Assembly (NCBI RefSeq): GCF_003425685.1
Contig: NZ_QJKM01000001.1
Location: 240,920 to 304,919, forward strand
Length of the DNA: 64,000 nucleotides
Direction of reading: 5' to 3'
Source: Rhizobium terrae
GTDB taxonomy: Bacteria > Pseudomonadota > Alphaproteobacteria > Rhizobiales > Rhizobiaceae
The notes beneath the pieces were generated by a model, which saw only the letters and a list, made by a program, of their open reading frames with translations, had not been told where the DNA came from and ran no database searches. Below, piece after piece: positions 1-64,000 of this stretch; the first letter of the stretch is position 1, and each line of letters starts with the position of its first letter. Made by a program: the position numbers and the translations under genes.

Positions 1-17
1 AAGCCGGAAAGCCCGCC

Positions 18-740
18 TTGCCAGCCGCCACCTGGACCCGCAGGGAAACCCTGAGCTCCCAGGTGGTGCGTACCATCGCGGAGCGCATCAAGAGCGGCGA
101 TTATCCGCGCGGATCGAAATTGCCGACGGAAAAGGCGCTGATCGACGAACTGGGCGTCAGCCGCACCGTCATCCGCGAGGCGATCGCCAACCTGAGGGCG
201 AGCGGCCTCGTTTCGATCCATCACGGGATCGGCGTCTTCGTGCGCCAGGATGCCGGCGTCACGCCGTTCCGGCTGGGCGACGAAAACCTGGCTCTCGTCG
301 AAAATCTCGTGAAGGGGCTCGAATTGCGCATCGGCATCGAGTCCGAGGCGGCGTCGCTCGCCGCGGCGAGGCGTACCAAGGCCGATCTCAACGCCATGGC
401 GGACGCCTGCAATGCGATGGATATTGCCGTGCGCAATGCAAGCCGCGACACCCAGGCGGATTTCGATTTCCACTGCGCGGTCGCGACCGCCAGCCACAAC
501 GAACATTTCTTCCGCATCTTCAACTATCTCGGCGAGACGCTGATGCCGCGCATGCGGCTTTCGACCCATGCGGTGGATGACGCGTCCCTGTCGGTGCATC
601 TTGCGCGGGTCAACGAAGAACATCGCGCCATCCTGCGCGCCATCGAGGCGCAGGATGTCGAAGGCGCCCGCGCGGCGATGCGCAAGCATCTCGGCGACAG
701 CCGCGACCGCATGCTGGAAAGGCTGCGGCGGGAGCAATGA
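18..740 (+). CDS. GntR family regulator, FadR/FCD subfamily (5' end uncertain)
   Basis: Transcriptional regulator of sugar-acid type operons. The N-terminal winged helix (about residues 8-75) contains LPTEKALIDELGVSRTVIREA, the usual GntR recognition region, written here in two parts LPTEKALIDELG and VSRTVIREA. The C-terminal part is an all-helical FCD ligand domain, with acidic and His residues spread through residues 130-215. The first usable codon is TTG, and the frame is open to the window edge, so the true start may lie upstream. The stop overlaps the start of the hydrolase gene by 4 bases (ATGA), so the two are co-transcribed. The ligand is unknown; a sugar acid or aldarate is likely from the neighbourhood. 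Confidence 0.87.
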   Translation: MPAATWTRRETLSSQVVRTIAERIKSGDYPRGSKLPTEKALIDELGVSRTVIREAIANLRASGLVSIHHGIGVFVRQDAGVTPFRLGDENLALVENLVKGLELRIGIESEAASLAAARRTKADLNAMADACNAMDIAVRNASRDTQADFDFHCAVATASHNEHFFRIFNYLGETLMPRMRLSTHAVDDASLSVHLARVNEEHRAILRAIEAQDVEGARAAMRKHLGDSRDRMLERLRREQ

Positions 741-1810
741 TCGATAGCGAGAACATGTCCGGCCTCGCCAGAAGGCTGCGCGACGACCGCTCGTTCCCCT
801 GGAATTTCGACCCGGCGACGGAAAGTTTTTCGGTCTGGAGCGGCCGGACGAGAAGGGCCGTGAGGAAGGCCCTCGGCGTGGAAACGATTTCCCCAGCCAC
901 CGCCTCGGTCATTGGCGAATGGTCGGAACAAGGCTGCGTCGGGCAGGAGCTTGCGCTTGGCTTTTCCAACGGCGAGATCACCGGGGCCTATCTGCTGCGA
1001 CCGGCCACCGATGTGGTGACGCCGGCCGCGCTGCTCCTGCACGACCACGGCTCGTTCTTTTCGATCGGCAAGGAAAAGATGATCCGGCGGCCCGGCGAGA
1101 CGCCCGAAATCGCAGCCGATATCGACCACTGGACGGCAAAACTTTATGGCGGCCGGCCCGTGGGCAACGAACTCGTCCGGCGCGGGTATACGGTGCTGTG
1201 CGCCGACGCGCTCGGCTGGGGAAGCCGCAGGGGAAACGGCTACGAAGCCCAGCAGGCACTCGCGGCCAATCTCATGCAGTTCGGCGTGTCGTATGCGTCG
1301 GTCATCCTGCGGGAAGACCTCGAAGCGCTGGCGTGGCTTCGAGGATTGCCCGGCGTCGATGGGGATCGGACGGCGAGCTTCGGTTATTCCATGGGCGGTT
1401 CGCGCGCTTGGCAACTGGCGGCCCTTTCCGACGACGTGAAGGCCTGCGTCGCCGGCGGCTGGATGGGAACGCTGCAGGGCCTCATGCAGCCGGGCAACAA
1501 CCAGCTTCGCGGCCAGTCCGCCTTTACCATGCTGCATCCGCCGATCGCCGGAAAACTGGACTACCCGCATTTCGCCGGGCTCGCCGCGCCGAAGCCGGCC
1601 CTGATCTTCAGCGGCGCGGAGGACCGGCATTTCCCTGAGCCGGCCGCCCTGGCGGCACATCGGCAGATCCATGGCATCTGGGCCGCGGCCGGGGCGGGTG
1701 AACAGGTCGAAACCCGGCTCTTCGAAGGCGCGGCCCATTCGTTCCCCGTCGACCAGCAGGACCATGCCATGGATTGGCTGGACCGGGTATATGATCCGGC
1801 TGCGATGTGA
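737..1810 (+). CDS. alpha/beta hydrolase, dienelactone hydrolase / acetyl xylan esterase-like
   Basis: Cytoplasmic serine hydrolase of 357 residues without a signal peptide. The nucleophile elbow G-Y-S-M-G-G puts the catalytic Ser at 218; Asp296 (in GAEDRHF) and His334 (in GAAHSF) complete a plausible triad, and LLLHDHG near 100 is the usual oxyanion-side strand. The start overlaps the stop of the GntR gene. The substrate cannot be read from sequence. In this sugar-acid region an ester or lactone (for example an aldonolactone or acetylated sugar) is a fair guess, but that is inference only. Confidence 0.8.
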   Translation: MIDSENMSGLARRLRDDRSFPWNFDPATESFSVWSGRTRRAVRKALGVETISPATASVIGEWSEQGCVGQELALGFSNGEITGAYLLRPATDVVTPAALLLHDHGSFFSIGKEKMIRRPGETPEIAADIDHWTAKLYGGRPVGNELVRRGYTVLCADALGWGSRRGNGYEAQQALAANLMQFGVSYASVILREDLEALAWLRGLPGVDGDRTASFGYSMGGSRAWQLAALSDDVKACVAGGWMGTLQGLMQPGNNQLRGQSAFTMLHPPIAGKLDYPHFAGLAAPKPALIFSGAEDRHFPEPAALAAHRQIHGIWAAAGAGEQVETRLFEGAAHSFPVDQQDHAMDWLDRVYDPAAM

Positions 1811-2117
1811 AGGCGGCATCCAGAAGCGATTCGGTATGGTCGGGGCAGCCGATTGTCGATGAACACCTCAGTATAATCGAGTGGCAGGCAAGGGGGACGG
1901 TTTAACCCCTCGCTTTAAAATTCAGGCCCGTGTCTTTTCAGTAAGCTGCTGATTTTCTTTCCTCTTCCCAAGCGGAAAGGTCGGCGGCGTGCGATATTTC
2001 ATCCCCCGCTTTCCCGCTTCCCGGACCTGTGCCTACAATTGCCTCGTTTCCGTCGCCGGAGTGTTTCGCGAGACGTTCGCGGGCAGGCGGGGGCCGGCGC
2101 TTTCATCGGAACCGTAA
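1811..2117. other. intergenic, no gene seen
   Basis: No frame here has both a ribosome binding site and protein-like composition. The stretch is less GC-rich in its first part (CTTTAAAATTCAGG near 1914) and then pyrimidine-rich. No clear terminator for the preceding hydrolase gene was found. Confidence 0.5.
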
Positions 2118-2357
2118 CGTGCGGGGAAGGTGGAAGAGGTGAAAGCCATGGAGCGCGTGTCCGCAAGGCAGGTGTTCCTGTCAAGCCTCCCCCTGGCCGC
2201 CGGGCCGGGTTCGGTTGAGCCGTGCAAGTGGTCTGAGAAGACTACGCAGCGAGGCGAGGTGATCACCTGTAGGGACCGGAAGTCCCGAGAAAACGCCGAA
2301 GGCCACGCGAATGCGGAGCCACACATATAAACTAAATGAGGTTCCGCATTCGTGTGG
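2118..2357 (+). ncRNA. candidate structured RNA or 5' relic of a group II intron
   Basis: A series of local helices can be drawn. GTGGTCT (2228-2234) pairs with AGACTAC (2239-2245) around a GAGA loop. AGGTGATCACCT (2257-2268) is self-complementary. GGGAC (2272-2276) pairs with GTCCC (2282-2286) around CGGAA. GCC (2295-2297) pairs with GGC (2301-2303). The 3' part is an 18-bp helix, 2303-2320 with 2340-2357, complete if two G.U pairs are allowed, around a 19-base A/T-rich loop. The proposed 5' end reads GTGCG, as in group II introns, but no reverse transcriptase or domain V was found. Identity is therefore open; strand is assigned only from the G.U pairs. Confidence 0.35.
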
Positions 2358-2530
2358 GCTCTCCGATCTTTGACAAAACCACGGCAGGAAACTGCGCGGG
2401 GTGAATGAGTGCGTTCAAGGAACCTTCCGTCACGCTCTGTTCGCCTGTCTTTGAATTCTCAGGACATCCTCAGGTCCAACCCGAGGACGAGCATGACGGA
2501 ACAGGCTGGCTCGGCACGAGCGGATTGGGG
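2358..2530. other. intergenic, no gene seen
   Basis: Short stretch between the structured segment and the end of the LacI gene. TTTGACA occurs at 2369, but no matching -10 element or downstream gene on the plus strand could be found. Confidence 0.4.
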
Positions 2531-3511
2531 TCAAATTGCCCGCACCGTGCCGCCGCGGCGGAGCATATAGGCAATGTCGAGATGGCGGGCGGGCACGGCG
2601 TTTTCCGCCATGTCGAGGAGCAGCGAGGCGGCTGCGGCGCCCATGCTGGCGTCCGGCATTTCGATCGTCGTCAGCGGTGGGTCCATCAGCCGGCCGATGG
2701 CGATCCCGTCGAAACCCGCGACCGAAATGTCGCGCGGCACGGACAGGCCTTCGCGCCTGAGCGCCCCGATCACGCCGAAAGCGAGAAGGTCGTTGGAAGC
2801 GATGATCGCGGTCGGCGAAAAGGAACTGATCGCGGCGCTGAGGTCAAGCTGATCGTATCCGCCGACGAAAGGGATCTGGACCGCTTCCAGTGTCGGCATT
2901 CCATGCGCGGCCATCGCCTCGCAATAACCTTCATGCCGAAGCCGGGCGCGATCGGATGCGGCAAAATTGCCGGAAACGAACAGGATGCGGCGATGGCCGA
3001 GCCTGATCAGCAGTTCCGTCAGTTCACGCCCGGCGCTGCGGTTATCGACAGTCACCGCTGCGGGAACCTGCGGCGTCGGCATGTTGTTGAGAAGCACGGT
3101 CGGCGGCAGTTCCGAATGCAGCACGCTGCTGGTGGCGGGATCGCAGAGGGTGAGGATCAGGCCGGTCGGATGGTCGTAGAGAAGGGCCGCCACCGCATCG
3201 GCTTCGCGCGCCGGATCGTAGTTCGATTGCGCGATCAGGACACCGTGCCCGGCCACGAGCATGCGATTCTGGATACTGGAAAGGGAGGACGCGAAGACGG
3301 GATTGGTGATGCTCGGGATGAGGACGCCGATGACCGGCCGCCGCCCCAACCTGCCGGCCGCGGAACCCGCCGGGCGGTAGCCGAGTTCGGCGGCGGCCCG
3401 GCGGACCTTGCGGATCATGCCGTCACTGACGCTGCCGTTGCGGTTGAGGGCCCGGCTCGCAGTGGCGAGCGAACATCCTGCCCGGAGTGCCACCTGTTCA
3501 AGTGTGGTCAT
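2531..3511 (-). CDS. LacI family transcriptional regulator
   Basis: 326-residue regulator with an N-terminal LacI helix-turn-helix (MTTLEQVALRAGCSLATASR), the hinge region near 50-60 and a periplasmic-binding-protein-like sensor domain (IGVLIPSITNPVF, then SNDLLAFGVIGAL and VAGFDGIAIG). The start at 3511 is chosen because the helix-turn-helix normally begins at the first residues and AAAGGA precedes it at proper distance; longer in-frame starts add unrelated residues. It lies downstream of, and in the same direction as, the udh and enolase-superfamily genes, with about 170 bases between, so it may control the uronate genes. Confidence 0.88.
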   Translation of the reverse strand: MTTLEQVALRAGCSLATASRALNRNGSVSDGMIRKVRRAAAELGYRPAGSAAGRLGRRPVIGVLIPSITNPVFASSLSSIQNRMLVAGHGVLIAQSNYDPAREADAVAALLYDHPTGLILTLCDPATSSVLHSELPPTVLLNNMPTPQVPAAVTVDNRSAGRELTELLIRLGHRRILFVSGNFAASDRARLRHEGYCEAMAAHGMPTLEAVQIPFVGGYDQLDLSAAISSFSPTAIIASNDLLAFGVIGALRREGLSVPRDISVAGFDGIAIGRLMDPPLTTIEMPDASMGAAAASLLLDMAENAVPARHLDIAYMLRRGGTVRAI

Positions 3512-3679
3512 GGAAGAGAAAATCCTTTCCGCTCGCGGGCCGCCGCGGCCCGATGCTGCAGATTTCCCCTCGCCATGTGAAAGATTTATGTCAGTGCGTG
3601 GCGGCCGGTTTCTGTTCGATGGACAATATCCTCGCACCGTCCCCGGATTCCCATCTCGTCGCACCGATATTCCGCTCTC

Positions 3680-4765
3680 TCACGTGTCCAGGAGATGGCG
3701 GTGAATGGCATTCCGATCCAGAGACATGCCCCAGCCGGGCGCATCCGGAATCCGGGCGATGCCTCCGGCGAGATGGATCTTTTCTTCGTAGAGCGGCGCG
3801 AACCATTCCATGTATTCGAGGGAATGCGCTGTCGGAACATGCGCCAGGAGCTGCAGGCTCATTTCCGGGAAGAGGTGCGACGAGATCGGCAGGTCGAAAC
3901 TCGCGGCAAGCGCCCCGACGCGGGCAAATTCCGTGACGCCGCCGACCCGCTGCAAATCCGGCATCAGGATCGAGGCCGCGCCCGTCTCGATCATCCGACG
4001 GAAGCCATAGCGGGTATATTCGTTCTCGCCGGAGGCGATCGGCATCCGCAGGGCCTTCGCCACCCTGGCCGAATCCTCCAGCGCATGGCCCGGGACCGGC
4101 TCCTCGAACCAGGCGATGTCGAACGGCGCCAGCGCGTCGCCGAGCCTGATCGCCTCATCGACGCCGAGCACCTGGTTGGCATCGATCATCAGGCCGATCT
4201 CGTCGCCGATCGCCTCGCGGACGGCCTTGACGCGCGGCAGGTCGATTTCGACCCTGCCGGCAAGACGCAGCTTCATCGCCCTGAACCCTTGCGCGACGAA
4301 ACCTTCCGCCTGCCGCACCAGCGAGGGGATGTCCTGGGTGAGCCACAGTCCGCCGCTCGCATAGGCCGGAATAGTGTCGCGGCAGCGTCCGAGCATCCGC
4401 GAGATCGAACACCCGGCGCGCTTGGCCTTCAGATCCCACATGGCGCCGTCGATCGCCGAAATGCCCATGATCGAGACGCCGGTGAAACCGATGAAGTTGA
4501 TGCGCCGCCAGGCGTCGGCCCAGAATGCACCGGTATCGTCCGGATCGCGACCGATCACCGCATCGCGCAGCACATGCACCATGGCGTCGAGAAGCTTCAG
4601 TTGCTCCGGGCGGATGGTGAAGATCAGGTTCTCGCCCTGCAATCCTTCGTCGGTGACGAGATCGACCACGATGCAGGAGAACTTGCGGATGGTGGCCGTC
4701 GCATTGCCGAGCGGTTCGGCAAGCGGCAGGCTGACGGCTGTGGTGCGGAGGTCGGTGATTTTCAT
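3680..4765 (-). CDS. enolase superfamily enzyme (mandelate racemase/muconate lactonizing type), likely sugar-acid dehydratase or cycloisomerase
   Basis: 361 residues with the N-terminal capping domain and the (beta/alpha)7-beta barrel of the family. Visible catalytic-site residues are Lys165-x-Arg167, the metal ligands Asp195 (MIDANQ), Glu221/222 (WFEEP) and Glu247 (SGENEY), Asp270 (MPDLQRVGG) and His297 (SSHLFPE). The K-x-R motif instead of the commoner K-x-K means the second base may differ. It sits 6 bases after the uronate dehydrogenase gene, so it probably acts on the aldarolactone or aldarate that enzyme makes. Exact reaction (cycloisomerisation or dehydration) is not decided by sequence. 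Confidence 0.85.
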   Translation of the reverse strand: MKITDLRTTAVSLPLAEPLGNATATIRKFSCIVVDLVTDEGLQGENLIFTIRPEQLKLLDAMVHVLRDAVIGRDPDDTGAFWADAWRRINFIGFTGVSIMGISAIDGAMWDLKAKRAGCSISRMLGRCRDTIPAYASGGLWLTQDIPSLVRQAEGFVAQGFRAMKLRLAGRVEIDLPRVKAVREAIGDEIGLMIDANQVLGVDEAIRLGDALAPFDIAWFEEPVPGHALEDSARVAKALRMPIASGENEYTRYGFRRMIETGAASILMPDLQRVGGVTEFARVGALAASFDLPISSHLFPEMSLQLLAHVPTAHSLEYMEWFAPLYEEKIHLAGGIARIPDAPGWGMSLDRNAIHRHLLDT

Positions 4766-4771
4766 GACGCC

Positions 4772-5587
4772 TTACCGGTTCGCAGAACGGGGAGGTTCGG
4801 TATGGATCGGATCGTCGACGAAACCGCCGCCCTGCCATCTGGCCTGCGACGATGTCTTGTCGGGTATGCCGGGATCGCGCTCCAGTTCGGCGCGATAGAT
4901 TTCGGCGCTATCCTTCGGCACCCATCCCAGATAGGCGGAGGCTGAATTGTCCCACCATTTCGGCTGGTTGTCGGAAACGCCCCAGATGGTCGGACATCCC
5001 AGATAAGGCGCCTTGAACACCCGTTCGGCAAGCGACGCCATGTCGTCGAAGCTCAGCCAGATCGACAGCATGCGCACCGTCGTCGGCTTCGGCCAACAGG
5101 CGCCGATCCGGACGATGGCCGTCTCCTGTCCAAACTTGTGGAAATACATCTGCGCCAGGCCTTCGCCGAAGCATTTCGAGACGCCGTAAAGACCGTCCGG
5201 CCTAGTCGGCTGGTCGACGCCGATGAACTGGTCCTGGCGGTAGAAGCCAACCGTGTGGTTGCTGCTGGCGAACAGGATGCGCGGCATGCCGTTATGCCGG
5301 GCCGCCTCATAGAGATTGTAGAGGCCGCGGATATTGGCATCGAGAATGCTCGCGAAGGTATTTTCGGACGGTATGCCGCCGAAATGGAGGATGCCGTCGC
5401 ACCCCTCCACCATTTTCATGACGGCGTCGGTATCCGCAAGATCGCAGGTGAACGGTTCTTCCTTGGCCGCGACGTCCGCCAGCGGAGCGATGTCCGAGAT
5501 ACGGATGGTTTCGGCCAGATGGCCAAGCTTCTGGCGCATGGCCATGCCCATGTTGCCGGCCGCTCCGGTGATCAGAAGCCGCTTCAT
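4772..5587 (-). CDS. udh: uronate dehydrogenase
   Basis: NAD-dependent short-chain dehydrogenase of the extended type, 271 residues, very like Agrobacterium Udh, which oxidises D-glucuronate or D-galacturonate to the aldarolactone. The nucleotide-binding motif TGAAGNMG begins at residue 6, DLAD follows, and the catalytic pair is Tyr134/Lys138 in YGVSK after the SSNHTVGFY segment; the C-terminal WWDNS is also typical of Udh. The start at 5587 is preceded by GAGGAGGAGAGG. It is the first gene of a minus-strand unit with the enolase-superfamily gene, and an operator-like palindrome lies at 5634-5646. It is one of two Udh-like proteins in the window. Confidence 0.9.
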   Translation of the reverse strand: MKRLLITGAAGNMGMAMRQKLGHLAETIRISDIAPLADVAAKEEPFTCDLADTDAVMKMVEGCDGILHFGGIPSENTFASILDANIRGLYNLYEAARHNGMPRILFASSNHTVGFYRQDQFIGVDQPTRPDGLYGVSKCFGEGLAQMYFHKFGQETAIVRIGACWPKPTTVRMLSIWLSFDDMASLAERVFKAPYLGCPTIWGVSDNQPKWWDNSASAYLGWVPKDSAEIYRAELERDPGIPDKTSSQARWQGGGFVDDPIHTEPPRSANR

Positions 5588-5633
5588 CCTCTCCTCCTCA
5601 AACTGCATGCCGTCATCAGCGAATACCAGTCAA

Positions 5634-5646
5634 GTTATAATATGAC
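5634..5646. promoter_or_regulatory. operator-like near-palindrome upstream of udh
   Basis: On the minus strand this reads GTCATATTATAAC, the same as the palindrome GTCATATTATGAC before kdgD except for one base. It lies 47 bases before the udh start and between udh and the divergent solute-binding gene, so one bound regulator could control both. The GntR/FCD protein encoded at 8715-9452 is the likeliest binder, by inference. Confidence 0.6.
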
Positions 5647-5819
5647 AAGACGTCTGAAATACGATGCTGCAGCGCGACTGAACCTGCTCGCTCTTTTATG
5701 CTGAGACAAATTCACGCGACACCGGGCGCATCTGTTGACGAAAGCCGCCATTTAGGTCTTCATACAAGAGTGCAACTCATGTGACGTCATACCCTGAGTG
5801 CCCGAATGGAGGAACCCCA

Positions 5820-7412
5820 ATGAAATGGATGAGGCATGTGGTCTTCGCCACGGCTCTGTCGATGACTGCGCCGATCGTCGCGTTCGCGGATACGCCTGCG
5901 GACCAGTTGATCGTCGGCCTGAGCATGAACAATATCCTGACGCTCGACCCGGCTGCGATCTCGGGCCGCGAGGCGACAGCCGTCATCGCCAATCTTTATG
6001 ACACGCTGGTGGAGCTTGCCGCAGACAAAAAGACCGTCAATCCGGGTCTTGCCAGCTCCTGGGCGATCGCTGACGACGGCTCGATCACCTTCACGCTGCG
6101 CGACGGTGCGAAGTTCAGCTCCGGCAATCCCGTCACGGCTGAAGATGTCGTGTGGTCGATCAAGCGCAATATCAGCCTCGGCCTCGTCGGCGCAGGCGTC
6201 TGGTCGTCCTTCGGCTACAAGGCCAACAATATCGACCAATTGCTGACGGCGAACGGCAACAAGATTACCCTGAAGCCTGCCCAGCCGACCGACCCGCAGC
6301 TCACCCTAGATATCTTCGGCAAGCCGGATGCGAGCGCGGTCATCGACATGAAGACCGTGATGAGCCACGAGACCAATGGCGACAAGGGCGCCGCCTGGCT
6401 GAAGATCAATGCCGCCGGTTCCGGCGCCTTCGGCCTGACGCGCTGGTCCTCCAACGAAATGCTCATCCTGACACGTTTCGACGATTACTGGGGCGAAAAG
6501 CCGAAGATGAAGCGGGTCATCTTCCGGCACATGCCGGAATCCCAGACCAAGCGCCTGATGCTCGAAAAGGGCGACGTCGACGTGGCGATCGGCCTTTCGG
6601 TTCCGGATATCGCTGCCCTCGGCAAGAACAAGGACGTCGAGGTCCAGAGCACGCCGAGCTCCGGCTTCTATTTCCTCGCCGTCAGCATGAAGGACGAGCG
6701 TTTCAAGAACCAGGACGTCCGCATGGCGATCCGTCATCTGGTCGACTATGACGGCATCAACAAGACGATCATGCCGAACTACGGCACCAAACGTCTTCGC
6801 CCGGTCGCCGAAGGCGTCATCGGCAGCCTGCCGGATCCGGATTACAAGGTCGATGTCGCCAAGGCCAAGGAACTGCTTGCCAAGGCGGGTTATCCGAACG
6901 GCTTCGCGGTGAAGCTCCTGACGCTCAACGAGCCTCCGTTTGCCGACGCCGCCACCGCGATCCAGGCGACGCTTGCCCAGGCCGGCATCAAGGCCGAGAT
7001 CGTCCAGGGCGCCGGCGACCAGATCTACGGTCCGATGCGCGAGCGCAAGTTCGAGATGATCGTCGGCCGCGGCGGCGGCGGTCAGGAACCGCATCCGCAT
7101 TCCAACCTGCGCGCCCTCGTCATCAACCCGAACAATGCCGACGACGCCAAGCTCAGCGGCATCATCGGCTGGCGTACCTCGTTCTTCGACCAGCAGCTGA
7201 ACGACATGTCGGCCAAGGCTCTGGTGGAGCGCGATCAGGCCAAGCAGAAGGCGGCGTACGAAGACATCCAGAAGCGATACGAGGAACTGGTTCCGGCACT
7301 CCAGCCGATCTCCGCGGTTGTCGACAGCGTCGTCTACCGCGCCGACGTGAAAGGCTATGTGAACCACTACGGGTGGACGGTCCGCCTGCGCACCGTCTCC
7401 AAGCAGCGGTAG
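5820..7412 (+). CDS. ABC transporter substrate-binding protein, family 5 (peptide/opine/oligosaccharide type)
   Basis: 530-residue periplasmic binding protein. The signal peptide is residues 1 to about 23 (MKWMRHVVFATALSMTAPIVAFA, given here as MKWMRHVV...PIVAFA), followed by the family 5 pattern: YDTLVEL, LASSWAIADDGSITFTLRDG and later DVRMAIRHLVDYDGI. GGAGG at 5809-5813 sets the start. No permease or ATPase gene is adjacent, so it is an orphan that must use a transporter encoded elsewhere or whose other parts are lost. Divergence from udh suggests a role with uronate-derived oligosaccharides, which is inference. Confidence 0.88.
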   Translation: MKWMRHVVFATALSMTAPIVAFADTPADQLIVGLSMNNILTLDPAAISGREATAVIANLYDTLVELAADKKTVNPGLASSWAIADDGSITFTLRDGAKFSSGNPVTAEDVVWSIKRNISLGLVGAGVWSSFGYKANNIDQLLTANGNKITLKPAQPTDPQLTLDIFGKPDASAVIDMKTVMSHETNGDKGAAWLKINAAGSGAFGLTRWSSNEMLILTRFDDYWGEKPKMKRVIFRHMPESQTKRLMLEKGDVDVAIGLSVPDIAALGKNKDVEVQSTPSSGFYFLAVSMKDERFKNQDVRMAIRHLVDYDGINKTIMPNYGTKRLRPVAEGVIGSLPDPDYKVDVAKAKELLAKAGYPNGFAVKLLTLNEPPFADAATAIQATLAQAGIKAEIVQGAGDQIYGPMRERKFEMIVGRGGGGQEPHPHSNLRALVINPNNADDAKLSGIIGWRTSFFDQQLNDMSAKALVERDQAKQKAAYEDIQKRYEELVPALQPISAVVDSVVYRADVKGYVNHYGWTVRLRTVSKQR

Positions 7413-7442
7413 TCAACCAGCCAAAAGTCCCTCCCAGGACGG

Positions 7443-7471
7443 CGCCCGTGGCTTCGGCCGCGGGCGTTTTT
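7443..7471 (+). terminator. rho-independent terminator after the family 5 binding protein
   Basis: CGCCCGTGGC (7443-7452), loop TTCG, GCCGCGGGCG (7457-7466), then five T. The 10-bp stem has one G.T wobble and an extra-stable TTCG loop. Confidence 0.92.
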
Positions 7472-7521
7472 GTTGCATCGATTGGATTGCCAAGCCTTTG
7501 CACTCGAGCCTGCGTTGCCGT

Positions 7522-7546
7522 GATCCTCGGGCTCGTCCCGAGGATC
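7522..7546. repeat. intergenic palindrome, CTCGGG/CCCGAG family
   Basis: GATCCTCGGG and CCCGAGGATC form perfect 10-base arms around CTCGT. Together with 7578-7600 and the related element at 11888-11922 it looks like the short palindromic repeats scattered between genes in rhizobial genomes. Confidence 0.6.
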
Positions 7547-7577
7547 TAAGCCGGTTCGACACGATAGACGTGGATGG

Positions 7578-7600
7578 ATGCTCGGGACAGGCCCGAGCAT
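7578..7600. repeat. intergenic palindrome, CTCGGG/CCCGAG family
   Basis: ATGCTCGGG and CCCGAGCAT form perfect 9-base arms around ACAGG. It lies 31 bases from the first palindrome, so the two may form one larger composite repeat. Confidence 0.6.
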
Positions 7601-7633
7601 GACGGCGGAAAGATGCAGGCTCCAACGAAAGAG

Positions 7634-7656
7634 GCCGGCAGGACGAACCTGCCGGC
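7634..7656 (-). terminator. hairpin downstream of kdgD, probable terminator
   Basis: GCCGGCAGG and CCTGCCGGC form a perfect 9-bp stem with a 5-base loop, 32 bases beyond the kdgD stop. On the minus strand it is followed by CTCTTTCG rather than a clean T-run, so termination efficiency is uncertain. Confidence 0.55.
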
Positions 7657-7687
7657 TGCTCCAGGGAGAGGGTGGAGATAAGGACGC

Positions 7688-8677
<990 letters not shown>

Positions 8678-8714
8678 TGTCAATATTTGATATTATCTCC
8701 TGCTACCGCTCCTA

Positions 8715-9452
8715 TCATGTCCGCCGGATCAGAGACCGATACCGCTGCTGGCTTCCTTTCAGATGCGCACGCATGGCCTCACGTGCAGCCGAATCGTTTC
8801 CTTCGGCGATCGCACTGGCGATTTCCGCGTGTTCGTTCTGGATCTGGGCCAGATATTCCGCCGGAGAAATCTCTACATCGCCTTCCTGCAGCAGCGAGCG
8901 CGGGATCATCTGCCGACCGATCGCCTCCAGAAGCTCACGGAACCGGGGATTGTTGGTCGAATCCGCGATGGCCAAGTGGAAGGCGCGGTCGCTCTCCACG
9001 GTCGGCTCGCCGGCGGCGATCTGCCGCTTGATCGTCTCGATACATTCGAAGATTAGCTCCTGCTGCGCCGGCGACGACCTGACCGCCGCAAGGCCAGCCG
9101 CTTCGATCTCGATCGCTGCGCGGACCTCGAGCATTTCGATGATCGAGGAAACGCGATTGACATCGACGCTGCGGAAGCCGCTCTGTGCTCCACTCTGAGG
9201 TGGAAGGACGAAAACGCCGACACCGTGGCGGACTTCCACCAGGTTATCCGCGCGCAGCGACGCGATCGCCTCGCGGACGACGGTTCGGCTGACCTGATAC
9301 TGCTGGGTCAGGCCGCTCTCCGTCGGCAGCTTGTCACCGGGTTTCAGCTCGCCGTTCGCGATCGCATCCCGCATGCGGCGACCGACCGTCTCGACGAGAT
9401 TGCGACCCCTTCGCGAAGCCTTTTCTCCAGTGATGTTATCTGCTCTCTTCAA
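8715..9452 (-). CDS. GntR family regulator, FadR/FCD subfamily, probable uronate/aldarate regulator
   Basis: 245 residues. The winged helix (about 20-85) includes LPTESGLTQQYQVSRTVVREA, here split as LPTESGLTQQYQ and VSRTVVREA, and VRHGVGVFV closes the wing. The C-terminal FCD domain (about 105-235) has the spaced acidic and His residues (FHLAIAD, H in EHAEIASAI, H in MRAHL) that bind a metal and carboxylate ligand in this family. It lies between kdgD and the second udh-like gene, and is upstream of kdgD in the same orientation. It is the best candidate for the factor binding the shared GTCATATTATRAC sites. Confidence 0.88.
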   Translation of the reverse strand: MKRADNITGEKASRRGRNLVETVGRRMRDAIANGELKPGDKLPTESGLTQQYQVSRTVVREAIASLRADNLVEVRHGVGVFVLPPQSGAQSGFRSVDVNRVSSIIEMLEVRAAIEIEAAGLAAVRSSPAQQELIFECIETIKRQIAAGEPTVESDRAFHLAIADSTNNPRFRELLEAIGRQMIPRSLLQEGDVEISPAEYLAQIQNEHAEIASAIAEGNDSAAREAMRAHLKGSQQRYRSLIRRT

Positions 9453-9638
9453 GGCCTGTCCGCTCCACTCGCTTCGCCATTTCAGTCACTTAGAGGGGTA
9501 AAACCCCATCCGGTTGTCAAGCGCGGGACAAGAAATTTATTGACGTTGGGCGCCGAACCTATAGTATGAGATGACCTATGAGGTATGATGACATGGCAAA
9601 CCAACGCCTATTCGCCGTTGGTTTGCCGCGAGGGAAGA

Positions 9639-10439
9639 ATGCTCAAGAGACTGCTTTTAACCGGCGCCGCAGGCGGTGTCGGCCGGGCAATCCGCCCGAT
9701 GCTGAGGGACATCGCCGAACACGTCGTGCTGTCGGACATCGGCGAGATCGACGACGTCGGCGCGTGCGAGACCTTCATCCGCTGCGATCTTGCGGACGCC
9801 GCCGGCGTGGCGAAACTTGTCGAGAATGTCGACGGCATCATCCATCTCGGCGGCATCTCGGTCGAAAAGAGGTTCGAACTCATCGTTGGGGGCAATATCG
9901 TCGGGCTCTACAATCTCTACGAGGCGGCGCGGCACAGCGGCAGGCCACGCATCGTCTTCGCCAGCTCCAATCACGTCGTCGGCTATTACCGGCGCGACGA
10001 GAGGCTAGACAACACCGTCGCACCGAAGCCGGATTCGCTCTATGGCGCTTCGAAGGTTTTCGGCGAAGCGGTCGCCAGTCTCTATTTCGATAAGTTCGGG
10101 CAGGAAACGCTGTCGGTCCGCAGCGGCTCCTGTTTCGAGAAGCCGGTCAACACGCGCATGCTGGCGACATGGCTCAGCGCCCGCGACTTCTTCTCGCTCT
10201 GTAAGCGGGCCTTTGTCGCCCCGAGGATCGCCCACACCGTCGTCTACGGCGCCTCGGCAAACGACGAACAGTGGTGGGACAACCGCAACGCCGGTTTCCT
10301 CGGCTGGAAGCCTGAGGACACATCGGCGAAATGGCGCATTGAAGTGGAAGCTGCGGCCGGAAGGGAGGATCCGACCGACCCGGCCGTCATCTACCAGGGC
10401 GGCGCCTTTGCCTCGGCCGGCCATCCGGACGACGCATAA
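9639..10439 (+). CDS. second uronate dehydrogenase-like NAD-dependent enzyme
   Basis: 266 residues, clearly homologous to the udh product at 4772-5587 and to Agrobacterium Udh. TGAAGGVG opens the Rossmann fold, DLADAAG follows, and the catalytic pair is Tyr135/Lys139 in YGASK; SSNHVVGYY and WWDNR are conserved. AGGGAAG precedes the chosen ATG; an earlier in-frame ATG would add 18 unrelated residues. The following gene is an enolase-superfamily enzyme unlike the one beside the first udh. The two copies may therefore serve different uronates or aldoses, or act in two parallel routes; this is inference. Confidence 0.86.
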   Translation: MLKRLLLTGAAGGVGRAIRPMLRDIAEHVVLSDIGEIDDVGACETFIRCDLADAAGVAKLVENVDGIIHLGGISVEKRFELIVGGNIVGLYNLYEAARHSGRPRIVFASSNHVVGYYRRDERLDNTVAPKPDSLYGASKVFGEAVASLYFDKFGQETLSVRSGSCFEKPVNTRMLATWLSARDFFSLCKRAFVAPRIAHTVVYGASANDEQWWDNRNAGFLGWKPEDTSAKWRIEVEAAAGREDPTDPAVIYQGGAFASAGHPDDA

Positions 10440-10538
10440 ACGCAATTCGCCGCCGGCCGGCGGTTCCGCCCGTGAAAACCGGGCTTTGACATGAAATGGC
10501 GGAAGCTCGCTCCTTCCGCTTCTGACAGGAGGAAGTTC

Positions 10539-11687
10539 GTGAAGATCGTAGATGTCAATGTGCGGGTATTCTCCCACACCACCCGCCGCCACCAGGACAG
10601 CGCCGGCCATGCTCATCCCGGCCCGCCGCACAAGGTCAACCTGGCACTCCTGACGATCATTGCCGACGATGGCACGGAAGGTTACTGTTTTGCGCCGCCG
10701 GAAGTCATCCGCCCGCATGTCATCGACAAGTTCGTCAAGAAGGTGCTGATCGGCGAGGACCCGTTTGCGCGCGAACGGCTGTGGCAGGACCTCGCCCACT
10801 GGCAGCGCGGCAGCGCCATGCAGCTGACCGACCGGGCGCTGGCGATCGTCGATTGCGCGCTCTGGGATCTCGCCGGCCGCAAGCTCAACATGCCGGTCCA
10901 CAAGCTGATCGGCTCGTACCGTGAAAAGATCCCGGCCTATGGCTCGATCATGTGCGGCGACGAGCTGGAAAACGGCCTCGCAACGCCCGAGGATTACGGC
11001 CGGTTCGCGGAGAAACTGGTCGCGCGCGGCTACAAGGGTATCAAGCTGCACACCTGGATGCCGCCGGTCTCCTGGGCGCCCGACGTGAAAATGGACATCA
11101 AGGCCTGCGCCGCGGTGCGTGAAGCCGTCGGTCCGGATATCCACCTGATGATCGACGCCTTCCACTGGTATAGCCGCACGGAAGCGCTGGAGCTCGGCAA
11201 AGGCCTCGAAAAGCTCGGCTTCGACTGGATCGAGGAGCCGATGGACGAGGACAGTTCGGCCTCTTACGCCTGGCTGGCGGAAAACCTCGACATTCCCGTC
11301 CTCGGACCCGAAAGCGCCGGCGGCAAGCATTTCAGCCGCGCCGAATGGATCACCTCCAAGGCCTGCGACATCCTGCGCACCGGCGTCCACGACGTCGGCG
11401 GCATCAGCCCGGCCATGAAATGCATGCATCTTGCCGAATCCTTCGGCATGAACTGCGAAATTCACGGCAACGGCGCGCCGAACCTGATCGTTGCGGCCTG
11501 CACCAAGAATGCCAAGTGGTACGAGCGCGGCCTGCTGCACCCCTTCCTCGAATATGACGACGGCTTCGAATACCTGAACGCCCTCGTCGACCCGATGGAC
11601 TCGGACGGTTTCGTGCACATCTCGGACAAGCCGGGGCTGGGCGAAGACATCAACTTCGACTTCATCAACGCCAATCTCGTCGGCTGA
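10539..11687 (+). CDS. enolase superfamily enzyme (mandelate racemase type), probable sugar-acid dehydratase
   Basis: 382 residues starting at GTG after AGGAGG (10527-10532). Visible residues are Lys169-x-His171 (KLH), metal ligands Asp206 (MIDAFH), Glu232/233 (WIEEP) and Glu258 (GPES), Asp285 (HDVGG) and His309 (EIHGN). The K-x-H motif and the EIHGN end strand set it apart from the K-x-R enzyme at 3680-4765, so the two are not copies of one function. It probably forms an operon with the second udh-like gene, about 100 bases away. The substrate is likely an aldonate or aldarate; which one cannot be said. Confidence 0.84.
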   Translation: MKIVDVNVRVFSHTTRRHQDSAGHAHPGPPHKVNLALLTIIADDGTEGYCFAPPEVIRPHVIDKFVKKVLIGEDPFARERLWQDLAHWQRGSAMQLTDRALAIVDCALWDLAGRKLNMPVHKLIGSYREKIPAYGSIMCGDELENGLATPEDYGRFAEKLVARGYKGIKLHTWMPPVSWAPDVKMDIKACAAVREAVGPDIHLMIDAFHWYSRTEALELGKGLEKLGFDWIEEPMDEDSSASYAWLAENLDIPVLGPESAGGKHFSRAEWITSKACDILRTGVHDVGGISPAMKCMHLAESFGMNCEIHGNGAPNLIVAACTKNAKWYERGLLHPFLEYDDGFEYLNALVDPMDSDGFVHISDKPGLGEDINFDFINANLVG

Positions 11688-12004
11688 ATGATAGGGGAGG
11701 GTGTGCCCTTATCGGAAAGATCGGCACTTGGTTTCTGGCCAAGCGCCGATTGCGTTTGTACAGGCATGCGCCCGGGATCGCCGGCCGTTGAAATCGGTCT
11801 CATTGATTTACGGCCCTTGCCATCGCTCTGGAGCCTTTCCTGCAAGGGAAAGGCCGTATGACTTCTTCCGGCCTGTGTTTGGGCCGAGTCACCCTCGGGT
11901 TAAACCCGAAGGCGAGGATGACGTGGAGCAATCAGCGCTGTCTTCAGACAAATGGCCGCCGCCTCCCCTCGGAAGCGGCGGTTCCGGTCTTTGAAGCGGG
12001 CTTC
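11688..12004. other. intergenic between convergent genes
   Basis: No gene seen. It contains an imperfect hairpin at 11722-11748 (CGGC-A-CTTGG with CCAAG-C-GCCG), possibly ending the plus-strand operon, a palindromic repeat at 11888-11922, and GC-rich arms CCGCCGC (11956-11962) and GCGGCGG (11975-11981), possibly ending the minus-strand transporter operon. Confidence 0.55.
11888..11922. repeat. intergenic palindrome, CTCGGG family
   Basis: GTCACCCTCGGGTT and AACCCGAAGGCGAGGATGAC form an interrupted inverted repeat with a CGGGTT/AACCCG core. The CCTCGGG and GAGGATGAC segments resemble the repeats at 7522-7546. Confidence 0.5.
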
Positions 12005-13270
12005 TCAGCTGCGCGGCAGCAGGCCCTTCACTTCGTCGGCGGCGTCCTGCAGGGCTTCCTTCGGGGTTGCCTGCTGTTCGACGATGCGCGACAGGTTTTC
12101 GACGATCGCCTGGGTGACCTTGACGCCGTTCGTACCCGGGAAGGCATACCAGGGAACCATGCGGTCCATCTGGCTGAGGCCGGCGACGAAGAGCGGATTT
12201 TCCTTGTAGAAGTTGCCGAGATATTCCGGCGACTTGGCGGCGAGTTCGTTGTTCGGGACGTAGCCGGTGCCCGGAACGACGACGGAAGCGCCATAGGGGC
12301 CGGCGGAGAACTTGGCGAACTTCCAGGCGGCTTCCTGCTTGGCGGCGTCGCGGGTGAGGATGACGACGGCGTTGCCGCCGGTCGGCAGCTTGCCCCTAAC
12401 CGGATCGATCAGCGGGATCTGGGCAGTGCGCAGGTCAAACTTGTTGCCGACGCTCTTGATCGTGTTGCGCAGCGCGCCGGTGGTCTTGAACTCGATGCCG
12501 ACCTTGCCGGCAAAGAAGGCCTGTTCGCCGGCGGCGGCCGTGAAGATCGGCAGGCCACCCTTCTTGACCATCTGGTCTAGGACGTTGACGGCCTTCTCGC
12601 CCTCCGGACCGGCGAAGGCGACCGACTTCTCGTCGGCGCTCAGCATCTGGCCGCCGGCGCCGAACAGAAGTGCCGAAAACATCCAGTCGTCACCCTGCCA
12701 GCGGAAGTCGATGCCTTCAACGCCGTTGCCGAGCGCCTTGATCTTGGCGCCGAGCGCGATGACTTCGTCCCAGGTCTTCGGGGGCTGATCCGGGTTGCCG
12801 CCGGCGGCCTTCACCAGGTCGGCATTGTAGTACATGATCGGGTTCGACGTCGCGAAAGCAAGGCCGACCTGCTTGCCGTTGACCTGGGCGAGCTTCAGAA
12901 TATTGTCGGAGAAGCCGAGCTTGCCCATATCGCCTTCCTTGGCGATGAAGGGGGCGAGATCGACCGGGATCGAACGTTCCTGCACCATGCGCAGGCGATT
13001 GAGGCCGATGAAGGTCAGGTCCGGCATTTCCGCCGTGCCGGCCTGGCGCATGATCAACTGGATGCCTTCTTCATACGTGGCGGACGGATTGGCGAACTGG
13101 ATCTTGATATCCGGATTCTCTTCCATGAACTTCTTCGAGATCGTGTCCATCACGTCCTTGAAGAAGCCCGGCATCGGGTAATGAACGGTCAGCGTCGTCT
13201 CGGCCTGGGCCGGGAGCGACACGGTCATGGCGACCGCGGCGGCGGCCAGGAATTTGGTGAAATGCTTCAT
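12005..13270 (-). CDS. ABC transporter substrate-binding protein, family 1 (UgpB/MalE-like)
   Basis: 421-residue periplasmic protein with a signal peptide ending near residue 23 (PAQA). The family 1 pattern is visible: the opening strand LTVHYPMPG, a flexible PPKTWDEVIALGAKIK segment, and GKVGIEFKTTGALR in the second lobe. AAGGAG lies 8 bases before the start. It is the last gene of the minus-strand unit metallophosphoesterase-ATPase-permease-permease-binding protein. UgpB-like proteins bind glycerol phosphates or sugars; the linked phosphoesterase leans toward a phosphorylated ligand, but the pocket cannot be read by eye. Confidence 0.88.
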   Translation of the reverse strand: MKHFTKFLAAAAVAMTVSLPAQAETTLTVHYPMPGFFKDVMDTISKKFMEENPDIKIQFANPSATYEEGIQLIMRQAGTAEMPDLTFIGLNRLRMVQERSIPVDLAPFIAKEGDMGKLGFSDNILKLAQVNGKQVGLAFATSNPIMYYNADLVKAAGGNPDQPPKTWDEVIALGAKIKALGNGVEGIDFRWQGDDWMFSALLFGAGGQMLSADEKSVAFAGPEGEKAVNVLDQMVKKGGLPIFTAAAGEQAFFAGKVGIEFKTTGALRNTIKSVGNKFDLRTAQIPLIDPVRGKLPTGGNAVVILTRDAAKQEAAWKFAKFSAGPYGASVVVPGTGYVPNNELAAKSPEYLGNFYKENPLFVAGLSQMDRMVPWYAFPGTNGVKVTQAIVENLSRIVEQQATPKEALQDAADEVKGLLPRS

Positions 13271-13297
13271 CGCATGTTCTCCTTGAGTTGATGCCGG

Positions 13298-14134
13298 TCA
13301 GCCCTTGAGACCGGTCATGGTGATGCCCTCGACGAAGCGCTTCTGGGCCAGCAGAAAGGCTGCGACGAGCGGAAAGGTGATGATCAGAGTGGCGGCCATC
13401 AGCGCGCCGTAGTCGTCGCCGGCCTCGGCGGCCCTGAAATAGAGGAGGCCGAGAGGCGGCGTGGCATAGCTCTGGTTCGAAACGACGATCAGCGGCCAGT
13501 AAAGATCGTTCCAGTGGGCGACGACCGAGAAGATCGCAAACGCGGTGATCGCCGGCCACGCGTTCGGCACGATGACGCGGGCGATGATGCCGGTTTCCGA
13601 CATGCCGTCGAGCCTTGCCGCGTGGATCAAATCGTCCGGCATGGCGCGGAAGAACTGCAGGAAAAGGAAGATGCCGAAGACCGAGATGGTGAAGGGCGCG
13701 ACCAGCGCGAAATAACTGTTGAGCAGTGCGGCGCGATCGAAGGCGACGTAGATCGGCAAGGCGGTGGCATGGATCGGAACGAGCAGGCCGAGCATGACCA
13801 GCACCATCATCGCCCGGGCGGCACGGAACTTCAGCTTGGCCATGGCATAGGCGCAGGGAATGGCAATCGCCACCTGGATGACGAAGATCAGCGCACAGAC
13901 TACCACGCCGTTCCACAGGAGCGTGGTCATCGAGACCCGGGTCAGCGCCTTGGTGAAGTTCGCGACATAGGAAAGATGCTGCGGAATGAGCGAGAGCGAC
14001 GAGGAGAAGATGTCGCTCTGCGCCTTGCCGGCGGTCGAGATCATGAAGATATAGGGCGCCAGGAAGATCAGCGCACCGAAACTCAGGATGAAGAGGCGGA
14101 TCGCCCGCCCGAGGGTGAAGGAGCGCGCGTTCAT
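13298..14134 (-). CDS. ABC transporter permease, MalG/UgpE-like
   Basis: 278-residue inner-membrane permease with six predicted transmembrane segments (first at about 13-33). The binding-protein-dependent transport signature EAA-G near residues 175-195 reads AARLDGMSETGIIARVIVPNAWP. The start overlaps the stop of the other permease gene by 4 bases. It forms the translocation pore with that partner and is powered by the ATPase encoded upstream in the operon. Confidence 0.9.
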   Translation of the reverse strand: MNARSFTLGRAIRLFILSFGALIFLAPYIFMISTAGKAQSDIFSSSLSLIPQHLSYVANFTKALTRVSMTTLLWNGVVVCALIFVIQVAIAIPCAYAMAKLKFRAARAMMVLVMLGLLVPIHATALPIYVAFDRAALLNSYFALVAPFTISVFGIFLFLQFFRAMPDDLIHAARLDGMSETGIIARVIVPNAWPAITAFAIFSVVAHWNDLYWPLIVVSNQSYATPPLGLLYFRAAEAGDDYGALMAATLIITFPLVAAFLLAQKRFVEGITMTGLKG

Positions 14135-15063
14135 GTGTAATGCACCTGCCTGTCCTGGATCCGGTATTGCAGGAACATCAGGATCACGAGGATGATCAGG
14201 AAGACGACGGTCATCGCCGAGGCGTAACCGACCCGCAGATAGACGAAGCCTTCCTGGTAGATGGTGAAGAGCAGCACCTCGGACGCCTTGTTCGGCCCGC
14301 CTTCGGTCAGCGTCTTGACGGTCTCGAACACCTTCACGGCATTGATGATGCTGATCGTGGTGACGAAGAGGGTCGTCGGGCCGAGCATCGGCCAGGTGAC
14401 CAGCCGGAACCGGTCGAACGCGGAGCGCGCGCCATCGACATGCGCCGCCTGATAGAGTTCGCGGGGGATTGCGGTGAGGCCTGCGAGGAACAACACGAGG
14501 TTGAAGCCGACCGACTGCCAGATGCCGATGATCGACAGGCCGTAGAGCACATAGCTCGACGCGCCGAGCCAGTTCGGTCCTTCGATGTCGGCGAGCCGCA
14601 GGAGCGCGTTCACCGGGCCGATCGTCGGATGGAAGAGATATTGCCAGACGGTCGCCATGGCGACGAGCAGCGAGGCGACCGGCAGAAAAAAGGCGGTCCG
14701 GAAGAAGGAGCGGCCGATGCCTTCGCTCTCGATCAGCATGGCAAGCCCGAGCGCCATGAAGATCGAAACGGGGGCGACGATCGCCGTATAGACCGTGGTG
14801 TTCCAGAGCGACCTGCGGAAGGTGCGGCTGGTGAAGAGGTCGGCGTAGTTGTCGAAGCCGACCCAGCGGAAGCCGGCATAACCGAGCTCGTAATCGGTGA
14901 AGCTCATCAGGATGACGGCTGCGACCGGAAGCAGGATGAACACGAAGAGCAGCACGAGCGCCGGCAGGGAGAGCAGCCAGCCGGTGCGCGCCTCGTGTTT
15001 CTCGGCCGCCGAACGTGCCGACGCACTGCCGAGCGGGAGCGGAGCGGCGATCGCCTCAGCCAT
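14131..15063 (-). CDS. ABC transporter permease, MalF/UgpA-like
   Basis: 310-residue inner-membrane permease. The chosen ATG gives a normal N-terminus: about 28 polar residues, then the first membrane segment LPALVLLFVFILLPVAAVIL. The EAA-type loop reads AAHVDGARSAFDRFRLVTWP. The start lies inside the 3' end of the ATPase gene (8-base overlap) and the stop overlaps the second permease. Longer starts inside the ATPase gene are rejected because they would translate its C-terminal region in another frame. Confidence 0.9.
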   Translation of the reverse strand: MAEAIAAPLPLGSASARSAAEKHEARTGWLLSLPALVLLFVFILLPVAAVILMSFTDYELGYAGFRWVGFDNYADLFTSRTFRRSLWNTTVYTAIVAPVSIFMALGLAMLIESEGIGRSFFRTAFFLPVASLLVAMATVWQYLFHPTIGPVNALLRLADIEGPNWLGASSYVLYGLSIIGIWQSVGFNLVLFLAGLTAIPRELYQAAHVDGARSAFDRFRLVTWPMLGPTTLFVTTISIINAVKVFETVKTLTEGGPNKASEVLLFTIYQEGFVYLRVGYASAMTVVFLIILVILMFLQYRIQDRQVHYT

Positions 15064-16222
15064 GCGCCTTCTCCAGTGCGATATCCGCGCCCACCGGGAG
15101 CGAAGGCAGGCGGCGGCCGTCTTCCGCGAAGACGAAAAGCCGGTCGGCCGCAAATTCGAGGCGTACAGGCATGCCGGCGGCAAGGCCTGAACCTTCGGAG
15201 GGCGAGAGCTTGGCGATGACGGTTTCGCCGATCGCATCGAGCCGGCAATAAAGGATGATTTCCGAACCCAGGAATTCGACGCGGTCGAGGCGAGCGGGCA
15301 GGCCGTGCTGGCCGCTGCGGTTGACGGTCACGAATTCCGGACGAATGCCGATCGTGACCGGCGCTCCGGGCGCCATCGTTTCGGCAAGCCGCAGCCGGTT
15401 GTCGCCGATCGCCACGATGGCATCGGGGCCGACCTGGGAGGCGAACAGGTTGATGCGCGGCTGGCCGATGAATTTTGCGACTTCGACATGGGCCGGATCG
15501 TCGTAAATGACCTGCGGCGAAGCAAGCTGACGCAGCGCGCCGCCGATCATCACCGCAACGCGGTCGGCCATGGAGAGCGCTTCTGCCTGGTCGTGGGTGA
15601 CGTATATGGTCGGCACGCCGGCGCGGCGATGCAGGTCGACGATCTCGCCGCGCGCATGGACGCGCAGGTTGGCGTCGAGGTTCGACAGCGGCTCGTCCAT
15701 CAGGAAGACGGCCGGACGGCGCACCATGGCGCGGCCGAGCGCAACGCGCTGGCGCTGGCCGCCGGACATCTGCCCCGGCTTGCGGTCCATCAGATGGTCG
15801 ATCTTCAGCGATACCGCCATCTCGCGCACGTCACGCCTGATATTGGCGATCGCTTTCCGCTGGCCGGGCATCAGCGGGCCGATGAGCGGCAGGCGCTGGG
15901 TGCGGGTCAGATTGCGCATGACGAGCGGCACCGCGATGTTCTGCGCCGCCGTCAGGTGCGGATAAAGCGCATAGGACTGGAACACCATGGCAATATTGCG
16001 GTCGGCGGCGGGCACCGGCGAAAGATCCCGCTCTCCGACGATGATCTCCCCGCCATCGGCGCTTTCGAGGCCGGCGAGGATGCGCAGCAGCGTGCTCTTG
16101 CCGCAGCCGGACGGGCCGACCAGCGCGATGAACTCGTTCTCGCCCGCATCAAGGCTGATGCCCTTGAGGATCTGGTTGCCTGAAAAGGACTTGTGAATAC
16201 CGCGGAGGGAGAGCGTGCTCAT
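15056..16222 (-). CDS. ABC transporter ATPase, MalK/UgpC-like
   Basis: 388 residues: ATPase domain plus the C-terminal OB-fold regulatory domain (from about 245) seen in the CUT1 sugar and glycerophosphate importers. Walker A GPSGCGKST is 36-44, signature MSGGQRQRV near 150, Walker B VFLMDEPLSNLD just after, and the switch His in VTHDQAEA. A short extra segment near 105-125 (RNLTRTQRLPLIGPLMPGQR) is somewhat longer than in typical MalK. GAGGAGG precedes the start. The start overlaps the metallophosphoesterase stop by 4 bases. Confidence 0.92.
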   Translation of the reverse strand: MSTLSLRGIHKSFSGNQILKGISLDAGENEFIALVGPSGCGKSTLLRILAGLESADGGEIIVGERDLSPVPAADRNIAMVFQSYALYPHLTAAQNIAVPLVMRNLTRTQRLPLIGPLMPGQRKAIANIRRDVREMAVSLKIDHLMDRKPGQMSGGQRQRVALGRAMVRRPAVFLMDEPLSNLDANLRVHARGEIVDLHRRAGVPTIYVTHDQAEALSMADRVAVMIGGALRQLASPQVIYDDPAHVEVAKFIGQPRINLFASQVGPDAIVAIGDNRLRLAETMAPGAPVTIGIRPEFVTVNRSGQHGLPARLDRVEFLGSEIILYCRLDAIGETVIAKLSPSEGSGLAAGMPVRLEFAADRLFVFAEDGRRLPSLPVGADIALEKAHG

Positions 16223-17058
16223 GCTTCCTCCTCAGTCCCGACCAGGGGCTTGGCCGGGCTTGGATAGACCTCGTGGATGACATCGTCGATGACGTAAGCA
16301 GTCATGCCCGGCACGGCGACGATCTCGGTCTCAACATCGTCGCCGAAGCTGTGGACGGCGGCGCCGATCAGGCGCTCGCCCGGCATTTCGCGCTCGAGCT
16401 TGTCGATGATGAAGGCGGCAGAGGGGGCCCAGGTCAGCGCCGTGTTGCGATAACGACCCCGCCAGGCCCAGTGAAGATGGCCGCTGGCGAAGAGCGCCAC
16501 GTCATGCGCGGCGATCAGATCGAAAAGCCGGGCGCGTTCCCTCGGGCGCGCACCCCAATAGCCCGTCTCGCCTTCCTGCGGTTCGTCGACGAAAAGCGGC
16601 TTATGGGCGAAGAGGGCGACGCGGCGGCCCTTGCGGTCCTCCAGCGTTTCGCGCAGCCATTCGAACTGCGCCTCTTCCTCGTCGTCCTCATGGCCGAGCA
16701 GCAGCGAGTTGAGGCCAACGAGGCGCCAATCGCCGGCGTCATGAAACCAGCGGTCCTCGCCGGCAAGATCGCGCCAGCGCTTCAGGCGCTCGGCATTGAC
16801 CGGCTGGGCGGAACCCGGCAGGTGACCCACGTCGTGATTGCCCGGTACGATCAGCATCGGGACGGACACCTGGCGCATCAGGTCCATGCAGAAGGTGATG
16901 TCCTCCGCCTTGTCGGCGCCATCAACAGTCAGGTCGCCGGTATGGATGATCAGATCAGCGCCGGCATCCTCGATCCAGTTGAGCAGCGGCGCCCAGTTGC
17001 CGTTGAAATGGGTCTTTTCCGGGCTGAAATGCGTGTCGGTGATCTGGATGATTTTCAC
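16219..17058 (-). CDS. calcineurin-like metallophosphoesterase linked to an ABC importer
   Basis: 279-residue cytoplasmic enzyme of the cAMP phosphodiesterase/glycerophosphodiesterase type. Metal ligands are visible: Asp8-x-His10 (DTH), Asp42 (GDLTVDG), Asn74-His75 (GNHD), then ALFAHKP and ASGHLHW. GTG at 17058 is chosen because GGAGAG lies 6 bases before it; the TTG two codons upstream touches the ribosome site. As first gene of the importer operon it probably hydrolyses the imported phosphodiester or phosphonate-like ester. That pairing echoes ugp/glycerophosphodiesterase systems but with a different enzyme fold. Confidence 0.87.
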   Translation of the reverse strand: MKIIQITDTHFSPEKTHFNGNWAPLLNWIEDAGADLIIHTGDLTVDGADKAEDITFCMDLMRQVSVPMLIVPGNHDVGHLPGSAQPVNAERLKRWRDLAGEDRWFHDAGDWRLVGLNSLLLGHEDDEEEAQFEWLRETLEDRKGRRVALFAHKPLFVDEPQEGETGYWGARPRERARLFDLIAAHDVALFASGHLHWAWRGRYRNTALTWAPSAAFIIDKLEREMPGERLIGAAVHSFGDDVETEIVAVPGMTAYVIDDVIHEVYPSPAKPLVGTEEEA

Positions 17059-17172
17059 GGGCAACTCTCCGGTCTCGAAAGGCCTTTCGCAGATGCGAAG
17101 GTGGGCTTTCGAGCCTCTTTAGAGGGCTCTCGTGTCAGGCCGGTTACAGAGTTTTCCGGTTCTTTTTCATTT

Positions 17173-17190
17173 CGGTCACAGAACTGTCAA
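17173..17190 (+). promoter_or_regulatory. Pho-box-like direct repeat (weak)
   Basis: CGGTCAC and CTGTCAA are 11 bases apart, the spacing of PhoB direct repeats (CTGTCAT-N4-CTGTCAT). It lies 115 bases before the metallophosphoesterase gene, though in the opposite orientation to that operon. Only partial agreement with the consensus. Confidence 0.25.
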
Positions 17191-17220
17191 ACAACGCCTC
17201 CTGCGAACCGCGTGCGGACC

Positions 17221-17934
17221 TCAAAGACCGCCGGGCTTGAACTGGGCGGTGAGGACATGACGATCGCCGGGATAGGTCAGCCGCACTTTGGTTACGGGGC
17301 CGCCTTGCCCCCAGGTCTGCCGCTCGACGACCAGGCAGGCCTGCTTGTTCTCCAGGGCGAGCAGCTTTGCCTCCTTCTTGCCCGCCGACACGGCCTGGAT
17401 CCGGTGCTGCGCGGCGGTCCAGGGGACCTGAGCCAGAAGAAAGGGGCCGGGCGCCAGCGCCTCGAAATCGAAGTCGGCGGCCTCGGGCACGGTGGAGAGG
17501 TTGATCAGCCGCTCTTCGAGGCAGAAGGGTTCCGCGCCGGCGAAGTGAAGGCAGGTGACATCGACGATGTCCGCCGCCTCGGCAAGCCCGAGATGCAGAA
17601 CATCATCCTCGTTCGCCAGACGCCGCGTGCGCGAAATCAGCGAATAGGAATAGGGAAGCTTGAGCGATTGCACCTCGTCGCGGATGTCATGGATGTCGAG
17701 GACGGCGGATTGCGCCTTCGGCTGGGTGACGAAACTGCCGGATTTCTTTCGCCGTTCGATCAAGCCCGCCCTTACGAGCTGCGCCATGACCTTGTTCATG
17801 GTCATGCGCGAGCAGCCGTATCGTGCCGCGAGATCGATCTCGAAAGGCAGGTGGTATCCGGGCGGCCATTCGCCCGATACGATCCGGCCTTCGATATCGA
17901 TCAATATCCTGCTGTGCAGCGTTGCGTCGCTCAA
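17221..17934 (-). CDS. hutC: histidine utilization repressor HutC
   Basis: 237-residue GntR-family regulator of the HutC subfamily. The N-terminal winged helix (about 8-75) contains [22 protein letters not shown] and the C-terminal UTRA domain (about 90-235) senses urocanate. The start appears to be TTG, since no in-frame ATG or GTG with a ribosome site lies just upstream. It lies at the end of the hutF unit. A matching operator, ATGTATATACAT, is found between hutF and hutI at 19444-19455. Confidence 0.92.
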
Positions 17935-18007
17935 ATCCGAAGTCGTCCCCGCACTGTGGCCAGCATCGATCGCGGGTTACAGCAATACCCGCAGAATGCA
18001 AGGTCCA

Positions 18008-19363
18008 TCAGGATGCCATCAACTCCCGCATGGCGGAGAGGAAGCGGCGGTTGATGGCATCGCGCTTCCTGTGCCGGCCCGCTTCCACATGCCTTTCTCC
18101 CGACACCCAGACGCTGTCGACCGATACGCTCCCGGCGAAGATCCAGTGATCGAGGACCCGGTCGCCGGAAAGATAGGGCACCTTGCCTGTATCGAGAGAG
18201 ACCATGTCGGCGCGATTGCCGACCGCAAGTGCCGCGGTGGTATCGAGCGCCGCTCCGCCGCCGGTCATGGCATCGTCGAACAGCCGGCGCCCGGTCGAGC
18301 CATTCGGCGCGGCGACGACATTGCGTGCCTTCAAGGCCAGGCGCTGCGAATATTCGAGCTGGCGCAGTTCTCCCGGCACCGAGATCGACACATTCGAATC
18401 CGACCCGACGCCAAAGCGGCCGCCCGCCGCGAGGAATGCCGGGGCGGGGAAACAACCGTCGCCGAGGTTCGCCTCGGTGATCGGGCAAAGTCCCGCAACG
18501 GTGCCCCGCATTGCCATCTGCCGGGTTTCGGCGTCCGTCATATGGGTCGCGTGAATGAGGCACCAGCGCCGATCGACGGGGGCATTGGCCAGCAGCCATT
18601 CGACGGGCCGTGCGCCGGACCAGGCGAGGCAATCCTCGACTTCCTTCACCTGTTCGGCGACATGGATGTGCACGGGACGGCCGCCTGCCAGCGCAACAAG
18701 CTCCGCCAGTTCCTCCGGCGTGACCGCGCGCAGGCTGTGGGGCGCGATGCCAAGCTTCGCGCCAGACAGTCGGGACACGATATTGACGTTGCCTTCCACG
18801 AGCCGTGCGAAACCGTCGAGCGTGTTGACGAAACGCCGCTGGCCGTCGATCGGGGCCGCGCCGCCAAAGCCGGAATGGGCGTAGAAGACCGGCAGGAGCG
18901 TCAGCCCGATACCGGTTTCGGCGCTGGCCGCGCCGATCCGCTCCGCCATCTCGGCCACATTGGCATAAGGGCGGCCGTCCTTGTCATGATGCAGGTAGTG
19001 GAATTCGCCGACGTGGGAAAACCCTGCCTCGAGCATCTCCATATAGAGCTGCGCGGCGACGGCCTCGACATGTTCCGGCGTCATGGACAGAGCCAGCCTG
19101 TACATGACGGTGCGCCAGCTCCAGAAACTGTCGTCCGTTGGCCCGCGAACTTCGGCAAGCCCTGCCATGGCCCGCTGGAAGGCATGGCTGTGCAGGTTGG
19201 GCATCGCCGGAATGAGAACCCGGTGGCGGCCGTCGCCCGCATCCGCTTCGACCCCCGTTTCGATCGAAGCGATCGTGTCGCCGGCAATCGTCAGCCGCAC
19301 GCCGCTTTCCCAACCCTGCGGCAGAAGCGCAGTTGCCGCGTGGAGCGTTTTCGTTTTCGCCAT
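18008..19363 (-). CDS. hutF: formimidoylglutamate deiminase
   Basis: 451-residue amidohydrolase-superfamily enzyme that deaminates N-formimidoyl-L-glutamate to N-formyl-L-glutamate. The metal ligands are in [12 protein letters not shown] (the HxH of strand 1), the later His in HIHVAEQ and the Asp in [23 protein letters not shown] is typical of HutF. The ATG at 19363 has AAGGAG nine bases before it, whereas the ATG three codons earlier touches that site. It is divergent from hutI and shares its operator. Presence of HutF shows that the five-step formylglutamate route is used. Confidence 0.93.
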
Positions 19364-19443
19364 CCCACTCATCTCCTTGCGAAGGGGCCGGTGAAGGTCA
19401 TCCGGGCCGGAAACCAGATTTTTCCGCTTGCCAGTCGCTCATT

Positions 19444-19455
19444 ATGTATATACAT
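19444..19455. promoter_or_regulatory. HutC-type operator between hutF and hutI
   Basis: ATGTATATACAT is a perfect 12-base palindrome containing TGTATATACA, the core expected for HutC. It lies 28 bases before the hutI start and about 80 before hutF, well placed to repress both divergent units. An ATG at 19454 overlaps it and is therefore rejected as the hutI start. Confidence 0.85.
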
Positions 19456-19483
19456 GTTTCAGTATAAAGAAAGGCAAAACGCC

Positions 19484-20740
19484 ATGGACGGGAACGAAAT
19501 TTCCAAAGCCGATGCCGGCAGGCCGCTTCGCGTCTGGCGCAATGCCCGCATCCTGACGCTGGCCTCCCCGGTCCGGGGGCTGGAACTCATCGAACATGGG
19601 GTTATCGTCGTTCGCGGGACACGCATCGCCTCTGTCGGCAGAGAAGCGGACATGCCGTCTGCCTTGTCCGAGGCGGCGGAGGTTTTCGATTGCCAAGGCA
19701 GGATCGTCACTCCGGGATTGATCGACTGCCATACCCATCTCGTTTTCGGCGGCGACAGGGCGATGGAATTCGAGATGCGGCTTGCGGGCGCCACCTACGA
19801 GGAGATCGCGCGGGCGGGCGGCGGCATCGTTTCGTCGGTCAAGGCGACCAATGCGCTTGCGGTGGAAGGACTGATTTCGGCGGCGCTCCCGCGTCTGGAT
19901 ACGCTGCTGGCGGAGGGCGTCTCGACGATCGAGATCAAGTCCGGTTACGGGTTGTCGATCGAAGGCGAGCTGAACATGTTGCGCGCGGCTCGTGCATTGG
20001 AGAAGGTGCGGCCGGTCCGCGTCGTCACCTCCTACCTTGCCGCCCATGCAACGCCGGCCGCATACAGGGGCCGCAACGGCGATTATATCACCGACGTCGT
20101 TCTTCCGGGCCTTGAACGGGCACATGCGGAAGGCCTCGTCGACGCGGTGGACGGTTTCTGCGAGGGGATCGCCTTTTCCGTGGAAGAGATGCGCCGGGTT
20201 TTCGACAGGGCGAGGGGGCTCGGCATTCCGGTCAAGCTGCATGCCGAGCAGCTTTCCAATCTCGGGGGCGCCAGGATGGCCGCCTCCTATGGAGCCCTTT
20301 CGGCCGATCATCTGGAATATCTCGATGCCGAGGGTGCCGCGGCCATGGCCGCTTCCGGCACGGTGGCCGTGCTCCTGCCCGGCGCGTTCTACGCCATAAA
20401 CGAAACGCAGAAGCCGCCGGTCCAGGCGCTGCGTGATGCCGGCGTGCCGATCGCCATTGCGACCGACTGCAATCCCGGCACCTCGCCGCTCACCTCGCTG
20501 CTTCTGGCGATGAACATGGCGGCGACCTTGTTCCGTCTCACGGTCGAGGAATGCATCGCCGGCGCGACACGCGAGGCGGCGCGGGCGCTTGGCCTGCTTT
20601 CCGAGGCAGGAACGCTGGAGGCCGGAAAATCGGCCAACTTTGCGATCTGGAATATCGAGCGTCCCGCAGAACTCGTCTACCGCATCGGGTTCAACCCGCT
20701 GCATGCCCGCATCTTCAAAGGTGAGCAGGTGTCCGCATGA
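19484..20740 (+). CDS. hutI: imidazolonepropionase
   Basis: 418-residue amidohydrolase that opens imidazolone-5-propionate to N-formimidoylglutamate. Metal ligands appear in [17 protein letters not shown], in KLHAEQLSN and in [12 protein letters not shown], all typical of HutI. The start follows AAAGGC and leaves the operator free. It is the first gene of hutI-H-G-U-D, joined to hutH by a 4-base overlap. Confidence 0.94.
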
Positions 20741-22272
20741 CCATCATACTTCATCCCGGCCGTGTCCCGCTCGCCGATCTCGCCGATATATATTGGAACA
20801 ACGGTTCGGCCGTCCTCGACAGATCCTTCGATGCGGCAATCGGGAAGGCGGCCCGGCGCATCGCCGAGATCGCCGCCGGCAACGCGCCGGTCTACGGCGT
20901 CAATACCGGTTTCGGAAAGCTGGCCTCGATCAAGATCGACAGTGCCGATGTAGCGACGCTGCAGCGCAATCTCATCCTGTCGCACTGCTGCGGCGTCGGC
21001 AGTCCGCTGCCCGAAAATGTCGTGCGCCTCGTCATGGCGCTGAAGCTCATTTCGCTGGGGCGCGGCGCTTCCGGCGTTCGCCTGGAACTGGTCCGCCTGA
21101 TCGAAGGCATGCTGGAGAAGGGCGTCATTCCGGCAATCCCGGAAAAGGGTTCGGTCGGTGCCTCCGGCGATCTTGCGCCGCTCGCCCATATGGCTGCCGT
21201 CATGATGGGCGAAGGGGAGGCCTTCTTCGGCGGCCGGTTGCTGCCGGCCGCCGAAGCGCTTGCCAAGGCCGGCTTGACGCCGGTTGTCCTGGCCGCCAAG
21301 GAAGGCCTGGCGCTGATCAACGGGACGCAGGCCTCCACGGCGCTGGCGCTTGCCGGACTGTTTCGCGCCCACCGGGCCGCGCAGACGGCGCTCATTACCG
21401 GCGCGCTATCGACCGATGCGGCGATGGGCTCGTCGGCGCCGTTCCATCCGGACATCCATGCCCTTCGCGGACACAAGGGGCAGATCGATGCCGGCACCGC
21501 GCTGCGTCTGCTGCTCGATGGATCGGAAATCCGCGCCAGCCATATCGAAGGCGACGAACGTGTCCAGGACCCCTATTGTATCCGCTGCCAGCCGCAGGTC
21601 GACGGCGCCTGTCTCGATGTCTTGCGCCAGGTCGCCCGCACGCTCGAGATCGAAGCGAATGCGGTGACCGACAATCCGCTGGTCCTTTCCGACAACGAGG
21701 TCGTTTCCGGCGGCAATTTCCACGCGGAGCCGGTCGCCTTCGCCGCCGATCAGACGGCGCTGGCGATCTGCGAGATCGGCGCCATCGCCCAACGGCGCAT
21801 CGCGCTTTTGGTCGATCCGGCGCTTTCCTATGGCCTGCCGGCCTTCCTGTCCCGGAGACCGGGCCTCAATTCCGGCCTGATGATCGCCGAAGTCACGTCT
21901 GCGGCGCTGATGAGCGAAAACAAGCAGATGTCGCATCCGGCCTCGGTGGACTCGACGCCGACCTCGGCCAATCAGGAGGATCATGTCTCGATGGCCTGCC
22001 ATGGCGCGCGCCGCCTACTCGCCATGACGGAAAACCTGTTCGCCATCCTCGGCATCGAGGCGCTTGCGGCAGTTCAGGGCGTCGAGCTCAGGGGGCCGCT
22101 GAAGACCAGTCCCGAACTTCAGAAGGCGATCGCAGTTCTGCGCGCGCGCGTTCCGACCCTCGATGACGACCGGTACATGGCAACGGATCTCAAGGCGGCA
22201 AGCGGCCTCGTCGCGTCCGGAGCATTGGCCGCATCCGTTTCGAACGGCATCCTGCCGGTGCTTGAGGCGTGA
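20737..22272 (+). CDS. hutH: histidine ammonia-lyase
   Basis: 511-residue enzyme that converts L-histidine to urocanate and ammonia. The Ala142-Ser143-Gly144 triad in [14 protein letters not shown] forms the MIO electrophile; Tyr53 in YGVNTGFG and the segment NQEDHVSM are also characteristic. Length is normal for the family. The gene overlaps both neighbours by 4 bases. Confidence 0.96.
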
Positions 22273-23096
22273 CGATGAGCGTTTTCGAAATCCGCCGGGG
22301 CACGTCGCCCGTCATTCTCGGGCTGCCCCATACCGGCACGGATGTGCCGCCGGAAATTCGGGATCGCCTGAACGACAACGGAAAACTGCTCGCCGACACC
22401 GACTGGCATATTCACAGACTTTACGAAGGCCTGCTCGACGACGCGTCGGCCGTGCGGGCGACGTTCCACCGCTATGTGATCGACGCCAACCGTGATCCTG
22501 CCGGTGTCAGCCTCTATCCCGGCCAGAACACCACCGGTCTCGTTCCGGAAACGGATTTCGACGGCAAGCCGATCTGGAGAGATGGGGCGTCGCCGACCGA
22601 AGCGGATATCGCGATGCGGCTGGACCGCTTCCATGCGCCCTATCATGCCGCGTTGCTTGCGGAGATCGAAAGAGTGAAGGCGATCCATGGCGTTGTGATC
22701 CTTTACGACTGCCATTCGATCCGCTCGCATATTCCCTTCCTGTTCGAAGGCAGGTTGCCGGATTTCAACATCGGCACGGATGGCGGCAGGACATGCGACC
22801 GGCGGATCGAGGACGCCGCCCTGGCGACGGTCGCATCGGCGACCGGCTTTACCGGCATCCTGAATGGCCGCTTCAAGGGCGGCTGGACGACGCGGCATTA
22901 CGGCAGGCCTGAGACCGGGGTGCATGCGATCCAGATGGAGCTGGCGCAATCGACGCACCTTGCCGCCGAGGAGCCGCCCTTCGCATACGATCCCGAAAAG
23001 GCCGACCGCCTGCGTGTCCATCTCAAGGACATCCTGACGCGTCTCGAACGCCTCGCACCCGAACTCAAGAAATCACTCGCTGGAGTCGAACCATGA
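22269..23096 (+). CDS. hutG: N-formylglutamate deformylase
   Basis: 275-residue zinc hydrolase that splits N-formyl-L-glutamate into formate and glutamate, the last step after Hut[15 protein letters not shown] holds the first His, [10 protein letters not shown] and [20 protein letters not shown] follow, and [17 protein letters not shown] is the family signature. Start is GTG overlapping the hutH stop; ATG two codons later is the alternative. Confidence 0.94.
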
Positions 23097-24778
23097 CCAA
23101 TCCGCGTCACAATATCCGCGATGTCCGCGCGCCGCGGGGCAACGACCTCAATGCCAAGAGCTGGATGACCGAGGCGCCGCTGCGGATGCTGATGAACAAT
23201 CTCGATCCTGACGTCGCGGAAAATCCGCACGAACTGGTCGTCTACGGGGGTATCGGCCGCGCGGCGCGCACCTGGGACGATTTCGACCGTATCACTGCGG
23301 CGCTGAAGACGCTGACGGAGGAAGAGACGTTGCTGGTGCAGTCCGGCAAGCCCGTCGGCGTATTTCGGACGCACAAGGACGCACCGCGCGTGCTGATCGC
23401 CAATTCCAACCTCGTGCCGCACTGGGCGACCTGGGATCATTTCAACGAACTGGATAAGAAGGGGCTGGCCATGTACGGCCAGATGACTGCCGGCTCGTGG
23501 ATTTATATCGGCACACAGGGCATCGTGCAGGGCACCTACGAAACCTTCGTCGAGGCCGGCCGCCAGCATTATGACGGCAATCTCAGGGGCAAATGGATTT
23601 TGACCGGCGGCCTCGGCGGCATGGGTGGCGCGCAGCCGCTCGCCGCCGTCATGGCCGGCGCCTGCTGCCTCGCCGTGGAATGCGACGAGACCCGTATCGA
23701 TTTTCGTCTGCGCACCCGCTATGTCGATGAAAAGGCGAGGACGCTCGACGAGGCGCTCGCCCTGATCGAGACGTGGACGAAGGCCGGCGAGGCGAAGTCG
23801 GTCGGTCTGCTCGGCAATGCCGCCGAGATTTTCCCGGAACTGGTCAGGCGCATGAAGGCGGGCGGTCCGCGTCCCGATATCGTCACCGACCAGACCTCGG
23901 CGCATGATCCGCGCAACGGCTACCTCCCCGTCGGCTGGACGGTGGAGGAGGCGAGGGCCAAGCGCGAGAGCGACCCGAAATCGGTCGAAGCCGCCGCCCG
24001 TGCCTCGATGAAGCAACATGTGGAGGCAATGGTCGCCTTCTGGGAAGCCGGCGTGCCGACCCTCGACTACGGCAACAACATCCGCCAGGTCGCCAAGGAC
24101 GAGGGCCTCGAAAACGCCTTCGCCTTCCCGGGCTTCGTGCCCGCCTATATCCGCCCGCTCTTCTGCCGCGGCATCGGTCCCTTCCGCTGGGCTGCACTGT
24201 CGGGCGATCCCGAAGATATCTACAAGACCGACGCCAAGGTGAAGGAACTGCTGCCGGACAACAAGCACCTGCACAACTGGCTGGACATGGCGCGGGAGCG
24301 CATCTCCTTCCAGGGCCTGCCGGCGCGCATCTGCTGGGTGGGCCTGGGCGACCGCCACAAACTCGGTCTCGCCTTCAACGAAATGGTCAGGAACGGTGAG
24401 CTTTCGGCGCCAATCGTTATCGGCCGCGATCATCTGGATTCCGGTTCCGTCGCCTCGCCGAACCGCGAGACGGAGGCGATGAAGGACGGCTCCGACGCCG
24501 TTTCCGACTGGCCGCTCTTGAACGCGCTGCTCAACACCGCGTCGGGCGCCACCTGGGTCTCGCTGCATCACGGCGGCGGTGTCGGCATGGGCTTTTCCCA
24601 GCATTCCGGCATGGTCATCTGCTGCGACGGTTCGCAGGATGCAGATCGTCGTCTGGAACGGGTGCTGTGGAACGATCCGGCGACCGGCGTCATGCGCCAT
24701 GCGGATGCGGGTTATGACATCGCACTCGATTGCGCCAGGGAAAAGGAGCTTCGCCTACCAGGCATTCTCGGGAACTGA
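23093..24778 (+). CDS. hutU: urocanate hydratase
   Basis: 561-residue NAD-dependent urocanase converting urocanate to imidazolonepropionate. [25 protein letters not shown], the glycine-rich NAD segment [13 protein letters not shown], and the [19 protein letters not shown] segment with the active-site Cys are diagnostic; each is quoted only in part. Length is normal. It overlaps hutG by 4 bases and hutD by one. Confidence 0.96.
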
Positions 24779-25380
24779 TGCTGATGCGCATCCTGCGGTC
24801 CACGGATTACAGGCGCATGCCGTGGAAGAACGGCAAGGGCGAGACGGTCGAGATCGCCGTCTTCCCGCCGGATGCCGCGATCGACGATTTCGACTGGCGC
24901 ATCAGCATGGCGACCGTCGCGGAAGACGGGCCGTTTTCGGTCTTCGACGGTATCGACCGGACGCTGAGCGTGCTGAGCGGCGATGGGATCCGGCTTCTGG
25001 TGGATGGCCAGGGGAGCATCGATCTATTTCAGCATTCGGCTCCCCACAGCTTTCCGGCGGATACGGCGACAAGCGCGCGCCTGCTCGGCGGGCCGATAAC
25101 CGACCTCAATATCATGACGCGTCGGGGCCTCTGGCGGCATCACGTATCCCCTCACATAACGACCGATGGTCCGTTCGCCGCGCCGGAAAATGCTTTCAGC
25201 TTCATCCTCGCCCTGGATCATTGCAGGACCACCGGCCTGGGCGGCGGAGAGGGCACGATCCTGGAACGTTTCGATACGCTGGCACTGGCGCCGGGCGAGG
25301 GTGGGGTTGCGTTCACCCCGGATTATCCGGCTCAACTGCTCATCACAGAGTTGGAGCCAGCCATGGTGCGCCAGAAGTAG
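24778..25380 (+). CDS. hutD: HutD family protein
   Basis: 200-residue cupin-like protein of the HutD family, which accompanies hut operons in many proteobacteria; genetic work on other bacteria suggests it limits over-activation of hut expression. The family pattern MPWKNGKGETVEIAVFP and DFDWRISMATVAEDGPFS is visible. The start ATG shares its first base with the hutU stop. It is the last gene of the unit. Confidence 0.88.
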   Translation: MLMRILRSTDYRRMPWKNGKGETVEIAVFPPDAAIDDFDWRISMATVAEDGPFSVFDGIDRTLSVLSGDGIRLLVDGQGSIDLFQHSAPHSFPADTATSARLLGGPITDLNIMTRRGLWRHHVSPHITTDGPFAAPENAFSFILALDHCRTTGLGGGEGTILERFDTLALAPGEGGVAFTPDYPAQLLITELEPAMVRQK

Positions 25381-25464
25381 CGCTGCATCATCGGCGGCCG
25401 TTCGCGTAATTGTAGTGACCATTTTCCATCGAACCCGGGAAAAAGCGCGAAGAAGGGAATACAG

Positions 25465-25563
25465 GTGGCTCCGATCGTGCAGGGCATGCCTATGGAGGCG
25501 TTCATTCAGACGGGGGACGAAGTGTCGCCTCCTATGATGATGCGGGCATTGCGAGAGTCCTGA
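25465..25563 (+). other. possible 32-codon reading frame in the hutD-RES gap
   Basis: A GTG-initiated frame preceded by AGAAGGGA, with Met-rich product (MPMEAF, MMMRAL). It has no recognisable homology and may be chance. The rest of 25381-25617 shows nothing else. Confidence 0.15.
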
Positions 25564-25617
25564 AAGCCGGTGACTGCCGGATCCGGCAAAACGGGCAGAG
25601 GCCGCTTTCCAACGCGG

Positions 25618-26118
25618 TTAGGAACGCCCGAGGCGATCCTCGTCGTCGATCAATATCAGTCGCGCCGGAGCGTGCTTGCCCCATTTCCAAAGAACGAGAT
25701 TCAGATCGTGCTCGGTCGCACCGGGAGCGAAGCTCCTGACGAGCAGGCCATGATAGCCGCCGGCGGCCAGTCTTCTGGCAAAGCTCTGCGTCCTGGCCTC
25801 GCCGGTCGTCTTCATCTGATCGCGCCATGTCGGATCTGAAAGCGCCGTGCCATCCATCCCTTCGGCATCGAGCGCATTTTCGGCGCGACTGTCGAAGATG
25901 CGCTCGAACGCGCCATCGTAGGATACCAGCGTCGTCGGTTGCAGGTTGCCCACCTGGTTGGCTTCGCGCAACGCGGTCAGAACCGAGAGCGAAGTGTAGA
26001 GAGCGGGCATGCCCTTCGGATTGAACCGGCCGCCGTAAAGCTCGGCTCCCCGGCCGGAGAGTGGCTCACGTGCGTAGATCGGGTTGAGAGCCCGGTAGAG
26101 CTTTCCTTCGAACTGCAT
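25618..26118 (-). CDS. RES-domain toxin
   Basis: 166-residue toxin of RES/Xre systems, whose studied members deplete NAD+. The domain spans the whole protein: LYRALNP near the start, the R-G-A-E-LYGGRFNPKG loop around 22-37, the REAN acidic motif near 51, and the C-terminal GYHGLLVRSFAPGATEHDLNLVLW strand region (given in part). It lies 9 bases downstream of its antitoxin gene in the same direction. Confidence 0.9.
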   Translation of the reverse strand: MQFEGKLYRALNPIYAREPLSGRGAELYGGRFNPKGMPALYTSLSVLTALREANQVGNLQPTTLVSYDGAFERIFDSRAENALDAEGMDGTALSDPTWRDQMKTTGEARTQSFARRLAAGGYHGLLVRSFAPGATEHDLNLVLWKWGKHAPARLILIDDEDRLGRS

Positions 26119-26127
26119 CGGCCGGGG

Positions 26128-26478
26128 CTAGGCGTATACGCCGGCATCGACAGCATCGATATAATCGAGCACCTCGTCCGCGCGCCCGTCGCGAACCAGC
26201 TGCATGGCCGTCTGGCCGGAGAAGCCCGACAGGGGCTCCGAGCGATACCAGGCATAGGCGATCAGAGCCGAACCGAAACGCGGCTCGGCCTTATTGACGA
26301 TCTCCACCATCTCTCGCAGGCGCCGCTGCGTCTTGTCGGAGCGAATACGGTCCTTGCGCTGGATCGCGTCCTTGCCGAGGCCGGCGGTGCGGGCGATCTC
26401 CTCGCTGGTCGTACGGAAAACATCGGCGATCTTGCGCGGTGCAAACAGCCCGTGGTCAGCATATTGCGCAAGACCCAT
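26128..26478 (-). CDS. Xre/MbcA/ParS-type antitoxin (DUF2384)
   Basis: 116-residue partner of the RES toxin. The N-terminal half is a Xre-like helix-turn-helix (TSEEIARTAGLGKDAI), the C-terminal half the DUF2384 toxin-binding domain ending SGQTAMQLVRDGRADEVLDYI. It is first in the unit, as usual for autoregulated RES/Xre pairs, and a 12-base palindrome lies 37 bases before its start. Confidence 0.9.
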   Translation of the reverse strand: MGLAQYADHGLFAPRKIADVFRTTSEEIARTAGLGKDAIQRKDRIRSDKTQRRLREMVEIVNKAEPRFGSALIAYAWYRSEPLSGFSGQTAMQLVRDGRADEVLDYIDAVDAGVYA

Positions 26479-26514
26479 TTTCTCACTCCGACTTTCGAAT
26501 GCCTCTTGTTATGA

Positions 26515-26526
26515 CGCTATATAGCG
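26515..26526. promoter_or_regulatory. probable autoregulatory operator of the RES/Xre pair
   Basis: CGCTATATAGCG is a perfect palindrome upstream of the antitoxin start. Antitoxins of this family repress their own promoter through such sites, so this is the expected target. Confidence 0.6.
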
Positions 26527-26640
26527 CCAAAAACGGCGGCTTTCAATCGAGAAAGGAATAGTCCGGGGGCGAACTCCATCGCAAGATGGCACCGCCGGGA
26601 TCGAATTCCGGTTTGCAGAGCATGTCGATACCGGCAGAAT

Positions 26641-27399
26641 TCAGCGGAAGTGCAAGACGACCGGTGTGCCGCCCATGTCTGCGACCTCCATCCGGAAACC
26701 GAAGATCGCCTGCAGGATCTCCGGCCGCAAAAGCTCCGCCGGAGACCCATCGGCGGCGATCCGCCCGGCCTTCATCGCAATGATACGGTCGGCATAGGCG
26801 CCAGCTTGATTGATATCATGCAGCACGATAACGACCGTCTTGCCGTTCTCATCGGCGATCCTTCGCAGCGAACGCATCAGGTCTCGGGCGAAATACATGT
26901 CGAGATTGTTGAGCGGTTCGTCGAGCAGCAGGTAGTCCGTTGCCTGGGCAAAGGCCATGGCGACTAGCGCTCGCTGCCGCTGGCCGCCCGAGAGAGTGTC
27001 GATGAAGCGGTCCGCGAGATCCGCCAGATCGAACTGCTGCAGCGACTGGTCGATCACGACGCGATCCTCCGCAGTCAGCCGCCCCCGGCTGTGCGGAAAG
27101 CGGCTGAAGCCGACAAGTTCCCGGACCCTCAAACGACTTGCCACGATCGAATCCTGCCGCAGAATGGCGATGATCCGCGCGAGATCCCGGTTCGGAGTCG
27201 TATCGACTGGAAAGCCGTCGATGGAGATCGTTCCCGACTGCAATGGCTGCAGCCGGGCGATCAGGGACAGAAGCGAGGACTTGCCTGCTCCATTCGGGCC
27301 GATCAGCGCGGTGATGCCGCCTTTGGGGATGGTCAGCGAGATGTCGTGAAGGATTTCGGCTGAACCATGCCGCAGCGAGACATTCTCGATCCGGATCAT
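26641..27399 (-). CDS. iron-siderophore ABC importer ATPase (FepC/FecE-like)
   Basis: 252 residues. Walker A GPNGAGKSS is 34-42, signature LSGGQRQRAL near 135, Walker B YLLLDEPLNNLD and switch His in VLHDINQAG. The start at 27399 overlaps the permease stop by 4 bases; longer starts would read through the permease gene. It is the last gene of the importer binding protein-permease-permease-ATPase in the petrobactin-type locus. Confidence 0.92.
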   Translation of the reverse strand: MIRIENVSLRHGSAEILHDISLTIPKGGITALIGPNGAGKSSLLSLIARLQPLQSGTISIDGFPVDTTPNRDLARIIAILRQDSIVASRLRVRELVGFSRFPHSRGRLTAEDRVVIDQSLQQFDLADLADRFIDTLSGGQRQRALVAMAFAQATDYLLLDEPLNNLDMYFARDLMRSLRRIADENGKTVVIVLHDINQAGAYADRIIAMKAGRIAADGSPAELLRPEILQAIFGFRMEVADMGGTPVVLHFR

Positions 27400-28337
27400 T
27401 TGCGGCTCCCGAGAACAAGCAGGAAAAGGAAGACGAGGCCGCCGACGAATTCGATGACGACACCGAGTGTCGAGCTGTTGCCGAAGACGTGCTGGAACAG
27501 GGTCTGGCCGCCGACGAGAATGATGATGGCCGTCGATATCGCAGCCGGTATCAGGATCGCGTGGCGCCGTGTATCGGCAAGGCGTTCGGCGAGCGCTGCC
27601 ACCAGCAGGCCCATGAAGGCAACCGGACCGACCAGCGCCGTCGAAACGGCAACGAGAGCCGAGACCAGCGCCAACAACCCGGTGACCGTTTTGGACCAAG
27701 TGACTCCAAGTCCCGTCGCCGCGTCGGCTCCGAGCGCGACGACGTCGAGGACATGCCGGGCTCGCCAGGCGATCACGGCACCCATAAGGGTCAGGACGGC
27801 GGCAAAGATGAGCAGGTCGGTGCGGACATTGTTGAAATTGGCGAAACTTGCACCTTGCGCCACGGCAAAGTCGTTCGGATCGACCAGCCGCGCCAGCAGC
27901 GAATGCAGGCTGCGAAACAGTACGCCGAAGATGATGCCGGCCAGCAGCATCAGCTCCATGTCAGTGCGGCGGCGGAGCATCGGCAACAGAAGGCCGGTCG
28001 CCAGCGCCATCAGGACCAGGACTTCGCCGCCGAACTTCAGCTGGCTATCGAGCGCCGCATAACCCAGCCCGCCGAGCATAAAGACGAGCAGCATCTGGCC
28101 GAAGAGATAAAGAGCGTCGAGGCCCATGATCGAAGGTGTCAGGATGCGGTTGTTGGTGACGGTCTGGAAGATGACCGTCGAGACGGCAATCGAGACGCTG
28201 ACCTGCAGAAGCGCGGCAAGTTTTGCGGCGCGCAGGGAGAGGACGAAGCCGATATTGCCGCGCAGGCCGATGGTCATGAAAGCGATCACGCAGGCAAGTG
28301 CTGCCGCGCCGAGACAGAGAAGACGGCGATTACACAT
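27396..28337 (-). CDS. FecCD-family permease, second subunit
   Basis: 313-residue inner-membrane protein with 8-9 hydrophobic segments and the FecCD family motif GPVAFMGLLVAALAERL near 220-235. Several features (short N-terminus, FMTIGLRGNIGFVLSLR) recall the FatC/CeuC petrobactin/anguibactin-type permeases. It overlaps its partner permease gene by 8 bases. Confidence 0.9.
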   Translation of the reverse strand: MCNRRLLCLGAAALACVIAFMTIGLRGNIGFVLSLRAAKLAALLQVSVSIAVSTVIFQTVTNNRILTPSIMGLDALYLFGQMLLVFMLGGLGYAALDSQLKFGGEVLVLMALATGLLLPMLRRRTDMELMLLAGIIFGVLFRSLHSLLARLVDPNDFAVAQGASFANFNNVRTDLLIFAAVLTLMGAVIAWRARHVLDVVALGADAATGLGVTWSKTVTGLLALVSALVAVSTALVGPVAFMGLLVAALAERLADTRRHAILIPAAISTAIIILVGGQTLFQHVFGNSSTLGVVIEFVGGLVFLFLLVLGSRK

Positions 28338-29307
28338 CGGAAGGCCGCCGGAAGAGAAGCCAGAGGAAGATCAGTCCACCGACGCAGCCCATGACGGTGC
28401 CGACCGGGACTTCGTAAGGGTGGCGGATCAGGCGGCCGAGGATGTCGCAACCCAGCACCAGGACCGCGCCGCTTGCCGCCACGGCGGGGAGCGTGCCGCG
28501 CAGGTTGTCCCCCATCAGCCGCGAGACGATGTTCGGCACGACGAGACCGACGAATGGGATGACGCCGACGATCACGACGCTGAGAGCCGAGATGACCGAG
28601 ACAATCACGAGACCGAGCTGAAGCATGCGCCGATAATCGATGCCGAGCCCGATGCTGGCGTCACGGCCGAGCGTCATGATTGTCAGACGATCGGCGATGA
28701 ACCAGGCGAAGACCACCATCAGCGCACCAAGCCACAGAAGTTCGTAACGACCTCGCAGCACGCCGGAAAAGTCGCCATTGGTCCAGATCGATAGATATTG
28801 CAGAAGGTCCGCCTGCCAGGCGACGAAGGTGACCGCCGCGCCGATCACCCCGCCATAGACGAGCCCGAAAAGCGGTACGAGAAAAGGCTGCGTGGGCGGC
28901 AGCCGATGCGCCGTCGCCAGAAAGAGGGAAGTCCCGATGAGAGCGGCGGCGCTGGCTATCAGACCTTTGGTGAGGAGATTTGCCGCCGGCCAGAGCAGGG
29001 TCACCAGAAGGATGCCGAGTTCGGCGCTCTGGGCCGTCCCCGCGGTGGAAGGCTCCACATAACGATTGCGGGCCAGCGTCTGCATGATGAGGCCGGCAAT
29101 CGCGAGGCTTGCTCCGGCGAGGATCGCCGCAAGCGTTCGCGGCAGGCGACTGACCAGGACAAGTTCGATTCCCCTTCCATCCGAGAGGACACGTCCGAAC
29201 GGCAACTCGTCGACCCCGGTAAAGAGGCTCAAAACGAACAGGATCGCGAGGACGAGGCCTGCGATCCAACCCGTTAGCGGCGATTGCTTGACGGCAGCGG
29301 TGCTCAT
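28330..29307 (-). CDS. FecCD-family permease, first subunit
   Basis: 325-residue inner-membrane protein with many hydrophobic segments and the motifs RLPRTLAAILAGASLAIAGLIMQ and VGVIPFVGLVVPNIVSRL, given in part. It resembles FatD/CeuB-type permeases. The start overlaps the binding-protein stop by 4 bases. Confidence 0.91.
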   Translation of the reverse strand: MSTAAVKQSPLTGWIAGLVLAILFVLSLFTGVDELPFGRVLSDGRGIELVLVSRLPRTLAAILAGASLAIAGLIMQTLARNRYVEPSTAGTAQSAELGILLVTLLWPAANLLTKGLIASAAALIGTSLFLATAHRLPPTQPFLVPLFGLVYGGVIGAAVTFVAWQADLLQYLSIWTNGDFSGVLRGRYELLWLGALMVVFAWFIADRLTIMTLGRDASIGLGIDYRRMLQLGLVIVSVISALSVVIVGVIPFVGLVVPNIVSRLMGDNLRGTLPAVAASGAVLVLGCDILGRLIRHPYEVPVGTVMGCVGGLIFLWLLFRRPSDV

Positions 29308-30209
29308 CTGGCTGCGGCGAAGGACTCGGCAACCGTCGCCGCCACCCGTTGCATGGACTGCACGCCGCCGGCGGCGATATAGAACTCGGCGGCCGGCAGG
29401 TAAACGACCTGCCCCTTTTTCCAGGCCGTCGTCTGGGCCACGAGTTCGTTGTCGAGTGTCGACTTTGCGCTTTGCTCGCCGGAGCCGATCGCAGCCGACC
29501 GGTCGAGCACCAGCAGCCAGTCCGGATTGGCCTGACGGATGAATTCGAAGGAAACAGCTTCGCCGTGGGTCGCCGCCTGTACGTCCGGAACCGCCGGCGG
29601 GAGGCCCAGTGCGGCATGCACCCAGCCGAAGCGCGAGCCGGGGCCATAAGCGGTCACCTTCGGGCCGTTGGTCATGATGATCAGCCCTTTGCCTTTGCCG
29701 GCCACCGCCGCCTTTGCCGCATCGATCTGCGCATCCAACTCGGAGGCAGCCTTGGCCGCCTCCTGCCGTTTGCCGAAAAGGGTGCCGTAGCTCGCCAGCC
29801 GCTCCTTGGCTTGAGCAAGCAGGTCATCGCCATCCATCGTCATGTCGATTGTCTGAGCGACCTGGCCAGCCGATTGGGCCTTGGTTGAGGATCGGCCGCC
29901 GACGATGATCAGGTCCGGCCCGAGCGCACTCAATGCTTCCAGATCGGGCTCGAAGAGATCGCCGACGATTTCCGCCCCCTGTTTGAGAGGCTCGAACTGC
30001 GGGAGATAGAGCTTTTCCGGCACGCCGGCCGGCCTGACGCCAAGCCGGTCGAGCGTATCGAGGGCCGCGATGTCGAACACGGCGACTTTGGCCGGCACTG
30101 CGGAGATCTGGACCGGCCCTCTTGCGGTGAGAATTTCCGCCGCATGGGCAAAGATCGCTGAAAAAGCAAAGGCGGCAAACGCCGCGATTATCCTGAACTT
30201 CATTGCCAT
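29304..30209 (-). CDS. siderophore-binding periplasmic protein (FatB/CeuA-like)
   Basis: 301 residues. The start MAMKFRIIAAF gives a signal peptide cleaved near AHA; AAGGA lies 9 bases before it. The family III pattern is visible: ARGPVQISAVPAKVAVFDIAALDTLDRLGV, PDLIIVGGRSSTKA and the C-terminal GGVQSMQRVAATVAESF, each shortened here. It belongs to the group that binds catecholate/carboxylate siderophores such as petrobactin and anguibactin, in keeping with the adjacent asb-like genes. Confidence 0.89.
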   Translation of the reverse strand: MAMKFRIIAAFAAFAFSAIFAHAAEILTARGPVQISAVPAKVAVFDIAALDTLDRLGVRPAGVPEKLYLPQFEPLKQGAEIVGDLFEPDLEALSALGPDLIIVGGRSSTKAQSAGQVAQTIDMTMDGDDLLAQAKERLASYGTLFGKRQEAAKAASELDAQIDAAKAAVAGKGKGLIIMTNGPKVTAYGPGSRFGWVHAALGLPPAVPDVQAATHGEAVSFEFIRQANPDWLLVLDRSAAIGSGEQSAKSTLDNELVAQTTAWKKGQVVYLPAAEFYIAAGGVQSMQRVAATVAESFAAAR

Positions 30210-30243
30210 AGTCCTGTTCCTTGGCGGGATGCCGGACCGCACC

Positions 30244-30549
30244 TCAAGCGATCCGGTCCGGCGCCTGCCATTGCAGGGCTTCCAGGTTTTCCCGGAAGGC
30301 GAAGCGAACGAGATGTCTCTCGATCACCGATTGAGTCTCGGCGAGCTGTTCTTCGTCGGCGGCTACCGCCATGATTTTCAGGCCGTCGTCGTCCGCATCG
30401 AGCGTCGCGGTGCCGCAGGAGAAGCGGCACTCGCCATGGGTCTCGGAATAGGAGACGTCGATCTTGTGCGCGAAATGCTTGCATAGTTGTACGAGATATT
30501 TCCCGCCATGTTCGGTACGCCATTCCGCAATCGACTGCACCACGTCCAT
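30244..30549 (-). CDS. DUF2218 protein
   Basis: 101-residue cytoplasmic protein of unknown function, wholly one DUF2218 domain. The motif C-x-HF-x3-H (LCKHFAHKI), a central CGTATL strand and ERHLVRFAF align well with the N-terminal part of the siderophore reductase encoded at 51500-52564. AAGGAG touches the ATG, so GTG two codons later is possible. It lies between the receptor and the binding protein of the same unit, so a role in handling or reducing the ferric siderophore is likely but unproved. Confidence 0.85.
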   Translation of the reverse strand: MDVVQSIAEWRTEHGGKYLVQLCKHFAHKIDVSYSETHGECRFSCGTATLDADDDGLKIMAVAADEEQLAETQSVIERHLVRFAFRENLEALQWQAPDRIA

Positions 30550-30565
30550 CTCCTTCCCATGCTTT

Positions 30566-32920
30566 TCAGAACGTTGCCTTGGCGGTCAGCAGGAAGCTTC
30601 GGCCAGGCTCGAAGAGCGGTGTGACGGTACCGAATTCCTGGCCGTAGGTGGCACGTTCGGAATAGGTCTCGTCGAAGACGTTCTGGACTTCCGCGCGCAA
30701 GGTGAAATTGGGCAGCGCTTCCGGCTTCCATTCGGCGAAGATGTTGACCACTTCGTAAGCCTTGTAGGGCGGCGAACCGGTCGTGACGTGATCGTATTCC
30801 GGGGCGATCTCGATATCGCCACCGATCGTCAGCCCCCAGTCGACGAAGGTGTGGGCGGCCGTGAGGGTGACGATGTCGCCGACCGGCGTCGCCAGATAGT
30901 TGCCGGTATCGGAATCGGCAGGCGCGCCGTTGATATCGACACGGATATGAGCGTATTTGACCTTCACATAACCGCTTGCCCATTCATAGCCGGCACCGAT
31001 CTCGAAGCCTTGAGAGACAAGATCACGGGCGCGGATGGCTGCCAGGGCACCGGGGAAGGGAGCCGGGGTCGTGGCGTTGTAGGCATAAAGAGGAACGCGC
31101 GCATCATCGATATCCGTGCGGAAGATGCTGCCCTCGGCGGTGAAGCCCTCATATTCCGCCTCCAGACCGATCATATAGTTGTTGGCCGTCACGACTTCCG
31201 GACCATTCGCCCCATAGGTCCAAGCGGGGTTCATGATGAAGTTTTCGGCCAGCGGAATGCCGGCCCAGACATGCGAGAAACCAGCCTTGGCGGTCAGGAA
31301 ATCGGTAAGGTCATACTCGCCGGAGACGTTGGCGCTGAGGCCGCCATTGTCGAACTCCTGCCCGTTGATGCCCGTGAACCATTGATGGTCCGCGCGGGCG
31401 CCGAACGAAAGCCGGGTTCGTTCCCAAGGCTCCAGCCTCGCCTGAGCATAGAGGCCGACATTGCTCGCCTTCTCGCGCCCGGAGTCGGAAAAGCCGAGGA
31501 CCGTGCTCGACGCGTCGAGCGCGGCGCGATCCCGGTAGAAATCGACGCCCGCGACGATATTTCCGATGTCGAACGAAAACTTGTTCTCGAACTTTCCGTT
31601 GAAGCTTTCCGTCTCCCCGGTCGATGGATAGGTGGTGGGAATTCCGGTCGGGCACCCCCGCGGGCAGGCGTAGCCGAGCGTCTCGACTTCGGTGCGGCTG
31701 TAAGAAAGCATGATCGTCGGGTCCCACCAGCCTTCCGGCGAGGTGTCCGTGTAGGTGAAGGTCGTGTTCTGCCGGTCGATCTTCAGGTCGCGGACGCGCG
31801 GTTCCCAGAACGGACGACCGGCGATGAAACCAATATTCGGGCGGAACGGCCGCGTGGCGTCGTCGTGCGAGCGATCGTAGCTGATCTCGAACCGATCGCC
31901 GCTTTCGGCCTCGTAGGCAAGCTTGCCGAGGCCACTGAGAATATTCGTTTCCGTACCCGGCACCTCGCTGCCATTGCCGCCGACGAAGTCGTCGCCCTTG
32001 CCGAAGTTGAAGAAGCCGAGGAATTCGAAACCCTCGCGCCTGCCATAGGCGCTGAGCCCGGTCGTTACCGTGTCGCTGTTGAAATTGTAGGTCGAGGTGA
32101 CGAACCCGCCGAACGACTGCCCGGGCGCCAGCAGGTCGATCGCATCCTTGGTCTCGTAGTTGATCGAGCCTGCCAGCGCACCGGGACCGGCATCGGCAGG
32201 GGCGATGCCGGCATCGACATCCACCGCCTTCAGGAGGCTGGGATCGATGAGGTTGGTGGCGTTGTGATGGAAAACCTTGTTGTTCTGGCGCGCACCGTCG
32301 ATGCTGACGGCAAGGTTGGTTTCCTCGATGCCGTGAACATAGACCTTCTGGGACATGGGAAGCGAACTGCCGACCTGCACACCCGGCTCCTCGCGGAAGA
32401 CGTCCGCCAGGCTGGTCGGGTTGAGGCGTTCGAGCTGCTCCGGCCCGATGACGGTTTCGGCGACGCCGCCCTCCGCGCCGGGCTGGCCCTGCAGAACGAT
32501 CGGCTGGAGCGTGGTGGCGTCCTGTGCCGGGAGATTGCCGGATGCGTTCCCCGCAGTGCCGATGACGGCAGTGCCATTGACGATCCGGTAGCCGATACCG
32601 GTTCCGGCGAGCATGCGTGCGAGCGCCTGATCCGGCGTGAAATTGCCGCTGACCGCCTGAGCCGTGACGCCCTGCGAGGTGGAAGCCGCAAGCGTGACTT
32701 GAAGGCCGGACTGCCGGCCAAAGGCATTAAGGGCCGACGCGAGCGGCTGAGCCGGTATACTGAAATTGCGGGTGGCCGTCTGCGCCTGGGCGGGAGCGGC
32801 AAGAATAGGGCTCACAACGATCGCGGCGGTGGCGACCGCCGCCGTTAAATTCCAAGCAAAAGCGTTTCTCCTGCCGCTTGCCTTTACCCCACGCGCTACT
32901 CCACTTCCCGGCAAGATCAT
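30566..32920 (-). CDS. TonB-dependent receptor with N-terminal STN signalling domain
   Basis: 784-residue outer-membrane receptor. The ATG at 32920 has AGGAGA 10 bases before it; a farther start at 33007 is the alternative. A signal sequence ends near APAQA, an STN domain (about 50-121: FSIPAQPLASALNAFGRQSG, later ARMLAGTG) contacts the FecR-type anti-sigma factor, the plug follows (about 137-270) and the barrel ends in a terminal Phe. The plug (VYVHGIEETNLAVSIDGARQ) looks more like the haem/haemoglobin receptor class than FecA or FhuA, yet the context is a siderophore locus. Probable receptor for the locally made siderophore, regulated by the FecI/FecR pair upstream. Confidence 0.88.
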   Translation of the reverse strand: MILPGSGVARGVKASGRRNAFAWNLTAAVATAAIVVSPILAAPAQAQTATRNFSIPAQPLASALNAFGRQSGLQVTLAASTSQGVTAQAVSGNFTPDQALARMLAGTGIGYRIVNGTAVIGTAGNASGNLPAQDATTLQPIVLQGQPGAEGGVAETVIGPEQLERLNPTSLADVFREEPGVQVGSSLPMSQKVYVHGIEETNLAVSIDGARQNNKVFHHNATNLIDPSLLKAVDVDAGIAPADAGPGALAGSINYETKDAIDLLAPGQSFGGFVTSTYNFNSDTVTTGLSAYGRREGFEFLGFFNFGKGDDFVGGNGSEVPGTETNILSGLGKLAYEAESGDRFEISYDRSHDDATRPFRPNIGFIAGRPFWEPRVRDLKIDRQNTTFTYTDTSPEGWWDPTIMLSYSRTEVETLGYACPRGCPTGIPTTYPSTGETESFNGKFENKFSFDIGNIVAGVDFYRDRAALDASSTVLGFSDSGREKASNVGLYAQARLEPWERTRLSFGARADHQWFTGINGQEFDNGGLSANVSGEYDLTDFLTAKAGFSHVWAGIPLAENFIMNPAWTYGANGPEVVTANNYMIGLEAEYEGFTAEGSIFRTDIDDARVPLYAYNATTPAPFPGALAAIRARDLVSQGFEIGAGYEWASGYVKVKYAHIRVDINGAPADSDTGNYLATPVGDIVTLTAAHTFVDWGLTIGGDIEIAPEYDHVTTGSPPYKAYEVVNIFAEWKPEALPNFTLRAEVQNVFDETYSERATYGQEFGTVTPLFEPGRSFLLTAKATF

Positions 32921-33040
32921 CCGCCCCGTCTCCTGTATGCTTTTGTCGCAAAGGCCCCCCGGCCTGCGTTTCAGGGTAGAGACGACCATGCGCGGCGCTT
33001 TTTTCATCCAGCAGCGAAAATTTTCAGGAAATTTTAACGC

Positions 33041-34015
33041 CTAGAAAAGTGCGAGCACCCGCAGGTAGGGCGAGATGCGGTGTACCTTGCCGCCGTAAGG
33101 CTGGACGAGCGCTTCGAGTGCCCGATCGGGATCGGAAAGACTGTAGAGACCGGTCACACGTCGATTGGCGAGCTCGCTGCTCGGGACGCTGATCCAGGCG
33201 GCGTGATAGCGCTGCAGTTCCTCGACGACCGAGGCAATCGTCACATCGTTGACGAATAACCGGCCGCTCCGCCAGGCGGCCATATCCTCGGGCGCCAGCT
33301 TTCTGCGCGATATCTGCCCGCTGCCGCGGTTGATGCTGACGGAATCGCCGGGCGAAAGCTCGAATGCATGCGACGTTCCATCGACGCTGAGCCCGACAAG
33401 GCCCCGGACGAGTTCAACGGTCGTATCATCGGGCTTCATGTGCACGTCGAATGCCGTGCCGAGGACGGTCACCTTCACGCCGCCGGCGGTAACAACGAAG
33501 GGGCGCGACGGATCGCGCTTCACATCGAAGAAGGCCTCGCCCGCAAGCAGCTCCACGTGCCGCATGCCGTTCTCGAACTCGGTGTCGATTGCGCTTGCAG
33601 GCCCAAGTTCGACCACACTGCCGTCTTCAAGGGTAATCTTGCGGAGTTCGGCCGTTACCGTTCGGAAATCTGCCCGATATGCGAGGAGAAGGGAGGGGCC
33701 GGCCAACGCCAGCACAAGACAGGCCGCCAATGCCAGCGCTGTACCCACACTCCAGACGCGCCGCCGTCGCCGGACGGCAAGCATTTTCATTTGCGTCGTC
33801 GATCGCCAGAGGTCCTCGTGGACGGGCGTCGTCTCACCCATCAGCTCCCAGGTCTTGCAGGCCTTCAGCCAGGCTTCCCGATGCGCCGGCGAGCGGTTGA
33901 GCCACAGGCCGAATTCCCGTTCGACGACCACCATCCGGGATGATTCGCGCAGGCGCAGGAACCAGTCCATCGCCTCTTCCAGAATGCTTTCGTCCGTTTC
34001 GTCTTGCCCAGCCAA
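33041..34015 (-). CDS. fecR: FecR-type anti-sigma/signal transducer
   Basis: 324 residues. An N-terminal DUF4880 segment (AMDWFLRLRESS, W at HREAWLKACKTWELM) binds the sigma factor in the cytoplasm, one membrane helix lies near 90-112, and the FecR domain is periplasmic (LEDGSVVELGPASAI, FDVKRDPSRPFVV). The C-terminal part (VIASVVEELQRYH and VTGLYSLSDPDRALEAL) is the STN-like region that meets the receptor. Start appears to be TTG. It lies between the sigma factor and receptor genes in the canonical fecIRA order. Confidence 0.9.
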   Translation of the reverse strand: MAGQDETDESILEEAMDWFLRLRESSRMVVVEREFGLWLNRSPAHREAWLKACKTWELMGETTPVHEDLWRSTTQMKMLAVRRRRRVWSVGTALALAACLVLALAGPSLLLAYRADFRTVTAELRKITLEDGSVVELGPASAIDTEFENGMRHVELLAGEAFFDVKRDPSRPFVVTAGGVKVTVLGTAFDVHMKPDDTTVELVRGLVGLSVDGTSHAFELSPGDSVSINRGSGQISRRKLAPEDMAAWRSGRLFVNDVTIASVVEELQRYHAAWISVPSSELANRRVTGLYSLSDPDRALEALVQPYGGKVHRISPYLRVLALF

Positions 34016-34114
34016 GTCTTCAACCTGCTTCGGATGTCCCGCCGCTTCTATCCGAAATTCCCCTTCTTGCGTAGGAACGATTGACGGGCCGGAATTTTTC
34101 GCCTGCCGCAGCGC

Positions 34115-34630
34115 TCAGGCATTTTTCCTGTCGAGCGCCGTTGCAATCCTGACCATGGCGGTTCGTACGTGACGATGGGCGGTGGCAACCGAGATGCCGA
34201 GATGTTCGGCGACGCCCTCCAGCGTATGGCCGCCGAAGCGGTACATTTCCACCGCGATACGGATCTCGCTCGGAAGCGCATCGAGCACGGCAGCCGCGAT
34301 GCGGACTTCATCGCAGAACATCACCGTCTGCTCGGGATTGTCGGCCGGCTGCGGAACGGTCCAGAAGGGCGCATCCTCCGTATGGCCCCGATGCTCGATC
34401 TTGCGGCGTTTCAGCACGTCGAAGGAGAGGTTCCGGACGATGCGATAGAGATAGGCAAGGCCCTGGCGTGCCGATTCGCCGGGCGCCTTTCCGGGTGCGA
34501 ACCGCAGATAGGCTTCCTGAACGATGTCCTCCGCCGCCTCCCGCGAGCCGAGAATCCGTGCCGCATAATCGACCAGCGCCGAGCGGTGGGTCAGATAGAG
34601 ACTGTGCCGGTTTTCCGCTTCTAGGGTCAT
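34115..34630 (-). CDS. fecI: ECF sigma factor, FecI type
   Basis: 171 residues with sigma region 2 (DYAARILGSREAAEDIVQEAYLRF) and region 4 (LEGVAEHLGISVATAHRHV), each given in part. It directs RNA polymerase to the receptor promoter when FecR signals. The strand order fecI-fecR-receptor is intact. A TGA-N6-TAGTCAT motif lies 133-148 bases upstream, so fecI itself may be under iron control. Confidence 0.9.
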   Translation of the reverse strand: MTLEAENRHSLYLTHRSALVDYAARILGSREAAEDIVQEAYLRFAPGKAPGESARQGLAYLYRIVRNLSFDVLKRRKIEHRGHTEDAPFWTVPQPADNPEQTVMFCDEVRIAAAVLDALPSEIRIAVEMYRFGGHTLEGVAEHLGISVATAHRHVRTAMVRIATALDRKNA

Positions 34631-34762
34631 ATGATCGAGGGGGCGAAACTTGTCTCATGGACCGGGCGGCCAGAAGCATTGACGCCTCCCGGCTGAACGG
34701 TCGATTTGAATTGCACGTCCGAATGGCTCATCATGCCGGACGGATATCTATCATTAAAAAGT

Positions 34763-34778
34763 TGATTGCAATAGTCAT
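34763..34778. promoter_or_regulatory. TGA-N6-TAGTCAT motif upstream of fecI
   Basis: TGATTGCAATAGTCAT. Thirteen of 16 bases agree with the copy at 44036-44051, and TGA and TAGTCAT are shared with 58307-58322. The region 34631-34867 holds no gene. The bases just after it (AGTCATATTATGA) also resemble the kdgD operator, so the motif assignment is not unique. Confidence 0.45.
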
Positions 34779-34867
34779 ATTATGATGACGGCGGCAAGGA
34801 CATCGACCCTTGCCGCCTCGCGCATTCCTTTTGCGTCGCGTTCGCCCACATCGTCGGGCGAACGGCC

Positions 34868-36166
34868 TTATCCGGCGGCCCTTCTCGGCAGCAGGATCGC
34901 CGGCAGGTTTTGATCGCACCAGAGGCCAAAAACCTCGCCGAGCCGGTCCTTGATCTTTCGTTCCAGCCGGTCGGATTCCTCCAGCCGGTCGAAGACCGCA
35001 GCGGCCTGCTCCCCGTCACCCGTCTGGCTGAGTTTCATGCAGGCGTAGTGGAGGTTCTTGAGAGACTGGAAAAGTGCTTCGATCTCCTCGCACCAGATCT
35101 CGAATTCACCGGCGGGCAGCTTCAGCGCCCGCCAGAAAAAGGCGAAGCCGTGCTCATAGGCATATTTGCGGATGGTGATGACAGGCAGTTCGCGCACCGC
35201 CGACGCGAGTTCCGCCAGTGTCAAGCCGTCGCGGCCGTGGAGATGGGCGTTCACGATGCCGCGGACCGCATCGACCAGCGGGTTCGTGTCCGCCACGAAA
35301 CATGCCTCGAAATAGGCTTTCAGGTCTTGCGGTTCCGGATTGCGGGCAAGGGCGTTGTCGAAAACGTAACCGCCGCCGACCGTCGGCTGCATGATCGCAT
35401 GGATGACCTTTTCCCGCTCGATCTCGCCCTCCCAGCGATAGTCCGGATCATGCACGAACCATTTTTCCGGATCGGCCGTCTTCTGCAGCATGAGATAATG
35501 GGGGAAGGGGTTCTGGTTGAACTTGTTCTCGCGCTCGGGCAGATGGAACATGTCGAGCATGACCATGACCGAGCCGGTTTCCGGACGGTTTTCGACGAGG
35601 TCGATCAACGTTGAAAGGTTTTCCGCCTTCGACCTTGCCGGATCGTACCATTCGCGGATGGGAACCCGGTAGAGCTGCGTGAACCAGTCGCGGAAGAAAT
35701 CCTGGCTGATCTCGGGCGAGTGATAGAGAAGCTCGAAACGATCGCTGACAGTGAACTTTGCGTCCCAGACGCCGAAATAGAACGGCCGCTGGTCCAGCCC
35801 CTGCCGCTTCAGGCCGTCGCAGACGCAACTTACGAAGCAATGTACCTTGATGTCGTAATAGGCCTCCCCATGGACCCCTTCGTCGGTCGTGCCGCCGGTC
35901 ATGGCGAAGGACGGAACGGCGGATTTCGGAATGTAGAGCCCGACCAGATCCGCGACGGTTTCGAGTTCCTGGCGGGCGATCGCCTCTTCCGGCATGGCCA
36001 GCCCGTATTCCAGCTCCAGATTGAGGAGGATCTGCAGGATCAGAACGGAATCCAGGTAGAGGTCCTCGTTGAGCCGCGCTTCCGGGGCAAAAGCCTGCAT
36101 GTGCGGATGGGTCATGTGTTCGGAAAGCACGATGCGGACAGAGTCCAGAATTTCGTCGCGGGTCAT
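34868..36166 (-). CDS. petrobactin-type AsbD-AsbE fusion: acyl/aryl carrier protein joined to an AsbE-like domain
   Basis: 432 residues. Residues 1-82 are a carrier protein: LNEDLYLDSVLILQILL puts the phosphopantetheine-bearing Ser at 40. Residues from about 102 to the end form one domain resembling AsbE of petrobactin synthesis (HCFVSCVCDGLKRQ, WFTQLYRVPIREWYD, WFVHDPDYRWEG). In Bacillus these are two proteins, AsbD and AsbE, that load and transfer 3,4-dihydroxybenzoyl groups; here one polypeptide carries both. The ATG at 36166 overlaps the ligase stop by 4 bases. Assignment rests on sequence pattern and operon context, not on an alignment. Confidence 0.82.
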   Translation of the reverse strand: MTRDEILDSVRIVLSEHMTHPHMQAFAPEARLNEDLYLDSVLILQILLNLELEYGLAMPEEAIARQELETVADLVGLYIPKSAVPSFAMTGGTTDEGVHGEAYYDIKVHCFVSCVCDGLKRQGLDQRPFYFGVWDAKFTVSDRFELLYHSPEISQDFFRDWFTQLYRVPIREWYDPARSKAENLSTLIDLVENRPETGSVMVMLDMFHLPERENKFNQNPFPHYLMLQKTADPEKWFVHDPDYRWEGEIEREKVIHAIMQPTVGGGYVFDNALARNPEPQDLKAYFEACFVADTNPLVDAVRGIVNAHLHGRDGLTLAELASAVRELPVITIRKYAYEHGFAFFWRALKLPAGEFEIWCEEIEALFQSLKNLHYACMKLSQTGDGEQAAAVFDRLEESDRLERKIKDRLGEVFGLWCDQNLPAILLPRRAAG

Positions 36167-37443
36167 GAGGCAACTCCTGCTGCCGGTGTGCCGAATTCGC
36201 CTGCCGCATGGCGGGCCGCCACATCGCGGCGACTGATCTTGCCATTCCCCTGCCGCGGGATCTCCGCGACCTCGATCATTTCCATTGGCAGCTGGTGGCT
36301 CGCGAGATGGCGGCTGCACCATTCGCGGACGTCGTTGGGCGTCACCGGCAAGCCGGCGCTATAGAGAAGCGCGACCCGCTCGCCCGCGAAACGATCGGCC
36401 TTGCGGAAGGCGACAGCATCGGTGATTGCCGGCATGGCCATCACCGCATCCTCTACATCGCCCGGATAGACGTTGAGGCCGGAGACATTGATCATGTCGT
36501 CCATCCGCGACAGGAAAACCAGCATGCCGTCCTTTCGCCGGTAACCGAGGTCGCGGGTATGGATCAGAGAGCCGCCTTCGGCCTTCACGACGATCTCTCC
36601 GGCGTCTTCGGCGCTTGTTCCCGTGGATGCCCGCAGGTGGGGCAGGATAAAGCCCATGTCAGCGGCGGCGCGCACATCCGGATTGATGGCGATGCAGCCG
36701 GATTCGGAGCAGCCGTATTGCTGGAAGAGACGGTCGCTCCGGGCGCGGATCTGCGTAAACCAGGGATCGGGCAGCAGGGTGCCGGAGGTCATGGCGGCGT
36801 AAAGTCTTTCGCCTTCGGGCAAAAGGCGGGAAAGGGTGTGAAGGATGGCCGGAGAGGAATAGAGCAGCGGCCGATCGGTCTCGCGCAGCACCTTCAGGAG
36901 GTATTTCGGGTTCGCCGTCTCGACGATGACAGGGACTTGCCCGCGTTTCAGGGCAACCAGAATGCCGCAGATCAGCCCATAGGAATGAGTGGTCGGGCAG
37001 GCGATGACCGGTGTCATGTCTTGGGGCTCGCGGAAGGTTGCGACATAACTTTCGACCTCGCGGTCGATCTCGTCCCAAGGCCGGGCGATACATTTCGCGG
37101 CCCCCGTCGTTCCCGAGCTCATATGCAAAAGCCGGCCGGGCGCTGGCGCCTCTTCCCGAACATCGAGCACTTCGGCGGTCAGGCTGTTGTAGAAAAGCCG
37201 GTCGCAGTTTGCCGTCATCGCGAGCCTGCGGGCGGCGGGATAGGGCGTGCCGGGGTGGATGGGCAGGACGCTCGCTCCAGCCTTGCGGATGGCAAAAAAG
37301 AAGGAGAGCCACTGTGTCGTATCGGTAAAGCACACCGCATAACGGCCACTATCGTGGCCGCTGAGGCCAATCTGTGCGGCGATACGCTCGGATGCCTGGT
37401 CGAAATAGGCGCGGTCGTAAAGCTTGCCGTCGATGCGGATCAT
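36163..37443 (-). CDS. asbC: AMP-dependent aryl-acid ligase, AsbC-like
   Basis: 426-residue adenylating enzyme expected to activate 3,4-dihydroxybenzoate (or another aryl acid) and load it on the carrier domain encoded next. The A3 motif SSGTTGAAK is 109-117; later motifs YGCSESGCI, the adenylate-binding TRDLGYRRKDG and the C-terminal Lys in QGNGKISRRDV are present. It is shorter than stand-alone EntE/DhbE ligases (about 540 residues), as is AsbC. It overlaps both neighbours by 4 bases. The exact aryl acid is not decided by sequence. Confidence 0.85.
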   Translation of the reverse strand: MIRIDGKLYDRAYFDQASERIAAQIGLSGHDSGRYAVCFTDTTQWLSFFFAIRKAGASVLPIHPGTPYPAARRLAMTANCDRLFYNSLTAEVLDVREEAPAPGRLLHMSSGTTGAAKCIARPWDEIDREVESYVATFREPQDMTPVIACPTTHSYGLICGILVALKRGQVPVIVETANPKYLLKVLRETDRPLLYSSPAILHTLSRLLPEGERLYAAMTSGTLLPDPWFTQIRARSDRLFQQYGCSESGCIAINPDVRAAADMGFILPHLRASTGTSAEDAGEIVVKAEGGSLIHTRDLGYRRKDGMLVFLSRMDDMINVSGLNVYPGDVEDAVMAMPAITDAVAFRKADRFAGERVALLYSAGLPVTPNDVREWCSRHLASHQLPMEMIEVAEIPRQGNGKISRRDVAARHAAGEFGTPAAGVAS

Positions 37444-39176
37444 GGCTTTCTCCTCCGTTCGGATGTTCTCGTGGTCAGGGCGTTCGGAATCTCGTGGTGA
37501 TATTCCGGCTTCAGCGCGAGCAGTTTTCGGGTGATGAGGGATTCGGTCAGAATGTGCGGGCGGTCGTACCCAAGCTGTTCATGGCGATGCAGCACGCCAT
37601 GCTCCTCCGCATAGGAGGCCAGCAATTTCTCCACACGCTGCCAGAAACGAAATTCCGGAAGTTCATAGCAAACATCGAAGAGATGCGAGATTTCGCTCAG
37701 GTTATAGACGAAGAGCGTATCCATCACGAGTTCGCGCAGCGAATCGAGATTGTCCGTCCAGTAATACTGGTCCGGTTCGGCATTGCGGTAGCGTGGGTCG
37801 AGTGCAGGGAAATCGGGCGCTTTTTCAGGATCGCGCAGGAAACCGGGAGAGAATTCGACGCTCTCGTGGAAGTCGCGCAGGATGAGCCGCACCGGCCAGC
37901 CATCCCGATGTACGAGCAGCATGTTCTGGCCATGCGCCTCAACGGCGATCCCATGCCGGACGAGCAGGTGCCAGACGGGCAGGATGGCCACTTCGAGGAG
38001 CCTGTTCATCCACGGCATCAGGCCGAAACGCGTGATCCACCCGTCCGCAAACGGCTTTCCGTCATGCTCGATCATCATCAGGGCGTTGAACGGAATGATC
38101 GCTTCGCCGGGACGGAGCGACGCCTCGGCGTTCTCGCGCCAGATCGCTCCGATCTCGCCCGCCAGTGGTCCGTCGCGATCGGCGATGATTCCGGCATATT
38201 CCTGCAGGACGGTCAGCGGATATTCCGCGTCGAACAGCGGATCGTTCCTGACGATACCCGCGATCCAGGCGGAGAGCGCGGGGGCGGTGCAGACGGAATG
38301 CGGCTCCAGCGTGCGCTGCGAAGACGTGTTGACGATGTTGAGCGGCAGCTTGATGCTCGCCGCAAGCGGGCGATCGATGTTGAACAGCGAACGTACCGAC
38401 TGGCTTGCCACATAACGATCGCCAAACAAACCGAGACAATAGCCCTCGCCGGCGGCGATCCACTCTGCAAGCGCGCTCTCCTGGAGGGTCTTCCATTGCC
38501 ACGGATGCAGCGGCACAAGTCCGAAGTCCTCGTCGGAAAGACCAAGTTCGCGCCGCTTGCCCTCGATCTCCGCCCAGGCCTCGGCACCGAGTTCGGCAAA
38601 CCAGAAGGCCTCTTCGTTCTGCGGGAGCGTCTGGCTAAGATGCTTCCGGGCGATCAGCAGCCAGACCAGCCGGAAAGGCCGTCCGGCTTCCGGGCCGTAG
38701 GCCGCGTGATCCTGAAACGAAAAGCCGAGCCTTGCCCGGTAGCAGGGATGATAGGGATGGCCTTCATCCAGCGCCCCTTCCAACTCGACCAGCGACATGA
38801 CGCGGCGATCCCGCGCCGGAAGATGAAGGTGGTTCCAATCCGAAAACGCGATCGTCTGCTCCAGTTCGCGAAGCAGCCTGCCGCGCGTGATGCCGCTTCC
38901 GGGCAGGGACGGTACGATCACTCCGAGCGAGGCTGGCTCCCAATGACCATGCCGCGTCAGAACCTCCACCGAACCCGGCGCGATGTGGAAACGTCCGAAT
39001 GCGCCGGTCGTGCCGTGGCATCGAAAGTCACTTCCGCCGAGCGACCATGTCCATCGCGTCGTGCCCTCGTCGATGCTTTCGTGCGCCTTGATGATGCCCT
39101 CGAAGAGCAGCGCTGCCACCAACTGGCGGATCACCCGGTCGCGTGGCTTGCCGACGGCTTCAAGAGGCAATGGCAT
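37440..39176 (-). CDS. asbB: NRPS-independent siderophore synthetase, AsbB-like (IucA/IucC family)
   Basis: 578 residues. The NIS synthetase landmarks HPYHPCYRAR (140-149), LHPWQWK, TLEPHSV and EAHGQNMLL are present, followed by the FhuF-like C-terminal domain (GVLHRHEQ). It adenylates a citrate carboxylate and condenses it with an amine. In petrobactin synthesis AsbB makes the second citrate-spermidine bond. The ATG at 39176 lies inside the 3' end of the asbA-like gene (17-base overlap). Confidence 0.88.
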   Translation of the reverse strand: MPLPLEAVGKPRDRVIRQLVAALLFEGIIKAHESIDEGTTRWTWSLGGSDFRCHGTTGAFGRFHIAPGSVEVLTRHGHWEPASLGVIVPSLPGSGITRGRLLRELEQTIAFSDWNHLHLPARDRRVMSLVELEGALDEGHPYHPCYRARLGFSFQDHAAYGPEAGRPFRLVWLLIARKHLSQTLPQNEEAFWFAELGAEAWAEIEGKRRELGLSDEDFGLVPLHPWQWKTLQESALAEWIAAGEGYCLGLFGDRYVASQSVRSLFNIDRPLAASIKLPLNIVNTSSQRTLEPHSVCTAPALSAWIAGIVRNDPLFDAEYPLTVLQEYAGIIADRDGPLAGEIGAIWRENAEASLRPGEAIIPFNALMMIEHDGKPFADGWITRFGLMPWMNRLLEVAILPVWHLLVRHGIAVEAHGQNMLLVHRDGWPVRLILRDFHESVEFSPGFLRDPEKAPDFPALDPRYRNAEPDQYYWTDNLDSLRELVMDTLFVYNLSEISHLFDVCYELPEFRFWQRVEKLLASYAEEHGVLHRHEQLGYDRPHILTESLITRKLLALKPEYHHEIPNALTTRTSERRRKP

Positions 39177-40953
39177 GGCCGGTCCTCGGTGAAGCGAGCG
39201 CGACCGGAACCCGGAGAGGGTTGGCGATCGGCCGGTAGAGGGAATGCGGGCCGCTGGACTGCAGCTCGTCCACGTCGAAAAGGCGCGTCGTGAGATTGGC
39301 CTTGGAGGTAATCGTCGGCAGGTCGAGGACATGCCGGACGAATTCCCTGCCGACACCGGACATCGTTTGCGCGCAGTCTTCGAGATGAGTCCTCAATGCC
39401 CGCAGAAGCGTGCCTTCGTCGCAAAGACCGTCGTGCCCCATCCGGCTGATGACCGAAAAAACCTGGTTGACGATCAAGTAATAGGCGAACCGGTCCCGGA
39501 TTTCGGCATCCGCGAAATAAAGCGAAGCGATCGTTTCCGTTTCCGGCACATGGTGACTGAGCATGCGGCGATGGCGTTCCGAAAGATAGAAACCCTGGTT
39601 GTCGCGGTAGTAACCGCCACTCGGATATCCGGAGGAAATGTCGAGAAGGCTGTTCTGCTGATGGGCTTCGAGCGCTACCCCATGCTCATCATAAAGACGG
39701 ATCAGCGGTTCGACCGCACAGGCGAGATAAAGCCGGAACCAGACGAGTGCGGTGTGGTGGATTCCGTCGCCGCTTGCCGCCGAGAGCGTCCGCACGATCT
39801 TCTCCAGCCGCGAGAGCCCGCCGGGAAGCGGATCGGCAGTGAGGGCAGCGATGGCCGCCACGCCGCGTGCCCGCTCTCCCTGGAAAGGGTTTTCCCGAAA
39901 GATGACTTCGAAGCCGCTTTCCTCCCGTCCGGGCAGGTCCAGCGTGATGTAAGCAGGATCGTGGATGATATGGAAATTTCCGGACCGCTTCGCAAAACCG
40001 ATCCGGTTCATCAGCTTCGCCATCGCCACGCCGGCTTCGAGTTCCTGGCGGCGGTTGACGCGGAGAGAATTGGTGATCCGTACCGGAAGCGAAAATTTCA
40101 GCATCCAATCCGATTGGGCGCTGTAGACGGTGCGGACGGACGACGTCGCCGTGAACCACCGGCCTGCCGGCCCGATATGGCGCAGGTCGCCGCTCTGCTG
40201 CAGCTTCTGGATATCCGCATCGAGCAGAAGCGCCTCGGCCTGAAGCGGATGCATGGGAATGAGGCGCTCGTCTGATCCGATCCCGGGGGCATCGCCTGCT
40301 CCGCCGGCCAGGGCGTGCGCCATTTCCTCCGCACGCATTGCACCTGCAGAAGCCTGGCGCACCAAACCGGCTTTGACGGCGAAGTAATGCAGCCGGAATT
40401 GTCCTCGCAGCTCCGGGGCATATCGCTCCTGTTGCCAGAACGTCATGCCCTGTCTGCTTTTCGGAGTCGGGTGTTGCCAATGGCCGAAGACGAGCGACTG
40501 TTCCGTCTCGATGAAATGCCCCTCATCGCGAGGTTTTCGTTCCGCCTTTTCGATATAGACCGTCATTTGCTGGTAGCTGTCGAGCACCCGCATCAGAAGC
40601 TCGAGTTCGTACGTGCGCAGAACATCGAGGCGACCGTCGTCCATCTGGCGATAGGCTTCGTGGATGAGCATATGCAGGCCCGCCAGGGGTTCGACCGACC
40701 GCCAGGCGGCATCGGACGCAGTCCGCGCCCACAATTGCCCGAAATGCTGCGGTCCGCAGATCGACGCGGAAAGGATTTCCGCGCGCAGGAACGCCTGCTG
40801 CCGCGGCAGGGACCATTCAATCGCATCGGACGGACCCGCCGCGGTTCGATGCACGACCGGCGCCCCCGGATTGATCTCGCGCAGATAACAATTGGCGAAA
40901 CTCTTGAACGTCGCCGCCTCTGCCGCCTGCCTTGACGATTGCATCATTTCCAT
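39160..40953 (-). CDS. asbA: NRPS-independent siderophore synthetase, AsbA-like (IucA/IucC family)
   Basis: 597 residues. FxxCYLRE near the N-terminus, GHWQHPTPKSRQG (about 158-170), MHPLQAE (234-240), TATSSVRT and EAHQQNSLL are NIS synthetase motifs and their wording is closest to AsbA, which joins citrate to spermidine. SKANLTTRLFDVDEL lies near the C-terminus. Several Met codons are possible starts; 40953 (MEMMQSS) gives an N-terminus of normal length, and 40971 or 40947 are alternatives. It is the first gene of the four-gene operon. Confidence 0.9.
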   Translation of the reverse strand: MEMMQSSRQAAEAATFKSFANCYLREINPGAPVVHRTAAGPSDAIEWSLPRQQAFLRAEILSASICGPQHFGQLWARTASDAAWRSVEPLAGLHMLIHEAYRQMDDGRLDVLRTYELELLMRVLDSYQQMTVYIEKAERKPRDEGHFIETEQSLVFGHWQHPTPKSRQGMTFWQQERYAPELRGQFRLHYFAVKAGLVRQASAGAMRAEEMAHALAGGAGDAPGIGSDERLIPMHPLQAEALLLDADIQKLQQSGDLRHIGPAGRWFTATSSVRTVYSAQSDWMLKFSLPVRITNSLRVNRRQELEAGVAMAKLMNRIGFAKRSGNFHIIHDPAYITLDLPGREESGFEVIFRENPFQGERARGVAAIAALTADPLPGGLSRLEKIVRTLSAASGDGIHHTALVWFRLYLACAVEPLIRLYDEHGVALEAHQQNSLLDISSGYPSGGYYRDNQGFYLSERHRRMLSHHVPETETIASLYFADAEIRDRFAYYLIVNQVFSVISRMGHDGLCDEGTLLRALRTHLEDCAQTMSGVGREFVRHVLDLPTITSKANLTTRLFDVDELQSSGPHSLYRPIANPLRVPVALASPRTGHAIAS

Positions 40954-40971
40954 CCCTGTTGCGCATGGCAA

Positions 40972-41464
40972 CGCCCACTCAATGGCTCTTTGTTCGGGCG
41001 TCGGTCGGCGAGCGTCGGCAATCGGTGCCGGCGCTCAGCAAAACCGTCACCGACAGTGATCCGGCTGCTGCGAGCCTCGCCCGGGACTTGCGGGGCGCCG
41101 TGCGGGAACAGGGACATATCCAAGATGCGGATTGCTAGATGTAATGGCCGGCAAGTCGCATCGCGAGGTTGAGCGGCCTGGCGCGCCTGGCGGGATATGA
41201 CGGTGAGGTTTCATGACGCGAACTCGTTCCTTGGCATCCGGCTCTGCGTGCCTGCTCTGCACGTATTCCAGGGACAAAGACGATCGGCTCTTCCGTTTTT
41301 TTCACTGCCCAGGCTTTTTTTGGCGCGCTTGTTATCGATCGCTCCGCGCGCAGCGGCCTCGAAAAAGATGGCCTCGGAGAGGCCGCCGGGAATTTGAAGG
41401 GCAGGCCGATCGGCGTCTTCCGACCGTGGCGTGGTGATCGTACCGGCAGACCAGCTGCGCAGGA
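40972..41464. other. intergenic region before the asb-like operon
   Basis: No gene is supported. It should hold the promoter of the synthetase operon, but no copy of the TGA-N6-TAGTCAT motif or a good Fur box was found. A T-rich patch (CGTTTTTTT near 41297, GGCTTTTTTT near 41311) lies in the middle. Confidence 0.5.
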
Positions 41465-41788
41465 TTAGTCGCCGGTACCGTTGGAGGGGTTGGTGTCCGG
41501 AGGTAGTGTTCCGGGTCGAATGACGCGGGAAGGGCCGGTCTCGGGCGCAGGCTCAACCATGCCGCCGTCTCCGACGGATGGTGCTTTCAGTTCGCCGTCG
41601 CATGCATCAAGCTGGCCGACGGAATCCCGACGCTTCTCCGCAGATCCGTCGTTTTGTCCCGGCTGGGAGGGCGTCGGCGCGGTGCATCTGTCGGCGGGTG
41701 CCTGACCCAACGAGGTCGAGGGGAGGACTGCTGTCGCCATGGGCAGCAGGATGGAAAACGCGGCCAGTCTCGGCAATATCTTCAGCAT
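41465..41788 (-). CDS. small secreted Pro-rich hypothetical protein
   Basis: 107 residues. A signal peptide (MLKILPRLAAFSILLPMATA) is followed by a polar, Pro/Asp/Gly-rich tail with two Cys residues (DRCTAP, LDACDGE). AGAGG lies 10 bases before the ATG. It sits about 90 bases downstream of the sorbosone-dehydrogenase-like gene in the same direction and may be co-transcribed. The Pro/Ser/Gln-rich tail of that neighbour has a similar flavour. No function can be given. Confidence 0.6.
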   Translation of the reverse strand: MLKILPRLAAFSILLPMATAVLPSTSLGQAPADRCTAPTPSQPGQNDGSAEKRRDSVGQLDACDGELKAPSVGDGGMVEPAPETGPSRVIRPGTLPPDTNPSNGTGD

Positions 41789-41878
41789 GGCTTGATCCTC
41801 TTTGGAGGTCAACCGGATGCCGCGCCTGTCGTTCCCGAAAAACTCCGCCAATCCGCATCGCCGCAGCAGCGAGCTGAT

Positions 41879-43453
41879 TTACGGACCCGTGGCCGGAGCA
41901 ATCTGCGTCTGCGACGGTTGCAGCTTTTCCGGTTGTCCTGCGAGCGGCTGCTGGCCGGTCAGGCGTTCGTCCACCGAACCGGCTTGCGGCGCTGCGGACG
42001 CGGAGGTCGAACCGGTCGTTTCCGTTCCGATACCCGGAGCCCGGTCCGTCTTCGTATTCGCGGACACCTGCGGGTTTGCCGACACCTGGTCGGTGCCGAT
42101 CGGCTGCGGAACGATCTTGCCGTCGGCCCCTGCAACGCGCCAAAGCGTATTGCCGGCATCGTCGGCAACGAGCAGCGCGCCCGTCCCGTCGATCCCGACG
42201 CCAACCGGACGGCCCTTCGCCTGATCGCCCTGAATGAAGCCCGTTACGACATCCTGGGCCTTGCCGGACGGCCTGCCGTTTTCGAACGGCACATAGACCA
42301 CCTTGTAGCCGTTGAAGCTGTCGCGGTTCCAACTCCCGTGCTCGCCGATGAAGGCGCCGTTCGCATAAGCGGGGGGAAGCGCCGAATTCATCGAAAAGGT
42401 GAGCCCGAGCGCGGCGACGTGGCTGGACAAGGCATAATCCGGCGCGATCGCTTTCTCGACCATGTCGGGGCGCGGCGGGTGCACCCGGGCATCGACGTGA
42501 TTGCCGTAATAGCTCCAGGGCCAGCCGTAGAATGCACCGTCCTTGACCGAGGTCATGTAGTCGGGGACGAGGTTCGGTCCGAGTTCGTCGCGCTCATTGA
42601 CGACCGTCCAGAGCGCACCCGTCTCGGGATTGAAGGCAAGGCCGTTCGGATTGCGCAGGCCCGATGCGAAGACCCGTGCAGCACCGGTTTGCCGGTCGAC
42701 CTGCCAGATCGCTGCACGGCCCTTTTCCGCTTCGAGCCCATTCTCGACGATGTTGGAGTTCGAACCGACCGAGACGTAGAGCATCCGTCCATCCGGGCTG
42801 AGCGCCAGATCCTTGGTCCAATGATGATTGATCGGGCCGCCAGGCAGGGGGGTCAGGATTTTCGGCTGGGCGGCGATTTCATTCTGGCCGAGTTCATAGG
42901 GATAGGCCAGGATTGCGGTCGTCGACGCGACGTAGAGGGTATTGTCGGCCCAGGCCACGCCGAACGGTGAATCGAGCTTCTTCAGCAGATCGTGCCTTTC
43001 GTCCACCGTGCCGTCGCGGTTCGTATCGCGAAGCAGGGTGACGATATTGCTTTCCTTCTGTTCGCCCCCACCGCCGCCATGGGCGATCGACATGATCCAT
43101 CCCCGGATCATATCCTTCGGGCGCGAAGTGGGTTCGCCGGATGGTCCTCGCGACTGGATCACCAGCACATCGCCGTTCGGCAATGTGTGGACCGTGCGGG
43201 GGTTGGCGAGATCCTTCGCATAGGCGGAGATCGTCAGGCCATCCGCAACCTTGGGCATCTCCCCATCCTTCCAGCCGACGACCTCGGCGACCTTGAGATC
43301 GGGAAGCAGGGAAGGGGAGGGCTCCGGCAGTACCGGATTCGGACCGATCTGCTGCGAGATGTCGAAACCTCCGCTTTGTGCGTAGGCGGCAAGACCGACG
43401 CCGAGCGATACCGACAGCACCGATACGCCGACAACGTTCGTCTTCATCATCAT
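41879..43453 (-). CDS. secreted sorbosone dehydrogenase-like PQQ/GDH-type beta-propeller
   Basis: 524 residues. A signal peptide ends near AAYAQ. The propeller (about 60-440) carries LANPRTVHTLPNGDVLV, VSVGSNSNIVENG, ASGLRNPNGLAFNPETGALW, FYGWPWSYYG and GEHGSWNRDSFNGYKVV, each typical of the L-sorbosone dehydrogenase/soluble glucose dehydrogenase family. The last 75 residues are a low-complexity Gln/Ala/Pro-rich tail. The start overlaps the DUF2231 stop by 4 bases; three tandem Met codons make the exact start uncertain by two residues. Probable periplasmic, PQQ-dependent sugar or aldehyde oxidation. Confidence 0.87.
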   Translation of the reverse strand: MMMKTNVVGVSVLSVSLGVGLAAYAQSGGFDISQQIGPNPVLPEPSPSLLPDLKVAEVVGWKDGEMPKVADGLTISAYAKDLANPRTVHTLPNGDVLVIQSRGPSGEPTSRPKDMIRGWIMSIAHGGGGGEQKESNIVTLLRDTNRDGTVDERHDLLKKLDSPFGVAWADNTLYVASTTAILAYPYELGQNEIAAQPKILTPLPGGPINHHWTKDLALSPDGRMLYVSVGSNSNIVENGLEAEKGRAAIWQVDRQTGAARVFASGLRNPNGLAFNPETGALWTVVNERDELGPNLVPDYMTSVKDGAFYGWPWSYYGNHVDARVHPPRPDMVEKAIAPDYALSSHVAALGLTFSMNSALPPAYANGAFIGEHGSWNRDSFNGYKVVYVPFENGRPSGKAQDVVTGFIQGDQAKGRPVGVGIDGTGALLVADDAGNTLWRVAGADGKIVPQPIGTDQVSANPQVSANTKTDRAPGIGTETTGSTSASAAPQAGSVDERLTGQQPLAGQPEKLQPSQTQIAPATGP

Positions 43454-43887
43454 ACCCTCCAGGCCAGTCTGGCATATTTGCGAGCGGAAACCGCTGCGGC
43501 GACGAGCGACAGAAAGACCGTGACGGCAGAGAGCAGCAGTCCGTAGGGAACGACCGCGGTCCATCCGTCGCCGGCATGTACGAGGCTGTTGGCGACGGCG
43601 AGCGCCAGGATCACGAGATAAAGAAGGATGGAGCCGAACGCCGGTCGCAGCGGGCGGGTACGGGGACGCATCAGATCCATCAGTCCGGCGAGGATCGAGA
43701 CCGCGCCTACCACCAGCCCGGCGAAAAGAAGCCAGGCCGAGAAATTCTGCCACATCAGATTATTGCTCTGCCAGAAGGCGATATCGGTTGCCAAAGCGAG
43801 CGTGAAACAAACGAATGGGAAGGGGACAAAGAGGGCCTGGATCGGATAGGCGGCCGCGTCTCGGTTGGGAGAGGAAAATACATCCAT
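43450..43887 (-). CDS. DUF2231 membrane protein
   Basis: 145-residue protein with four hydrophobic segments (about 19-38, 48-70, 84-103, 112-133). YPIQALFVPFPFVCFTLALATD is the DUF2231 opening, given here in part as YPIQALFVPFPF. It is first in a unit with the sorbosone-dehydrogenase-like gene; DUF2231 proteins often accompany such enzymes and could pass electrons to the respiratory chain, though no haem-binding motif is obvious. Confidence 0.82.
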   Translation of the reverse strand: MDVFSSPNRDAAAYPIQALFVPFPFVCFTLALATDIAFWQSNNLMWQNFSAWLLFAGLVVGAVSILAGLMDLMRPRTRPLRPAFGSILLYLVILALAVANSLVHAGDGWTAVVPYGLLLSAVTVFLSLVAAAVSARKYARLAWRV

Positions 43888-44105
43888 TGAAGTGCTCCCG
43901 AAGGCAAGAGCTTATCGACGACAATTAACCCGCAACGAGCGGATTTGTTCCATGTGTCGGTGTACCGCCGCGGACGGTATTAAGAGGGACGTTTTAAGCC
44001 TATTCACCGATCGGGTTGTGATCGTAAATAAAACATGATTAATATAGTCATGTTATTTCGGGTTTGCGGGCACTGTGACGAACTTGAGAATGCTGCCGGA
44101 GAAAA
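43888..44105. other. divergent intergenic region with inverted repeat
   Basis: A/T-rich stretch between the DUF2231 and AraC genes. It contains the 23-bp inverted repeat described at 44032-44054 and no reading frame of note. Confidence 0.6.
44032..44054. promoter_or_regulatory. inverted repeat AACATGA-N9-TCATGTT with TGA-N6-TAGTCAT motif
   Basis: Perfect 7-base arms 9 bases apart. The internal sequence 44036-44051, TGATTAATATAGTCAT, matches the motif before fecI and that before the NitT/nnrS operon. It lies 52 bases before the AraC start and 145 before the divergent DUF2231 gene. Confidence 0.55.
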
Positions 44106-45077
44106 TTGCTGCAATCGAACATTTTTGGCGGTGCGCGGCCTGATGGTGCGATATTGTCCAGATTAGGCAAGGAACGGATTCCGACATTGAGCTATTGGCA
44201 TTCCATGATTTGGCATACCGAAGGGATTCGGGTGACTGCCCCGGTTAGATGGCGTCAGTTCGACGGCCTGGTGAGTGTCTTCTGGGAAGCCGAAAGCCAG
44301 TCTGGGGCCAGGGGCTATTACCTGTCGGACGATCCGCGGATCATGATTTTTTTCAACGATGTATCGCGCATTCGAATGTCGAACCGGGACGGCGGCCTCC
44401 AGCAGCATTACCGCCCCATGACGCGCGCGATCTACGTTCCGCCCGGCGTCCCCATGTGGACCAACAGCGATACGGCGCATCGTTTTTCGCATCTCAATTT
44501 GCACATGCACAAGGACCGGCTGCTGCGGTATCTGTCACCTTCGGTCGGAGCATCGGCTGCGCTGGCGGCTTTGCGCCGTCCCGTCGAAATCCAGGATGCC
44601 GGAGCAATGGAAACGCTGGCGAGCCTGGTGGTCGATGAGGTCTCGAAGCCGTCGAGGCACGCGGTCTATGCCGAAAGCCTCGTCGGCAGCATCGTGACCG
44701 GTCTTCTCGATATTCCGGAACAGGGCACCGAACAGGTCAACGGCAGGCTGACGCAGGCGCAGATGAACAAGCTGAACTCGCGCATCGATGGGCTCAGCGA
44801 CTGCCGTTTGACGGTAGCCGACATGGCCGCGACAGTCGGCCTGTCGGAGAGCTGGTTTTCCAATGTCTTCAAGCAGACGACGGGCAAGACGCCGCTGCAA
44901 TGGCAGCTTGGAAAGCGCATCGACCTGGCGAAGAAGTTTTTGATCGACAGCGACCTCACCGTCGCGGACATCGCCGCCCAGCTCGGTTTTTCCGATCAGG
45001 CGCATCTGACCAAGGTTTTCCGCCAGATCGTCGGCGCTACGCCTGCCGCATGGCGGCGCATGCAGCAGACGCACTGA
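44106..45077 (+). CDS. AraC family transcriptional regulator
   Basis: 323 residues. The C-terminal 100 residues hold the two helix-turn-helix motifs (LTVADMAATVGLSESWFSNVFKQ and LTVADIAAQLGFSDQAHLTKVFRQ, given in part) ending PAAWRR. The N-terminal ligand region has no obvious cupin signature. TTG is the likely start after CGGAG. It points toward the TonB receptor gene and is probably its activator, as RhrA and PchR are for other siderophore systems; direct repeats before the importer operon at 47532-47561 fit this. Confidence 0.85.
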   Translation: MLQSNIFGGARPDGAILSRLGKERIPTLSYWHSMIWHTEGIRVTAPVRWRQFDGLVSVFWEAESQSGARGYYLSDDPRIMIFFNDVSRIRMSNRDGGLQQHYRPMTRAIYVPPGVPMWTNSDTAHRFSHLNLHMHKDRLLRYLSPSVGASAALAALRRPVEIQDAGAMETLASLVVDEVSKPSRHAVYAESLVGSIVTGLLDIPEQGTEQVNGRLTQAQMNKLNSRIDGLSDCRLTVADMAATVGLSESWFSNVFKQTTGKTPLQWQLGKRIDLAKKFLIDSDLTVADIAAQLGFSDQAHLTKVFRQIVGATPAAWRRMQQTH

Positions 45078-45080
45078 CCG

Positions 45081-45118
45081 AAAAAGTCCCACCCGCCGTC
45101 GCGCGCGTCGGGTGGGAC
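45081..45118 (-). terminator. rho-independent terminator of the FhuA-type receptor gene
   Basis: GTCCCACCCG (45086-45095) pairs with CGGGTGGGAC (45109-45118), a perfect 10-bp stem. On the minus strand five T follow (AAAAA at 45081-45085). It lies between convergent genes and may also slow AraC transcripts. Confidence 0.9.
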
Positions 45119-45125
45119 AGGCTTG

Positions 45126-47276
45126 TCACCAGGTCTGGCGCAGCGTCGCCATGATTGCCCGGCCAGGATTGTAGTAATACGCACCGCCGTCGTCGTTGGC
45201 GATATGCTTCTCGTCAAACAGGTTGGTGGCGTTAACCTGCAGCGTCGTATGTTCCTGGATCTTGTAGGTGAAGGCTGCATCGAAGACGACGGCGCCATCC
45301 GATTTCCGGGTATTGGCGTTGTCGAAATAATAGGGGCCGATATAACGAGCGCCCAAGCCGAAGGTCATGTCGCCGCGACTGCCATTGCCTGCCAGCGTGT
45401 AAGTGCCCCAAATCGAAGCTGTGTGTTCCGGCACCTGGGCAAACCGCTTGCCGTCGTAGGTGACGCCATTCTCAACGATATTCGAGTCTATGTAGGAATA
45501 GGCCGCGATCAGGTTGATGTTATCCATCACCTCCGCCTTAGCCTCGATATCAATGCCCCGATGCCGGACCTTTTCAACCGTCGCCGGCAAGTAGGTGGGA
45601 GCCTCGTAGGTCGTGATGTTCTCCATCGTGAGATCGTAGACCGACGCACTGAACAGGGCCGGGAAGGCTTCGGGCCGATACTTGACGCCGACTTCATACT
45701 GCGTGCCGATCGTCGGCTCGACGCCTGCGCTCGGCGGCGCGACGGATTCGGCATAGCTCGCAAAGGCGGCAAGTTCGTCGGTGATCTTGTAGCTCACCCC
45801 AAAGCGCTTGCTGAACTTGCTGATATCGGATTCGCCGCTAAACGGGCCGGTAAAAGCATTGTCGCCGACTTCCTTGAGGTCGAACCAGTCGTTGCGCAGG
45901 CCGACGCTGACCGTCAGCTTGTCGAAGAACGTCAGGTCCTCCTGGAAATAGACGGCATGGGTCTTCTGGTTGCTTTCTACGGTGTTGTAGGGCGCGAGCG
46001 CTCCCGGCCCGCCGGAATAGATGGGGCTCTGCCAATCGATGTCCGGTGCAGCCGCATAATAGGTGTCGTTGTCCGAATCGAGCTTGTTGTACTCGATGCC
46101 CAAAAGCGTGCGGCTTTCGACGTCGTTGAAGTTCGTTTCGTAGATCAGGTGCGCATCGACGATGAACTGCTCGATGGTCTTGTCGCTACCGAAATAGGAG
46201 CGGTCGATCAGGCTATCCGCCGGGTCGCTGGCACCCAGCGCATCCCAGATGTAGGCATAGCCGAATCCGGTATCGGTCTTGCTGTAGCGGGCGCTGGCAT
46301 TGAAGGTCAGGCCGCTTCCGAAGTCATGATCGAAAATGAGGCTGTAGGTGTTCCGGTTCGCCGTATTGTAATTGTAGTTCGGCTCGCCGAAGAACTGGTC
46401 CCTGTCGAGATTCGTGAACCTCGGATGACCGCCGCCACTCGGCGTGCCATCCCGGTCCAGGTGATCGAACACGAAGGAGAGGCTGGTCGCGTCCGTGGGG
46501 CGCCAGGTGATGCCGCCCATGATGAAGTTCTCGTCGTCCTGCGAGTAATCATATTCGGCATCCGACCGCTGAAACTTGCCGGTCAGGCGGTAGGAAAGCG
46601 TATCGTCTTCGGTGATGTTGTCGCCGAAATCGAAGCCTGCCTCCTTGTGAGCGAACGACCCGCCGGTGCCATAGACCTCACCGAAACGTTCGCTTTTCGG
46701 CAGTTTCGTCACGTAGTTCACCGAACCGCCCGGATCGGAAACCCCGAAGCCGGTGGAATTGGCACCTTTCAGTATCTCGATGCGCTCAAAGGCATAAGGC
46801 TCTTCCAGAAGCCCGCCCCAGCTTCGGCCGATGGCCAGACCGTCGCGATAAGTGAAGGGGGAGAAGCCGCGGATCTTGAAATAGTCGTAGCGATCGTCCG
46901 AACCGTAGTAATCGGTGACCACGCCGGCGGTATACTGCACCACCTGCTCGATGCTGTTTGCACCGCGCTCCTCGATTTCCTTGGCGGTGACGACGGAAAC
47001 CGAAGCCGGCGTCGTCAGGACATCGCTCGGCATCTTGCCGACGCCCGTGGTCTCGGTCGCGACGATCGACTTCGAGTCGTTGCTCGTATCGAGGACGCCG
47101 GCCGAACCATTGGCATCAAGCACGATCGGCGCCAGCGTGGTGGAGGAACTGTCGGCGTCCTGGGCAAAGGAGACCGCCGGAGAAAGAGCGCCAAGCGCCG
47201 TGCAGCCGAGAAGGACGGCGTTGCGCCAGCGAAGGCGGGTCCGATGCGCGCGACGGCCAGTTGTTTCGATTTTCAT
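45126..47276 (-). CDS. TonB-dependent siderophore receptor, FhuA/FoxA type
   Basis: 716-residue outer-membrane receptor without an STN domain. Signal peptide to about FAQ (residue 39). Plug motifs SVVTAKEIEERGANSIEQVVQYTAGV and IRGFSPFTYRDGLA, ERIEILKGANSTGFGVSDPGGSVNYVTK, all shortened here, place it in the ferrichrome/ferrioxamine group; the barrel ends in a terminal Trp (RQTW). It is divergent from the binding-protein gene of a full importer operon. The ligand is probably a hydroxamate xenosiderophore, by family only. Confidence 0.9.
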   Translation of the reverse strand: MKIETTGRRAHRTRLRWRNAVLLGCTALGALSPAVSFAQDADSSSTTLAPIVLDANGSAGVLDTSNDSKSIVATETTGVGKMPSDVLTTPASVSVVTAKEIEERGANSIEQVVQYTAGVVTDYYGSDDRYDYFKIRGFSPFTYRDGLAIGRSWGGLLEEPYAFERIEILKGANSTGFGVSDPGGSVNYVTKLPKSERFGEVYGTGGSFAHKEAGFDFGDNITEDDTLSYRLTGKFQRSDAEYDYSQDDENFIMGGITWRPTDATSLSFVFDHLDRDGTPSGGGHPRFTNLDRDQFFGEPNYNYNTANRNTYSLIFDHDFGSGLTFNASARYSKTDTGFGYAYIWDALGASDPADSLIDRSYFGSDKTIEQFIVDAHLIYETNFNDVESRTLLGIEYNKLDSDNDTYYAAAPDIDWQSPIYSGGPGALAPYNTVESNQKTHAVYFQEDLTFFDKLTVSVGLRNDWFDLKEVGDNAFTGPFSGESDISKFSKRFGVSYKITDELAAFASYAESVAPPSAGVEPTIGTQYEVGVKYRPEAFPALFSASVYDLTMENITTYEAPTYLPATVEKVRHRGIDIEAKAEVMDNINLIAAYSYIDSNIVENGVTYDGKRFAQVPEHTASIWGTYTLAGNGSRGDMTFGLGARYIGPYYFDNANTRKSDGAVVFDAAFTYKIQEHTTLQVNATNLFDEKHIANDDGGAYYYNPGRAIMATLRQTW

Positions 47277-47603
47277 ATTCGCGTTCCAGAACTGATTTTC
47301 ACCATGGCTGGCACCCGGCGGGAGGTTCCGGGCACATGCCGCTGCCGGGAACGCGCCAAGCAGCACTCGGCAATCCGAAATGTTCGGAAGATGTCCCCGC
47401 ATCCGGCAGCCGTCATGGTCTCGTCGATGTCCCCGTCACGGTTACTAACTTGAGTAGTCTTATCCAGTATTGTAGATTTCCGGAGTTTTGTACGATCCCA
47501 TGGAAATCTCACCGGCCCCGCCCGTCGCCACCGCTTAACCGTTGACGCACGCGCTTTAACCTGAAAGTGGAAGTCCACTTAAACGTTAGGCGGAGTGTGC
47601 ACA
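47277..47603. other. divergent regulatory region of the second iron importer
   Basis: No gene. It contains two direct repeats, CGCTTAACC at 47532-47540 and CGCTTTAACC at 47552-47561, 20 bases apart (two helical turns, typical of AraC sites), and a 16-base inverted repeat AAGTGGA-AG-TCCACTT at 47565-47580. Confidence 0.6.
47532..47561. promoter_or_regulatory. candidate AraC-type direct repeats
   Basis: CGCTTAACCGTTGACG and CGCTTTAACCTGAAAG begin 20 bases apart on the same strand. The neighbouring AraC regulator is the natural candidate to bind them and activate the importer operon. Confidence 0.4.
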
Positions 47604-48602
47604 ATGTTTCGGTTCTTGCATTCGCTACTGGCCGTCGTGGTGACAGGCGTCTGGATGGCTGCATCGGGCAGTGCGCTGGCAGATGAGAGCACGGCCTATC
47701 CGGTCACCGTCAGGCATGCGTTCGGAACGACCGTCATCGTGAAGAAGCCGGAGCGCGTCGCGACGGTTGCTTGGGCAAATCATGAAGTTCCTTTGGCGCT
47801 GGGTGTGGTGCCGGTCGGCTTCGCGAAAGCCAATTTCGGCGACGATGATGGCGATGGCCTGCTGCCCTGGGTGGCTGAAAAGCTGGCCCAGCTCAAGGCT
47901 GGCAAGCCGGTGCTTTTCGATGAGGGGGACGGCATCGACTTCGAAGCGGTCGCAGCAACCCGTCCCGATGTGATTCTGGCCGCCTATTCGGGTCTCAGCC
48001 AGGCGGATTACGATACGCTGAGCCGGATTGCTCCTGTCGTCGCTTATCCGCAAGCGCCCTGGTCGACCGACTGGCGCGAAATGATCCGCCTCAACAGCGC
48101 CGGGCTGGGTATGGCCGCCGAGGGCGAGGCATTGATCGCGAAGATCGAGGCCGACATCACTGCAACGATCGCCGGACATCCCGAACTCAAGGACAAGTCG
48201 GCGATGTTCATCACCCATCTCAGTGCATCGGACCTCAGCATCGTCAATTTCTACACGACCAACGACACCCGCGTGAAATTCTTTGCGGATCTCGGTTTGA
48301 AGTCGCCCAAGAGCGTCGTCGAGGCATCGACTCCCGGAAAATTCTCCGGCTCCATCAGCGCAGAGCGGATCGATGCCTTTGACGACGTCGACATCGTCGT
48401 CACCTACGGCAACCAGAAACTGCTCGATGCATTGGCCAGGAACCCGCTCATGGCCAGGATGCCCGCCGTATCGAAGGGGGCGCTCGTCCTGCTCGGCGGA
48501 AATCCGGTCGGTACGGCGGCAAATCCGACACCGCTTTCGATCTCCTGGGTCCTCAAGGATTACGTCGCCCTGCTTGGCAATGCCGCCAGAAAGTCCAGAT
48601 GA
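47604..48602 (+). CDS. iron-siderophore periplasmic binding protein (FepB/FecB-like)
   Basis: 332 residues with a signal peptide ending near SALA. Family III binding-protein pattern: VTVRHAFGTTVIVKKPERVATV, ALGVVPVGFAKANF, AATRPDVILAAYSGLSQ, given in part. GGAG lies 8 bases before ATG. First gene of binding protein-permease-permease-ATPase-reductase, all overlapping or nearly so. Confidence 0.9.
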   Translation: MFRFLHSLLAVVVTGVWMAASGSALADESTAYPVTVRHAFGTTVIVKKPERVATVAWANHEVPLALGVVPVGFAKANFGDDDGDGLLPWVAEKLAQLKAGKPVLFDEGDGIDFEAVAATRPDVILAAYSGLSQADYDTLSRIAPVVAYPQAPWSTDWREMIRLNSAGLGMAAEGEALIAKIEADITATIAGHPELKDKSAMFITHLSASDLSIVNFYTTNDTRVKFFADLGLKSPKSVVEASTPGKFSGSISAERIDAFDDVDIVVTYGNQKLLDALARNPLMARMPAVSKGALVLLGGNPVGTAANPTPLSISWVLKDYVALLGNAARKSR

Positions 48603-49642
48603 TCGCTGAAAACCTCAAATCATCCCCGCGATGGTTCGTCCCGGCGCGGTCGAACCGAACCCGGAGCCTCTGGCTGGCGGGGATGGCCTCGCTTCTCTTC
48701 CTGTTATGCGCGCTATCGATCATGATCGGCACGCGTGACGTCGCCCTGACGGACGTTGTTGCAGGGCTTGCCGGGCAATTGGACAGCATCGGCCAGGCAG
48801 CGGTGAACGTCCGTATTCCAAGGACGGCGCTCGCAGGGTTGGCTGGGGCGGCACTCGGGCTTGCCGGAGCGATCATGCAGGGCGTGACCCGCAATCCTCT
48901 CGCCGATCCGGGCATTCTCGGGGTGAACATGGGGGCGTCGCTCGCCGTCGTCGTCGGCGTTGCGTGGTTCGATATCGCTTCGGCCGAAGCCTATATCTGG
49001 ACGGCGATCGCAGGCGCAGGTTGCGCGGCGGTTTTCGTCTATACCATCGGCTCCCTGGGGCGTGGCGGCGCCACGCCGCTCAAGCTGGCGCTCGCCGGAG
49101 CCGCGACGTCGGTTGCCTTCTCCTCGATGGTGATCGCGGTTGTGCTGCCGCGCGCCGATATTGCGGGCGGCATTCGTTCCTGGCAGATCGGCGGTGTCGG
49201 CGGCGCGACCTTCGAACGCATCCTTCCGGTCCTGCCGTTTCTTGCAGCCGGTTTTGCAATCAGCCTTCTCTCAGCCAAAAAGCTGAACTCGCTGGCTTTG
49301 GGTGACGAGCTCGCGGCCGGGCTCGGCGAGCGCGTCGCCGTTGCCCGCGCCGTGGCCGCGCTTGGCGCGATCCTGCTGTGCGGCGCGACCACCGCGGTTT
49401 GCGGGCCTATCGGCTTTCTGGGGCTGGTCGTGCCACATCTCTGCCGCCTGCTGGTCGGTGTCGACCATCGCTGGCTCCTGCCGTTTTCCGCGTTGGGGGG
49501 AGCCTGCCTGCTGCTGGCTGCCGATATCGTCGGGCGCATCATAGCCAGGCCGGCCGAACTCGACGTCGGCATCGTCACCGCCCTTGTGGGCGCGCCGTTC
49601 TTCATCTGGATCGTCCGGCGCCAGCGGGTTCGCGAGTTGTGA
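48599..49642 (+). CDS. FecCD-family permease (FepD-like)
   Basis: 347-residue inner-membrane permease. VRIPRTALAGLAGAALGLAGAIMQG and NPLADPGILGVNMGAS (shortened) and GPIGFLGLVVPHLCRLLVG are family signatures. The start overlaps the binding-protein stop by 4 bases. Confidence 0.92.
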   Translation: MIAENLKSSPRWFVPARSNRTRSLWLAGMASLLFLLCALSIMIGTRDVALTDVVAGLAGQLDSIGQAAVNVRIPRTALAGLAGAALGLAGAIMQGVTRNPLADPGILGVNMGASLAVVVGVAWFDIASAEAYIWTAIAGAGCAAVFVYTIGSLGRGGATPLKLALAGAATSVAFSSMVIAVVLPRADIAGGIRSWQIGGVGGATFERILPVLPFLAAGFAISLLSAKKLNSLALGDELAAGLGERVAVARAVAALGAILLCGATTAVCGPIGFLGLVVPHLCRLLVGVDHRWLLPFSALGGACLLLAADIVGRIIARPAELDVGIVTALVGAPFFIWIVRRQRVREL

Positions 49643-49644
49643 CA

Positions 49645-50679
49645 ATGTTGTCTCCCACTCTTCATCTCATTGTCGACGGCCGCCGGCGCCGCGCACGCAG
49701 GCACCTCGCTGTGATTGCCGTGCTGCTTGTTCTGATCGTCGTGATCTTCGCGCTGACGCTGTCGCTCGGGCAATCCTTCACGCCGCCGGGCGATGTGCTG
49801 CGTGTGCTGCTTGGCGAGAATGTCCAGGGGGCGACCTTTACCGTGGGGCAGCTGCGACTGCCGCGGGCCGTTCTTTCGATCATCGCGGGCTTGAGCTTCG
49901 GGCTCGGCGGAGTGGCCTTCCAGATCATGCTCCGCAATCCGCTTGCGAGCCCCGACATCATCGGCATCAGTTCCGGTGCGAGCGCCGCGGCCGTATTCGC
50001 GATCGTCGTGCTGTCGATGAAAGGCCCGGCCGTCTCGGTCTTCGCCGTCATCGCCGGCCTGGGTGTTGCGCTCATGGTTTATGGCCTTTCATCCAAAAAC
50101 GGCGCCGCGGGAACGCGGCTCATCCTCGTCGGCATCGGCGTATCCGCCATGCTGGAGAGTTTCATCGCCTATGTTCTTTCTCAGGCGCCGGCCTGGAATC
50201 TGCAGGAGGCGATCCGCTGGCTGACAGGGAGCGTCAACGGCGCGCAGCTTGGCCAGGCGGCACCACTTCTCGTGGCGCTCATCGTCTTCGGCGGACTTCT
50301 GCTGAGCCGTTCACGCGATCTGGAAGCGCTTCGGCTGGGTGACGACACCGCTTCGGCGCTAGGCGTGAGGGTCTCGGCCACGCGCGTGATGATCATCGTC
50401 GCTGCGGTCGGCATGATCGCATCTGCTACGGCGGTGACGGGGCCGATCGCTTTTGTTGCCTTCCTGTCCGGGCCGATCGCCGCCCGCATCGTGGGAAATA
50501 GCGGTTCGCTGCTGATACCCTCGGCCCTGATCGGTGCGACGCTGGTGCTCGCAGGCGATTATGCCGGTCAATTCCTCCTGCCAAGCCGCTATCCGGTCGG
50601 CGTGGTGACCGGCGCCCTGGGAGCTCCCTATCTGATTTTCCTGATCGTCCGCGTCAACCGGACCGGAGGTTCGTTATGA
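49645..50679 (+). CDS. FecCD-family permease (FepG-like)
   Basis: 344-residue inner-membrane permease, partner of the preceding one. LRLPRAVLSIIAGLSFGLGG, NPLASPDIIGISSGAS and GPIAFVAFLSGPIAARI are typical. A GTG two codons earlier overlaps the previous stop and is an alternative start. Confidence 0.92.
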   Translation: MLSPTLHLIVDGRRRRARRHLAVIAVLLVLIVVIFALTLSLGQSFTPPGDVLRVLLGENVQGATFTVGQLRLPRAVLSIIAGLSFGLGGVAFQIMLRNPLASPDIIGISSGASAAAVFAIVVLSMKGPAVSVFAVIAGLGVALMVYGLSSKNGAAGTRLILVGIGVSAMLESFIAYVLSQAPAWNLQEAIRWLTGSVNGAQLGQAAPLLVALIVFGGLLLSRSRDLEALRLGDDTASALGVRVSATRVMIIVAAVGMIASATAVTGPIAFVAFLSGPIAARIVGNSGSLLIPSALIGATLVLAGDYAGQFLLPSRYPVGVVTGALGAPYLIFLIVRVNRTGGSL

Positions 50680-51503
50680 CGGTCCATTCGCTCATCGCGA
50701 AGCAGCTCTCTGCCGGATACGGTGACGCCGAAATTCTCCATCAGCTCGACCTTGCGGTTCCGCCCGGCAAGATCACTGTGATCGTCGGCGCCAATGCCTG
50801 CGGCAAGTCCACGCTTCTGCGCGCCCTGTCGCGACTGCTCCCTCCCACTACAGGGCACGTGCTTCTGGACGGCAAGTCGATCCACCGCACGCCCCCCAGG
50901 GAACTCGCCCGGACTTTGGGCCTGCTGCCCCAATCGCCGATCGCGCCCGAAGGCATCACCGTCGCCGATCTTGTCAGCCGCGGGCGGCATCCGCACCAGG
51001 GTCTCTTTTCGCGCTGGTCACGCAAGGACGACGAGGCCGTGGCGGGCGCGCTTACGGCGACCAAGACCGAAGACCTCGCCGAAAGGCCGGTGGACGAGCT
51101 TTCCGGCGGGCAGCGCCAGCGGGTCTGGATCGCCATGGCTCTGGCACAGCAGACGGAAATCCTTCTCCTGGACGAGCCGACGACATTTCTCGACATCAGC
51201 CATCAGGTGGAAGTGCTGGATCTGCTGACCGACCTCAATCACGACCGGGGAACCACCGTCGTCATGGTATTGCATGATCTCAACCTTGCGGCGCGCTATG
51301 CGGATCACCTCGTCGCGATGACTGAGGGGAGGGTGCACGTCTCCGGGAGACCGGAAGAAGTGCTGACCGAAGAGAACGTACGGCAAGTCTTCGGTCTCGA
51401 AAGCCGCATCATTGCCGATCCCACCTCCGGCCGGCCGATGATGCTCCCGATCGGCCGGCATCGGATGACGACGTCACAGGATTTTACGGAGAACCGGCCA
51501 TGA
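50676..51503 (+). CDS. iron-siderophore ABC importer ATPase (FepC-like)
   Basis: 275 residues. Walker A GANACGKST (38-46), signature LSGGQRQRVWIAMAL, Walker B LLLDEPTTFLDI and switch His VLHDLN. The Cys in Walker A replaces the usual Gly, as in several FepC proteins. Overlaps both neighbours by 4 bases. Confidence 0.93.
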   Translation: MTVHSLIAKQLSAGYGDAEILHQLDLAVPPGKITVIVGANACGKSTLLRALSRLLPPTTGHVLLDGKSIHRTPPRELARTLGLLPQSPIAPEGITVADLVSRGRHPHQGLFSRWSRKDDEAVAGALTATKTEDLAERPVDELSGGQRQRVWIAMALAQQTEILLLDEPTTFLDISHQVEVLDLLTDLNHDRGTTVVMVLHDLNLAARYADHLVAMTEGRVHVSGRPEEVLTEENVRQVFGLESRIIADPTSGRPMMLPIGRHRMTTSQDFTENRP

Positions 51504-52564
51504 ACGCAGTTCAGCAATTCACGCTTTCGGGCATCGCACTTCCGAAGGATGCCGGAAGCATGCTCGATGAGATCTGCGAACATTTCGTCGAGCATGCCGA
51601 CGTGCAGCGGACGGAAGATTTCGCCCTGCTGAAGAGCAAGGCCGGCACCGCAAGCATTCGCGTGCAGGATCGCAAGCTCCTGATAGAACTGGCCTGCCCT
51701 TCGGAAAAAGCATTGCAGATGAGCCGCACGAGCATCGCGGAGCATCTCTTCTATTTTGCCGGAGAAGAGCCGTTCGAATTGAGCTGGTCCGAACCGGCAC
51801 CGCTCTCCGTGCTGCCGAACATTCACGAGGTCACGGTCGTTTCCGCCGAGGATGTGACACCGCATATGCGCCGCGTAAAGTTCAGCTGTGCCGATGTCAC
51901 GCCGTTTGTCGGCGGTGACCTGCATGTTCGCCTCCTTGTTCCTCCGAAGGGCAGGCATCCGGTGTGGCCGGGCTTTCGCGCGGACGGCCGTGTCGCATGG
52001 CCGGAGGGCGAGGACGAGCTTCTGGTTCGGATCTATACGATCCGCGCCGTCGACGTCGAGCGAGGGGAACTGTGGATCGATTTCCTGCAGCACCCCGCCT
52101 CCGGCGTCCGAACGCCCGGAGCCGATTTTGCCCGCGATGCGCAGCCCGGCCAGCTGGCAGCGCTGCTCGGACCAGGGGGCGGGGGCCTTCCTGCGGCAAA
52201 GTCCATCCTTTTCGTGGGAGACGAAAGCGCGCTTCCCGCCATTGCGCGGATCGCCGCCGAAATGCCGTCGGACACGCGGATGCAGGCAATCATCGAGGTG
52301 CTGGATGCGGCGGAAGAGCAACCTCTTCCATCCGTGGGGTCGCTCGACGTCCGCTGGCTGCACCGAAAGGCATATCCGGCCGGCCTGAAGAGTATTCTTG
52401 CGGAAGAAGCCAGGAAAGCCATTTCCTCCATGGAGGAAGAAACCTTCGTGTGGATCGCCTGCGAAAAGGAAGACGTACGTTCAGCCCGGGCGTTCCTGAA
52501 AAGCCGGGGGCACAGCCGAAAGAACATGTATGTGGCCTGGTATTGGGAGCGAGACCCCACCTGA
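51500..52564 (+). CDS. siderophore reductase (SIP family) with N-terminal DUF2218 domain
   Basis: 354 residues. Residues 1 to about 98 are a DUF2218 domain (ICEHFVEHADV, AGTASI, AEHLFYFAG) homologous to the stand-alone protein at 30244-30549. The rest is the SIP ferric-siderophore reductase: an FAD-binding part (about 110-225, with RIYTIR as the R-x-Y-T flavin motif) and the C-terminal NAD(P)H-binding SIP domain ending in YVAWYWERD. It releases iron in the cytoplasm by reducing the imported complex. GGAG is 8 bases before the start, which overlaps the ATPase stop. Confidence 0.9.
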   Translation: MNAVQQFTLSGIALPKDAGSMLDEICEHFVEHADVQRTEDFALLKSKAGTASIRVQDRKLLIELACPSEKALQMSRTSIAEHLFYFAGEEPFELSWSEPAPLSVLPNIHEVTVVSAEDVTPHMRRVKFSCADVTPFVGGDLHVRLLVPPKGRHPVWPGFRADGRVAWPEGEDELLVRIYTIRAVDVERGELWIDFLQHPASGVRTPGADFARDAQPGQLAALLGPGGGGLPAAKSILFVGDESALPAIARIAAEMPSDTRMQAIIEVLDAAEEQPLPSVGSLDVRWLHRKAYPAGLKSILAEEARKAISSMEEETFVWIACEKEDVRSARAFLKSRGHSRKNMYVAWYWERDPT

Positions 52565-52887
52565 AGCCGGACTGCACCTTTACTGGCGCATCCTGATCCT
52601 GCTCCGGTCAAGCAAGGTATCCGTTAAGCTCGTGGTCTGACGGCGGCTTCCGTCCGACTACGAGGTGTCTTCTAGAATACCATCGAAATGCCGGCGCCAT
52701 TTCGGCAGGTCGCGCTGTCGCGGGCATGGCGGAATCGGCCATGAACCAGGCGAGGGCGGTCGTTTAAATCAATCATCGCGCATCCAGGCTGACGTTGCGG
52801 CAATCACCTTGACCGCGGAAGCTGCGATTGACTCATCTTCAATTTGTACATATGTACAAATGATATAATCAATCGAACAAATAAATT
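52565..52887. other. intergenic with a 20-bp palindrome
   Basis: No gene seen. The 3' part is A/T-rich and carries the perfect palindrome at 52842-52861, just before the TetR gene. Confidence 0.6.
52842..52861. promoter_or_regulatory. 20-bp perfect palindrome, probable TetR operator
   Basis: ATTTGTACATATGTACAAAT lies 26 bases before the TetR gene start, where it would cover the promoter. Length and symmetry fit a TetR-family site and autorepression of TetR-lactonase-binding protein transcription. Confidence 0.7.
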
Positions 52888-53577
52888 ATGCGACCGAGCA
52901 TCCGCGACACCCTCCTGAAAAGCGCTGTCACGCTGTTTGCCCTCAGTGGCTATAACGCCGTGTCGCTGCGGGACATTGCCAAGGCGGCGGGGGCGAATGT
53001 CGGCAGCATCACCTATCACTTCGGCTCCAAGGCAAATCTGCTGAGGGAGATCTACGACCGTCACACGAAACCGATGAATGCCCGCCGCCGGGAACTGCTG
53101 GGCGAGGCGCGCCGCATCAGCAATCCGGAGGAACGGCTGATGGCGATCCTCCGGGCCTATGTGGTGCCGGCCTTCATCTCTTCATCGGAGGGGGATGGCG
53201 GGGGAGCGGAGTTCACCCGCATGCGCGCGGTGCTTTCGGCAGAAGGCAATTCGGATGCGCGGGCGATCATCGCCGACGCCTTCGACGAGACGAGCCACGC
53301 CTTCATCGACGCCGTTGCCGAATGCGTGCCCGGCGCGCCGCTGGAGGGGCTTGTCTGGCGCAGCCAGTTCCTGCTCGGCTCGCTCTACTATGCGCTCATC
53401 AACCCCGAACGCGTCACGCGTCTTTCGGGTGGAGTGATCGACGGAAACGACCGGGAGGCCGCCGCCGACCAGATCGTCAAGGCCAGCTACGCCAGCTTCC
53501 GAAGCCTGTCGGTCGAACCCGCGAAAGTGGATGCCGGAAGCCATATACCCGAGCCTGCTCAAGGAAAAACCGCATGA
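52888..53577 (+). CDS. TetR family transcriptional regulator
   Basis: 229 residues. The N-terminal helix-turn-helix (about 5-50) reads LKSAVTLFALSGYNAVSLRDIAKAAGANVGSITYHFGSKANLL, quoted as LRDIAKAAGANVGSITYHFGS. The C-terminal domain matches the CerR/PaaX-unrelated TetR group with a DUF1956-like region, ligand unknown. No strong ribosome site precedes it. The stop overlaps the lactonase gene by 4 bases, so they form one unit. Confidence 0.87.
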   Translation: MRPSIRDTLLKSAVTLFALSGYNAVSLRDIAKAAGANVGSITYHFGSKANLLREIYDRHTKPMNARRRELLGEARRISNPEERLMAILRAYVVPAFISSSEGDGGGAEFTRMRAVLSAEGNSDARAIIADAFDETSHAFIDAVAECVPGAPLEGLVWRSQFLLGSLYYALINPERVTRLSGGVIDGNDREAAADQIVKASYASFRSLSVEPAKVDAGSHIPEPAQGKTA

Positions 53578-54428
53578 ACGATACGAATGCCCGACATCGC
53601 CGCAAGCCGGCCTTTTCCCTGCCGATCAATAGCTGCGATGCTCATTGCCATGTGTTCGGCCCAGGCAACACCTTCCCCTACGCGCCGAACCGCCGCTACA
53701 CGCCGGAGGACGCTCCGAAGGAAGCGCTGGCGGCATTGCACGAGCGGCTCGGGATCGGTCGGGCGGTGATCGTGCAGGCAAGCTGCCATGGCGCCGACAA
53801 CCGCGCCATGCTGGATGCCATCGCCTGGCGGCCGGATCGCTACAGGGGAGTGGCGATCGTCGACGATACGTTCGATGATCGCGCCTATCAGGCACTCGAC
53901 GAGGGAGGCGTGCGCGGCGTGCGCTTCAACTTCGTGCGCCATCTCGGCGGCGCGCCTGACATGGCTGTTTTCGATCGTGTCATCGACCGGATCAAGGATC
54001 TCGGTTGGCATGTCGTGCTGCATCTCGACGGTGCGGATATCGTGCCGCTCGCCGAGATGATCCGCCGCCTGCCTGTCCCCTTCGTGATCGACCACATGGG
54101 CCGGATCGATACGTCGCTGGGGCTCGGCCAGCCGGCCTTTCAGACTTTGCTGGAACTGGCGCGGCTGGAAAACTGCTGGGTCAAGGTCTGCGGTTCCGAG
54201 CGGATTTCGAGCTTTCCTTTCGATGCGGCGATCCCGTTCGCGCGCGCGCTCGTGGAAACAAGCCCGGAGCGGACGCTCTGGGGAACCGATTTCCCGCATC
54301 CCAATCTCAAGGAGCCGGTGGACGAGGCTGATCTCGTCGATCTCGTCACGCGCTTTTCGCTGACGGCGGAGGAGCAGCGGCGCCTCCTCGTGGAGAATCC
54401 CGCCCGTCTTTACGGTTTCGACGCTTGA
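53574..54428 (+). CDS. amidohydrolase, 2-pyrone-4,6-dicarboxylate lactonase-like
   Basis: 284-residue TIM-barrel metal hydrolase of the LigI group. CDAHCHVFGP gives the HxH of strand 1, YTPEDAPKEALAALHERLGIGRAV, GVRFNFVRHLGG, PFVIDHMGRID and LWGTDFPHPN (last Asp) follow; longer stretches are quoted in part. LigI opens the lactone in protocatechuate 4,5-cleavage, but no other gene of that pathway is here. With the TctC-type binding protein next, a role on an imported tricarboxylate-like lactone is inferred. Confidence 0.85.
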   Translation: MNDTNARHRRKPAFSLPINSCDAHCHVFGPGNTFPYAPNRRYTPEDAPKEALAALHERLGIGRAVIVQASCHGADNRAMLDAIAWRPDRYRGVAIVDDTFDDRAYQALDEGGVRGVRFNFVRHLGGAPDMAVFDRVIDRIKDLGWHVVLHLDGADIVPLAEMIRRLPVPFVIDHMGRIDTSLGLGQPAFQTLLELARLENCWVKVCGSERISSFPFDAAIPFARALVETSPERTLWGTDFPHPNLKEPVDEADLVDLVTRFSLTAEEQRRLLVENPARLYGFDA

Positions 54429-54453
54429 ACCAAACTCAAAGGAGGAGGATGAA

Positions 54454-55467
54454 ATGAAGATCGACAAATTGAAGGCGATGGCGGGGCTTGTCCATCGCCG
54501 GGGCGCATTGACGGCTTCCGTTGCCGTCGCGTTGGCGCTCGCCCTGCCGGGCACTGCGGCAGCTCAGGAGAAGTACCCCTCGCGCGACATCACGCTCGTA
54601 CTGCCCTTCGGCCCGGGAGGCATTGCCGATATCACCGCCCGCGTGGTGGCGGAATCGCTTGGCAAGAAGCTCGGGCGGCAGATCGTCATCATGAACCAGC
54701 CGGGCGCCGGCGGCGCGACCGCAGCACGCGCGGCGCTCAATGCGGAAGCCGATGGCTACACGCTGGCGCTTCTCTCGAACGGCACGGCAATCAGCGTGCC
54801 GTTGTTCAAGAACCTGCAGTTCGACCCCGTCAAGGACTTCGTGCCGGTATCGAGCCTCGCCTATTTCGACTTCGTGTTCGTCACCAAGGCGAATGGCAAG
54901 TTCAACGCGTTGAAGGATGTCCTGGAAGCGGCCAAAGCCAAGCCGGGCGCATTGAATGTGGGCACGATCAATGTCGGCAGCAGCCAGAACCTGGCTGCCG
55001 AACTCTTCAAGTCGGCATCCGGCGTGGATTTCACGATCGTTCCCTATAAGGCGACGCCGGATCTTCAAGTCGCGCTGCTCGGGGGTGAGCTGGACGTCAT
55101 CGTCGACAGCCAGACTGCCCTGAAGGCTGCCTTGCAGCAGAACCAGGCAATCGCCATCGCCTCGTCCGGTCCGGTCCGCTCCAGCCTGCTGCCAAATGTG
55201 CCGACTGCGGCCGAGCAAGGCGTCAAGGATTTCGACGTCACGTCGTGGAATGCGATCTTTGCGCCGAAAGGCACGCCGCCGGAAGCGGTGAAGGTGCTGA
55301 ACGCCGCTCTCGTCGAGGTTCTCGCCGATCCGGCATTGCAGAAGCGCTTCGCCGATCTCGGTGTCGAGGCCCGGTCCAGCACGCCTCAGGAAATCGGCAA
55401 GCGCCTTTCCGACGATATCGCCAAATGGTCGGCAGTGATTCAGAAGGCCGGCATTCCCAAGCAATGA
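54454..55467 (+). CDS. tripartite tricarboxylate transporter-type binding protein (TctC/Bug family)
   Basis: 337-residue periplasmic protein with a signal peptide ending near AAAQ. The Bug pattern is clear: YPSRDITLVLPFGPGGIADITARVVAESL, VIMNQPGAGG and VPTAAEQGVKDFDVTSWNAIFAPKGTP, given in part. GGAGGAGG lies 5 bases before the start. The TctA and TctB membrane genes are absent, so this is a solitary binding protein, as is common for the family. Carboxylate ligand likely. Confidence 0.9.
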   Translation: MKIDKLKAMAGLVHRRGALTASVAVALALALPGTAAAQEKYPSRDITLVLPFGPGGIADITARVVAESLGKKLGRQIVIMNQPGAGGATAARAALNAEADGYTLALLSNGTAISVPLFKNLQFDPVKDFVPVSSLAYFDFVFVTKANGKFNALKDVLEAAKAKPGALNVGTINVGSSQNLAAELFKSASGVDFTIVPYKATPDLQVALLGGELDVIVDSQTALKAALQQNQAIAIASSGPVRSSLLPNVPTAAEQGVKDFDVTSWNAIFAPKGTPPEAVKVLNAALVEVLADPALQKRFADLGVEARSSTPQEIGKRLSDDIAKWSAVIQKAGIPKQ

Positions 55468-55553
55468 GCCGGATGAATTCGCGCGTTCGCGGGGCTGGCA
55501 CAGGCTGACCGGCGCGCCCCTTGTCTCCGTCAGGGCGGCGATCCGAGTCATTG

Positions 55554-55587
55554 AATAGCCCCGTCCCATGGAACGGGGCTATTTTTC
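55554..55587 (+). terminator. rho-independent terminator between convergent genes
   Basis: AATAGCCCCGT (55554-55564) pairs with ACGGGGCTATT (55573-55583) around CCCATGGA, followed by TTT. It ends the TctC unit and lies at the 3' end of the HU gene, so it may work both ways. Confidence 0.9.
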
Positions 55588-55591
55588 CTCA

Positions 55592-55870
55592 TCACTTGTT
55601 CAGCGCGTCCTTCAGGGCCTTGGCAGGCGTGAAAGTGAGCTTCTTTGCAGCTGCTACCTTGATGGTCGCGCCGGTCGCCGGATTGCGTGCTTCGCGCTCC
55701 GGCGTATCCTTGACCTTGAACTTGCCGAAGCCCGGAATGGACGTTTCGGCGCCCGAGGTCGCAGCCCCGGTGATCGCCGCAAACACGGCTTCGACGATAG
55801 CTTTGCCCTGCGCCTTGGTCAGGCTGTGATCGGCTGCAATCTTGTCTGCGATTTCATTGGTGGTAGTCAT
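55592..55870 (-). CDS. HU-family DNA-binding protein
   Basis: 92 residues, the normal length of HU. IADKIAADHSLTKAQGKAIVEAVFAAI is the dimerisation helix pair, IPGFGKFKVKDTPEREARNPATGATIKV the beta arms with the DNA-intercalating Pro (RNPATG), and the C-terminus KALKDALNK; each is quoted as a short representative of a longer segment. AGGAACGG precedes the start. It bends and compacts DNA; a second-replicon copy of a chromosomal hup is likely. Confidence 0.93.
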   Translation of the reverse strand: MTTTNEIADKIAADHSLTKAQGKAIVEAVFAAITGAATSGAETSIPGFGKFKVKDTPEREARNPATGATIKVAAAKKLTFTPAKALKDALNK

Positions 55871-55929
55871 GACCGTTCCTCGTTGAACACAAGGAATCCT
55901 TTCACCGGAAAACCCCGCTGTCACGGCGT

Positions 55930-56214
55930 TTAACTATCGGAAAGGGCCTGTTTGCCGGCCTTTCCACAATTTCCCACCGGTTTATAGCCTTTTTGATGCT
56001 TTCGTCGCGCCAACTTCAGGAAATGTGCCGCAGCCTCCTGTTCGCTCGCGAAGACTTCGCTTTTTTCTCCACCACGCTTGCCGATCCTTCCCCAGCAACG
56101 CATGAGCACGATTTCGCCGAACAATGTCGGCTGTATGGAAAGCATGTAGTAACGCGCCATGTTTCTGGCATTGTCGATACGCCGGGCGTAGAAGTGATAG
56201 GGGTCATCAGCCAT
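55930..56214 (-). CDS. WGR-domain protein
   Basis: 94 residues, almost all one WGR domain (about 12-80) with CWGRIGKRGG and the Lys-rich KLARRKHQKGYKPV end. WGR domains bind nucleic acid ends in PARP-like proteins; alone, as here, the role is unknown. GGAG precedes the ATG. It lies just upstream of HU in the same direction, which may be meaningful since both bind DNA, or chance. Confidence 0.82.
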   Translation of the reverse strand: MADDPYHFYARRIDNARNMARYYMLSIQPTLFGEIVLMRCWGRIGKRGGEKSEVFASEQEAAAHFLKLARRKHQKGYKPVGNCGKAGKQALSDS

Positions 56215-56384
56215 GGAGATATCGTCTCCGGATGCCCCCGGCATGTCCAACGAGAGTTTTGAATCGATTGGAGGCCTTCGATTCACGGAGGTGATGGATT
56301 GCTGCGGTAACGGATTAGTTGGGCAGCACTGGAATTTGCCGGGAGGAGGGGTTAGACCGCCTTTCGGCAAGAGACGGACGAACG

Positions 56385-56606
56385 ATGGAAGATACAATCA
56401 AGATCGACAACAGGGGTGATTTCGGGCTCTGGGCAATCGAGATCGCCAAACAGATCGTCAGCGACCAGGGTTTCGAACTGGCCAAGGCCGCCCGGGACGG
56501 CACGGAGGATGACCTGCGTGCCGCAGGAAATGCCCTTGGCCAAGCGATCACCAAAGCGCTGATGGAAGTTTACGACGGCCTGCTGGAAGGAATATCCGAG
56601 GACTAG
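56385..56606 (+). CDS. small hypothetical protein
   Basis: 73 residues, acidic, mostly helical in appearance (IDNRGDFGLWAIEIAKQIVSDQGFELAKAARDG in shortened form, ending EGISED). No family recognised. It is divergent from the WGR gene. The start is the first ATG with a nearby purine-rich stretch. Confidence 0.5.
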   Translation: MEDTIKIDNRGDFGLWAIEIAKQIVSDQGFELAKAARDGTEDDLRAAGNALGQAITKALMEVYDGLLEGISED

Positions 56607-56803
56607 CCGCGGTTTCTGGTTCGGAGTCGCGGTCATCTTGGTGATGGCGGTACCTACTATGATTTCAGAAGTAATCCGACCGCTGTTGATGCAAGGCGTT
56701 TGGCGAGCTTTCCGTCCTCGGAACCAGACGGCTGGCCTTGTTTGCTCTGGTTGCGAATTTCAGAACTGCATATGACGCGGTTATCCGGGCCTGCCGTTCC
56801 CGA

Positions 56804-57292
56804 TCATAATTTCGCTAATCCAAAGGACGCAAACGCCAAGGATATTCCTGAAGCCATCGCTCTTACATGGTTCCAGAACTGCCATCGTTGCGAATAATCC
56901 TGCCAGATAATCCGTGCGGTCTCGACGTCGTGGGGAACGGTCGTCGCAGCCAGAGCTTCGTTCATCGGTACGTTCACCGTCATCGTGAGCAACAGTCCGA
57001 AGACCAGATAGACGACCGCCGCTGCAGCGAACCAGCACGCGGGCACATTGTAGCCGCGGAAATATGCGGCAGCCGCAGTGACGCCGAGGACAACCGGCGT
57101 CAGAAAGAATGCCGGAAAGAACACGACGTTGCGGACAGAAGCATTCATCGCTTGCATGGCCGCGATCGCCACGCGGGAATCTGCTCGGTCGAGCCCCCAC
57201 ATCGTGGAACAGACCCAGGCGTAGAAAAACCCGAAAATTGCCCCGCAAAAAACGATCGACGTCGTGGACAGTCCTAAAAGGATCCTCGGCAT
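56804..57292 (-). CDS. DUF1772 (anthrone oxygenase-like) membrane protein
   Basis: 162 residues with four hydrophobic segments (about 5-27, 53-75, 83-105, 140-160). GLDRADSRVAIAAMQAMNASVRN, PMNEAL and ARIIWQDYSQRWQFWNHVR (shortened) are the DUF1772 pattern. It is divergent from a TetR gene, which probably represses it. Function of bacterial members is poorly known. Confidence 0.82.
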   Translation of the reverse strand: MPRILLGLSTTSIVFCGAIFGFFYAWVCSTMWGLDRADSRVAIAAMQAMNASVRNVVFFPAFFLTPVVLGVTAAAAYFRGYNVPACWFAAAAVVYLVFGLLLTMTVNVPMNEALAATTVPHDVETARIIWQDYSQRWQFWNHVRAMASGISLAFASFGLAKL

Positions 57293-57379
57293 TCCATTTC
57301 CCCATAGCCGTATTGATGTGTACGCCTTGATATAGACGTATAAGCGTGTACGGTTTCTGTCAAGACGTTGAGGGTTTCG

Positions 57380-57979
57380 ATGCGGAAAGACATTAGGGCG
57401 GAGCGTCACGTGGAGATCGAGAAGGTGGCCTACAAGCTTTTGGACGAGCGAGGCTATCGTGGGACGTCCATGCTTGGCATTGCCAAAGCGGCAAAAGCGT
57501 CCAACGAAACCCTCTATCGCTGGTACGGCGACAAGAACGGTCTCTTCAAGACAATGATCGAAAGCAACGCCCGAGAGACAAAGGTGGCGCTCGCTGCGGC
57601 TGTGAGAGACGATGCCGATCCTCTGGCAACCCTCGAGCATGTGGCTCCGATCCTGCTCTCGATGCTGCTTGGCGAGAAAGCGATATCCTTGAACAGGGCT
57701 GCTGCTTCAGACGAAAGTGGTGAACTAGGCACGATGATTGCTGCCGGTGGCCGTGATTGCATGTTTCCGCTGATCGAGAAATTGATCGCACGCGGCCTCG
57801 CAACAGGCGTTCTGGCAGCGCCATCGGCGAGGCTGGCAACGGAATGGTTTCTCGGCCTGCTAATCGGCGATCTTCAGACCAGGCGGGTCATAGGAACTCT
57901 GCCCCTGCCTTCCGACGAGGATATCCGCTCAAGAGCCACCGCCGCGGCCAGCGCATTCAGAAAGCTTTGCGGCACGTAG
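57380..57979 (+). CDS. TetR family transcriptional regulator
   Basis: 199 residues. The helix-turn-helix is IEKVAYKLLDERGYRGTSMLGIAKAAKASNETLYRWYGDKNGLF, quoted as GIAKAAKASNETLYRWYGDK. The C-terminal part is the TetR_C AefR-like type. GAGGG lies 7 bases before the ATG. The 87-base gap to the divergent DUF1772 gene has GTGTACG and CGTGTACG half-sites about 30 bases apart that could be its operator. Confidence 0.87.
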   Translation: MRKDIRAERHVEIEKVAYKLLDERGYRGTSMLGIAKAAKASNETLYRWYGDKNGLFKTMIESNARETKVALAAAVRDDADPLATLEHVAPILLSMLLGEKAISLNRAAASDESGELGTMIAAGGRDCMFPLIEKLIARGLATGVLAAPSARLATEWFLGLLIGDLQTRRVIGTLPLPSDEDIRSRATAAASAFRKLCGT

Positions 57980-58446
57980 GTCGTATTCGGCATGCAAAAT
58001 TGGCTCTTCTCCGTTCGGCACGATTGCGTCGTTCATCCAGATCGATATGGGAGGAGGTGCGTTCCATTGCGTCTTCCTTGCGAGTGGCAACCCGCTGGTA
58101 TCATTCGCAAGTCGCACTTCATTCTTGAACCCACCCCTCTACACACAAAAATCAGATAATATAGCTTATGGAACTGGGGATCGCGCTGGAAACGCTGAGG
58201 TCGGGTGCAAATTTTGAAGCGGCCCGAATGCAGAACTTCCGCCAAAACCAATTGTCCGATTCATTTGATCCAGCGCAAAGAGGCGAGATGCCCTCCCTCG
58301 TAATCATGACAATGTTAGTCATGATTTTGCCGCTACGACCAACCGTCTGGAGCGGCCCTTGCCATCGTACCCGTCGCGATCTGGCGACCGCCACAGGCTG
58401 CGTCATGTCATCGCGCAGGTCGATTTCTCTAGAAGGAGGGAAACAA
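57980..58446. other. intergenic, regulatory region of the NitT/nnrS operon
   Basis: No gene is supported. The notable element is the inverted repeat at 58302-58326, about 120 bases before the first gene. Confidence 0.6.
58302..58326. promoter_or_regulatory. inverted repeat AATCATGAC-N7-GTCATGATT with TGA-N6-TAGTCAT motif
   Basis: Perfect 9-base arms with spacer AATGTTA. It contains TGA-N6-TAGTCAT at 58307-58322, shared with the sites at 34763 and 44036. It probably controls the ABC-nnrS-iron importer genes; the binder could be an iron or NO sensor of the Rrf2 group, by inference. Confidence 0.6.
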
Positions 58447-59487
58447 GTGAACCGAAGCATCATTTTGGATCGGGGTTCAAAGGCGGCGGAATCGCCCTCT
58501 TCCCGGCCGGGATTGACCCGTCGTGCGCTCTGCGTTGGTCTGGCCGGAGGGCTTGCGCTGCCGTTCATCGGCAAGGCCCGGGCCGCCGCCATTTCCGATT
58601 TGCAGCTGTTCGGGCCTCCGGCCGGGCCTTCCGTCACGCTTGCCTATGCCGCAGGCGCGGGCTTTCTGAACGGGATCGCCGACAAAGTGTCGTTCAAGGT
58701 CTGGCGGACGCCGGATGAAATGCGGGCCGGCCTGACGTCCCGGACCATGCATGCCGTGGTCATGCCGGTGACGGCTGCTGCCAATCTTCACACCAAAGGC
58801 CTCGGGTTGAAGCTCGCAAACGTCATGACGAACGGGCTTCTCTACGTGATTTCCAGCAATCCCGCGGTTCGCCAGTTTTCCGATTTGAAGGGACGGAAGG
58901 TCACCGTGCCGTTCGCCAACGACACGCCGGAACTGGTCTTCGACGCGGTCCTCGCCCATTACGGCATGAGGGCGGGAACCGATGTGGCAGTGGATCGGGC
59001 CGGCACGCCGACCGAGACCATTCAGATGCTGCTTGCGGGACGTATCGATCTCGCCATCGTTCCGGAACCCGCCGCCACGGCCGCAATCCTCAAGGCGGCT
59101 GCCGGTGGCAAGACGATCCATCGTGCAATCGATATGCAGGCCGAATGGGGCAAGGTTACCGGCCTCGGTCCTCTCATGCCGCAAGCCGGCCTCGCCTTCA
59201 GCCAAACGTTTCTCGACGAATATCCGGACAAGGTCGAGCCATTGCTCCTGGCTATCGAAAAAGCGGCGGCAGCGGTGATCGCCCATCCGGCCGAAGCAGC
59301 AAAGCACGCTGCCCCCGCCCTGGAGCTTCCCCCGCAAGTGATCGAGAAGTCGATCCCCTATGCCAATCTCGTCGCCACTCGGGCGCGCAGCGCACGTCCG
59401 GAACTGGAGGCCCTCTACAAGGCAATCAGCGCCGCCAATCCGCAGATGATAGGCGGCCGTATGCCGGCAGAAACGCTGTACCTGTAG
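58447..59487 (+). CDS. ABC transporter substrate-binding protein, NitT/TauT type
   Basis: 346 residues starting at GTG after GGAGGG. The N-terminus has a twin-arginine-like signal (LTRRALCVGLAGGLALPF). The family pattern is SDLKGRKVTVPFANDTPELVFDAVL, the Asp in RIDLAIVPEPAATAAI and a C-terminal AHPAEAAKHAAP helix, quoted in part. The proteins bind nitrate, sulfonates, thiamine precursors or similar; here the link with nnrS suggests a ligand tied to metal or nitrogen-oxide metabolism. First of four genes with overlaps or short gaps. Confidence 0.86.
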   Translation: MNRSIILDRGSKAAESPSSRPGLTRRALCVGLAGGLALPFIGKARAAAISDLQLFGPPAGPSVTLAYAAGAGFLNGIADKVSFKVWRTPDEMRAGLTSRTMHAVVMPVTAAANLHTKGLGLKLANVMTNGLLYVISSNPAVRQFSDLKGRKVTVPFANDTPELVFDAVLAHYGMRAGTDVAVDRAGTPTETIQMLLAGRIDLAIVPEPAATAAILKAAAGGKTIHRAIDMQAEWGKVTGLGPLMPQAGLAFSQTFLDEYPDKVEPLLLAIEKAAAAVIAHPAEAAKHAAPALELPPQVIEKSIPYANLVATRARSARPELEALYKAISAANPQMIGGRMPAETLYL

Positions 59488-59500
59488 GCTGGCGGTGTCG

Positions 59501-60304
59501 ATGGCAACCGCGCGCCTGGCGAGAACGGGTCGTTTCGTGTGGTCCGGATGGGCAGGTCTCGCCGGCCTTTCCGTATTTGCAGCAGTCTGGCAGGCGGGGC
59601 ACGAGGCATACGGCAGCTTCATCCTGCCGGCGCCGGCCGAAACCTTCGCCAGCGTGGTCGCGCTCCTGGCGGAGCCGGAAAGCTGGCGGATCGTTTGGGC
59701 GACAGCAGGACGTGCCCTTCTCGGTTTCGGCATTGCGGCAGGCATCGGAACTATGGCGGGAACATTGGCTGGTTATCATCCCGCCATCATGCGGCTGGCG
59801 CGTCCGCAAATCACGCTGATGCTTGGCGTGCCGCCCATCGCCTGGATCGTCCTGCTGATGATCTGGTTCGGCAACGGCGTCGGGACGGTTTCCGCCACGG
59901 CTGCCGTCGCCTGTCTGCCGATCGTCTTCATTGCGGCGGCGGAAGGCATTGCGACACGAGATCGAGGCCTTGACGACATGGCTCGCGCCGCGGGTCTCGG
60001 CCCCATCAGGCGGCTGCTTCGCATCGGGATGCGGCAGATGCTGCATACGCTCTTTCCAGCGCTCGTGATGGCGCTCGGCACTGCGTTCAAGGCATCCATA
60101 ATGGCCGAGCTGCTGGCCAACGCGGGCGGGGTCGGGGAGGAATTGGCAGTCGCACGCGCCAATCTGGACGTGTCTCTAGCTCTCGCCTGGATACTGCTTT
60201 CCGTCACCGCGCTGATTACCGTCGAATATGGCCTCCTTCAGCCGTTGAGAGCGGAGATCGAGACGTGGCGCGAAGCGGCCCGGCCATGGGGAGTAAGGCG
60301 ATGA
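59501..60304 (+). CDS. ABC transporter permease, NitT/TauT type
   Basis: 267-residue inner-membrane permease with about six membrane segments; the EAA loop reads AAAEGIATRDRGLDDMARAAGLG. GTG two codons earlier is an alternative start. It overlaps the ATPase gene by 4 bases. Confidence 0.9.
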   Translation: MATARLARTGRFVWSGWAGLAGLSVFAAVWQAGHEAYGSFILPAPAETFASVVALLAEPESWRIVWATAGRALLGFGIAAGIGTMAGTLAGYHPAIMRLARPQITLMLGVPPIAWIVLLMIWFGNGVGTVSATAAVACLPIVFIAAAEGIATRDRGLDDMARAAGLGPIRRLLRIGMRQMLHTLFPALVMALGTAFKASIMAELLANAGGVGEELAVARANLDVSLALAWILLSVTALITVEYGLLQPLRAEIETWREAARPWGVRR

Positions 60305-61050
60305 CGCTGCTGCAGCTAGATAAGGTCGGCCACGCCTTCCTCGGTCGAACAGTGCTCGAGCGAATCGATCTGGGGATCTCGGCTGGAGAGCTCGTCGCCC
60401 TGGTGGGACCGTCCGGATCGGGAAAGAGCACGCTGGCTCATATCGCAGCAGGCCTTGTCGAACCACGGATGGGACGGGTAAACCGCAGATACCGACGACA
60501 CGCGGTGATCTTTCAGGAACCGCGTCTTCTTCCGTGGAAGCGCACAGCCGACAACATCGGGCTGGGCCTTGCCGGCCAGCGCGTCGGCGGCGATGCCCGT
60601 CGGCGAAAACTGCATGCCGTTGCTTCCCGCGTTGCGCTCGAATACGGCGATCTGGAGAAATTCCCGGCGCAACTGTCGGGCGGAATGCGCCAGCGGGCGG
60701 CGATCGCACGTGCGCTCATCGCCGAACCGGACTTCATCTTCTTCGACGAACCCTTTTCGGCGCTTGATGTCGCGCTCAAACGGCGGATGCAAGACATCGT
60801 CGTCGACACCGTCGCGCATTCAGGCCTCTCCGGATTGTTCATCACCCATGACCTCTCGGAAGCCGTCCGGATCGCGCATCGCATTCTCGTCCTCGATCGC
60901 AATGGCCGTGGCATCGCCGGCAGCCGCATCGTGCCTTCTCGACCGGGAGAGCGGGACGACCGTTTCGTGTTCGAAACATCCGTAGAATTCCTTGCCGGCG
61001 ATCGCCTGTTCGCCCATGTCAATGACTGCGACGAGCGGAGCCTTCCGTGA
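60301..61050 (+). CDS. ABC transporter ATPase, NitT/TauT type
   Basis: 249 residues. Walker A GPSGSGKST (36-44), signature LSGGMRQRAAIARAL, Walker B FIFFDEPFSALD and switch His ITHDLSEA. Overlaps the permease before it and nnrS after it by 4 bases each, so nnrS is translated with the transporter. Confidence 0.91.
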   Translation: MTLLQLDKVGHAFLGRTVLERIDLGISAGELVALVGPSGSGKSTLAHIAAGLVEPRMGRVNRRYRRHAVIFQEPRLLPWKRTADNIGLGLAGQRVGGDARRRKLHAVASRVALEYGDLEKFPAQLSGGMRQRAAIARALIAEPDFIFFDEPFSALDVALKRRMQDIVVDTVAHSGLSGLFITHDLSEAVRIAHRILVLDRNGRGIAGSRIVPSRPGERDDRFVFETSVEFLAGDRLFAHVNDCDERSLP

Positions 61051-62267
61051 CGTCCGACCTGTCTTCTGTTCATGCGCCCCGGCGCACCTGGCTTGCTGCG
61101 GCCTCGCACGAGGGGCTCCGGCTGTTCTTTCCGCTTGCCGCATTTCATGCGGCGCTGTGGCCGCTGCTCTGGGTCATGCTCTGGAAGTTCGATCTCCCGT
61201 TTTCCGGCGGAGCGGTTCCAGCACACTGGCATGCCCACGAGATGATCGTCGGCTCGTACGGTGCAGCCCTGATAGGCTTTCTCACATCGGCGCTTCCCGA
61301 ATGGACCGATACGCCTCGTCTTCATGGCCGACCGCTTATCCTCCTCGCCTTCTTGTGGAGCGTGGGGCGGATATCCGGCCTCTTGGGCGCTCCGGCGATG
61401 ATTCCGATCGGAGCGCTTGCGGATCAGGCATGGTTCGCCTTTTTGATCGCATACCTGATCTTCCTGTCATGGCGCCGCCGGACCACTGGACTGACGGGCT
61501 TCATCGCCTTCCTTGCCGTTTTGGCCGCCGCCGGCGGGATGCTTCGCTTCAGCCTGTTCCAAAACGACTTCGATCTCGGAGAACGCGCGGTCTGGATGGC
61601 GACATTGGCCTTTCTCGGCCTGCTCGGTCTTGCTCTGGCGCGCATCACCGTGCCCGTGACGAACCTGATCCTGGACCCGAGCGAAGCCACGTCACCGTTT
61701 CGGCCCCACCCCGGCCGCGTGAACCTTGCCCCAGGACTGGTAGGACTTCTGTTGGCGGCATATCTGTGCGGGGCAACTGAAACAGTGAGGGGTTACCTGA
61801 TGCTTGCCGCAGGCGCCGCCTTCCTGGATCGCGTGGCGGACGGTTTCGTCGGCAGGGAAACCGCTCGAATCGAGATTGCCGCTCTGTGGATATCCAGCGG
61901 CCTTGCAGGTATCGGCCTTCTGTTCGGCGGCCTGTCGTGGATCGGCCTGCCGTTCTCCCTCATCGGCTGTCTGCACCTCATGCTGATGGGTGGACTGGGG
62001 ATTGGGATCCTCGCCGTATTTTCGATCGCAGGCCTGCTTCATACGAGTCGGCCGCTGATATTTTCGCCGCGAACGAAACTCGCTTTTCTGTTCATGCTGG
62101 TCGCTATTTTCCTGCGAACATTCCCGGAATTCTTTCCAGATGTTCTTCCGTCCAGCGTTCCGCACGGAGTGACCGCCGCCTTCTGGACCGGATCGCTCAT
62201 GCTTTGGCTGGCGGCCTACCTTCCTCTGCTATGGTCTCCCAAGACCCTCGACGGCCAAAGCTGCTGA
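61047..62267 (+). CDS. nnrS: NnrS family membrane protein
   Basis: 406-residue inner-membrane protein with about twelve hydrophobic segments. FFPLAAFHAALWPLLWV, the HWHAHEMIVG motif with likely haem/copper-binding His residues, and SALPEWTDTP are the NnrS signature. Studied members bind haem and copper and protect against nitric oxide effects on iron chemistry. Coupling by overlap to a NitT/TauT importer, and followed by an iron-siderophore importer, is unusual for denitrification loci; no nitrite or NO reductase genes are here. Confidence 0.9.
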   Translation: MTSDLSSVHAPRRTWLAAASHEGLRLFFPLAAFHAALWPLLWVMLWKFDLPFSGGAVPAHWHAHEMIVGSYGAALIGFLTSALPEWTDTPRLHGRPLILLAFLWSVGRISGLLGAPAMIPIGALADQAWFAFLIAYLIFLSWRRRTTGLTGFIAFLAVLAAAGGMLRFSLFQNDFDLGERAVWMATLAFLGLLGLALARITVPVTNLILDPSEATSPFRPHPGRVNLAPGLVGLLLAAYLCGATETVRGYLMLAAGAAFLDRVADGFVGRETARIEIAALWISSGLAGIGLLFGGLSWIGLPFSLIGCLHLMLMGGLGIGILAVFSIAGLLHTSRPLIFSPRTKLAFLFMLVAIFLRTFPEFFPDVLPSSVPHGVTAAFWTGSLMLWLAAYLPLLWSPKTLDGQSC

Positions 62268-62423
62268 ACGCAGGGCAATGCAGGTTTGCCCACAGCCATC
62301 TTCGACGAGCGCGACGGGATGATGATCGCAGGAAATACTTGACAAGTGCAGTCTTGTTCAAAGAGGTCGTCCACGTTATAGGCGCTGCACCACGAATGAA
62401 ACTCTATTATCAGGAACGTCAAA

Positions 62424-63446
62424 GTGTCTGCCTTCAGACCTCTTCTTGTCGCCGGCCTCTCAGCCGCGCTTAGTTTTGCTGCAGCCCAAGCTTCAGCGGC
62501 GCCGACGCAATATCCGCTCACGCTCGACAATTGCGGCGCCAAGGTTACCATCAACAAGGCACCGCAGCGGGCGATCGGGCTTGGTCAGAACAGCGCCGAG
62601 ATCATGCTGCTGCTCGGCCTCGAGGATAAGATGGCGGGCACCGCTTTCTGGCCGAGCAAGGTTCTGCCGCAGCTGGCCGAAGCCAATGCGAAGGTTAAGC
62701 TCCTGACCGTCGAATTCCCGACTTTCGAATCGATCCTGGCGCAGAACCCGGATTTCGTCGCCGCAGCACTTCCGAGCCTAATCGGCCCGACCAGCAAGGT
62801 CGCAAGGCGCGAGGATTTCGATAAGGTCGGTATTCCGAGCTACATTTCGCCCAGCACCTGCCTCAGCACCGAGAAGGCAAAGGATCAATATGGCAGTCGT
62901 GACCAGTTGTGGAGCATGGATCTGCTCTACAAGGAAATCGACGAGCTGTCGCAGATCTTCGACGTCGCCGACCGCGGCCAGGTTCTGATCTCCGACTTCA
63001 AGAAGCGGGAAGCGGCATTGCGCGCCGGCGTGTCTAAGGACGGGAAGAAGCTCTCCTACGTCTTCTGGTTCTCCAGCCCGTCCCCAACCGCCGATGCCTA
63101 TCTCGGCGGGAAGAATGGCGCATCGGGCTTTATCGCCGATCTTCTCGGCGGCAGGAATGCGATCACCGCCGAGGCGGAATGGCCGACGCTTGGCTGGGAA
63201 GGCATCATAGCCGCCGCTCCGGATGTCATCGTTGTCGCCAATCTCGACCGCAACCGCTGGGAACTCGACAAACCGGAAGCCAAGATCAAGTTCCTGAACA
63301 CGGATCCGGCCGTCAGCCAGATGCCCGCCGTCAAGAACAAGGCCATCGTCATCATGGACGGCCAAGCCATGAATCCGACGATCCGTACCGTCTACGGTGC
63401 GGAACAGGTGGCCGAACAGCTGAGGGTCCTCGGTCTGATCAAGTGA
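62424..63446 (+). CDS. iron-chelate periplasmic binding protein (FecB-like)
   Basis: 340 residues starting at GTG after AGGAACG. Signal peptide to about ASAA. YPLTLDNCGAKVTINKAPQRAIGLGQNSAEIMLLLGLED and PDFVAAALPSLI (shortened) are typical of family III iron-complex binding proteins; the INKAPQRA strand is diagnostic. The gap 62268-62423 has an imperfect inverted repeat (TTGACAAG near 62339 and CTTGTTCAA near 62354). It heads a third iron importer whose permease follows at a 4-base overlap. Confidence 0.9.
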   Translation: MSAFRPLLVAGLSAALSFAAAQASAAPTQYPLTLDNCGAKVTINKAPQRAIGLGQNSAEIMLLLGLEDKMAGTAFWPSKVLPQLAEANAKVKLLTVEFPTFESILAQNPDFVAAALPSLIGPTSKVARREDFDKVGIPSYISPSTCLSTEKAKDQYGSRDQLWSMDLLYKEIDELSQIFDVADRGQVLISDFKKREAALRAGVSKDGKKLSYVFWFSSPSPTADAYLGGKNGASGFIADLLGGRNAITAEAEWPTLGWEGIIAAAPDVIVVANLDRNRWELDKPEAKIKFLNTDPAVSQMPAVKNKAIVIMDGQAMNPTIRTVYGAEQVAEQLRVLGLIK

Positions 63447-64000
63447 CTGCGTCCAGCCGTTCCCTCCAGCAGATTGCCGCCTTCTCCGCCCTCCTGCTGG
63501 CGTCTCTCGCGGCGATCGGCCTCGCCGTCGGCATCAGCGTCGGGATAGGTGATCTGCCCATCCCTCTCGCAACGACGTTCGCTGCCGTCACCAACAGGCT
63601 GGGATGGACGGCGGTCGAACTCAATCGCATCCACGAAACCGTGATCTGGGACTATCGTCTCAGCCGCGCCCTTGTGGCGGCCTTCTGCGGTGCGGGTCTT
63701 GCACTTTCGGGCGCCATCATGCAGTCGCTGCTACGCAACCCCCTTGCGGAGCCGTATGTGCTCGGCATCTCCGCCGGGGCTTCCACCGGTGCCGTCGCCA
63801 TCGTCATTCTCGGTGTTGGAAGCGGCACTGTCTCGCTGTCGGCCGGAGCTTTTGCCGGTGCATTCGCAGCCTTCTTCTTCGTTGCCCTCCTTTCCAGCGG
63901 CACGCGGGGCGGTGCTGACAGGACGATCCTCGCCGGCGTAGCCGCCTCTCAGCTATTCAATGCCGCCACATCTTACGTCGTGACGACATCCGGCAATGCG
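63443..64000 (+). CDS. FecCD-family permease, cut by the window edge
   Basis: 186 codons are visible from a GTG that overlaps the binding-protein stop by 4 bases; the frame stays open to the end. YRLSRALVAAFCGAGLALSGAIMQSLLRNPLAEPYVLGISAG (quoted as RNPLAEPYVLGISAG) is the family signature, and the first membrane segment is near residues 11-31. The remaining half and probably an ATPase gene lie beyond the window. Confidence 0.9.
   Translation, partial: MTASSRSLQQIAAFSALLLASLAAIGLAVGISVGIGDLPIPLATTFAAVTNRLGWTAVELNRIHETVIWDYRLSRALVAAFCGAGLALSGAIMQSLLRNPLAEPYVLGISAGASTGAVAIVILGVGSGTVSLSAGAFAGAFAAFFFVALLSSGTRGGADRTILAGVAASQLFNAATSYVVTTSGNA

Follow-up and report, generated by a model that had tools for sequence, protein, structure and literature searches.

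Closest described systems

A petrobactin-type siderophore is built from citrate and two polyamine arms, each of which is capped with 3,4-dihydroxybenzoate. Gene clusters of this type are already known in rhizobia, and the view of the earlier note that such a cluster is unexpected there is outdated: the same gene families, together with control by FecI/FecR and RirA, have been studied in Sinorhizobium fredii (PMC8822346). The method described there for detecting the siderophore of S. fredii is a CAS assay. AsbF in combination with asbAB has been called diagnostic of petrobactin clusters (PMC8776838). The clusters for rhodopetrobactin (Rhodopseudomonas palustris) and methylolanthanin (mll, M. 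extorquens AM1) carry an AsbD-AsbE fusion, a DUF2218 gene, a sigma/anti-sigma pair, and a TonB receptor gene (PMC11317620), all of which they have in common with the locus described here; they also carry asbF and a GNAT acetyltransferase gene (PMC11317620, Table 1), neither of which was found in the window, that is, the whole stretch of 64,000 nucleotides of Rhizobium terrae contig NZ_QJKM01000001.1 that was analysed.

The window holds the same gene families as S. fredii, with a RirA box at fecI in both. It differs in lacking asbF and in gene order, the asb genes preceding fecI in the window and following the receptor gene in S. fredii. Identity to the locus of S. fredii USDA 205 (L021) was 69-78% for AsbA to AsbC and AsbDE, 67-72% for the binding protein, permeases, and ATPase, 61% for the receptor, 60% for FecI, 55% for DUF2218, and 54% for FecR. 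The unusual feature of the locus is the missing asbF. The reading preferred here, with a probability of roughly 0.6, is that an intact, iron-regulated synthesis and import cluster, as predicted from its genes, directs a petrobactin-type siderophore whose aryl group would come from aromatic catabolism.

Gene content of the locus

Twelve minus-strand genes between 26641 and 40953, in the order given by the earlier note, were confirmed, with ORFs of 101-813 codons that fit their families. Starts were refined from match positions and relatives for asbB, asbDE, and the ATPase gene, and the end at 40953 is consistent with an ATG start of asbA. The features, with the refined coordinates and the E-values of domain matches, are as follows.

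39160..40953, minus strand: asbA-like NIS synthetase (ORF opens at 40971 with TTG; ATG start placed at 40953)
37440..39179, minus strand: asbB-like NIS synthetase, overlapping asbA (start placed from relatives)
36163..37443, minus strand: asbC-like aryl adenylating ligase (from NF006167 and identity to L021)
34868..36166, minus strand: asbD-asbE fusion, aryl carrier domain (EDLYLDS motif) and DUF6005 domain
34631..34867, minus strand: counterpart of the asbF position in similarly arranged relatives; a 237-bp stretch that lacks asbF and contains two strong hairpins followed by the fecI promoter
34763..34777, minus strand: predicted RirA-type box TGA-N9-TCA in the fecI promoter (matrix score 47.8)
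34115..34630, minus strand: fecI-like ECF sigma factor (Sigma70_r2 3.9e-9, Sigma70_r4_2 7.6e-8)
33041..34015, minus strand: fecR-like anti-sigma factor or regulator (FecR 3.5e-21, DUF4880 6.8e-9)
30566..33007, minus strand: TonB-dependent receptor with STN domain (STN 2.4e-10, Plug 1.2e-16, barrel 1.8e-29)
30244..30549, minus strand: DUF2218 protein (DUF2218 8.6e-28)
29304..30242, minus strand: FatB-like periplasmic siderophore-binding protein (Peripla_BP_2 9.5e-26)
28330..29307, minus strand: FecCD-type permease (FecCD 7e-65)
27396..28337, minus strand: FecCD-type permease (FecCD 1.9e-43)
26641..27399, minus strand: ABC transporter ATPase (ABC_tran 3.2e-31; ORF opens at 27699, start placed from relatives)

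Gene families, gene order, and relatives support the assignment by the earlier note: petrobactin-type genes accompanied by a FecI/FecR system and an importer of their own. One scan confirmed 164 relatives, and the 80 best of them were retained as named loci.

Biosynthetic genes

Both an AsbA-like and an AsbB-like NIS synthetase were present, and each aligned with 85-87 rows. AsbA matched IucA_IucC (1.9e-54) and FhuF (9.3e-38) and, among PDB entries, IucA (1.2e-45) and AcsD (4e-35). The earlier note had called for comparison of the synthetases and the ligase with Asb proteins. Among solved structures an Asb protein was nearest for AsbB, which matched PDB 3to3 ('Petrobactin biosynthesis protein AsbB') at an E-value of 2.7e-102 against 2.5e-50 for the next best; the nearest structure was the aerobactin synthase IucA for AsbA and a gramicidin synthase for AsbC. 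The Asb identity of AsbA and AsbC is therefore based on gene order and on identity to the USDA 205 locus (69% and, over 426 residues, 78%; AsbB, 70%). AsbC exceeded the cut-off of NF006167 (6.7e-165, 549 bits against 513), a model that bears the general name 'acyl-CoA synthetase'. The AsbE part of the fusion matched DUF6005 at 1.3e-148, and the carrier part matched the NCBIfam AsbD model at 8.5e-19, which is under its cut-off. The matches of AsbB to 3to3 and of AsbE to DUF6005 are too strong to have arisen by chance. At columns conserved in at least 97% of the 85-88 aligned rows, departures in the window numbered 0 of 133 in AsbA, 1 of 92 in AsbB, 0 of 126 in AsbC, and 1 of 92 in AsbDE; judged by sequence, the asb genes look intact. 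By homology and following general Asb chemistry, AsbC would load 3,4-dihydroxybenzoate onto the carrier domain of the fusion protein, whose AsbE part would couple the acid to a polyamine, and the two synthetases would attach the arms to citrate. For the polyamine, the genome encodes a homospermidine synthase (1.9e-242) and a carboxynorspermidine decarboxylase (3.4e-127, over cut-off) of the carboxynorspermidine-type (carboxyspermidine) route.

Regulation

The box at fecI had the top matrix score in the window (47.8, the next being 28.7, with the same fecI promoter among the sources of the matrix), and the bare TGA-N9-TCA pattern occurred 26 times. A RirA-type box was present in 17 of 18 intergenic stretches, the window counted among them, and the predicted site in the fecI promoter is conserved in relatives. 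By analogy with S. fredii, RirA would repress fecI when iron is ample, and when iron is short FecI, freed from FecR, would drive the receptor, asb, and importer genes. Cell-surface signalling, as proposed in the earlier note, is plausible given FecI, FecR, and an STN-domain receptor, from which it is predicted; in S. fredii, however, loss of the receptor in a rirA mutant background reduced asbA transcription only slightly.

Absence of asbF

No match to asbF was obtained at 1e-3 in the strain's own genome (99.96% complete), at the locus or elsewhere, and the cluster was accordingly filed as a petrobactin-type variant and not as a canonical member. As a control, the query matched PDB AsbF (3dx5) at 1.1e-79. 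Of the 80 named loci, 22 lacked the gene, and these belong to scattered lineages. Genomes were compared for 50 of these loci, comprising the 22 without asbF and 28 of the 58 with it, the latter hand-picked for spread; at 1e-6 the query found asbF in all 28 positive genomes and in none of the 22 others, so that the absence is genome-wide. In one case (L073) it rests on the genome-wide search because the contig ends 58 bases past asbDE. The absence of asbF had been overlooked in the earlier note; the suggestion made there of a new variant holds by way of this absence, a reason it did not give, and nothing here indicated a different product.

In the relatives of the same layout L006, L012, L013, L028, L031, and L034-L037, asbF occupies the site that corresponds to 34631..34867. 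In the window this interval (predicted fold -45.7 kcal/mol, z -4.31) holds no replacement gene between asbDE and fecI, and no obvious shared replacement was seen among the ORFs listed for 25 asbF-less loci. Eight asbF-less loci (L001, L007-L011, L014, L015) have the same twelve genes in the same order as the window, at 72-93% identity; their hosts are Neorhizobium galegae, N. vignae, N. tomejilense, Xaviernesmea oryzae, and Rhizobium populisoli. Among the papers listed by petrobactin-centred literature searches, none was recognisable as a study of these eight loci.

The tree was computed from 85 of 88 loci, with L040, L041, and L059 left out for want of a full AsbA or AsbB as extracted; its long branches include L071 and L039, both asbF-less. 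A single asbF-less clade in the Neorhizobium group was rejected (AU p 0.0003, 16-row subset of the 85), which implies that asbF was lost twice or more, or else lost once and regained once. The AsbF proteins of L012, L013, and L035 grouped with those of Ensifer/Pararhizobium (support 91), which gives no clear pointer to regain.

Source of the aryl acid

With no asbF anywhere in the genome, another source of the aryl acid is required. Catabolic sources of 3,4-dihydroxybenzoate, which is the same compound as protocatechuate, are QuiC and PobA, and genes of both types are present. The QuiC-type 3-dehydroshikimate dehydratase (629 aa) is encoded on the contig of the window, adjoining shikimate dehydrogenase and TRAP transporter genes. 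It matched NF042435 at 3.8e-204 (680 bits, where the cut-off is 1200) and PDB 5hmq, P. putida QuiC1 (PMC7442255), at 1.4e-179, and it has all 10 QsuB active-site residues listed in that paper at identical position numbers. PobA was matched at 2.7e-201, which exceeds the cut-off. Most likely, protocatechuate would be supplied by QuiC from 3-dehydroshikimate and by PobA from 4-hydroxybenzoate, or by uptake. Counting against such a supply, catabolic dehydratases have a higher Km for 3-dehydroshikimate than AsbF (PMC9324987), and protocatechuate may be drained by degradation.

It is improbable that the product is ordinary petrobactin and that a further 3-dehydroshikimate dehydratase, dedicated to it but unrelated to AsbF and so far unrecognised, is encoded elsewhere in the genome: such enzymes fall into several classes, one of them membrane-associated and structurally distinct (PMC9324987), but the place of asbF in the locus is without a gene and QuiC could in principle supply the activity.

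QuiC or PobA was found in all 22 asbF-less genomes and in 24 of the 28 asbF-positive ones (Fisher p 0.12, not significant). Tests for enrichment in asbF-less genomes gave 0.34 or 0.22 for QuiC and 0.12 for PobA, none significant, with only 5 independent tree pairs. The pair test used 47 of the 50 genomes, three being dropped for incomplete AsbA or AsbB; G333, in which QuiC is split, was scored both as having and as lacking the enzyme, and G299 was scored as lacking it. A full QuiC was missing from 3 of the 22 asbF-less genomes (G306, G309, G312), and a fourth (G299) had fragments at contig ends only. QuiC is common in rhizobia in any case (312 plasmid records at 1e-100), and its role as a lineage-specific compensation found no statistical support.

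No fecI-like box was found at quiC or pobA, where the best matrix scores were 4.6 and 0.4 against 47.8 at fecI, with a matrix derived from fecI promoters that a divergent box could escape; the bare TGA-N9-TCA pattern occurred 11 times in 16 kb around quiC and not at all around pobA. Iron control of the two genes was rejected on these scores, so that the supply would not be induced by lack of iron. Together with the genome-wide loss of asbF, the missing boxes would suit an incomplete pathway, in which the strain mainly imports siderophores or uses 3,4-dihydroxybenzoate from neighbours while the asb genes head for loss. This is unlikely given the near absence of departures at strongly conserved columns of asbABCDE, and asbF is not adjacent in 10 of the 17 members of the genus that hold DUF6005 (their loci cover about 1.5 kb past asbDE and so show adjacency only), a rather lasting state for a pathway in decay.

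Loading of a different aryl acid, for instance 4-hydroxybenzoate to give a methylolanthanin-like product, would leave AsbF unneeded and agrees with its absence from the genome; the mll cluster of M. extorquens AM1 leads to a 4-hydroxybenzoate product despite an asbF homologue (PMC11317620). A very similar cluster of M. extorquens PA1, however, yields a 3,4-dihydroxybenzoate compound (PMC13251462), and the only position at which AsbC distinguishes loci with asbF from those without it (at 85% within each group) is residue 6, close to the N-terminus. No UbiC-family chorismate lyase was found, the E. coli control being detected. The window contains no significant match to a GNAT acetyltransferase of the Methylobacterium/Rhodopseudomonas type, for which polyamine acylation has been proposed; relatives of a GNAT found in L071 and L072, which was taken to be this gene, occurred in 8 of 117 database loci, all of Methylobacterium, Methylorubrum, or Rhodopseudomonas. 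Nothing exceeded the cut-off of TIGR03075, so that nothing pointed to a lanthanide methanol dehydrogenase, the control genomes also scoring under the cut-off. A different aryl acid is on this evidence unlikely, and a lanthanophore reading was rejected on the TIGR03075, UbiC, and GNAT results.

If a petrobactin-type siderophore fed from aromatic catabolism is the right reading, searches in which asbF is obligatory, as in the PMC8776838 rule and in the counting of AsbABCDEF in PMC8822346, would miss a sizeable share of petrobactin-type clusters (22 of the 80 named loci), and the proposed link would join the breakdown of plant aromatics and the acquisition of iron, parts of rhizobial life that are usually treated apart. 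A wider reading is offered tentatively and is rather doubtful: several plant-associated lineages may have dropped asbF independently and feed the siderophore by breaking down aromatic compounds from plants (quinate, shikimate, 4-hydroxybenzoate). Iron scavenging would then hang on root-derived carbon and not on an iron-controlled precursor gene.

Receptor, importer, and DUF2218 protein

The top NCBIfam match of the receptor was a heme/hemoglobin receptor subfamily, and that of the binding protein (72% identical to L021) was SstD (8.9e-31), both under cut-off. The FecE-type match in the ATPase ORF starts at residue 101. DUF2218 was found in 56 of the 80 named loci, within their available sequence, and the protein possibly helps in iron release. 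Its predicted fold (pLDDT 90) had PA4090 (2jpi) as the sole match at E <0.001, which implies no function. Elsewhere in the window, a DUF2218 domain is fused to a SIP reductase.

Identity of the cluster

The twelve minus-strand genes at 26641-40953 were all present in the order claimed by the earlier note, and their Pfam and NCBIfam families fit it. By these families, four genes encode two synthetases of the IucA/IucC type, a ligase of the acyl-adenylating type and a protein that joins a carrier domain to DUF6005. The other eight encode an ECF sigma factor, FecR, a receptor (STN, plug and barrel domains), a DUF2218 protein and an importer made up of a periplasmic binding protein, two permeases of the FecCD family and an ABC-type ATPase. 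The second synthetase matched PDB AsbB at 2.7e-102, against 2.5e-50 for the next family, and its naming as AsbB was upheld. For the other two Asb-like enzymes the closest solved structures were non-Asb proteins (IucA and AcsD for the first synthetase, gramicidin synthase for the ligase), and they were assigned as AsbA and AsbC because of their 69% and 78% identity, respectively, to the Sinorhizobium fredii USDA 205 locus together with gene order. The carrier domain matched the AsbD model at 8.5e-19, which is under the model cut-off. Since the strongly conserved columns were nearly all retained in the asb genes of the window, these genes look functional as judged from sequence. Overall, this siderophore cluster is genuine, looks intact and belongs to a known kind; it represents a variant that lacks asbF and recurs in several lineages.

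The premise that petrobactin was not known in rhizobia fails, as the available text of PMC8822346 describes work on the same kind of cluster in S. fredii, with siderophore detected by CAS assay according to its methods section. The rhodopetrobactin and methylolanthanin clusters likewise carry the asbDE fusion, a DUF2218 gene and genes for sigma and anti-sigma factors (PMC11317620, available part). Among genome contigs, a scan confirmed 164 relatives; record titles placed the best 80 of the 164 mostly in Rhizobiaceae and other Hyphomicrobiales, with some in Azospirillum. DUF6005 was found in 29 of the 297 genomes examined of the family. In three genomes from two other genera of the family, the DUF6005/AsbC pairs were more divergent (37-40% and 49-52%) and had no asbF next to them (L114-L116).

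The source genome comprises 6.97 Mb in 78 contigs and is 99.96% complete. A repC gene on the contig of the window suggests a repABC replicon, either plasmid or chromid. In N. galegae VafX2, plasmid pNgVX carries the cluster.

Absence of asbF

In Rhizobium sp. CC-CFT758 (L006) and in eight more loci of the same layout (L012, L013, L028, L031 and L034-L037), asbF sits between asbDE and fecI. The corresponding gap in the window is 237 bp long and holds two strong hairpins and the fecI promoter. A search of the whole source genome with the AsbF protein of Pararhizobium qamdonense, which matches PDB AsbF 3dx5 at 1.1e-79, gave no match at 1e-3. Among 80 named loci, 58 had asbF and 22 did not. The same query was run genome-wide at 1e-6 in 50 genomes, comprising the 22 asbF-less ones and 28 asbF-positive ones hand-picked for spread; it found asbF in 28/28 and 0/22 of the asbF-positive and asbF-less genomes, respectively. 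Within the genus, DUF6005 occurred in 17 of 57 genomes, with asbF adjacent in 7 and not adjacent in 10.

On a FastTree tree of 85 loci, the asbF trait required 5 changes, the number forced by supported branches, and these fell in Methylobacterium, Rhodopseudomonas infernalis, a Peteryoungia/Rhizobium group and a Neorhizobium-Xaviernesmea group. When 16 of the rows were tested, a single asbF-less clade in the last group was rejected (p 0.0003); the pattern there may reflect several losses, or one loss and a regain. The available part of PMC8776838 treats asbAB together with asbF as diagnostic, a rule by which asbF-less clusters would be missed. No description of asbF-less petrobactin clusters was found in titles and abstract starts of open-licence literature among the matches listed.

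The hairpins that separate asbDE from the fecI promoter are probably terminators. They were very stable in two of the three asbF-less loci folded, the window (34781-34867, fold z -4.3) and L001 (18484-18600, -6.5); values were -1.4 for asbF-less L014 and -0.4 for L012, the sole asbF-positive locus folded. Separately, two members of the genus that have asbF appeared to carry an interrupted asbDE frame (L035, L174; L175 and L176).

Aryl group, acyl group and polyamine

AsbF converts 3-dehydroshikimate to 3,4-dihydroxybenzoate (protocatechuate). The source genome encodes a QuiC-type dehydratase with two domains and 629 aa (PDB 5hmq, 1.4e-179) that scored 680 bits against NF042435, whose cut-off is 1200. 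The ten active-site residues of QsuB, as listed in the available part of PMC7442255, are present in it at the same position numbers. Its gene lies on the same contig as the window, next to genes for shikimate dehydrogenase and a TRAP transporter. PobA, which makes protocatechuate from 4-hydroxybenzoate, is likewise encoded, and a model search that was positive in an E. coli control found no UbiC in the source genome. Catabolic dehydratases are faster than AsbF but have a higher Km, according to the available part of PMC9324987.

Either QuiC or PobA was encoded in 22/22 asbF-less genomes (full-length QuiC in 18, PobA in 21) and in 24/28 asbF-positive genomes (QuiC in 18 plus one split copy, PobA in 22). 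The excess was not significant (p 0.12-0.34; 5 independent pairs on the tree), because both enzymes are also frequent where asbF is present. QuiC was found in 5/5 asbF-less Methylobacterium genomes and 0/2 asbF-positive Methylobacterium/Methylorubrum genomes searched, a contrast that is suggestive only. That catabolism supplies the aryl group is offered as a testable proposal, not as a result.

At a threshold of 85% within each group, no AsbC column except residue 6 consistently separated asbF-less from asbF-positive loci. This similarity speaks against a new aryl acid, although a comparison of this kind could overlook a mixed or subtle change. An acetyltransferase presumed to be the one of the rhodopetrobactin type was absent within the window, so an unacylated product would be expected. 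The genome encodes a homospermidine synthase (PDB 4plp, 1.9e-242), a carboxynorspermidine-type dehydrogenase (under its cut-off) and a decarboxylase of that type, so that more than one polyamine is a candidate for the arms.

Predicted iron control

A candidate iron box lies in the cluster:
34763-34777, TGA-N9-TCA box in the fecI promoter, the RirA motif as given in the available text of PMC8822346

The box was kept in 17/18 intergenic stretches, that of the window included. The bare pattern is common (26 occurrences in the window), so the weight rests on conservation and promoter position. A matrix search found no fecI-like box at quiC or pobA, although a 16 kb stretch around quiC contained the bare pattern 11 times. 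If the aryl group does come from QuiC and PobA, its supply would track aromatic catabolism, not iron. Further RirA-like boxes were seen at 44036-44050 (matrix score 28.7), upstream of an AraC gene, and at 58307-58321 (18.2), where an NMT1/ABC transporter/NnrS block begins.

Second uptake locus and neighbouring genes

A second siderophore uptake locus includes the following features:
44106-53577, whole locus: AraC regulator, receptor, importer (binding protein, two FecCD permeases, ATPase), DUF2218-SIP fusion, then TetR regulator
45126-47402, minus strand, TonB siderophore receptor, closest to hydroxamate receptors
51500-52564, DUF2218 fused to a siderophore-interacting FAD-binding (SIP) protein

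This one fusion hints that the free-standing DUF2218 of petrobactin-type clusters may act in iron release from the siderophore; regulation or transport is suggested in the available part of PMC11317620. The predicted DUF2218 structure (pLDDT 90) had a sole match at E <0.001, Pseudomonas aeruginosa PA4090 (2jpi), which does not point to a function. A siderophore-binding protein near EitA at 62424-63446 (543 bits, cut-off 640) might belong to a third siderophore importer. The histidine utilisation genes hutF, hutH, hutG and hutU adjoin the siderophore cluster at 18008-24778.
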